Shown here: piece after piece, positions 1 through 32,552 of the stretch
How positions within the stretch are numbered: the first letter of the stretch is position 1
How the letters are laid out: each line of letters starts with the position of its first letter
Source of the DNA: Methanosarcinaceae archaeon
Lineage (GTDB): Archaea; Halobacteriota; Methanosarcinia; Methanosarcinales; Methanosarcinaceae
NCBI GenBank assembly: GCA_013329415.1
Contig: DUKH01000153.1
Coordinates: 1 to 32,552, forward strand
Direction: 5' to 3'
Length of the DNA: 32,552 nt
Notes under the pieces: generated by a model
The model's database searches: none
Seen by the model: only the letters and a program-made list of their open reading frames with translations
What the model was told of the DNA's origin: nothing
Translations under genes and position numbers: made by a program

Positions 1-110
1 CTATACCCTGAATAGTTACAATGAATTTTAAGGGGTCGTTTGCTCTAATGAAATAATCGGATTAAGGCTGGAAAGATTTTTTTCAGTTTTTCATCTTTTC
101 CATTTTTTAA

Positions 111-290
111 ATTCTAACCCGACTTTTACTTTATTTTTTCCAATAATATCTATTTTCACTTATTTTTTCTTAATAATATCTATTTTAACCCCTTTTCTCC
201 CACTAATCTCCATTTTAACCCTTTTTTTCTTAATAATATCTCTTTTAACTGCTTTTTATCTCGATATATCCTTTATTATTACCATTAATT
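111..290. repeat. Degenerate 30-bp tandem repeat, T-rich
   Basis: Aligned in 30-base steps, the units starting at 141, 171, 201 and 231 share a core like AATAATATCTATTTTAACC followed by a pyrimidine run; the flanking units at 111 and 261 are weaker. The block lies between the window start and the exporter gene at 421, in a stretch without any coding frame I can support. It is unlikely to be CRISPR, because the period is uniform and no unique spacers lie between copies. It may simply be slippage-generated spacer, or T-rich transcript end signals. Confidence 0.7.
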
Positions 291-420
291 TTCTAATAAA
301 CAATTATTATCGTGTTTAATAATCAATTAGCGGCGATTGTGTCTTTAATTAAGTTTTAGTCTGTCATTATTGATTATTTTAAAAAATTATATATGCTGGA
401 ACTCTTATTCATTCAACATC

Positions 421-1410
421 ATGCCCATAACAGTTTTAAAAACTAATAACCCTTCCTCAACACTTATATTGTCCTGTGTACTCTTCGGACTGGTTGGAAT
501 CTTTGTAAAAGGGATAAATGAGATGGGAGCAGCCTCTATTCTCTTTTACCGCCTTTTTTTCGGATTTGCGGCGATTTTAGTCTATCTGATGGCTGCAGGA
601 AGGTTTGAAGGGCTCCATCTCGGAAATAAAAAATCTTATCTCTTCTTGCTCGGGGTTCTGAACACTGTAACCATGTTTTCTTACTTTTCCGCAATGAAGT
701 ACAGCAGTATTCCAGTAGCAGTGCTCCTTCTTTACACCGCTCCGGTCTACGTGACCCTTCTCTCCCCGTTTCTCCTCAAGGAAAAAATCACGGCACGAAG
801 CATGATTGCCCTGGCCCTTTCCCTGGCCGGAATCCTGCTTACGGTAAACCCCGGCCATATGGGCATTGGGACCGGGGCGTCCGGGGAAGAAGGCACTTAT
901 TTCCTGGGCTTGCTTTTCGGGCTGCTTTCAGGCTTTTCCTTTGGCTGCTCCATCCTGACTGTCAACCACCTGAAATCGGATTATTCGGGCACTTCACAGC
1001 TGTTATGGTCTACCCTGGTAGGGCTGCTCCTGCTCCTCCCCTTCGGGGTTTCGGTGCCCGGGGAAGTGCTTTTTGAAAACCTCGGGAGGCTCGTGCCCCT
1101 GGGTATCATTACTACGGCAGTCGGAACCCTCCTCTACATGAACGGAATCGTCCACATCGGGGCGCAAACCGCAGCCGTGCTGTGCCTCATGGAACCGGTA
1201 AGCAGTATTTTCTTTGGCTGCACCCTCCTCGGGGACCCGCTTCAGGCAAACACCCTATTTGGCTGCTGCTTCATCCTCTGTGGAGGACTGCTTGTAAGCT
1301 TGAAAGGCAGTATCCCTCTGCCCGGAAAAAATAGATTATTCAGGCTGTCACGAAGGCGCAGGCCGGGTCTTTTCCAGACCTTCATGCCCCCGAGACCGGG
1401 GAAGCTCTGA
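421..1410 (+). CDS. EamA/DMT-family transporter
   Basis: Predicted inner-membrane exporter of the drug/metabolite transporter superfamily, made of two EamA repeats of about five transmembrane helices each. The N-terminal repeat starts with a helix around VLFGLVGIFVKGINEMG and contains the YRLFFG and YSSIPVAVLLLYTAPVYV segments typical of the family; the second repeat ends with a helix near residues 280-300 and a short Arg-rich cytosolic tail. Substrate cannot be told from sequence; family members export amino acids, metabolites or drugs. The open frame reaches back to a TTG at 370, but ATG 421 fits homolog length better; neither start has a clear ribosome binding site. The gene stands alone and converges on pdaD. 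Confidence 0.85.
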   Translation: MPITVLKTNNPSSTLILSCVLFGLVGIFVKGINEMGAASILFYRLFFGFAAILVYLMAAGRFEGLHLGNKKSYLFLLGVLNTVTMFSYFSAMKYSSIPVAVLLLYTAPVYVTLLSPFLLKEKITARSMIALALSLAGILLTVNPGHMGIGTGASGEEGTYFLGLLFGLLSGFSFGCSILTVNHLKSDYSGTSQLLWSTLVGLLLLLPFGVSVPGEVLFENLGRLVPLGIITTAVGTLLYMNGIVHIGAQTAAVLCLMEPVSSIFFGCTLLGDPLQANTLFGCCFILCGGLLVSLKGSIPLPGKNRLFRLSRRRRPGLFQTFMPPRPGKL

Positions 1411-1438
1411 GTTTCCTCTCACTTCCCCTTTATGGTTT

Positions 1439-1495
1439 TTAAGTTATTTTTAAGCAATTTTTAAGCAATTTTTAAGCAATTTTTAAGTTATTTTC
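1439..1495. repeat. 11-bp tandem repeat between convergent genes
   Basis: About five consecutive copies of an 11-base unit, TTTTTAAGCAA with variants such as TTTTTAAGTTA. It lies exactly between the stop of the exporter and the stop of pdaD. T-runs on the plus strand would suit archaeal termination of the exporter transcript; the A-runs give no such signal for the opposite strand. Confidence 0.75.
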
Positions 1496-1514
1496 AATAG
1501 CTTTTTAATCGATT

Positions 1515-2069
1515 TTAATGGGTAAATTCTGTTACGAAGACCATTGCAGCCACAACGGTGGTCCATTTTCCGCCTTTTGCGCCTCTTGCAGTCTGGCACA
1601 TGTGCATCGTATCGAAAATATGACCGCTTGTCTTGTACACCTGTTCTCTTTCATGCCAGGCCGAATCAGCATCGAATTCTATTCCGAGAGTCGTGGCAAG
1701 CATTGTTGCGGCCAGGTCTTCTGCGTATTCTCCTGCGGTTTCCTCATCTTCTCCAAAGGAGTGGTGTTCCGAAATATAACCGTAGTTGTTTTCATTAACC
1801 GGGACCGCGGTGCCTATGGCTGCGGTTGTTAGGCGTTCCGGTTCATTCGTCTCATTTCTGGCAAGCACGCAGTGGACAATAGCCCCCGGCCTTAACTCTT
1901 TTAGACCTTCCTCTTTGGAAACAACTTTGCAATTCGGAGGCAATATGCTTGAAACGCTCACAAGGTTGTATTTCTCAATCTTTGCATCCCTAAGGGCAAG
2001 TTCAAAGGAGGCTAATTTGTCCTTGTGAACTCCGGTGCCCTTGGTCAAAAAAGCTTTCTTAGGGATCAT
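1515..2069 (-). CDS. pdaD: Pyruvoyl-dependent arginine decarboxylase
   Basis: Converts arginine to agmatine plus CO2, the first step of archaeal polyamine synthesis. The enzyme is made as a proenzyme that cuts itself at a Ser-Ser pair to give a beta chain and an alpha chain with an N-terminal pyruvoyl group. The segment LVSVSSILPP places the likely cleavage between Ser40 and Ser41, matching the SS-I-M/L-PP motif of the Methanocaldococcus enzyme. The 184-residue length is slightly longer than the approximately 165 residues of that enzyme, with an extended C-terminal half. ATG at 2069 is preceded by GAGGA seven bases upstream. It lies downstream of two same-strand hydantoinase-like genes but 156 bases away with its own TATA-like sequence, so it is probably transcribed separately. 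Confidence 0.9.
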   Translation of the reverse strand: MIPKKAFLTKGTGVHKDKLASFELALRDAKIEKYNLVSVSSILPPNCKVVSKEEGLKELRPGAIVHCVLARNETNEPERLTTAAIGTAVPVNENNYGYISEHHSFGEDEETAGEYAEDLAATMLATTLGIEFDADSAWHEREQVYKTSGHIFDTMHMCQTARGAKGGKWTTVVAAMVFVTEFTH

Positions 2070-2138
2070 GTGAATTCCTCATATGTTTTTCTATACTCGC
2101 TGAAGATTAGCCGTGTCTGGACGGCCAATAAACTTTGG

Positions 2139-2170
2139 TAAGTGGATGCCATTGTAAGTGGATACCATTT
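2139..2170. repeat. 16-bp tandem duplication in pdaD leader
   Basis: TAAGTGGATGCCATTG is followed directly by TAAGTGGATACCATTT (two differences). It sits in the pdaD 5' region, about 70-100 bases before the start codon, downstream of an AT-rich TATA candidate. Confidence 0.7.
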
Positions 2171-2194
2171 TTAGTATCTAAGTAATGAATGATC

Positions 2195-2208
2195 GGGATT
2201 TAAAAATA
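2195..2208 (-). promoter_or_regulatory. Candidate TATA box for pdaD
   Basis: On the minus strand the sequence reads ATATTTTTAAATCC. This is the only AT-box in the 156-base gap that could serve as an archaeal TATA element. If used, the leader would be about 100 nt and would contain the 16-bp duplication. Tentative. Confidence 0.3.
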
Positions 2209-2225
2209 TCGGAGAAACCGGGTAT

Positions 2226-4196
2226 TCAGGTAGTCACGGTTTCTTTTACCCCTACGGCTTTTTCATACACGTCGGACTTCGAAATCCCCTCGAAAATGAG
2301 CTTAGTCTCAAGGGGGACTCCACCAGAATAAACTGCGATGTCCTTTCTTTCGATATTGATTTCTATCTGCTCGGGACTCAGCCCTGACTCCGCCATGTAG
2401 TCAAGGATCAGCTTTCTTCCAAAGCCCTCGGCATATTCCAGGGCTTCTTTTCTTGTAAGGAAGTGCCTTCTTCCCACCGGGGTGTATACGAAGATCCCTT
2501 TTGTCCTGAGGTCGTACTTTGACTCGCTGTACATGGTCCGGACCGATATCTCGGCCCGTTTGATGCCTTTTCCGACAAGGGCTCCCACAGCGTTTCCGAC
2601 GTCAGAGTATTCGGGGAGCAGGATTTCGGCATCAATTAGTTCCTTGAGTTCTTCCAGATAAGCCCTGACAGGCCCTCCCAGGAGCACGGCGGGGACGTCC
2701 ACCTTGAAGCGGGAAAAGAAGTTTCCTTCAAGTACTTTTTCAATTTCGGCCTTATCCACTCCTTCCATCAGGAAAGCAAGGAGGTCTTTTGCCATGTTCC
2801 GGGCAAAGAGATGTTTTACATTGGTACAGAACTTGTACTTGTCCATCCCCACAAAGTTTGCAAGCAGGGTCGCCCCTATAAGCGAGGCTTCGGAGTCCCA
2901 CTCGTCGTAGTCCCCGAGCACATGGAGGGCGTCTGTGGGGGTAAAGCCTATTGCCTGAATCAGCCGCTTCTGGATCAGGGAGTCCATCACCCGTCTGGAC
3001 GGCAGGACTTTCCGGTCCCAATAGACATCGTTCAGGGATTTGGGTTCGTCTCCTATCAGGGCCAGGAGTTCCTTTTCTTCTCCGCTCAGTTCTATGGGTT
3101 TTCGCCCTGTCCTGACAAAGAATTTTGTTGCCTGGATGTGCTCGTTCAGTTTCAGGCGGTCAGGGATCCAGCGCTTTTTCAGGCTGTGCATGAAGTCCGG
3201 GTAGAGCACGGCAGCCCTGCAGAGGGGAATGACCCTGCGGGGGCCTATACTGGTATTGCTGCCCTGGACCCAGACGTGGCTGTCCCCCCCCATGGCTGAG
3301 GTCTCCATCCGGAGGGCTCTGACTTTGGTCTGCCAGCCCCCTACAATGGCTCCCGTCTCGCTCAGGTAAGGGAGTCCCCTGTAGATCAGGGAAACGTCAG
3401 TGCTTGTCCCCCCGACGTCGATTGCGGCACATGTCTCATGTTTTGAAAGGTAGGACGCCCCGAGAAGGCTGGCCGCAGGGCCTGAAAATACCGATTCGAT
3501 GGGTTTTTTCATAGCTTCCTGCATGCGAACGACCGAACCGTCACAGCGGAGCATGGCAACCCTTGAATCGATCCCTCCCCTTTCGATTTCCCCCACTACG
3601 GTTTCCAGGAAGCTTTCGGCTACCGGCAGGAGCTGGGCGTTCAGGTAAGCCGTAACTCCTCTTTCGTAGGCCCCCAGGGCCTGGGCAAGTTCGTGCCCGC
3701 AGACAACGGGAAGCCCTGTCAGCTCTTTGACCAGGGCTTTTACCTGCAGTTCATGGTCCGGGTTCCGGACACTGAAATAGGAAGAAACCGCAAAAGCCGC
3801 AACCCTGTCCTTGAGCCTGAGTATGAAACCCCTGACTCTCTCAAGGTCAAGGGGCTCGATCTCGTTCCCATGACTGTCGTGCCCTCCCTTAACCATAATG
3901 TAATTCTCAATCTCGGAGTCCCGGGGGATCTCATAGTCCCCCACCAGGACCAGCCCGACCGGAAACCCGGTCTTTTCCAGGATAGTGTTGGTCGCAAGGG
4001 TGGTGGACACCGAGACCAGGGTAACCTCTTTTAGTTTTTCCGGGTCCAGCCCGTCGATTGAGTTCCTGATTCCTTCCAGAGGATCAGGGTAACTTGTAAG
4101 CGCCTTGTTCGAGCCAACAACAGCGCCGTCCGAGTCCCGGATTAAAATCGAGTCCGTATAAGTTCCGCCGGCATCAATGCCTAAACTGTATGCCAT
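2226..4196 (-). CDS. Hydantoinase/oxoprolinase family ATPase, paralog 2
   Basis: Member of the hydantoinase A / 5-oxoprolinase family: an N-terminal Hydant_A_N domain with the phosphate-binding motif GIDAGGTYTDS, then the main ASKHA-fold hydantoinase domain with a second motif, DVGGTSTDVS, near residue 265. Family members use ATP to open cyclic imides, or act in ketone carboxylases; the substrate here is unknown. No HyuB-like partner subunit is visible nearby, so it may work alone or with its paralog at 4580. At 656 residues it is shorter than bacterial 5-oxoprolinase but usual for archaeal single-subunit forms. ATG at 4196 has AAAGGAG nine bases upstream. Extensive collinear similarity to the neighbouring gene (LVSVSTTLATNTILEKTG, AYERGVTAYLNAQ) shows a tandem duplication. 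Confidence 0.85.
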   Translation of the reverse strand: MAYSLGIDAGGTYTDSILIRDSDGAVVGSNKALTSYPDPLEGIRNSIDGLDPEKLKEVTLVSVSTTLATNTILEKTGFPVGLVLVGDYEIPRDSEIENYIMVKGGHDSHGNEIEPLDLERVRGFILRLKDRVAAFAVSSYFSVRNPDHELQVKALVKELTGLPVVCGHELAQALGAYERGVTAYLNAQLLPVAESFLETVVGEIERGGIDSRVAMLRCDGSVVRMQEAMKKPIESVFSGPAASLLGASYLSKHETCAAIDVGGTSTDVSLIYRGLPYLSETGAIVGGWQTKVRALRMETSAMGGDSHVWVQGSNTSIGPRRVIPLCRAAVLYPDFMHSLKKRWIPDRLKLNEHIQATKFFVRTGRKPIELSGEEKELLALIGDEPKSLNDVYWDRKVLPSRRVMDSLIQKRLIQAIGFTPTDALHVLGDYDEWDSEASLIGATLLANFVGMDKYKFCTNVKHLFARNMAKDLLAFLMEGVDKAEIEKVLEGNFFSRFKVDVPAVLLGGPVRAYLEELKELIDAEILLPEYSDVGNAVGALVGKGIKRAEISVRTMYSESKYDLRTKGIFVYTPVGRRHFLTRKEALEYAEGFGRKLILDYMAESGLSPEQIEINIERKDIAVYSGGVPLETKLIFEGISKSDVYEKAVGVKETVTT

Positions 4197-4280
4197 TTTT
4201 TAATAACTCCTTTCTATGAATCCTTTTTTGAAGTATCTCTGATCCACGGTACATTCTTTCTTGAATTCATCACTATCTAC

Positions 4281-4367
4281 TGCATCATTTCAAATGTATC
4301 GCCATTGAATGCATCATCGTAAACGTATTGCCATTTAATGCATCATCGCAAATTGCGCCATTTTTAT
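4281..4367. repeat. 29-bp tandem repeat, three units
   Basis: Units begin at 4281, 4310 and 4339, each starting TGCATCAT and containing a CGCCATT/TGCCATT block near the end. It lies in the 383-base spacer between the two hydantoinase paralogs, about 90-170 bases upstream of the start of the second one. The rest of this spacer (4370-4579) is T-rich on the plus strand and holds no supported gene. Confidence 0.75.
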
Positions 4368-4579
4368 GAGTTACAGCCATTCTTATTGTTGGGTCGGGTT
4401 TAAATGTCCCATAAGATTGGTCATTAATTCTTTTGCTCCAGAATCAGAAACCTGCTTTTATAGAAATCTTGATTTTAACAGAAATTTCGGTTTTTACCCG
4501 TTTTACGGTTTTTATCTATTTTTATAATATCTGCATATATGAGGGTAAATATAAATTTGCCGGGGGTCAGGTCCGGCTT

Positions 4580-6502
4580 TCAGGTTTTAGGCATACCTAC
4601 TCCCACGAAGACAAGCTTTGTTTCAACGGGTACCGTTCCTGCTTCGCTGAGGGAAATATCTTTTCTGTCCACGCTTATCTGGACCTGGCCTTTGTCCAGG
4701 CCCGCTTCGGTCATGTACTCCATGACGAGTTTTTTCCCGAGGGTGTCCGCATGCTCCAGGGCTTCGGGGAAATTTCCGAAAGTTTCCCTACCTGCCGGGG
4801 AAAAGACAAGGACAAGCCTTTTCCGGTCTTTGGCATAGGTGTTCTTGATAAGGATTTCAACTCTTTTTATGCCTTTACCTACAAGAGCTCCCACGGCGTT
4901 TCCGACTTCCGCGTATTTCGGGACCACGATGTCGGCGTCGAGGATCTGTTTTATCTCTTCCGTGAAAGCGACTACCGGGCCGCCGATAAGGACAACAGGC
5001 AGTTTCATCCTGAACTGTGTGAACTTATCAGAGAGAATGATCTTTTCAAGCTCCTGAGGGGGCACATCTTTCAGGATATATGACATGAGGTTCAGTGCCA
5101 TGTTCCTTGCGACTCCCTGCTTTATCTGCTTACAGAGTTCCAGGGAATCTGTCTGGGTATAGCGTTCCAGAAGCTTTGCTCCCACTCTTGAAGCTTCCGC
5201 ATCCCAGGCGGTATATTCCCCGAGCACGTGCAGGGCGTCGGTCGGGGTGAAGCCGATTGCCTGGACAAGGCGTTTTCTAATCAGGGAATCAAACAGGTGA
5301 GGAGACGGCTTTTTTTCCAGCTTCCAGAAGATGTCGCTAAGAGAAGTAGGAGTGTCCTCTACCCGTTCGAAAATCTCCTTTTCATACTTTCCAAGTTCCG
5401 TGGGCACTAAACCGGTTTTTATGAAAAACTTGGTGGGCTGGACGTTTTCTTCAAGCCGCAGGGCAGCAGGCGTCTTGCCCATTTTCAGGGTTTCCAGAAA
5501 ACCGGGGTACCTGACGGCTGCCACACAGAGGGGTATTACCCGCCTGGGACCGATGTTGATTTTCATGTTCTTGACCCAGACGTGGCTGTCCCCTCCCATG
5601 GCCGAGGTCTCCATCCGGATGGCCTTGACCTTGGTCTGCCAGCCCCCCACGATAGCCCCCTCAGGACAGAGTTCGGGAAGCCCGTCTTCTACCATGGAGA
5701 CGTCCGTGCTGGTCCCTCCCACATCGATAACGGCACAGGTTTTCAGGCCCGAGAGGTGGGATGCCCCTACAAGGCTTGCGGCAGGGCCGGAAAAAATGGA
5801 TTCGATGGGTTTTTCCAGGGCTTCGTTGATGCCCACCACCGACCCGTCGCATTTGAGCATGAGCAGCCGGGCATCCATTCCCCGGTGCTCCATTTCTTCC
5901 TTGATCGAGCGGATGAACTGGTCTGCAATCGGGATCGACTGGGCGTTCAGGTAAGCGGTGACTCCTCTTTCGTAGGCTCCGAGGTCAAGGGAAAGTTCGT
6001 GCCCGCAGACCACCGGAAGCCCGGTAAGTTCCTGAATGCTTTCCTTTATAACCAGCTCATGGGCCGGGTTTCGGACGCTGAAATAAGAGGAGACGGCAAA
6101 AGCCGAGACCTTATCCCCGAGCTTCCGGACAAAAGTTCCCACAGCTTCCATGTCCAGGGGTACCAGTTCCGCTCCATGGTGGTCGTGCCCGCCTGCTACC
6201 ACGGTATAGTAGTCAACAGGCACTTTTTCCGGGAGTTCGTAGTCCCCGACAAAGATCAGGCCCACAGGGTACCCGGTTTTTTCGAGGATAGTGTTCGTGG
6301 CGAGCGTCGTGGAAACAGACACAAGTTTTATGTCCTTCAGGTATTTCTGGTCCAGTCCGTCGATGGAGTTCCTGATCCCGGCCAGGAGGTCCGGGTAGGT
6401 GGTAAGCGCCTTGTTCGAGTCAAGGACCTTTCCGTCAGAGTCCCGGATGATGATCGAATCGGTGTATGTGCCTCCAGCGTCAATGCCCATGCTGTATTTC
6501 AT
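4580..6502 (-). CDS. Hydantoinase/oxoprolinase family ATPase, paralog 1
   Basis: Close paralog of the gene at 2226-4196, with the same domain order: N-terminal GIDAGGTYTDS motif, then DVGGTSTDVS near residue 265, and the shared METSAMGGDSHVWV and GFTPTDALHVLG blocks. Predicted cytosolic ATP-dependent ring-opening or carboxylase-type enzyme of unknown substrate. The two proteins differ mostly in their C-terminal 200 residues, which could mean different substrates or a heteromeric complex; that is inference. ATG at 6502 has GAGGAG eight bases upstream, giving a clear start. The upstream gap is AT-rich with TATA candidates, so this gene probably leads its own transcript. Confidence 0.85.
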   Translation of the reverse strand: MKYSMGIDAGGTYTDSIIIRDSDGKVLDSNKALTTYPDLLAGIRNSIDGLDQKYLKDIKLVSVSTTLATNTILEKTGYPVGLIFVGDYELPEKVPVDYYTVVAGGHDHHGAELVPLDMEAVGTFVRKLGDKVSAFAVSSYFSVRNPAHELVIKESIQELTGLPVVCGHELSLDLGAYERGVTAYLNAQSIPIADQFIRSIKEEMEHRGMDARLLMLKCDGSVVGINEALEKPIESIFSGPAASLVGASHLSGLKTCAVIDVGGTSTDVSMVEDGLPELCPEGAIVGGWQTKVKAIRMETSAMGGDSHVWVKNMKINIGPRRVIPLCVAAVRYPGFLETLKMGKTPAALRLEENVQPTKFFIKTGLVPTELGKYEKEIFERVEDTPTSLSDIFWKLEKKPSPHLFDSLIRKRLVQAIGFTPTDALHVLGEYTAWDAEASRVGAKLLERYTQTDSLELCKQIKQGVARNMALNLMSYILKDVPPQELEKIILSDKFTQFRMKLPVVLIGGPVVAFTEEIKQILDADIVVPKYAEVGNAVGALVGKGIKRVEILIKNTYAKDRKRLVLVFSPAGRETFGNFPEALEHADTLGKKLVMEYMTEAGLDKGQVQISVDRKDISLSEAGTVPVETKLVFVGVGMPKT

Positions 6503-6539
6503 CTAAAAGTCTCCTCTCTCTGAATGGGGTTTTTTGCTT

Positions 6540-6578
6540 GGAAATATATCTATATTATATTCGAAAATATATAATAGT
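6540..6578 (-). promoter_or_regulatory. AT-rich promoter region of hydantoinase paralog 1
   Basis: Several overlapping TATA-like stretches (for example ATTATATAT on the minus strand near 6567-6575) lie 40-75 bases before the ATG at 6502, the usual distance for an archaeal promoter with a short leader. The exact box cannot be chosen by eye. Confidence 0.4.
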
Positions 6579-6701
6579 TCTCTGAAATATTACCTCATTC
6601 CATTTAATCTCTTGAATAAATCTACTCTAAATAATTATTTACACATAATTAAATTTATAAAATATGACATTTGTATTTATGAATATCGTACCTCATGACC
6701 A

Positions 6702-6757
6702 TATTCATACATCAGAACCGTATTCATACATCAGAACCATATTCGGACACCAGGGCC
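6702..6757. repeat. 19-bp tandem repeat, three units
   Basis: TATTCATACATCAGAACC occurs at 6702 and again at 6721, with a third diverged copy at 6740. The remaining spacer between the divergent genes (6579-6947) holds only AT-rich sequence; the frames here look like translated repeat rather than genes. Confidence 0.75.
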
Positions 6758-6947
6758 TTATTGTTCCTGAATTTCCAATCAAATATTTTCAGCAGATTTT
6801 CTCTTCATCTCTTACTTTTTCCCTATTCCGGGTTTCCCTTCCTATCAGTTTGGAAAAACTTTTCTTTAAATGTCTCGTTAATGGTATCCTGTCGGCAAGA
6901 GGACGACAGCAAAGGAATGGAAGCTAAAGTTTGAATTGAGGTGTCCG

Positions 6948-7697
6948 ATGAAGAAAAACGATAGTATCAAAGCCAACGATAGTATCAAAGCCTGTGGCAG
7001 GACCATTGCATATGAAATTATCTACAGCAAGAGGCGGAAAAGCGCGGCAATCGTAGTCCGTCCTGACCTGAAAGTTGAGTTTCGGGCTCCTCCCGGGCTG
7101 GACTCTGAAACTATCAGGACGATGGTCCGGAAGAAAGCAGACTGGGTCCTGAAAAAACTTGACGGGTTCGAAGGAAAACGGAACCTTAACCCTGAAAAGC
7201 GGTATATTGATGGGGAAAAATTCCTGTATCTGGGGGAGGAATACCCCCTGAAACTGACCTTCGGCGGCGGGGTACTATCGGCAGGCCTGGAAGGTCCGGT
7301 GCTTGAAGTCGTGATCCCGGAAAAGGTGCCGGAACCCCTGGGCCCGGCTTCTGTGAGAGGGGCGGTCTGGCAGTGGTACCTCGGGTGTGCCGATGAAAAA
7401 GTCGGGGAGCTGGTGGAGGCTTATTCTGATAAAATGGGCATATCTCCTCCTTCCTTTAGAGTCAAATACCAGAAAAGACGCTGGGGGAGCTGCTCTGCTG
7501 ACAATGTCCTCAGGATAAATTTCCAGCTTATGATGGCCCCGCCCGAACAGCTTGAGTATGTTGTGGTGCATGAACTCTGCCATGTTAAGGAAAAAAACCA
7601 CTCTAAAAACTTCTGGGCACTGGTTGAGGAGCTCATGCCGGATTACAGGGTCCACAGGGAGGGGCTGAAAAAAGAAGGCTGGAAGTACGTGCTCTGA
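6948..7697 (+). CDS. YgjP-like (DUF45/SprT-like) zinc metallopeptidase
   Basis: Predicted metal-dependent hydrolase of the YgjP/DUF45 family, related to WLM and SprT-like proteases. The zinc motif HELCH lies near residue 208, followed by KEKNHSKNFW, where the second part of the site (H..FW) is conserved, and the preceding YQKRRWGSCS segment is a family signature. The frame extends upstream to TTG 6936, but ATG 6948 has GAGGTG just before it and is the better start. Near the N-terminus an 18-base unit is perfectly duplicated in frame (6957-6992), giving NDSIKA twice. In many genomes this family sits beside type I restriction genes; here it stands alone. Substrate unknown. Confidence 0.85.
   Translation: MKKNDSIKANDSIKACGRTIAYEIIYSKRRKSAAIVVRPDLKVEFRAPPGLDSETIRTMVRKKADWVLKKLDGFEGKRNLNPEKRYIDGEKFLYLGEEYPLKLTFGGGVLSAGLEGPVLEVVIPEKVPEPLGPASVRGAVWQWYLGCADEKVGELVEAYSDKMGISPPSFRVKYQKRRWGSCSADNVLRINFQLMMAPPEQLEYVVVHELCHVKEKNHSKNFWALVEELMPDYRVHREGLKKEGWKYVL
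6957..6992 (+). repeat. Perfect 18-bp in-frame duplication
   Basis: AACGATAGTATCAAAGCC occurs twice in a row, encoding NDSIKA-NDSIKA directly after the start of the metallopeptidase. Because it is perfect, it is probably recent. Confidence 0.95.
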
Positions 7698-8237
7698 TGA
7701 ATAATTCCGGTCCGGTATGGCGTACCCTGTCGGTTTTGAAGTCCATGGCTCTTATTATGGATATCTTTCAGGAGTTTTCCCCTCTTAACAATTGAATTAA
7801 TTTACTGTACTGCTGGAATAGCTGCTATCGTTCAGGATACCTCTACTATTATATACTGAAAAGAATAAATTGACTATGGGCATCTGAAAAGGTATGCTAT
7901 AGAAAGCACATTTTTAGCACCTCTTTTAGCAACTCCAACATCTCACCACTTCCCTAAACAGATGCCCAAATCCCGGAGTCTTCTCGCCTTTGATGCATTT
8001 TTTGGTTTTTTAATTTTTTCCATGTTTGACTTCTTAAGGTAGGGTTATGCCTGATTGCTAACATATTATTGTAGGGGGATTTTACCAGCTTAATTTTTAG
8101 AAAAAGGCTTTTTAAGTGGGGCTTTTTAAGTGGTGGTGTTCTTCTTGGTGGATAAATTTACCGTGTTGGAGAGAAGGTGCCGGGAAGGCGGATGTTCCGA
8201 TGAGAGGGGGCCTGGTGTGGGGGAGCAAGGTTCTCTT
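7698..8237. other. Long intergenic spacer
   Basis: No coding frame with convincing start or composition. The segment contains AT-rich stretches, a possible TATA (ATTATATACTG near 7849), and just before the next gene a perfect 14-bp duplication. The frame of the following gene is open from GTG 8130, but the residues before 8238 look like translated spacer. Confidence 0.5.
8106..8133. repeat. Perfect 14-bp tandem duplication
   Basis: GGCTTTTTAAGTGG at 8106-8119 is repeated without change at 8120-8133. The TTTTTAAG core could serve as a TATA-like box; it lies about 105-130 bases before ATG 8238. Confidence 0.85.
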
Positions 8238-8603
8238 ATGGAGACATTGTCTCAATATCTGGTTTCCAGACTCGGGGAGTCAAAGCTTGTTTTTATGGCA
8301 GCAGGATTTTTGATTGCCGGTATGATTGCAGCCTTATTCGGTTTTGGGCAGGAATCGGTGGGAAATTTATTGTTTGGTCTGCTGATGCTGGCTATTTCGG
8401 GAGTGTTTTTCGGTGTGGAGGACTACTATCAGGTCAGGAAGTGCGAAAAATGCGGCAGGGCTTTTGCTTTCTTGCAGGCAGGTGAGCCGGATCTAGTTGA
8501 AACCGGATCTAAAATTATGATGACCTGTTACTACAGGTGCAAATACTGCGGACATGAGCGGGTCGAAGTAAAAAAAGAGCGTATCCGGAAAAGAATCCCG
8601 TGA
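8238..8603 (+). CDS. Small membrane protein with C-terminal zinc ribbon
   Basis: Predicted 121-residue protein with two transmembrane segments (about residues 17-35 and 42-60) followed by a cytosolic zinc ribbon: RKCEKCGRAFAF, then about 25 residues later YYRCKYCGHE. The same architecture and motif spelling recur at 8775-9392 and twice in the protein at 14928, so this is a local paralog family. I do not recognise a named domain; the function is unknown. ATG 8238 is preceded by GGGAGCAAGG with suitable spacing, whereas the upstream GTG 8130 has no such support. Confidence 0.65.
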   Translation: METLSQYLVSRLGESKLVFMAAGFLIAGMIAALFGFGQESVGNLLFGLLMLAISGVFFGVEDYYQVRKCEKCGRAFAFLQAGEPDLVETGSKIMMTCYYRCKYCGHERVEVKKERIRKRIP

Positions 8604-8609
8604 ATTTTA

Positions 8610-8700
8610 GGAGTAAAGTTCACCGGGTTTCAGGAGTAAAGTTCGCCGGGTTTCAGGAGTAAAGTTCCCTGAATTTCGGGAGTAAGATTCCCTGAGTTAT
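8610..8700. repeat. 23-bp tandem repeat, four units
   Basis: GGAGTAAAGTTC starts at 8610, 8633, 8656 and (as GGAGTAAGATTC) 8679, giving an exact 23-base period directly after the stop of the zinc-ribbon gene. The unit carries an embedded ribosome-binding-like GGAG. It is contiguous without spacers, so it is not a CRISPR array. Confidence 0.9.
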
Positions 8701-8774
8701 TCGGAACTTTTATCGGGTTTTGTTTTCCTTCCCATGATTTTGTTTTCCCTCATTCCAATAAGGCATAAAAAGGG

Positions 8775-9392
8775 TCAGGGATTTTTTCTTTCTGGATTTT
8801 TTCTTTCTTCTACCTGCACGGGGTCAGCCAGGGTTTTTGCTGCCTCGCGTTTCCCTTCCGTGTTGTACGTTGAATGGTAGGTCCGGGTATCTTCATGCCC
8901 GCAGAGCCCGCATTTCCAGTAGGATGTGAGGGTGATTGTTACGTTTTCAGGGCTGATTTCTTTTTTAAGGACCGGTTTTTTGAATTCTTCACAGGCTGCA
9001 CTCATCCCGCAGTTCCTGCACCGGGTCTCTTTGTGGTACTCAATAACCCTTGCAAATTGTTTGGAGAATAGGAAAATGCCGAAAACCAGCCCTATTACCA
9101 GGTACCTGTACAGCCTGCTTTCTCCCAGGAAAGCCGGGAAGTACCCGAATGCCAGGACAACGGACGACCATAGAGTAAAAGCTGTCAGCCCGTAGTAGAC
9201 TACATCCATGACTCCCCTGTTTCCACCAAAAGCCCTGATTATCGAAGGAGCCGCTCCTTGAAGCAAAAACCCTTTTCTGAACTCCCCTTCAAAGGTAAAT
9301 ACCTGAGTTTCAGGACTGCTGCCAGGGTATGAATTCTTTTCTTTATACTCGTTCTTGTTCCCTTTTTTGTTGATATGGAATCCGAAGTTCAT
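8775..9392 (-). CDS. Membrane protein with C-terminal zinc ribbon
   Basis: Predicted protein of about 205 residues. A soluble N-terminal part contains ETQVFTFEGEFRKG, two transmembrane helices follow in the middle, then a zinc ribbon with RCRNCG and YWKCGLCGHE about 30 residues apart, and a charged C-terminal tail with an ERKNP repeat. It converges on the related gene at 8238. The N-terminal motif T-x(3)-T-F/Y-x-G-E is shared with the 14928 protein, where it is duplicated. The frame is open to 9470, but the ATG at 9392 is preceded by a G-rich GGGGGGTTGAG and is preferred. Function unknown; a membrane-anchored sensor or nucleic-acid-binding role is conceivable but unproven. Confidence 0.65.
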   Translation of the reverse strand: MNFGFHINKKGNKNEYKEKNSYPGSSPETQVFTFEGEFRKGFLLQGAAPSIIRAFGGNRGVMDVVYYGLTAFTLWSSVVLAFGYFPAFLGESRLYRYLVIGLVFGIFLFSKQFARVIEYHKETRCRNCGMSAACEEFKKPVLKKEISPENVTITLTSYWKCGLCGHEDTRTYHSTYNTEGKREAAKTLADPVQVEERKNPERKNP

Positions 9393-9647
9393 CCGCTCAA
9401 CCCCCCGTTTCGCGGACCCGGTGTTCTTAAAAAATATTAATATTTTTTTATTTATATAAAATGTTTGCAAACCATTTAAAGGTATTTGAAACTACTAAGG
9501 AAGCTTCAGGGGTATTCCGAAAAGGCCGGAGAAAATAGCAAATACGTAGTGTGTATATTATTACAGGAAGTGTTCCTGAGATGAATTGAAGTTACCTGTT
9601 CCTTGTGGGAATAATTATGGGAACAAGTATGGGGGTATGACGCCTGC

Positions 9648-10157
9648 ATGGATGATTCGGACAGTAAAGCGGACAAATATGTGCTTTTCTTTTTTCTGGG
9701 AATTTTTACGTTTTTCCTGAGCGGCTATGTGCTGAGCGGGGTCCATGCCCCAATGTCAATTTACCTGATGGGTTTGATTTACCTGGCCCTGCTTGCGTTG
9801 GGAATCGTCCTTTCCAGAGAGCGCTCGGTCGGTTTTGCATTGAAGGCATTTGCTGTCTCTTTTGCCGCTCTTTTACTTCTCTCAGTGGGTTTCTTTGCCC
9901 TGAGCGCTCAGAGCCATTCCAGTGCAAAATGGATCGAGGCTGAAAAACTGGACTTTGAGCCTGACGAATATGCGGTTGTCACTGAAGAAGAACTAAATGA
10001 ATACCCGGCGCTAAAAGAAGCAATAGAAGCCTCCGGAAATTCCATAAAAGCAGACCCGGAAGAGTGGACCCGAACAGCTGAATTCCTTGACGAAAAAGGT
10101 TTTTACGAAATCAAAGTCGGGGAAGATTATTATGTGATTCTTTTTATGACGGCCTGA
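9648..10157 (+). CDS. Small membrane protein of unknown function
   Basis: A 169-residue protein with about three hydrophobic helices in the first 90 residues, then a soluble acidic C-terminal domain containing EEELNEYPALKEAIE and ending with a hydrophobic strand, YYVILF. I do not recognise the family; the soluble part looks like a small domain seen in Methanosarcina membrane proteins, but I cannot name it. The start at ATG 9648 has GGGGGTATGACG upstream. It is divergent from the zinc-ribbon gene at 8775-9392 and lacks the zinc ribbon itself. Confidence 0.65.
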   Translation: MDDSDSKADKYVLFFFLGIFTFFLSGYVLSGVHAPMSIYLMGLIYLALLALGIVLSRERSVGFALKAFAVSFAALLLLSVGFFALSAQSHSSAKWIEAEKLDFEPDEYAVVTEEELNEYPALKEAIEASGNSIKADPEEWTRTAEFLDEKGFYEIKVGEDYYVILFMTA

Positions 10158-10266
10158 CTGCACTTATGGTCTCTTTCTATATAGTTTCGGTATTCAGGGA
10201 GTTTGGGAATTCGACACTTTTCATTTGAAACGTCTTTAATATTCCCTCGTCTCCATTTTTAAGGGT

Positions 10267-11884
10267 TTATTTTAAGAGTCTCTCCATGTCTTCTTCTATG
10301 GTGCTGTTCGGTGTTATATTGAACTTCTCCACCAGCACATTGAGGACATTCGGTGAGACAAAGGCCGGAAGTGTCGGGCCAAGGGTAATATCCTGTATTC
10401 CAAGCCTCAGGAGGGTAAGCAACACAAGGACTGCCTTTTGTTCGTACCACGCTATTGTACGAGATCGGGGCTTCGTTAACATCTATAAATCCAAGCCTGG
10501 GCATAAGTCCCTGTGCAATGATGATCAGTGAAAAAGAATCATTACACTGTCCTGCATCCAGTACCCTTGGAATTCCATCAATGTCCCCAAGGTTAAGCTT
10601 ATTGTAGCGATATTTTGCACATCCGGCGGTAAGTATGACAGTATCTCTGGGCAACGCCTCTGCGAAATCTGTGTAGTACTGCCTGTTCTTGTGGCGTCCG
10701 TCACAACCTGCCATGACAATGAACTTCTTTATCTTGCCTGCTTTGATGGCATCAACGATCCTGTCTGCATTGGACAGTACGTAGTTGTAAGCAAAACCGG
10801 TCATGACAGTCCCTTCTTCTAATTGTACCGGAGGTTCACATGTCTTTGCCTGCTCGATGAGGGCCGAGAAGTCTTTCTTACCATCTTCAGCCACGATGTG
10901 TGTGGCACCGTCATAACCTGCGGACCCTGTGGTGTATAACCTGTCAATGTAGGTCTCTTTCGGAGGGACTATACAGTTGCTTGTAAGTAATATTGGTCCG
11001 TTGAAGCTCTCGAATTCCTGCCTCTGTTGCCACCATGATCCGCCGTAGTTTCCTACCAGATGTTCGTACTTTTTAAATTCAGGATATGCATTTGCAGGCA
11101 GCATCTCACAGTGAGTATAGACATCTACACCGGTTTCCTCAGTCTGATCCAATAGTTGTTTCAGGTCCTTTAGATCATGACCGCTCACGAGAATACCGGG
11201 CTTGTCTCTTGTTCCAATATTGACCTGTGTAGGTTCCGGATTTCCAAATGTAGTGGTATTTGCCATGTCAAGGGCTGTCATTACATCAAAACCATGTTCC
11301 CCACATTTCAGGACCAATGAGATGAGTTTCTCATCGGTCAGGCTGTCATCAGTGGTTGCCAGAAGGCCTTCCTCTATAAACGAATTGACTTTTTTATTGG
11401 AATTTCCAAGCATCATAGCATGATGTCCATATGCTGCAATTCCTTTGATGCCATAGACCAACAGTTCTCTCAATGATCGGATATCCTCGTTCTCTGTTGC
11501 AAGTACACCGGTGTTCCTTTCCTTGAGGTTTTCCGGGGTCAGAGTTGCGATCTCGGGCAGATCGTTCTCATCAAGCAAATTGTTATCCAGAAGTTTCTGC
11601 TTGATCTCATTCTGAACCTTGAATCCTCTGTCAATGCGGTCCTGAATTCCGCTCGCTCTGAAATCGGTATTCGTTATGGTTGAGAACAGTGCATCGAGCA
11701 TGAATTCATCAGTGCTCTTTTCAGAAATTTTTGCCTTTCTTGCTTTCTGGTTATAGAATGCAATGCTCTTAAGCACATAGATGAGATAGTCCTGAAGGTC
11801 TGCGACTTCCCCTTTCTTACCGCACATGCCGTTATTTGTGCAGCCTTCCCCGTTCATTGTTTCTTCACACTGGTAGCAGAACAT
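10267..11884 (-). pseudogene. hcp: Hydroxylamine reductase / hybrid cluster protein, frameshifted
   Basis: Class I hybrid cluster protein: the N-terminus MFCYQCEETM followed by GCTNNGMCGK gives the C-x2-C-x8-C-x5-C site for the proximal [4Fe-4S] cluster, and the hybrid-cluster Cys/Glu/His region follows. Such proteins reduce hydroxylamine or NO and act in nitrosative stress defence. The reading frame is intact to about residue 476 (PISY), then shifts at about 10456. In the next frame the normal C-terminus continues: [13 protein letters not shown], then GPTLPAF and NVLVEKFNI, to the TAA at 10267. Two bases appear to be missing at this point (or one is extra). In the unshifted frame a 541-residue protein would end in an unrelated tail. 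The start ATG 11884 has GGGGTGAC just upstream. The break may be real decay or a sequencing error. Confidence 0.85.
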
Positions 11885-11933
11885 TTTGTCACCCCTTTAT
11901 TTTGTAGATATTATGTGTAGGAATATATATTTA

Positions 11934-11942
11934 CTTTTTATA
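11934..11942 (-). promoter_or_regulatory. TATA box of hcp
   Basis: On the minus strand, TATAAAAAG lies about 50 bases before the hcp ATG, consistent with an archaeal promoter and a leader of roughly 25 nt. It overlaps the left edge of the broken fic sequence, so fic was probably truncated here. Confidence 0.6.
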
Positions 11943-11946
11943 CCCT

Positions 11947-12761
11947 CAGCTTGCAAGGATCCAGGCTGCCAGGGAAGTGATCGTAAACAGTCCCCTCATT
12001 CCTGCCTAGGAAAAGCGCTCCAGCGAGAAGTCCTGATCAAGCAGGCCCATCACACGACAAGCATTGAGAGGAACCCTCTTACGCTTGAGGAAGTGGGACC
12101 GGTCATTGATGGAAAGGATGTCCTTGCCCATGAGAAGAGCAAAAAGGAAATTCAAAATTATGTGGATGTACTGAAGTAGATAGACTCTCTTCCTGAATAC
12201 GAAACCATAAGCGAAGAGTCGCTCCTGGAAATCCACAGGCTCACTGCAAAAAATATCCTGCCGGATGATTCCGCCGGACACTACCGGAAAGTGCGGGTTA
12301 TAGTAGGGAACCCGAAAACAGGAAAGGTCACCTATACCCCTCCAGGCCCTGGGGAAGTCCCTGCGCTTACAAAAACCTTTGTCGAGTGGCTGAACAGTGA
12401 AGATGCCCTTGACCTCATACCCGCCATGCAGGCAGGAATTGCCCATCATGAACTTGCCAGGATCCACCCCTTTGTTGACGGAAACGGAAGAACTGCGAGA
12501 GCCCTTGCCACCCTGATCCTGACAAAGAGGGGCTTTGATACCAAGCGGTTCTTTGCCCTTGAAGAGTACTACAATAAAGATCGTTCCTCCTATTATTCCG
12601 CCCTTTCGAGTGCTGATGCGGGGGACAGGGATTTGGCCGAATGGTTCGAATATTTCCTGTTCGGCATTGCCGTGGAAATCTCAAGGGTCGAAAAAACAGT
12701 CCTGAAACTGAGCAGCGACAGTTCGCGGTTTGATACGGCATTCCGGCTACTATTTTTCTGA
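11947..12761 (+). pseudogene. fic: Fic-family AMP-transferase, decayed
   Basis: The Fic core HPFVDGNGRTARAL matches the HPFx(D/E)GNGRxxR catalytic motif, so the ancestor would have transferred AMP from ATP to a protein. The gene is broken in several ways: no start codon before QLARIQAARE (11947); a TAG at 12007 where a Trp codon is expected; a one-base deletion shortly after (about 12013), which puts the KQAHHTTSIE block in another frame; an Arg where homologs usually have Gly in the following ERNPLTLEE; and a second TAG at 12177 inside VDVLK-x-IDSLPEYE, where homologs usually have Tyr or another residue. At the 3' end the winged-helix domain seen in many homologs is missing, and the last codons run into a dispersed repeat (TTTGATACGGCATTCC). 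Only the part from 12180 is one continuous frame. Confidence 0.8.
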
Positions 12762-12907
12762 AGATTAGCCTGTGTCATTCCTGCTGCGTATTTTATTTTA
12801 GCAATTCATAACTGGCGGCTAAGTCAGTACATTGCAGGAGAATGCGCACCCTGATGGGACGAGAAAGGAAATATCAAAAAAGTAAGAATGCCGTTTTTCA
12901 AAATAAC

Positions 12908-13681
12908 TCAGTTACAAAACAGTTCAGGCTGGTATGTTTCACCTTCATACCTTATGAAGCTAACATTTTCCCCGATGACAAAGCGGTCGAAGATTACCCT
13001 GTCCGGAATAACGTTTTCCGTTTCTAATGTAAAATAGCATCCGTTGTCCACCAGCTCGGTCCCGTTCTTGACATATGTTGTGTTTCCGTTACTGCACAGG
13101 AAGATGTGAGTGCCTTCGGATGTATAGATCCTGTCCTCATCGATCCGGTATCCGGATTCGGTGAAATTTGCCGTCATATACAGCAAATATAACTTGAACA
13201 AATCCCCATTTGCATCACGGAGTACCGGATTCCACCTGCATGGAAACTCAGCCTCTTCAACAGCGTTATTTGAATATATGGTGGCTGTGTCGTTCTCCAG
13301 GAAAAATAGCCCTTCAGGGTGGAGTACATGGAGTCCGTCATTTAGTGTAATTGTTGTGTATTTTGTGTAGTCATATAGTGTTTCCGGGTAAAAGTGGTAG
13401 ACTTTTCCCTCATTAATGCCCAGGTACGAATCCCCGATTTTTTGTCCGATTTCACCATTTAATTTTACAGTTGTCTTTGTTGAGAAGACTTTAAGGAATC
13501 CATCATCTGAACTCTCTTCTACCGGTTCTTGAACTTCGGTTTCTGGAGAAGCTTTAGCCAATGATCCGTTATCTAATATGTTTGTTTCAGGATTTTCCCG
13601 GACGTCGCCGGAATCATCCTGGCCAATACAACCCGCTATCGAAACGGCTATAACAAAAATAGCAGCTATTAACCTTTTCAT
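12908..13681 (-). CDS. Predicted lipoprotein, unknown function
   Basis: A 257-residue secreted protein. The N-terminus MKRLIAAIFVIAVSIAGC has a short charged region, a hydrophobic core and a lipobox-like SIAGC with Cys18 as the likely lipid anchor. A Ser/Glu-rich linker follows, and then a domain rich in beta-type sequence with several N-x-T/S sites (NDT, NFT, NTT, NGT) typical of surface-exposed archaeal proteins. I do not recognise the fold. ATG at 13681 has AGGGGTG upstream at good distance. No neighbour suggests a partner; it is monocistronic. Confidence 0.75.
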   Translation of the reverse strand: MKRLIAAIFVIAVSIAGCIGQDDSGDVRENPETNILDNGSLAKASPETEVQEPVEESSDDGFLKVFSTKTTVKLNGEIGQKIGDSYLGINEGKVYHFYPETLYDYTKYTTITLNDGLHVLHPEGLFFLENDTATIYSNNAVEEAEFPCRWNPVLRDANGDLFKLYLLYMTANFTESGYRIDEDRIYTSEGTHIFLCSNGNTTYVKNGTELVDNGCYFTLETENVIPDRVIFDRFVIGENVSFIRYEGETYQPELFCN

Positions 13682-13721
13682 CTTGAAACACCCCTACATC
13701 CCTAAATAAACAAATGAAAAA

Positions 13722-13733
13722 CTTTTATATAAT
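13722..13733 (-). promoter_or_regulatory. TATA box of the lipoprotein gene
   Basis: ATTATATAAAAG on the minus strand lies about 45 bases before the start codon, giving a predicted leader of about 20 nt that contains the ribosome binding site. Confidence 0.6.
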
Positions 13734-13739
13734 AGATTA

Positions 13740-14165
13740 GGAACCAATTTTTCTTACTATAGGGGTGCAGAGGGTCAGGAATGCCCTTCCCTTCAGTTCG
13801 TAGCTATTTTTGCCCGGTGTCGCTTAACTGGCAAATGCTGCATAACCGTTCCTCCACCTACATAAAAAATAACTTTTACGATTTACTGTAATACTTTTTA
13901 CAGTACTTCCAGAATATCCAGATAATTTCAGTACTCATCTAATTTTATATACAATGACGAATATTTATAATCCGGGCATCCGGGAAGGTCATTTCATGAC
14001 CCCTCTTTTCATTCTCTTTTCAACCACCCCCCAATACCCCCACTCCCCAATATCCGGGTACCCATCCCCCCAATATCACCATTATTTTTGGCTCCTCGTT
14101 TTTTTGTGTGTTAGCCGTTAGAACTTGCGGATGTTTGGTTTTTGCTTCATTTTCCTCATTTTCAT
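13740..14165. other. Intergenic spacer without gene
   Basis: I see no supported coding frame. There is a C-rich stretch (14025-14085) with repeated CCCCAATA blocks, and AT-rich sequence around it. It marks the left edge of the repeat-rich remnant region. Confidence 0.4.
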
Positions 14166-14166
14166 C

Positions 14167-14212
14167 AATTTCCTGCTACAGCCGCACTTTGTGCGGGACA
14201 AAAACGGTTTGA
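14167..14212. repeat. Hairpin-containing dispersed repeat, copy 1
   Basis: The block with GCCGCACTTTGTGCGGG (stem CCGCAC/GTGCGG) followed by ACAAAAACGGTTTGA recurs at 14519-14565 with only a few changes. It ends in the TTTGATAC-GCATTC sequence that also terminates the broken fic gene. Confidence 0.8.
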
Positions 14213-14225
14213 TACAGCATTCTAG

Positions 14226-14277
14226 CCCGAATTGCGCCTCGGGAGTACGCCGTCCTTTTCGCTGCGCTCAAGAGGAC
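14226..14277. repeat. REP-like double-hairpin element, copy 1
   Basis: Fifty-two bases containing two potential hairpins: CCCGA-ATTGCGCC-TCGGG, and GTCCTTTT...AAGAGGAC around CGCTGCGCTC. Nearly identical to 14428-14479. Confidence 0.8.
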
Positions 14278-14303
14278 TATCCGGTGGTTTCATAACTTTT
14301 TTA

Positions 14304-14393
14304 TTATATTTCTGCGGCGGCACTTTCTAATAACCCCCGAACAACCGCCTCCATCAGCCACTCGCTCTCTTCCCGCCCCTTTCTAAGTTTCCC
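14304..14393 (-). pseudogene. hsdS 3'-terminal remnant 1
   Basis: The last 29 codons read KLRKGREESEW, LMEAVVRGLLE and SAAAEI, almost identical to the C-terminus of the intact hsdS at 18858-20561. Upstream of Lys the homology stops abruptly at a hairpin repeat (CCCGAGTTCCGCTTCGGG). The 64-residue frame that contains it is otherwise translated repeat, so this is a fragment, not a gene. Confidence 0.85.
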
Positions 14394-14395
14394 TT

Positions 14396-14479
14396 CCCGA
14401 GTTCCGCTTCGGGAGCACGGTGTCCTTCCCGAATTGCGCCTCGGGAGTACGCTGTCCTTTTCGCTGCGCTCAAGAGGAC
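14396..14479. repeat. REP-like elements, partial copy plus copy 2
   Basis: A partial copy (14396-14426: CCCGAGTTCCGCTTCGGGAG then CACGGTGTCC) abuts a full copy (14428-14479) of the double-hairpin element. The partial copy touches the broken edge of hsdS remnant 1. Confidence 0.75.
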
Positions 14480-14518
14480 GGATTTGGGCAGGTTTCATAA
14501 CTTCCGCTTCTTTTTTGT

Positions 14519-14565
14519 TAATTTCCTGCTATAGCCGCACTTCGTGCGGGACAAAAACGGTTTGA
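14519..14565. repeat. Hairpin-containing dispersed repeat, copy 2
   Basis: Second copy of the GCCGCACTTCGTGCGGG block; its stem is perfect in this copy. It leads directly into long repeat A. Confidence 0.8.
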
Positions 14566-14790
14566 GAGGGTATTCCAGCCGCCCTGTTTTCTGATAAAAT
14601 CAGTTATAGACATCTCAGTTGCGTTTTTTGAGACATAAGTTCAGAGTTGGCGGCTCTCACTATTTTCCAGCCCCATCAGCAGTCCCGTTCACGAAGTGAA
14701 CGGCCTTTCCTTAAAATTGAAGATTATAAATAAGAAAGTGTACTCCCAACCCCTTTTTTTCAAGCGCTTTTCACTCAAACAGCCGTTTTT
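14556..14790. repeat. Long dispersed repeat, copy A
   Basis: About 230 bases alignable along its whole length with 15929-16155, with an estimated 75-80% identity by eye. Landmarks: GGTTTGA, TATTCCAGCCGCCCTG, GGCGGCTCTCACTATTT, the perfect palindrome CCGTTCACGAAGTGAACGG (from 14693), then AATTGAAGAT and CAAGCGCTTTTC. It lies upstream of the double zinc-ribbon gene, in the same orientation as copy B. Confidence 0.8.
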
Positions 14791-14927
14791 TCGGAAATTT
14801 AGCTGTTTGTTTGAAGTTGTTGCAACAAAAATTTTATACCTTAAACTGTTTTTCCTAACTATATTTAATAATTGATACACTTGGTGCTTAGTTTTATTCT
14901 ATTCCTGTATTTTGAGCCGGGATAAGT
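14791..14927. other. AT-rich promoter region of the double zinc-ribbon gene
   Basis: Spacer between repeat A and ATG 14928. It contains TATA-like stretches (TTTTATACC near 14832 and TATATTTAATA near 14860), which would give a leader of about 40-70 nt. No gene is seen. Confidence 0.4.
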
Positions 14928-15845
14928 ATGGAGCAGGATGAACAATATACGTTTGATGAAAAAAACAAGGACACAATCATCGTTACTTACAAAGGAGAGC
15001 CAAAGAAACTTGGCAGCAAGGACACAATCATCGTTACTTACAAAGGAGAGCCAAAGAAACTTGGCAGGCTTGAGACTGTAGCTATTGAATCAATAAAGTA
15101 TTTAGGGTGCTGGATTTCTGGTCTTCTCTACTTGTTTCTTGGATTAATCTTTTTCATCATAGGATATCATTCTAAATCTAATTTTTTGCAATGTCTTTCT
15201 TTATTAGGTATGTTCTTTTTTATACTGGCTCTGGAGGTGTCCAATTCTGTTTCTTATTTCAAGTCTCGCAAGTGTAAGAACTGTGGGAGAGAGTTTGCTT
15301 ATGATGAGATCGGGGAGCCTGAAATAACAGAAATAAGCACCTTAGAAGATTACAGTGTGAAAGTTTACAGATGTTATAAGTGTAGGTATTGTGGCTATGA
15401 TGATGTTGTGGAAAGTCCTCATGAATACTGGACTAAAAAAGGGGAGATGATGGATATTTCTGCTGCGAATAAATTAGATCCCTATTTAACTCACGTTTTC
15501 GGAGAACCTCTCCTCCGCAGTCTGAGCTTCCGGTTCTCTATTTTGTTTGTTGTCTCACTTCTTTTTTCCAGCACAGAATGTTTTTCATGGATAATCGTTA
15601 TAAATATAATTCTTCTTTTTCTAGCTGTACTATTCCATTTAGCAGCCTATAGTTCCAGAACTTTTAGGTGCAGAAATTGTGGGAAAAGCTTTGCATATAA
15701 AGAATTTCGAAGATCAGATATAAAAGAAAATTTTAGTATCGGCAAAAGAATAACGACCGTTTACTACAGATGTAAATACTGCAGTCACGAATATATAAGA
15801 AAACTTGAATATGGAATATTTGAAGTAAACGATGAAAATCAATAG
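14928..15845 (+). CDS. Membrane protein with two TM-pair/zinc-ribbon modules
   Basis: A 305-residue protein made of two copies of one module. Module 1 has two transmembrane helices (about residues 62-105), then RKCKNCGREFAYDE and, about 30 residues on, YKCRYCGYDD. Module 2 has two helices (about 205-240), then RCRNCGKSFAYKE and YYRCKYCSHE. Both ribbons match those at 8238 and 8775. The N-terminus holds a soluble motif, TIIVTYKGEPKKLG, that is duplicated exactly by a 51-bp tandem repeat and is also present in the 8775 protein. Function unknown; no named domain recognised. The gene is AT-rich and sits between two direct copies of a ~230-bp repeat, so it may have been copied or moved as a unit. 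Confidence 0.7.
   Translation: MEQDEQYTFDEKNKDTIIVTYKGEPKKLGSKDTIIVTYKGEPKKLGRLETVAIESIKYLGCWISGLLYLFLGLIFFIIGYHSKSNFLQCLSLLGMFFFILALEVSNSVSYFKSRKCKNCGREFAYDEIGEPEITEISTLEDYSVKVYRCYKCRYCGYDDVVESPHEYWTKKGEMMDISAANKLDPYLTHVFGEPLLRSLSFRFSILFVVSLLFSSTECFSWIIVINIILLFLAVLFHLAAYSSRTFRCRNCGKSFAYKEFRRSDIKENFSIGKRITTVYYRCKYCSHEYIRKLEYGIFEVNDENQ
14966..15067 (+). repeat. Perfect 51-bp in-frame tandem duplication
   Basis: Bases 14966-15016 recur without change at 15017-15067, duplicating 17 residues (DTIIVTYKGEPKKLG plus two). Perfect identity over 51 bases means a very recent event or an assembly artefact. Confidence 0.95.
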
Positions 15846-15928
15846 CGGTTAAAGATCTGTTATTCATGAGTTCATCCTTTTACCAAATTTTTTAAAAAAG
15901 GCATAGGCTTACACTCGGTGGAAAGAAA

Positions 15929-16155
15929 GGTTTGATACGGCATTCCGGCCGCCCCGTTTTCTCATAAAATCCGCTTAAAATCCCCAGTTACGTTTTTTTT
16001 TCAGCAGTTCGGAATCGGCGGCCCTCACTATTTCCCAGCACCCGTCAGCAGCCCCGTTCACGAAGTGAACGGCCTTTTCCAAAAATTGAAGATGAAGAAT
16101 AAGAACTTGCACGACCAAACCCTTTTTTCCAAGCACTTTTCGCTAAAGTAGCCGA
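15929..16155. repeat. Long dispersed repeat, copy B
   Basis: Direct repeat of 14556-14790. It begins GGTTTGATACGGCATTCCGG, the same sequence that terminates the broken fic gene at about 12730, and includes the palindrome CCGTTCACGAAGTGAACGG (from 16053). On the minus strand it lies just downstream of hsdS remnant 2. Confidence 0.8.
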
Positions 16156-16172
16156 TTCTCATAACTTATTTT

Positions 16173-16298
16173 TTATATTTTGGAGGCGGCACCTTCTAAC
16201 AAACCCCGAACAACCGTTTCCATAAGTTTCTCGTTATCTCCCCGTGCCTTTCTAAGTTTCCCTTCAAGTTCATCGCACAAACCCATGAGCTGCTCGAC
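16173..16298 (-). pseudogene. hsdS 3'-terminal remnant 2
   Basis: Reads VEQLMGLCDELEGKLRKARG and continues DNEKLMETVVRGLLE to a TAA at 16173, closely matching the distal conserved region of the intact hsdS (VEQLIGLCDELERKLRKG). Upstream of Val the homology breaks off at a CCCGAGTTCC repeat fragment (16301-16328). It differs enough from remnant 1 and from the intact gene to be from a separate hsdS. Confidence 0.85.
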
Positions 16299-16300
16299 TT

Positions 16301-16328
16301 CCCGAGTTCCACTGCGCTCAAAAAGACA
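16301..16328. repeat. REP-like element, partial copy
   Basis: CCCGAGTTCCACTGCGCTCA followed by AAAAGACAA is a shortened version of the double-hairpin element at 14226 and 14428. It lies exactly at the breakpoint of hsdS remnant 2. Confidence 0.6.
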
Positions 16329-16451
16329 ATCCAGGGGTTTTAATAACTTCTTTTTTATTTTTCGTCCGGCACTTCCCCAGGCAACCTTTGACCTCCCGCT
16401 CCAATCATCTTTCCCCTATCAACCTTTTTCGTAAAATCCGGAGGGGAGCCC

Positions 16452-16863
16452 TCACTCCTCTCTCCCCAGCTCCTGATAAATACTGCCGAACTGCTCCAGA
16501 GCAACCTCAAGGTTCTCCACGATCTCTGCCGCAATCACATCCGGTTCAGGCAGGTTCTCCGAGTCCTCAAGGCTTTCGTCCTTGAGCCAGAAGATGTCCA
16601 GGTTGACCTTGTCCCTCTGGATCAGTTCATCATAGCTGAAGGAGCGGAAGCGCTCCGTTTCGGTCCTGGCGTTGATGTCGTCGGCATTGTAGTATTTAAT
16701 GAAGTCCTCAAGGTCTTCGAAGCGCAGGGAGTTTGTTTTGAGGGTGAAGTGCATGTTGGTCCGAAGGTCGTAGATCCAGAGCTTCTCTGTCCAGGGTTCG
16801 CTTCTGTCGGGCCTGTTGTCGAAGAAGAGGATATTAAAGGAAGTTTTCTCAAGGTACTTTTTC
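16452..16863 (-). pseudogene. hsdM 3' remnant, type I methylase
   Basis: About 136 codons of the C-terminal end of a type I DNA methyltransferase subunit: KKYLEKTSFNILFFDNR, then EPWTEKLWIYDLRTNMHFTL, then SYDELIQRDKVNLDIFWLKD and NLPEPDVIAAEIVENLE. The frame has a TAG just before Lys (16864-16866), and the catalytic half (SAM-binding and NPPF/Y motifs) is absent. An internal ATG at 16754 opens a 100-residue frame, which is probably not a functional product. Followed on the same strand by hsdS remnant 2, so this was an hsdM-hsdS operon. Its C-terminus is of a different type from that of the second hsdM remnant at 21275. Confidence 0.85.
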
Positions 16864-16957
16864 TAGGACGTTATATGTGCCAAGAAATTCCAATGAATTT
16901 TATAATAAAACAAATTCGTTAATTATTAAGTGTAAAAACCATTTATTGTTGAAGATA

Positions 16958-18688
16958 ATGATTCAGGACACTTCTGAATATAAAGGAAAGGAGAGAAAAA
17001 AAGTATCAGCCTATATGACGGCGATACTACTGCTATTTTATATAGCCGCAAAGTATCTCTACAAAATTGAATTTATTTTAAAAGAATTAGTTGAGTGGAA
17101 ACTATTTCCAATAATGATTTTCTCTGGTGATTACTTTAACATAGTCCCTGATGAAATTGCAACCGCAACATCAGTATTAATTTATTTCATAATTGGTTAC
17201 GAAATAGCTTCGGATATACTTTCTATTTTTTATGGTTCTTTTAGTGAAAAGTGGTGGATGAGACTTTTTTTCAGTTCAAATTCAGTTATATTTTTCTTAT
17301 TTCTGTATTACATCCCTTCTCTTGGTATTTTTCATGTGATTTTTCTTTTAGTAGCTTTTGTTATCACGATTAAAATAATGAAAAATGAATCTGATATGGT
17401 TCATTTCTATGGTCCTGTGCCTAATTTTATAAAGTTTGTTGGAAGCCTTAAAGGTCTCAAATTCGATGAAATGAAAAAATCATTAAGTCCAAAGATCATT
17501 CTTTGTGCCTTTGTATGTTCTTGTATGCTTTTGAATTTTATTTCTTTCATGTTAGGGTCTTTGTGGTGTTTGTTTTTAAAGTTGGATTTTGTATTTATTT
17601 TCTTAATGGTTGTATGGTTAACTAGAGAATATTTTAGTTTTAGCAATATATGGGGTAAGAATAAAAAAAATTCAAACATAAAAAAAAGTAATCCTGTTAC
17701 GGAGGGTGATATAGCCCTCAATTTACTGTTTTTTTATCGGGATGTCAAGGTTAAAAAACCTAAAGAAGTTGGAACTTTAGACTTCATAAAAGGTATAATG
17801 ACCCTTGTAATTATAGGAATTGCTTTTGTATCTTTTATGCACATTCAATTTTTAATTTCTTGTATTTCTGTTATTTTTTCTTACTTCACTAAATATCAAA
17901 GTTTGAGTTCATTGTTAGCGATGTTAACAATATTTTTGCTTGTATTTTCATTAATCTTTCAATTTTATTTTTGGTATATTGTTTTAAAGAGATTCCCCTA
18001 TTTCATAAAATTCTGGCCTGAAGCAGATTCTAATGTAAGCATTAATGCTCCGAGATTGCCGAAAGGTGGATATTTTTCTTTCGTACTGAACACATTTATC
18101 ATAGTTTTTTTGTCATTTTTCCTTATGTTATGGGCCTTTGCAAACGTTACTAAAAGTGGAGCTGTGGAATCTCTAAATTATGGGGAGATTATCCAAACTT
18201 TTACAGAAGGAATTCTTTTTTTAGTTCCAATAATTATTATTATTTTTTTCATTGAGGTCTACTTCGCATTTGCTGCACTGAATTATAGAAATATGAAGGA
18301 ATTGAACAGTGATAATTTACGCATCGATAACTTGGGAATAATTGTTGCAACCACAATTCAAGGTTTGGGTTTTAGTCTTTTTACAATTTCGATGCGGTGT
18401 ATTTTTGGAAATCAGGACTTTTTACAAAATATTCTTAGTTTTCTACTGATTTATTTTGCTTCAACTATAGCCTTTTACACTCCTGATTTACTTTATTATT
18501 TAAAAAAGACGTCAAAATTCAAATTGGTAACCTCTAACGGGCTTTCAATCCCCCTATTTGTAGTTTCAATTTTTATTGCCATATCAGGATTTGCCTTCAA
18601 AGTTGTTTCAGGAGATTCTGGTATCTTTATTTTAGGAATCTTTTCGAGTTTTATAACTGGTATTTCGATATTTGTAAAAGACAAATAA
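16958..18688 (+). CDS. Polytopic membrane protein, unknown function
   Basis: About 577 residues with roughly 12 hydrophobic helices spread over the whole length, in several helical pairs, and a loop of charged residues near 240-290. No motif known to me. The gene is strongly AT-rich compared with its neighbours, with poly-A and poly-T runs, which suggests foreign origin. It lies between an hsdM 3' remnant and an intact hsdS and may have been inserted into a type I operon. ATG 16958 was chosen because residues before it (open back to GTG 16877) look like translated spacer; GTTGAAG upstream is a weak ribosome site. It could be a membrane component of a defence system or an unrelated cargo gene. 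Confidence 0.6.
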   Translation: MIQDTSEYKGKERKKVSAYMTAILLLFYIAAKYLYKIEFILKELVEWKLFPIMIFSGDYFNIVPDEIATATSVLIYFIIGYEIASDILSIFYGSFSEKWWMRLFFSSNSVIFFLFLYYIPSLGIFHVIFLLVAFVITIKIMKNESDMVHFYGPVPNFIKFVGSLKGLKFDEMKKSLSPKIILCAFVCSCMLLNFISFMLGSLWCLFLKLDFVFIFLMVVWLTREYFSFSNIWGKNKKNSNIKKSNPVTEGDIALNLLFFYRDVKVKKPKEVGTLDFIKGIMTLVIIGIAFVSFMHIQFLISCISVIFSYFTKYQSLSSLLAMLTIFLLVFSLIFQFYFWYIVLKRFPYFIKFWPEADSNVSINAPRLPKGGYFSFVLNTFIIVFLSFFLMLWAFANVTKSGAVESLNYGEIIQTFTEGILFLVPIIIIIFFIEVYFAFAALNYRNMKELNSDNLRIDNLGIIVATTIQGLGFSLFTISMRCIFGNQDFLQNILSFLLIYFASTIAFYTPDLLYYLKKTSKFKLVTSNGLSIPLFVVSIFIAISGFAFKVVSGDSGIFILGIFSSFITGISIFVKDK

Positions 18689-18738
18689 TAAATTCAAATT
18701 ATCCCGTCAGTACCTCACTCAATTCCCTTATGGAAAGT

Positions 18739-18756
18739 CCCGAGCTGGCGCTCGGG
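18739..18756. terminator. Hairpin CCCGAGC-TGGC-GCTCGGG
   Basis: A perfect 7-bp G+C stem with a 4-base loop lies between the convergent stops of the membrane protein gene (18688) and hsdS (18858). It is followed on the plus strand by GGAAATTTTCCC rather than a T-run, so it could equally be a remnant of the local hairpin repeats. Confidence 0.4.
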
Positions 18757-18857
18757 GGAAATTTTCCCGAAAAAAAGTATGAAGAATCAGCAAGTGAAGG
18801 AATTATAACGTTTCAATTTGCTGATTCGAGATCAAGATAAATTAAACAACTCTATTT

Positions 18858-20561
18858 TTATATTTCGGCGGCGGCACTTTCTAATAACCCCCGAACAACC
18901 GCCTCCATCATCCGCTCGCTCTCTTCCCGCCCCTTTCTAAGTTTTCTTTCAAGTTCATCGCACAAACCTATGAGCTGCTCAACTCTTTCAACGATGCGTT
19001 TTTGTTCATTGAGGGGTGGGAGAGGGATAAATAAATTTTGAATTTTATTAAGATACAGACACGGTTGAGCTGATTGTTTTACATTTCTCCATATTTGGCT
19101 TTGAAGAAAAGGACTTTTCATTGCTATGGCAACGTACTCAGGATAAATGTATTTTTCATCAACTCTTATTAAGGAAACACTACGGACAAGTACAAAGTTT
19201 ATTGGATTCTTAATAAGGCAGAGTCTTCCAGTTGTTGCACCTACACATACCATAAGTATATCGTTGTGTGAAGGATTGCATCGTTTCCAACATTTCTCTG
19301 CGGTATCGTAGGAAACAAAATCAGTGTTTTCGAGGTCTAAGTATCCATCTCTAACATTCTTCGCTGTAGCAAGTGGAACTTCAGTTTGATCAATTCTTGT
19401 GGGCGTTTTATGTTCTCCATCTGTTACCAGTAAACTGAATTCTCCAATTCTTGATGATCTCCGAGTTTTTGGAAGTTTAAACTTCAAATCAAGTATTTCA
19501 GTAACTTTGGATGAATTCAGTTGATTCTGCTTTCTATCCTTTTTGGCAGTTATTTTCTCAATCAAAACACTTGCCGGCTCATCCCCCTCATCCTGCTCCA
19601 CAAGCTTCCCCTTAACCGCAAGCTGAAGAACCGCCTTCCTAAGTTTTTCAACATTCTCAGGGTTGTCATAGAGAAGATCAAAGTTTTCGCAGATGCGCCG
19701 CCAGTTCTCTTCGAATTCATCCTGACTTTCGGCGCTGAGCATTTTATCAAGGGCAGCGCTGTTGAGCTTGCTTCGGAGTTCCTTCTTCTTTTGCTGGCGG
19801 GCTTCAAGTTGGTCGCAGAGAGCCATCAGTTCGTCGACTTTTGAGACGATGCGTTTTTGTTCGGTGAGGGGTGGGAGAGGAAATGGTATCTGTTCCCACT
19901 TTGACTTGTTGATTATTGGGAGAGTTCCTGCAGAAGCATTCTGTATAACCTGATTTTGGAAATACTTTGACTTCAATGCATGAGTTATGAATCGAGAATT
20001 AATTAATGAATAAGGTGAAATTGAATTAATTTGCTGATTGCAAGAAACGTTTTTCTCAACATGACCAGTTTTTCCTATGGATCCCCCTATGCAAACCATC
20101 AATACTGAACCTTTTGGGATAAACCTTCCTGAGTTTAATCCCAGCTCTGAGAGTTCTTCACCATCATACTTTATTCCATATTGGCTTAAATCAGCAGGTT
20201 TAATAAATGGAATAAAATTTCCAAAAAAATCAGGATTACTTTTTGATGGTGTTGTACCTGTTTGTGTATAACCTAAATTTCCAAGTCTTGTCCATGTCCA
20301 AGATTCGTGAGTTTTAAACGGAATCTCACTTTCGCTAATAGATGTCAATGACCTTGATTTCTTAATTATTCCTTCTTTAACAAGCCTTTTTTTCTCAACC
20401 TCAATTTTTTCGATCAAAGCCGAAGCAGGCTCATCCTCAGGATTCTGAGGAACAAGTTTTCCCATAACCGCAAGCTGCAAAATAAGCTCTCTTAACTTCT
20501 GAACTCCATTCGGCGCCTCTGCCAGCATTTCAAAATTCTTAAAAAAAATATTTGGGTCCAT
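18858..20561 (-). CDS. hsdS: Type I restriction specificity subunit HsdS
   Basis: Specificity subunit with the usual two-fold design: conserved region 1 (VQKLRELILQLAVMGKLV), first target recognition domain (about residues 70-225), central conserved helix (LPPLTEQKRIVSKVDEL), a second copy of the conserved start (VEKLRKAVLQLAVKGKLV), second target domain (about 345-510), and a distal conserved helix (LPPLNEQKRIVERVEQL). It would direct HsdM/HsdR to a bipartite site. Both target domains are visibly more AT-rich than the conserved parts, as expected for exchanged modules. The gene looks intact at 567 residues. It starts 16 bases after the stop of the upstream nuclease-like gene (AGAAGATC before the ATG), so they share an operon. 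Only an hsdM remnant is present upstream and no hsdR, so it is orphaned here unless partners exist elsewhere. Confidence 0.9.
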   Translation of the reverse strand: MDPNIFFKNFEMLAEAPNGVQKLRELILQLAVMGKLVPQNPEDEPASALIEKIEVEKKRLVKEGIIKKSRSLTSISESEIPFKTHESWTWTRLGNLGYTQTGTTPSKSNPDFFGNFIPFIKPADLSQYGIKYDGEELSELGLNSGRFIPKGSVLMVCIGGSIGKTGHVEKNVSCNQQINSISPYSLINSRFITHALKSKYFQNQVIQNASAGTLPIINKSKWEQIPFPLPPLTEQKRIVSKVDELMALCDQLEARQQKKKELRSKLNSAALDKMLSAESQDEFEENWRRICENFDLLYDNPENVEKLRKAVLQLAVKGKLVEQDEGDEPASVLIEKITAKKDRKQNQLNSSKVTEILDLKFKLPKTRRSSRIGEFSLLVTDGEHKTPTRIDQTEVPLATAKNVRDGYLDLENTDFVSYDTAEKCWKRCNPSHNDILMVCVGATTGRLCLIKNPINFVLVRSVSLIRVDEKYIYPEYVAIAMKSPFLQSQIWRNVKQSAQPCLYLNKIQNLFIPLPPLNEQKRIVERVEQLIGLCDELERKLRKGREESERMMEAVVRGLLESAAAEI

Positions 20562-20577
20562 TTTTGATCTTCTTTTT

Positions 20578-21123
20578 TTATTCGACTACTGAGAAGAATT
20601 TGACTGCGAAATCGCAGAACTGAATGATAACTTCTTTGTCAAGTTCGAATTCTTTTCTGGAGCCAAGGTAGTTTTTGGAAGTGGGGGTTACTGCTTTTCC
20701 TTCTTTCAGTTCTTTGTATGTGGCGCATTTGATGTGTTTTTTCGAAACAACTACGAAGTGGCAGTTTTCGTAGGGGTAATCTTCTCCTGCGTCTTTGAGT
20801 TCGAAGGTTTCGCTTTTCCTGAATTTTACTTCGATGAAGAATACTTCACCGGTTTTCTTGTTCTGGACAACGAAGTCCGGCATCCTTCTGATCGTGTAGG
20901 TTACATCGTTTTCTACGCCTCTAAGCTGCTCCATGATGCCGGGGATGGTGTTTTCCATGCCAAAGCGGTATACGGAATAGTTCAGGTGGAGGAACAATTC
21001 TTCTACAAGGGTTTCTGCGATCCTGCCTTTGATCATGTTTTCGACAAATTTTCCATCCCTTTCGGAGAAATTGGAGGCTTTATCGGAGTCCTGGGATTTG
21101 GGGGGTTTTGTTGGAGTTGCCAT
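20578..21123 (-). CDS. PD-(D/E)XK nuclease-like protein in type I operon
   Basis: A 181-residue product with a PD-(D/E)XK-type core: Glu37 in KGRIAETLVEEL, then MPDFVV (Asp83), then FFIEVK (Glu98, Lys100). Such a fold usually cuts DNA. It lies between hsdM and hsdS remnants on the same strand, a place where some type I operons carry accessory genes. The frame starts at ATG 21123, but in the shifted frame just upstream a zinc-finger N-terminus (MGYFCSVCKSDITEKE) continues into the same region. If one G is removed from the six-G run at 21100-21105, the two become one protein of about 223 residues. So the annotated start may be only a restart within a frameshifted gene. Confidence 0.7.
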   Translation of the reverse strand: MATPTKPPKSQDSDKASNFSERDGKFVENMIKGRIAETLVEELFLHLNYSVYRFGMENTIPGIMEQLRGVENDVTYTIRRMPDFVVQNKKTGEVFFIEVKFRKSETFELKDAGEDYPYENCHFVVVSKKHIKCATYKELKEGKAVTPTSKNYLGSRKEFELDKEVIIQFCDFAVKFFSVVE

Positions 21124-21247
21124 TGTCGTATTTGGGGCCGGGGCTATTCTGGTGTTCCCTGCACAGAGCCTGGCCGTATTTTTCCATCGAGTATTTGAAT
21201 TCCTTTTCCGTAATGTCTGATTTGCAAACTGAACAAAAGTATCCCAT
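21080..21247 (-). other. 5' part of the nuclease-like gene, out of frame (zinc finger)
   Basis: A 55-residue frame starting at ATG 21247: MGYFCSVCKSDITEKEFKYS, then MEKYGQALCREHQN. The C-x2-C ... C-x2-H spacing fits a small zinc-binding domain that I associate with archaeal nuclease-like proteins. It overlaps the ATG 21123 frame by more than 40 bases and differs from it only by the reading frame. It is 27 bases downstream of the hsdM remnant stop. Confidence 0.65.
21100..21105. other. Frameshift-prone G6 run (C6 on coding strand)
   Basis: On the coding strand the sequence is AAAACCCCCCAAATCC. With five C instead of six, the zinc-finger frame continues as NKTPKSQDSDKA into the nuclease domain. 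Confidence 0.6.
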
Positions 21248-21274
21248 TTTGAAACCTCAACTATTTTATAAAAT

Positions 21275-21607
21275 TCAATTATGATTTAAGGAGTTTATAA
21301 GTTCTTCTTTTAGTTCCTGCCTGACTTCGGAGATTTCGGAAAGCAGGCCCCTGTACTCTTCCAGAAGTTCTTCAGGGTCTCCGTGGTCATTTTCCACGGT
21401 GTTCGGGTTTTTGATGTCGAGGTTGTAGTTGTTAGCAATAACATCTTCAGCCGAGACTTTCCAGGCGTGTTCGGTTTCCACCCTGTTGTTCCACCAGGCT
21501 TTTTCGGGTTCGAATTCTTCGATGCGCATGGGTTTGGTTTTGGAGTAGGACTTGTAGCCGGCAGGGTAGGGGTGTTCGTAGTACCAGATTTCATAGATTA
21601 CGAGTGG
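21275..21607 (-). pseudogene. hsdM 3' remnant, second type
   Basis: About 110 codons of an HsdM C-terminus: IWYYEHPYPAGYKSYSKTKP, then MRIEEFEPEKAWWNNRVE, VSAEDVIANNYNLDIKNPNT and a coiled-coil end (LLEEYRGLLSEISEVRQELK). The catalytic region is missing; the frame is stopped at 21608-21610, beside the recombinase gene. The internal ATG at 21529 would give only 84 residues. The C-terminus differs from that of the other hsdM remnant, so two distinct type I systems have been damaged in this locus. Confidence 0.85.
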
Positions 21608-21654
21608 TCACTTTTTTATAATTTTATTCCATTTAACGTCGGAAGCGATCGATT

Positions 21655-23040
21655 ATGAGTTCCCCACAAGATAATTATGAACTAAAAAGACATCAAAATG
21701 TCGATAATGATTTTATAAAACGTTATCTGGAGAGGGTAAATTCAGGTAGCAGTAGGGATATCAGGCGGGTAAAAGAATGGTTCACGATAATTGGCGCAAA
21801 GCAGGCAACTAAAATTTCCTATATTCAGGCATTTGCGCAGTTCCTTGAATACACAAAAATGACTCCCGATGAGCTAATCAAGGAAGCAGACAATGAAATT
21901 TCTGAAGGAGTGCAGGCAACAAGGCGAAAAATAAAATTACGCATCCTTGATTACAGAGAGCACATACAGGAAAGAGGACTGGCCCCAAAAACAGTTAACA
22001 AGCACATTAGCGCCATTATCAGCTTTTACAAAAGTGCTGAAATTGACATTCCCCAAATAAATCACAGGAAATCGAAGGTACTGCCTCTCTTAAAGAATAA
22101 AAAATTTCCTACAAAAAAGGAGATACTTGAGGTTCTCAGGTATGCGGACATAAGGGATCTGGCAATTATCCTGGTTCAGTCAACCAGTGGCCTGTCGGTC
22201 AATGAACTTGTGACACTCAGAGTAGGTGATATTAATAGGGGCTACGACAAAGAAACCGGTGTCACAACTCTTCGAATGCGCAGGCAGAAAGTCGATTTCG
22301 ATTTCGTAACATTTCTCTCACCAGAGGCATCAAAAGCCGTTCTGGACTACATAGAATACCGCAACAGAAAACCCTTCACCAACGAGAAAAGAAGGCAAAT
22401 GGAGTATGAAAAGAGAAAAATAAACTCTGATAACGACTTCTTGTTTATTAAGAAGGTGATTCCTGATGGATATCTCGAGACTCAAGACGAAAAACTGAGA
22501 AGACTGGGCCGCCCCGGAGTGATGCAGGTGTACAAAAGGTTGGGAAAGAAAGCAGGGATGGACACTCCGAAGGGAGATTGGGGTTTTATACGCTCACATA
22601 ATATGAGGAAGTACTTTAATACATCCTTACTAAACGGCGGTCTCGACATTTTTTCCGTGGATTATTTTATGGGGCACACGATGGACGATACGCATTCGGC
22701 CTATTTCTCCCCTGACCCTGAAAAGTTAAAACTCAAGTACCTGAGGCACCTGCCCTATCTTGAGGTTTCCGACACGGAAACCAAGGTCATTGAAACTGCG
22801 GAATACAAAGAGCTGAGGGAAGAAAAAGAGCGCCTTAACCAGAAAGTCGGGAAACTTGAACTGGATCTGGAAAAGTTCTCACGATTGCTCGAAAGGGATT
22901 CCACAAACCTTAAAAATGAGGCAATTGCCAAACTGTTTGAAGACGACGAAACTATGAAACTATTCATAAGCAAGTTACTCCAGTATGAGGGTGATCCTCA
23001 AAAAATCCAGGGCTTCCTATCAGGAGTCGGAAAAAAGTGA
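21655..23040 (+). CDS. Tyrosine recombinase / integrase
   Basis: A 461-residue site-specific recombinase: an N-terminal SAM-like core-binding domain (about 20-130), a catalytic domain (about 150-365) and a C-terminal coiled coil (about 375-425). Catalytic landmarks are His315-x-x-Arg318 (SHNMRKYF), Gly340-His341 (FMGHTMD) and Tyr350 (HSAYFS). The usual first catalytic Arg in the T-G-L-R motif is Ser181 here (SGLSVNEL), which may reduce or abolish activity, or be compensated within this archaeal branch. The gene begins about 45 bases from the broken hsdM and points into the defence genes, suggesting it came with an element that removed the rest of hsdM. ATG 21655 has GGAAGCGA upstream. No attachment-site repeats were recognised. 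Confidence 0.85.
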   Translation: MSSPQDNYELKRHQNVDNDFIKRYLERVNSGSSRDIRRVKEWFTIIGAKQATKISYIQAFAQFLEYTKMTPDELIKEADNEISEGVQATRRKIKLRILDYREHIQERGLAPKTVNKHISAIISFYKSAEIDIPQINHRKSKVLPLLKNKKFPTKKEILEVLRYADIRDLAIILVQSTSGLSVNELVTLRVGDINRGYDKETGVTTLRMRRQKVDFDFVTFLSPEASKAVLDYIEYRNRKPFTNEKRRQMEYEKRKINSDNDFLFIKKVIPDGYLETQDEKLRRLGRPGVMQVYKRLGKKAGMDTPKGDWGFIRSHNMRKYFNTSLLNGGLDIFSVDYFMGHTMDDTHSAYFSPDPEKLKLKYLRHLPYLEVSDTETKVIETAEYKELREEKERLNQKVGKLELDLEKFSRLLERDSTNLKNEAIAKLFEDDETMKLFISKLLQYEGDPQKIQGFLSGVGKK

Positions 23041-23133
23041 AGTTGGGACACTTAAAGTGAGAAGGAAAGAAATCGAACACGTTTTTAATACATTTAAGGG
23101 TGAGGAGAACATTGCAAAAAGATTGGATTCTCC

Positions 23134-23409
23134 TTACTCGATCTTTTTCTCGAGATTTTTTATTTCTGCCAGCACACGAGAGCCCTCGTCAGATATCTGG
23201 TAATACCTGCATACCTTTTCATCAGGTGTAATGCATTTTACAAGACCGCGTTTTTCAAGCGCAAGAACCGCCCTACTAACGCTTGACCTGTGAGCCATAA
23301 GGATGTCTGCCAGTTCCGTGGGGGTGTGCGGCCTCCTGAGTTCTATAAGGGTTCCTTTCCTTATTTTCCCCCGATTTACAAAACTGACCAGTTCGTATAA
23401 TTCGCTCAC
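23134..23409 (-). CDS. Winged-helix transcription regulator, small
   Basis: About 91 residues with a winged-helix DNA-binding domain: TPTELADILMAHRSSVSRAV is a helix-turn-helix, followed by LEKRGLVKCI and a wing strand, RYYQISDEGSRVLAEI. It resembles archaeal MarR/ArsR-type regulators without metal-binding cysteines at usual positions. The start is uncertain: TTG 23418 or GTG 23409; a TATA-like box (near 23432-23441) lies so close that a nearly leaderless GTG start is attractive. It is transcribed away from the GmrSD-like gene and lies next to a set of phased GTAAC repeats, so it probably controls itself and perhaps the defence genes. Confidence 0.75.
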   Translation of the reverse strand: MSELYELVSFVNRGKIRKGTLIELRRPHTPTELADILMAHRSSVSRAVLALEKRGLVKCITPDEKVCRYYQISDEGSRVLAEIKNLEKKIE

Positions 23410-23422
23410 AAGTAGCAAAGAC

Positions 23423-23478
23423 GTAACTTATTTTTATATATTATTGTAACATATAAGTAACATGAGCGTAACATTGAT
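23423..23478. promoter_or_regulatory. Phased GTAAC repeats, candidate operator
   Basis: GTAAC occurs at 23423, 23446, 23457 and 23468; the last three are spaced by exactly 11 bases, and the first is 23 bases away, so all lie on about one face of the DNA. They surround the TATA-like ATATATAAAA of the regulator gene and precede the GmrSD-like gene, fitting cooperative binding by the neighbouring winged-helix protein. Confidence 0.6.
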
Positions 23479-23553
23479 TTTACAATGTCTTGCGCATTGC
23501 TAATTTGCAACCTCAAAAACAACCCCATACAGGGCAAAAGAGGAGATTACAAA

Positions 23554-25254
23554 ATGGAGGCACGCGCCACACCAATACAGAGAATTCTGGATTCCAACGT
23601 GCAATTAATCGTTCCGATTTTCCAGAGAGAATATTCATGGGAGATCGAACAGATAAAAACGCTATGGGAAGACATCCTAAAAGTATACGAATATAATTAC
23701 AACATAAAAGCCAAAGACCATGACGAGATCTCGCATTTTCTGGGTCCTATTGTCCGGTCCGAGATCCCGAGCAGTTCCGTCGATATCAGACGGACCTATA
23801 TGATTGACGGGCAGCAGCGCATAATAACAATAATGGTTTTCCTGTCGGCCATACGAAACCGCATGCGACACCTCAATGATTCCATCGCACGTAAAATCGA
23901 TTATATGTACTTGCTCAACATTGAGGAAGAGGACGAAAATCGATTTAAACTAAGACCAAGCGAGGCTGACAGGGATAATTTCACAAAAATCCTGCTCGGG
24001 AAAACAAACCTGATAGACAGCCCACTGAAAGAGTGTTTTGATTTCATTAATAACGAACTCGATACCAGAGAAGACCTGGATCTGGAAAAGCTTCGAGCGA
24101 TTATCGTCAGGAACCTGATCCTCGTAAATATCGATGTCGGGAGCAATGAAAATCCTTATTTTATTTTTGAGAGCCTGAACGCAAAGGGTCTTCTGCTTAC
24201 CCAGCCTGACCTGATCAGGAATTACGTGTTCATGAAAATACCCTCTGAGTCCAGGCAGATAGAGCTATTCCGCAAATACTGGCATCCTCTGCAAATGGAG
24301 CTTGAAGGAGAGATCGATTCTTTTTTCTGGCAATACTCACGGCTGGACGGGGAGTTGACCAAGAAAGAGCGGACCTACAGAAACCTCAAATTCGAACTTG
24401 AGCCGCACGACAATGGTTCAATCGAAAAAAAGCTGCAGCACATAAAACAATTTGCACAATACCATTCCCGAATAATAAATCCGGATAACGAGGAAATCCC
24501 GGAGATAAGGACGCGCCTGAGGCGATACCGGCAGTGGGACGTAAAATCAAGTCCCCACCCCTTCATACTGAATGTATATGATGACCTTAATTCGGGCAGG
24601 ATTTCACAGAAAGAATTCTGCGAGATTCTTGACATCATCGAATCTTTCATCGTGAGGCGTTCGCTCTCAAAAAGACCTTCTAATCAGCTTAACAAACTAT
24701 TAATCCCTCTTTACCAGAAGGTAGACAAATCCAACTTTGTGCCCTCCCTCCAGCAGGTCCTTCTCCCCGACTGGCCTGATGATTCAGAATTTATAGCCGG
24801 ATTCAAAAAGCAAAACATCTACAGAAGCGGAGTCAACCGAACCAGGCTAATTCTGGAAAGCCTTGAAAACTTCTTTGAGCACGAGGAGCCAATCGATTAT
24901 TCCAATGAAAGCATCCAGATCGAACACATCCTTCCCCAAGCTGGCCGCAAAGTTGAAAATCTCACCTCCGAATGGAAGGAGATGCTCGGGCCTGATTATC
25001 GTGGTGTTTACAATAAATATCTGCACACTATCGGAAATCTAACCCTAACGGGGTACAATTCCGAGGCCTCAAAAAAACCATTCGAAGAGAAAAAAAAGAT
25101 ATACGCCGAGAGTCACTTTGAAATCAATAAATTTTTCAGGGACGTAACCACCTGGAACCAAGAAGAGATTGAGAAGAGGGCGGAGTATCTGGCGAGGATT
25201 GCTGTGAAGATATGGAGGCACCCGAAGGGGAATAAGAGGATCGATGAATATTGA
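23554..25254 (+). CDS. GmrSD-like DUF262/DUF1524 nuclease
   Basis: About 566 residues. The N-terminal DUF262 domain carries VPIFQREYSW (near residue 20) and IDGQQR (near 84), the NTP-binding/hydrolysis signature of GmrS-like proteins. The C-terminal DUF1524 domain has the HNH-type motif IQIEHILPQ (near 455) and IGNLTLTGYN with a following Lys/Phe-rich segment (near 492). Single-chain proteins of this type cleave modified phage DNA (type IV restriction) or act with phosphorothioate systems; which applies here is unknown. The ATG 23554 has AGGAG eight bases upstream, so the longer frame from 23485 is not needed. It stands alone between the regulator and the helicase gene, separated from the latter by about 420 bases. 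Confidence 0.85.
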   Translation: MEARATPIQRILDSNVQLIVPIFQREYSWEIEQIKTLWEDILKVYEYNYNIKAKDHDEISHFLGPIVRSEIPSSSVDIRRTYMIDGQQRIITIMVFLSAIRNRMRHLNDSIARKIDYMYLLNIEEEDENRFKLRPSEADRDNFTKILLGKTNLIDSPLKECFDFINNELDTREDLDLEKLRAIIVRNLILVNIDVGSNENPYFIFESLNAKGLLLTQPDLIRNYVFMKIPSESRQIELFRKYWHPLQMELEGEIDSFFWQYSRLDGELTKKERTYRNLKFELEPHDNGSIEKKLQHIKQFAQYHSRIINPDNEEIPEIRTRLRRYRQWDVKSSPHPFILNVYDDLNSGRISQKEFCEILDIIESFIVRRSLSKRPSNQLNKLLIPLYQKVDKSNFVPSLQQVLLPDWPDDSEFIAGFKKQNIYRSGVNRTRLILESLENFFEHEEPIDYSNESIQIEHILPQAGRKVENLTSEWKEMLGPDYRGVYNKYLHTIGNLTLTGYNSEASKKPFEEKKKIYAESHFEINKFFRDVTTWNQEEIEKRAEYLARIAVKIWRHPKGNKRIDEY

Positions 25255-25675
25255 GAAATGAGTATCTCACAAGTCATGGAGATCAATTCCAGATCTCACA
25301 TAACATTTTTTATGAATTGAAATTTAAAAAGTTAATATTAAAAATCATGAAGGAAAGAAATAAAGTTTACTTGAAAAACTTTTACTCTTACTTCAGGGTA
25401 ACGTAATCTACCAACTGTCTATCATTTTTCTTTGAAACACTCATACTTACATATCTCTGTTTTCAAGCTTACCTTTATACATAATCAGGAGTTAGAAAGG
25501 TAAACTTATGGTACATTGGAGTATCAAGTGACTTGAAAAAATTGACTCATTATTGATGATACAGTCAAACTTTGTATATATGAATCCTTTTCATTTAACG
25601 AATAGACTATTTTATATATTATCAACATTACAACTACTCCATATTTAACGGACAGTATTGCACACGGGTATTAAT
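25255..25675. other. Intergenic spacer before helicase operon
   Basis: AT-rich, with no frame I can support. It contains a short palindrome TGAGTATCTCA (25259-25269) and the predicted promoter of the helicase-methylase pair at its right end. Confidence 0.45.
25610..25621 (+). promoter_or_regulatory. TATA box of the helicase-methylase operon
   Basis: TTTTATATATTA lies about 55-65 bases before ATG 25676, predicting a leader of about 30 nt. It is the strongest TATA candidate in the spacer. Confidence 0.5.
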
Positions 25676-28606
25676 ATGGACATAAAACCGGGAGATATCG
25701 TAGATCTGCGTCACAGGCTCTGGCGTGTTGATTATGTTGACGGGGAAAGCAAGGTATTCCAAGCTACTAATATTGACGGAGGAAGACCCAGAAGGCAAAA
25801 ATTCTATTATCCGCTTGAGTCCGTCAGTGAGGCCAGCATTCCCGAGCCTTCACTTGAAAAAATAGGAGATTCGGCAACAAACAAATTGCTGATTCAATCA
25901 TTCCGTTATTCTATTCTTCATGGTTCTGCTCCACTTTTGAGCCTTCAGAGGAGCAGTGTGATTCCCCCACACTACCAGCTTGTGCCTGTGGTAATGGCCC
26001 TTAACAAAAGCGAGAGGGTCCGCATGCTGATCGCTGATGACGTGGGGTTGGGGAAAACCGTGGAAGCAGGGCTTATTGCAACCGAGCTGATGGCAAGAAA
26101 CCTGGTGTCCAGAATTCTTGTAATATGTCCGAAAAACCTGTGTGAGCAGTGGCGTGATGCGCTGCATTCTTTTTTCCAGATCGATGCGAGGGTTATCTCT
26201 TCAGTCCATAGAAGGGTGCTTGAAAGGAATTTGCCGCCCGGAGCAAGTCCCTGGAAGCATTACCCGTTTCTTATTGCGTCCATAGATTATACCAAGAAGG
26301 ACCCTACGAAGTACCAGGTCCTTGAAGTGCCCTGGGACCTTGTGATTGTGGATGAGGCACATCTGGCTGCAAAACCTCACCAGATTACTGAAAAGCAGAG
26401 TGTATCAATGGAGAGGTATAATTTTGTAAAAGAGCTCACAGCTCAGAAGCAGGTAAAGAACCTCCTTTTCCTGACTGCAACTCCACACAATGGATACACT
26501 GATACTTATGCCAGTCTTCTCAATATGCTTGACTGCGGGATTGTTAGCGGTCCTATAAATGAGCCCAGGATTAACAGGGATATTGCAAAACACCACGTCT
26601 GCCAGAGAAGAAGAAAAGACGTGGAGGACTGGTTCAAGGAGCACTCCGAAGAGGAGAATCCATTCCCTGAACGCAACCAGGAAGAAGTTACCATTGATCT
26701 GGTACACGAGGAAGAAAAAGAAATTATTGAAAAACTTGAACGGTACGGGAAAGGGATCCTGAACCTTGCCGAGGGAGGAAGCCATAAAGTCCGGATGACG
26801 GCCCAGTGGGTTGTGATGCACCTGCAAAAAAGAGCCCTGTCTTCTCCCGATGCACTGAGGATTTCATTGAAAAACCGTCTGGAACGTGTTGTCGAGAAGA
26901 TTGAAAAGGAGGAAACTTCCGATGATATTAACATCAGCGTGGCTCAGGCAAAGGCAAGTGCCCTGGATGAGGAACTGGTCGATGACCTGAGCGATGAAGA
27001 GGTTTCGACACGGATGGACCAGACATCTTTCGGTTCCCTGGAAGCCCTGAAGGCTGAGAAAGCGGAACTTGAGGAGCTAATCAAACTTGCCAGCAGAATC
27101 ACATCGGCAAAGGACAGCAAATTGAAACGCCTTACCAATCCGAAGAATGGTATCTTAAAAAATTCGGTTTCAGGTGTTTACGGGACAAAGAAGGCTATCA
27201 TATTTACCCGATACAAGGATACACTCGATTACCTGGAAAAGGAAATCCCGAAGCAGTTAAGGAAAACCATCTCTCAGGAGCAGGTCGTTACCGTAGACGG
27301 GGACCTTACGGATGCCCTTCGAAACGAAAGGCTTGCAGAGTTCCAGAAGCTTGACCAGGGGATTCTGATTGCAACGGACTGTATCAGTGAAGGTATCAAC
27401 CTCCAGCACATGGCTAACCAGGTTATCCACTATGAACTTCCCTGGAACCCGAACAGGCTCGAGCAGAGGAACGGGCGTGTGGACAGGTACGGGCAGAAGG
27501 CAAGGAAGGTGTATGTCAGGACCCTGGTAATGAACGATACCCTTGATGCTACGATTCTTAAGGTGCTGGTCAGGAAAGCAAAACAGATCCGTGAGGATTA
27601 CGGGTTTGCACCTCCGTTTTTCGGGGACGACAGCAATGTCTTTGATATGATCCAGGATATCGGCGTGGAGAAATTGCCAAGCTCCCAGAGTTCGCTCTTT
27701 GAGTTTGATGGCGGTGCAAGAAAGGATGGGGAGAAGGTCCCGGACCATGAAAAGGTGAACCCCTTTGATAACGAAGTTCTGGAAAATATCAAGGCAGAGA
27801 GTTTCTATGGGCAGACCGATGTGGACCTTTCGGAGATCAGGAGACGCCTGAAGGAAACCGAGGAGTCGATCGGGACCCAGGAAGAGTTCACGACTTTTGT
27901 GCTCAATGGGCTGAGAAGTTTCGGATGCACTGTTACGGAGAACATGGACCTCCAAAACAGCCTTAAGATAGAGCTTTCAAGCCGCTTTAAGGTAGGCGGC
28001 TACGGGGAAACTATAGAAAAAGCTACTTTTGACCCGAAGGTTGCAATTGAAAACATCGATATAGAACACCTGAATGTCGGGCACCCGGTTATAAGGCGCC
28101 TGTTTGAACTTGTTAAGAACTCGGTTTTCGATCCCAGGAGGGAAGAATACGGAAGGACTTCTGTGGTCAGCACGCCCGAGGTCGAGAAAGTGACTGCAAT
28201 GTACTTTTTCCTTGTGCGTTTTACGGTGGGTACGGAATCGGTCAGCATAATTGAAGAAATCATACCGGTTGCTTGCAACCTGATTGACAGGAAGGCCCTT
28301 TCCCAGGATGAGATTTACAAATTGATCAGGGCAAGCCCTGCACCCAGCCGCAGACCGAAGGAAGATTACCTGAGGCACCTGGAGCTTGCAATGAAACCTG
28401 AAATGTACGAGGCAGCTTTTGAAGATACTGTTAATATGCACGTTGAAAGGATCGGCCAGGAGAGGGGTGCTCTAAAGGAGAAGTTGATGCAGGACAGCGA
28501 GAACCATGAATGGCTGGAGGGGATTGACAGGATTGAAAGGGCATCAAGTGACCTTGTGGCTGTTCGACTGCTTGAACCTGTACCAAAAACGGGGGTGAGG
28601 GAATGA
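25676..28606 (+). CDS. SNF2-family helicase, DrmD-like
   Basis: A 976-residue superfamily 2 helicase. A small N-terminal beta domain (GDIVDLRHRLWRVD) precedes motif I DVGLGKTVEA (residues 122-131), DEAH (226-229), motif III LTATPHNG, and the C-terminal lobe with IATDCISEGINLQ and RLEQRNGRVDRYGQ (about 600). A charged helical insert sits between the two lobes. The combination with the overlapping giant adenine methylase downstream is that of DrmD-DrmMI in class 1 DISARM, which protects methylated host DNA and restricts phage DNA. The frame starts at TTG 25658, but ATG 25676 is preferred. ATGA overlap with the next gene shows translational coupling. It could also be part of another helicase-methylase defence type; downstream genes would decide. 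Confidence 0.85.
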   Translation: MDIKPGDIVDLRHRLWRVDYVDGESKVFQATNIDGGRPRRQKFYYPLESVSEASIPEPSLEKIGDSATNKLLIQSFRYSILHGSAPLLSLQRSSVIPPHYQLVPVVMALNKSERVRMLIADDVGLGKTVEAGLIATELMARNLVSRILVICPKNLCEQWRDALHSFFQIDARVISSVHRRVLERNLPPGASPWKHYPFLIASIDYTKKDPTKYQVLEVPWDLVIVDEAHLAAKPHQITEKQSVSMERYNFVKELTAQKQVKNLLFLTATPHNGYTDTYASLLNMLDCGIVSGPINEPRINRDIAKHHVCQRRRKDVEDWFKEHSEEENPFPERNQEEVTIDLVHEEEKEIIEKLERYGKGILNLAEGGSHKVRMTAQWVVMHLQKRALSSPDALRISLKNRLERVVEKIEKEETSDDINISVAQAKASALDEELVDDLSDEEVSTRMDQTSFGSLEALKAEKAELEELIKLASRITSAKDSKLKRLTNPKNGILKNSVSGVYGTKKAIIFTRYKDTLDYLEKEIPKQLRKTISQEQVVTVDGDLTDALRNERLAEFQKLDQGILIATDCISEGINLQHMANQVIHYELPWNPNRLEQRNGRVDRYGQKARKVYVRTLVMNDTLDATILKVLVRKAKQIREDYGFAPPFFGDDSNVFDMIQDIGVEKLPSSQSSLFEFDGGARKDGEKVPDHEKVNPFDNEVLENIKAESFYGQTDVDLSEIRRRLKETEESIGTQEEFTTFVLNGLRSFGCTVTENMDLQNSLKIELSSRFKVGGYGETIEKATFDPKVAIENIDIEHLNVGHPVIRRLFELVKNSVFDPRREEYGRTSVVSTPEVEKVTAMYFFLVRFTVGTESVSIIEEIIPVACNLIDRKALSQDEIYKLIRASPAPSRRPKEDYLRHLELAMKPEMYEAAFEDTVNMHVERIGQERGALKEKLMQDSENHEWLEGIDRIERASSDLVAVRLLEPVPKTGVRE

Positions 28607-31600
28607 ATACAGGCAATTCCGGGTGTATCCATGTTTCAGGGAGTTTGATCCCTTCACAGTTTGTATTTTCAATGCAGGGAGATACGGTCAGCTTTGATTT
28701 TGCAAAACCTTCGACCTTCAAGGTCCCCTGGGACGATGAAGATAGCTCCCCTGATTCAAAGGAGTATGATTTCAGAGTCCAGGACGCTTTTGAGAGCCTG
28801 AAACGCCGCTGGGATATGTACGGGCCAAAGTTGAGGGCCATGAGTCCAGAGGATACCCGCAAGTACTGGCAAAGACCGCTACTGGAGGCTCTTGGTTTCA
28901 ATCTTGCTTATTCCCAGAAACACAGGGAGATCAGCGAGAGCCTCAAGTTCAATTTTTCACACAAGGGGTGGAGGGAGGTTGCCGGAGTTCCAAAACCCCC
29001 TGTGGTACACCTCATTTCCCCTTCCATGGGCCTTGACGACAGGCTGGTACGCGGAGAGCCTTGTGCCCATGATGCCCTGCAGGGCTACCTGAACACCAAC
29101 GAAGACAAGTGGGCGGTGCTTACGAACGGGCTTTTCCTGCGCCTGCTTCGGGACTTTCACCACACCACGGTTAAAGGGTATGTGGAGTTTGACATCGAAG
29201 CCATCTTCCACAACCGGCTGTTTTCGGAGTTCCAGGCCCTGTACAGGTTTGCCCACGCAAGCCGATTTGCTCCGGCACCTTCAAAGAAAAAGGACGAGCC
29301 GGGAGAGTCCTATCTTGAGGAATACTTCAAACGAAGCCAGGCAGTCGGGGAATCGGTGGGAAGGAACCTGCGGGAAAACGTCGTGAAAGCGATCGAAGCT
29401 TTCGGGAACGGTTTTCTTACAAGTGAGCTGATGGAAATCCTGCGGAAAGATGAGAAAGAGTGCCACATCTATTATGAAGAAATCCTGCGGGTGATCTACC
29501 GCATCATTTTCCTGCTCTATGCCGAACAGCGTGGCCTCCTCGGCGGCCATGAAACCCCGGGGCATGACCTCTACCTGGAAAACTACAGCATAACAGCCCT
29601 CAGGGACTTTGCAGCCGAGACCATTGAGGACAACAACTTCCAGAACGATTCCCACAAAGACCTCTGGGAAGGCTTGCTTGTCACATTCAGGATGATAAAG
29701 AAAGGGGTGAACGAACTTGGCATCTACCCGTACAATGGCATGCTTTTCGATATGGCTGCAGACAAATACGTGGGCAAATTCTCCTGCAAAAATAGCGGGT
29801 TCCTGGATGCAGTCCGCTTCCTGACCCTTACGGAAATCGACGGAGTCAGGCAGTCTATCTCCTATGCCGACCTTTCCGTAGAAGAGTTCGGCTCGATCTA
29901 CGAAAGCCTCCTTGACTACGCCCCAAGGATCACCTCAGCCCCCGAAGAAATCGAGGGCAGGAAATACGCCCCTAACCGCTTCATCCTCGACCCGAGAGGC
30001 TCGGACAGAAAGTCCACAGGCTCCTACTACACAAACCCTGGCCTTGTCCAGGAGTTAATCAAAAGCGCCCTGATCCCGGTCCTCGAAGCCCGCCTGGAAG
30101 AAGCCACCGACACCCCCAGGGCAAAAGAAGACGCCCTGCTGTCCATAAAAGTCTGCGACCCAGCCTGCGGAAGCGGAGCTTTCCTTATCGCAGCCTGCAA
30201 CAAGCTCGGAAGAGAACTTGCAAAGATCAGGTCAGGCGAGGAACTCCCGGCCCAGGACGTAGAACAGGAAGCCAGACGCGACGTCCTCCTGCACTGCATC
30301 TACGGTGTGGACATAAACCCCATGGCCGTGGAACTTGCCAAAGTCTCCCTCTGGATCAACGCCGCAGTCAGGGACAAGCCCCTGAACTTCCTCGACCACC
30401 ACATAAAATGCGGAAACTCCCTTATAGGTGCAACCCCCGAGCTTATGGAAAAAGGCATTCCAAATAATGCTTTCAATCCCGTAGAAGGCGACGACAAGAA
30501 AGTTGCTTCCCACTTCAAAAAGATCAACAGAGAGCAGAAAAAGAACAAAACCTTTACAGGCTGGCTTGTAAAAGACGGTACGGCAAAAGTCTGCTGCAGG
30601 GAATTTGCCAAACTCGACGAAGAAATAGAACAGACTCCAAAAGAAGTGATAGAAAAAAGAGACCACTACGAAGCTCTCCTCTCCAGCAAAGAATACAACC
30701 GCCTGAAGTTCCTCTCCGACCTCTGGACAAGCGCCTTCTTCTGGCCCCTCACAGACGAAAAGGAAGACGTGATAACAAACGGCACTTTCATGGCATATGC
30801 CTCAAATGACCTCCTTGATCCCTCCGCCGAATTCACCCAAAAAGTCTCAGGTCTCGCCCAGGAATACAGGTTCTTCCACTGGCACCTCGAATTCCCCGAT
30901 GTCTTCAACGGAGAAAACCAGGGCTTTGACTGCGTACTCGGAAACCCCCCATGGGAGAGAATAAAACTCCAGGAAAAAGAATTCTTCGAATACCGCTCCC
31001 CAGATATCGCAAAAGCCAGCAACGCCTCCCAGCGAAAAAAGCTAATCAAGAAACTCTGTGAAGATGACCCAGCCCTTGACCAGGCATTCAGAAAGGCAAA
31101 GTGCATGAGTGAATGTGAAAGCCTCTTCCTTCGAGAGTCTGGCCGATTCCTCCTCACAGGCAAAGGTGACATCAACACATACACCGTCTTCACCGAACAC
31201 GCCCGCAACTCAATCAATACCCTCGGGTATGCAGGCATCATAGTCCCCACAGGCATCGCAACCGACAACACAACCTCCGAATTCTTCGGAGACATTGTGA
31301 ACAAGAAAAACCTCAAAAGCCTATATGATTTTGAAAATAAGGAAGCACTCTTCCCGATCCATAGAAGCTTTAAATTCTGCCTCTTAACGATGGTTGGAAG
31401 GGAAGTTGTGCCGAGGGCCTTTGACATGGCTTTTTTCCTGCATAATTTAGAGGATGTGAATAGCAGTGAAAAGCATTTTTCCCTTACCACAAGAGACATC
31501 AAACTGATTAACCCAAACACCCTGAACTGTCCAATCTTTAGAAGCAAAAGGGATTCGGAAATAACAAAACAAGTCTATCGCAAGGTCCCAGTTCTTATCA

Positions 31601-32552
31601 ACGAAAATGAAAAGAATGGAAACTCTTGGGGCTGTTCATTCTTGAGAATGTTTGATATGGCTAACGATTCTCACCTATTCAAGACGAAAGATGAGCTTGA
31701 AGAGTTGGGTTTTGAATTAGATGGAAATCAATATTTCAAAGAAAATGATGTTTTTTTGCCTTTATATGAAGCAAAAATGTATAAGAATTTTGATCATAGA
31801 CATGGGACTTTTGCGAGTGTCGATAGTAGAACTAATGTGCAGCTCCCAACCCCCACAATTGAGGATCATTTAAATTTCAATTACGTTGTTAAACCATGGT
31901 ACTGGGTACCTAAATCAGAAGTTGAAAAAAGACTGAATTCAAAAGTAGAATGGTTTATTGCTTTTCGAGATATTGCACGTTCAACAGATGAACGTACAGG
32001 AATATTTTCACTATTGCCTTCATCAGGTGTTAATCACAAATCTCCATTGGTATTTTTTAATAACACCAGCCCAATTCATAGTTCTCTATTTTTAGCAAAT
32101 GTTAACTCGATGCCTTTTGATTATGTTTTGAGGACAAAAATGGGTGGTACTTCTCTCGGCTATTTCATCTTAAAACAACTTCCCATTTTTCCTCATAATA
32201 TATATGTTGCACACATAATCGACTTAATAATACCTCGCACAATCGAACTCACCTATACCGCCTGGGATCTCAAACCTTTCGCTGAAGATGTCCTCGAAGA
32301 AATTGGCCCAGAAAAGTGGAACGAATGGTTCCCAGAAAACCCGCTTGTGGTCGGCGTCCCGCAGCCGTTCAGATGGGATGAAGAGCGGCGGTTGCAGTTG
32401 AGGTGTGAGCTGGATGCGGTTTATGCACACCTGTATGGGATCTCGAAGGATGACCTAGATTATATTCTCGGGACCTTTCCGAATGTGAGGAGGAAGGATG
32501 AGGCGAGGTACGGGACGTACAGGACGAGGGATTTGATTATGGAGTACTATGA
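28603..32552 (+). CDS. Eco57I/PglX-like adenine methyltransferase, DrmMI-like (partial)
   Basis: Open from ATG 28603 to the window end without a stop, so at least 1316 residues. An N-terminal domain (about 1-250, nuclease-like HSDR_N flavour but without clear catalytic residues) precedes helical sequence; the SAM-binding motif DPACGSGAF lies near residue 520 and the catalytic NPPW near 780 (LGNPPWERIK). It transfers methyl groups to adenine N6. The start overlaps the helicase stop by four bases (ATGA), with GGTGAG just upstream. The segment from about 31500 to 32225 changes to AT-rich codons, whereas the rest has the G+C-rich style of the helicase; this segment is likely the target recognition part. 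As DrmMI it would mark host DNA as self. It resembles BREX PglX too, but the SNF2 partner favours DISARM. Confidence 0.85.
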   Translation, partial: MNTGNSGCIHVSGSLIPSQFVFSMQGDTVSFDFAKPSTFKVPWDDEDSSPDSKEYDFRVQDAFESLKRRWDMYGPKLRAMSPEDTRKYWQRPLLEALGFNLAYSQKHREISESLKFNFSHKGWREVAGVPKPPVVHLISPSMGLDDRLVRGEPCAHDALQGYLNTNEDKWAVLTNGLFLRLLRDFHHTTVKGYVEFDIEAIFHNRLFSEFQALYRFAHASRFAPAPSKKKDEPGESYLEEYFKRSQAVGESVGRNLRENVVKAIEAFGNGFLTSELMEILRKDEKECHIYYEEILRVIYRIIFLLYAEQRGLLGGHETPGHDLYLENYSITALRDFAAETIEDNNFQNDSHKDLWEGLLVTFRMIKKGVNELGIYPYNGMLFDMAADKYVGKFSCKNSGFLDAVRFLTLTEIDGVRQSISYADLSVEEFGSIYESLLDYAPRITSAPEEIEGRKYAPNRFILDPRGSDRKSTGSYYTNPGLVQELIKSALIPVLEARLEEATDTPRAKEDALLSIKVCDPACGSGAFLIAACNKLGRELAKIRSGEELPAQDVEQEARRDVLLHCIYGVDINPMAVELAKVSLWINAAVRDKPLNFLDHHIKCGNSLIGATPELMEKGIPNNAFNPVEGDDKKVASHFKKINREQKKNKTFTGWLVKDGTAKVCCREFAKLDEEIEQTPKEVIEKRDHYEALLSSKEYNRLKFLSDLWTSAFFWPLTDEKEDVITNGTFMAYASNDLLDPSAEFTQKVSGLAQEYRFFHWHLEFPDVFNGENQGFDCVLGNPPWERIKLQEKEFFEYRSPDIAKASNASQRKKLIKKLCEDDPALDQAFRKAKCMSECESLFLRESGRFLLTGKGDINTYTVFTEHARNSINTLGYAGIIVPTGIATDNTTSEFFGDIVNKKNLKSLYDFENKEALFPIHRSFKFCLLTMVGREVVPRAFDMAFFLHNLEDVNSSEKHFSLTTRDIKLINPNTLNCPIFRSKRDSEITKQVYRKVPVLINENEKNGNSWGCSFLRMFDMANDSHLFKTKDELEELGFELDGNQYFKENDVFLPLYEAKMYKNFDHRHGTFASVDSRTNVQLPTPTIEDHLNFNYVVKPWYWVPKSEVEKRLNSKVEWFIAFRDIARSTDERTGIFSLLPSSGVNHKSPLVFFNNTSPIHSSLFLANVNSMPFDYVLRTKMGGTSLGYFILKQLPIFPHNIYVAHIIDLIIPRTIELTYTAWDLKPFAEDVLEEIGPEKWNEWFPENPLVVGVPQPFRWDEERRLQLRCELDAVYAHLYGISKDDLDYILGTFPNVRRKDEARYGTYRTRDLIMEYY

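Follow-up and report, generated by a model that had tools for sequence, protein, structure and literature searches.

A probable ARMADA Type I locus on an integrated element that splits hsdM in a Methanosarcinaceae archaeon

To which defence system does a helicase and adenine methylase pair belong when its contig ends inside the methylase gene, and how did the pair come to its place in the genome? The window analyzed here is an entire contig of 32,552 bases (G000:C97, hereafter C97) from an assembly of 3.86 Mb in 226 contigs, about 95% complete, whose closest relatives are Methanosarcina. The first-pass annotation of this DNA had described a recombinase-linked defence island, reading the pair as drmD-drmMI of a class 1 DISARM system or, failing that, as a stand-alone module. 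Our own reading, to which we give a probability of roughly 0.88, is that the region makes up the left portion of an integrated element with ARMADA Type I (armA-armB-armC), a GmrSD-type nuclease and a small regulator, and that the tyrosine recombinase inserted this element into hsdM, thereby splitting it.

An element inserted in hsdM

Open reading frames and domain profile matches placed all five genes of the island in the order and on the strands first proposed: tyrosine recombinase, winged-helix protein, GmrSD-type nuclease, RapA/SNF2-type helicase and Eco57I-type adenine methylase (Table 1). The ATGA coupling was also seen in the sequence, the helicase stop overlapping the methylase start, and the methylase does run off the contig, its frame being open at 32552 with the third gene beyond the readable DNA. 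The link between the island and the recombinase was likewise borne out, as described below. Elsewhere on the contig, two neighbouring paralogous hydantoinase/oxoprolinase-like genes, named by reading their sequence, lie on the minus strand (2226-6502), and an ORF at 12291-12761 carries a Fic domain without its beginning and looks like a fragment.

Table 1. Features of the window and its element, in order of position.
Feature	Position	Strand	Evidence or remark
hsdS, specificity subunit of the host type I restriction-modification operon	18858..20561	-	Methylase_S 118 bits; Specificity_I 470 bits
hsdM 3' part	21275..21582	-	5' part on G000:C202:2882-4019, minus strand
10-bp direct repeat GAAATCTGGT, att core	21583..21592	-	second copy C202:2882-2891
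Inverted arm AAAAAGTGACCACTC, left end of element	21602..21616	-	mate AAAAAGTGATTACTC (as reverse complement) at right end on C202
Tyrosine recombinase, 461 aa	21655..23040	+	Phage_integrase 57.7 bits
Winged-helix/MarR-like regulator (HTH), 94 aa, TTG start	23134..23418	-	MarR 27.4 bits; HVO_A0261_N 32.9 bits
GmrSD-type (DUF262-DUF1524) modification-dependent nuclease, 589 aa	23485..25254	+	GmrSD_N 110.6 bits; GmrSD_C 103.1 bits; PADLOC Orf5 523 bits
ArmA, RapA/BrxHII-like SF2 helicase, 976 aa	25676..28606 (listed ORF start 25658)	+	SNF2/Helicase_C; DrmD 406 bits
ArmB, Eco57I/PglX-like N6-adenine methylase, at least 1316 aa	28603..32552, open at contig end	+	Eco57I 84 bits; DrmMI 285 bits
ArmB variable region, residues ~841-1200	31123..32202	+	26-66% identity to Methanosarcina sp. 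DH2 there
armB 3' segment	32245..32552	+	87-91% identical to three copies in Methanosarcina sp. DH2; contig breaks inside

The island itself starts at 21593, just past the 3' piece of hsdM, while the 5' portion of that gene, with hsdR upstream, was found on a second contig, C202. Joined over one copy of the core, the two parts encode a 481-aa HsdM without stops, which is 92, 86 and 85% identical over its full length to three uninterrupted homologues. These three relatives are empty sites, in which hsdM is uninterrupted and C97 and C202 map side by side; on the intact gene the two contig alignments overlap by 10 bases in two relatives (GAAATCTGGT in G300) and by 13 bases in the third. The adjacency of C97 and C202 is one that we infer from the split hsdM and not from continuous sequence. 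When the ends of the element were joined, the rebuilt circular junction (attP) had the layout AAAAAGTGACCACTC...GAAATCTGGT...GAGTAATCACTTTTT, with a 15-base arm and its inverted copy, matching at 13 of 15 positions, 9 and 11 bases from the core; shuffled sequences did as well in 0/2000, 5/2000 and 4/2000 cases for ends of 30, 45 and 60 bases, respectively. The integrase gene starts 62 bp inside the left end. Direct repeats, an uninterrupted target in relatives and an integrase next to one end, which together served as our test for an integrated element, were thus all found. Given the split gene, the repeats, the attP arms and the position of the integrase, we conclude that the ARMADA genes, the GmrSD gene and the regulator lie on an element of at least 13.8 kb in a type I hsdM.

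A search of 111 other genomes of the family found relatives of the recombinase, at 28-52% identity, in 34. On the right side of the element, C202:1-2881 showed no similarity to the loci of DH2, G155 or UBA8098, and its two ORFs matched no convincing family. Between hsdM and hsdS, the window encodes a 181-aa protein of no known family (20578-21123), and this region also stands beside the intact hsdM in relatives.

An alternative that we consider rather unlikely is that the integrase, HTH and GmrSD genes are unrelated to armA-armB and that two independent insertions took place at one site. The G+C content does differ along the island (42% in the integrase gene, 44% in the GmrSD gene and 48% in the arm genes), and in none of the relatives examined does GmrSD lie directly beside armA; however, just one pair of direct repeats and of inverted arms encloses the whole stretch together with the end of C202, which argues for a single element.

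The helicase, the methylase and their third partner

Both genes of the pair were compared with the profiles of PADLOC-DB 2.0.0 (2023), a collection older than the ARMADA naming. The helicase scored best with DrmD and next with BrxHII (287 bits), and it matched RapA chains in the PDB (92 bits); its motifs are GLGKT, DEAH, SEGIN and QRNGRVDR. Since relatives align from the methionine at 25676, this ATG is a likelier start than the listed TTG at 25658. For the methylase, DrmMI was the best model, ahead of type IIG enzymes (225 bits) and far ahead of PglX (44 bits), and a search of the PDB gave no match; DPACGSG was found at residue 519 and NPPW at residue 781. The last readable residues align near the end of the proteins of relatives, and thus only about 10-20 C-terminal residues appear to be missing. 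Outside its variable region the methylase is 73-100% identical to that of DH2, the first 60 residues excepted, and the variable region itself is probably the target-recognition domain. We considered whether the jump in identity at 32245 is a recombination joint and rejected this, because UBA8098 shares much of the version in the window without such a boundary; the jump is better read as the point where the variable region stops. This helicase-methylase pair is met again in other archaea and in bacteria, with archaeal identities of 43-87% for the helicase and 40-75% for the methylase, and its adjacency is therefore not a matter of chance.

The gene set and order of ARMADA Type I have been defined by Bell et al. 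2025 (PMC12458937), who give the order armA-armB-armC for many archaea and cyanobacteria and note that ArmA and ArmB are shared with DISARM. The window holds a BrxHII/RapA-like helicase, as expected of ArmA, and a PglX-like N6 methylase with SAM and NPPW motifs, as expected of ArmB; with some reservation, we accordingly assign the locus to ARMADA Type I, of whose three core genes it shows two (armB less its last residues), with armC predicted from relatives.

In DH2, whose methylase is 72% identical, the third gene of the operon is a DruE-like helicase that follows after about 7 kb of other genes, and in a Bacteriovoracaceae MAG (methylase 57% identical) a DruE-like helicase comes directly after armB, with no drmA. 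The DH2 protein has 1781 aa (about 1,780 residues in relatives) with DEAD, Helicase_C and MZB domains, and its PDB matches were YprA and two giant DEAD/DEAH helicases that are probably DruE proteins. Over the first 1000 residues, the third gene of the relatives scored 201 bits with DruE and 30 bits with DrmA, and the Vsr-like motif PDF...FVDG..H or a close variant was present in all 15 of the ArmC C-termini aligned. Gene maps, which covered archaea, Thermales, cyanobacteria, Chloroflexota, Deinococcus, Actinomycetota and Pseudomonadota and included plasmids, showed the order armA-armB-armC at 14 loci, armB-armC at a contig edge at 2 and armC-armA-armB at 6. By our own tally over 394 Halobacteriota genomes, from which the source genome was left out of the first class, ArmC accompanied a strong ArmB match in 12 of 12 other genomes, a weak ArmB-like match only in 2 of 42, and was found in 11 of the 339 with neither.

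In the source assembly itself, searches with two parts of DH2 ArmC, residues 1-1000 and the remaining 781, did not find armC, giving weak matches of at most 36 bits to other helicases. This is poor evidence of absence in a draft assembly, because G155 has the same kind of break, its armB contig ending short of armC, which is nonetheless present on another contig. The presence of armC in the source strain is thus predicted from its relatives, and the final codons of armB and all of armC most likely lie in the unassembled gap between C97 and C202:1. A degenerate locus or a two-gene remnant in this strain is possible. The loss of the third gene here, leaving a methylase-translocase remnant or a different defence of two genes, would agree with the missing armC, with the broken pieces of armB and armC in relatives (L007, L071) and with UBA8098, in which armB is frameshifted and armA broken. 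Nonetheless, the constant company of ArmC in genomes with a strong ArmB, together with the G155 precedent, makes this reading, and with it the stand-alone module first suggested, unlikely.

Membership in DISARM class 1, with drmA, drmB and drmC beyond the contig end, is very improbable. Since DrmD and DrmMI give the best profile scores, DISARM was a fair guess on the names alone, and ArmC is distantly related to DrmAB (PMC12458937), but both of the best-scoring models describe genes common to ARMADA. The likeness to drmD-drmMI noted at first is thus real, while the pair is better named ArmA-ArmB of ARMADA. Separate drmA, drmB and drmC genes do not occur in the window, and in all readable relatives they are absent from the position in question, which is taken by one fused YprA/DruE-like helicase-nuclease, and the Methylocystis DISARM lies outside the clade of the window in our trees. 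The only MZB/DUF1998 gene in the source genome (C202, 10.7-13.1 kb) was considered as a drmB and rejected, as its overlap with a second helicase frame is what a frameshifted YprA would show, and as it stands beside proteasome and exosome genes; it is best read as a housekeeping YprA. A BREX system or a relative of one, in which the methylase would be PglX and the helicase BrxHII, is very improbable despite the BrxHII score, given the low PglX score, the lack of any recognised pglZ, brxC or brxL within the window, and the finding that among the loci of relatives brxL stands beside armA only in Allomeiothermus. Druantia was also rejected, since the DruE-like gene of the relatives is paired with armA and armB and no Druantia partner gene (DruH or DruA-D/DruM-FG) was recognised.

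Trees of ArmA, ArmB and ArmC agree in their main branches. A plasmid DISARM (L160; annotated drmA and drmD) falls outside the clade of the window, on long branches, and E. coli ARMADA II and a haloarchaeal helicase-methylase pair also lie outside its group, some of the rows being on long branches. Two Thermales loci, which group with archaeal Type I in the ArmA and ArmC trees, encode a full-length homologue of E. coli ArmD (L053:5204-7225 and L054:5725-7719; 31-32% identity, E 1e-85 to 1e-91), which is reported as a Type II feature. At the first of these, in Allomeiothermus silvanus, brxL is directly upstream of armA (L053:19544-21031), near tubulin-like and vWA genes. On E. coli plasmids (L161, L167), Zorya II, a DruE-type pair that is likely Druantia III, and ARMADA II follow one another, an arrangement already described on E. 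coli chromosomes, and a DUF262 protein lies near a second plasmid copy of ARMADA II (L162).

The space between armB and armC, and a possible mode of action

Over 16 loci, the interval between armB and armC ranged from -34 bases (an overlap) to 10.9 kb, lying within 10 bases in five and reaching at least 690 bases in eleven. Proteins encoded in the long intervals matched prokaryotic viperin (248 bits), a Csa3-like CARF regulator (317), a large TPR protein (721), ShosA-like proteins (219), SIR2 (268), dGTPase (265), SoFic (374) and an OLD-type ATPase (107), whereas ten proteins from outside the operon at the same loci gave matches of at most 58 bits; both sets were picked by hand, and the comparison is a lead and not a test. 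Variable intervals, often with defence genes, were seen at L062 (13-19 kb), L063/L090, L064, L065, L068, L156 and L006 (14-21 kb). Viperin, dGTPase and SIR2 were not found mentioned in the main text of PMC12458937. The genes inside the operon of the relatives suggest that ARMADA may serve as a docking place for other antiviral genes.

The DH2 interval additionally holds two extra copies of the armB 3' end, 91% identical over 289 bases and 89% over 225 (L006:16961-17248 and 18612-18836). The window contig stops inside the segment that matches these copies, which would fit an assembly break caused by a repeat. In L007, L071 and L157, too, pieces of the armB 3' end were seen, standing alone or where a contig ends, and one in G388 is at a contig end. 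That such repeats bound the cargo at all loci was considered and rejected, since extra copies inside the interval were found only in DH2, and a role of the copies in exchange is speculative. We tentatively raise the possibility, itself doubtful, that in armA-armB-armC Type I loci the armB-armC space is a slot for exchangeable defence modules (viperin with CARF regulator and TPR protein, SIR2, dGTPase, Fic, OLD-type ATPase, PIN toxin-antitoxin) that form a changing second line of defence, and that in Methanosarcina the armB 3' copies mark the joints and drive exchange by recombination. If confirmed, the interval could guide the search for unknown defence genes, and modular stacking within one operon could be tested.

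Anti-viral tests of ARMADA have been reported for the E. coli Type II system only, which protects by a direct, non-abortive route; mutation of the Walker motifs of ArmA and ArmC or of the NPPW motif of ArmB abolishes protection, and mutation of the SAM motif weakens it (PMC12458937). The locus in the window shows motifs and domains, and a putative mechanism is carried over from this four-gene system. ArmB would recognise its sequence through the variable residues and mark host DNA, ArmA, being RapA-like, would translocate on DNA, and ArmC would use its YprA helicase and Vsr-type nuclease parts to unwind and cut foreign DNA that is unmarked or replicating, such that ArmA and ArmC may together find and process incoming DNA and the cell is not killed. 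The GmrSD protein, judged by its family, may add the cutting of DNA with modified bases, which is the kind that could escape a methylation-based system.

Comparison with known systems

These findings correct the DISARM label that the pair would likely be given; because older models name it DrmD/DrmMI, ARMADA contigs cut before armC will be miscalled. They also define the mobile element that carries an archaeal ARMADA, by its core site, its inverted arms and the empty sites in relatives, and show a new defence system breaking an old one, the element having inserted in another defence gene.

With BREX the window has homologous helicase and methylase genes in common (BrxHII and PglX), but it differs in its low PglX score and in having no pglZ, brxC or brxL. 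DruE models score best on the third gene of the relatives, a likeness to Druantia, while the partners of this DruE-like gene are a helicase and an N6 methylase. The DUF262-DUF1524 architecture of the gene beside armA is that of the type IV nucleases GmrSD, BrxU and SspE; in the window it is a separate gene on the same element and stands outside ARMADA as defined. DISARM class 1 shares the drmD- and drmMI-like genes, but separate drmA, drmB and PLD drmC genes occur in no readable relative of the clade of the window.

The closest likeness is to ARMADA Type I: the third gene of the relatives is a YprA/DruE-like helicase with MZB and a C-terminal Vsr-type nuclease, and ArmD, which forms the fourth gene of E. 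coli Type II (PMC12458937) and by whose absence Type I is told apart from Type II, was not recognised downstream of armC in the readable close relatives DH2 and G155. In comparison with the published Type I, the window assembly is without armC and GmrSD is carried on the same element; furthermore, ARMADA elements have been described at tRNA and tmRNA sites with repeats of 16-20 nt (PMC12458937), whereas here the target is hsdM and the core is 10 bp. The ARMADA Type I gene set is known, and what is new is the mobile context of this locus in hsdM.
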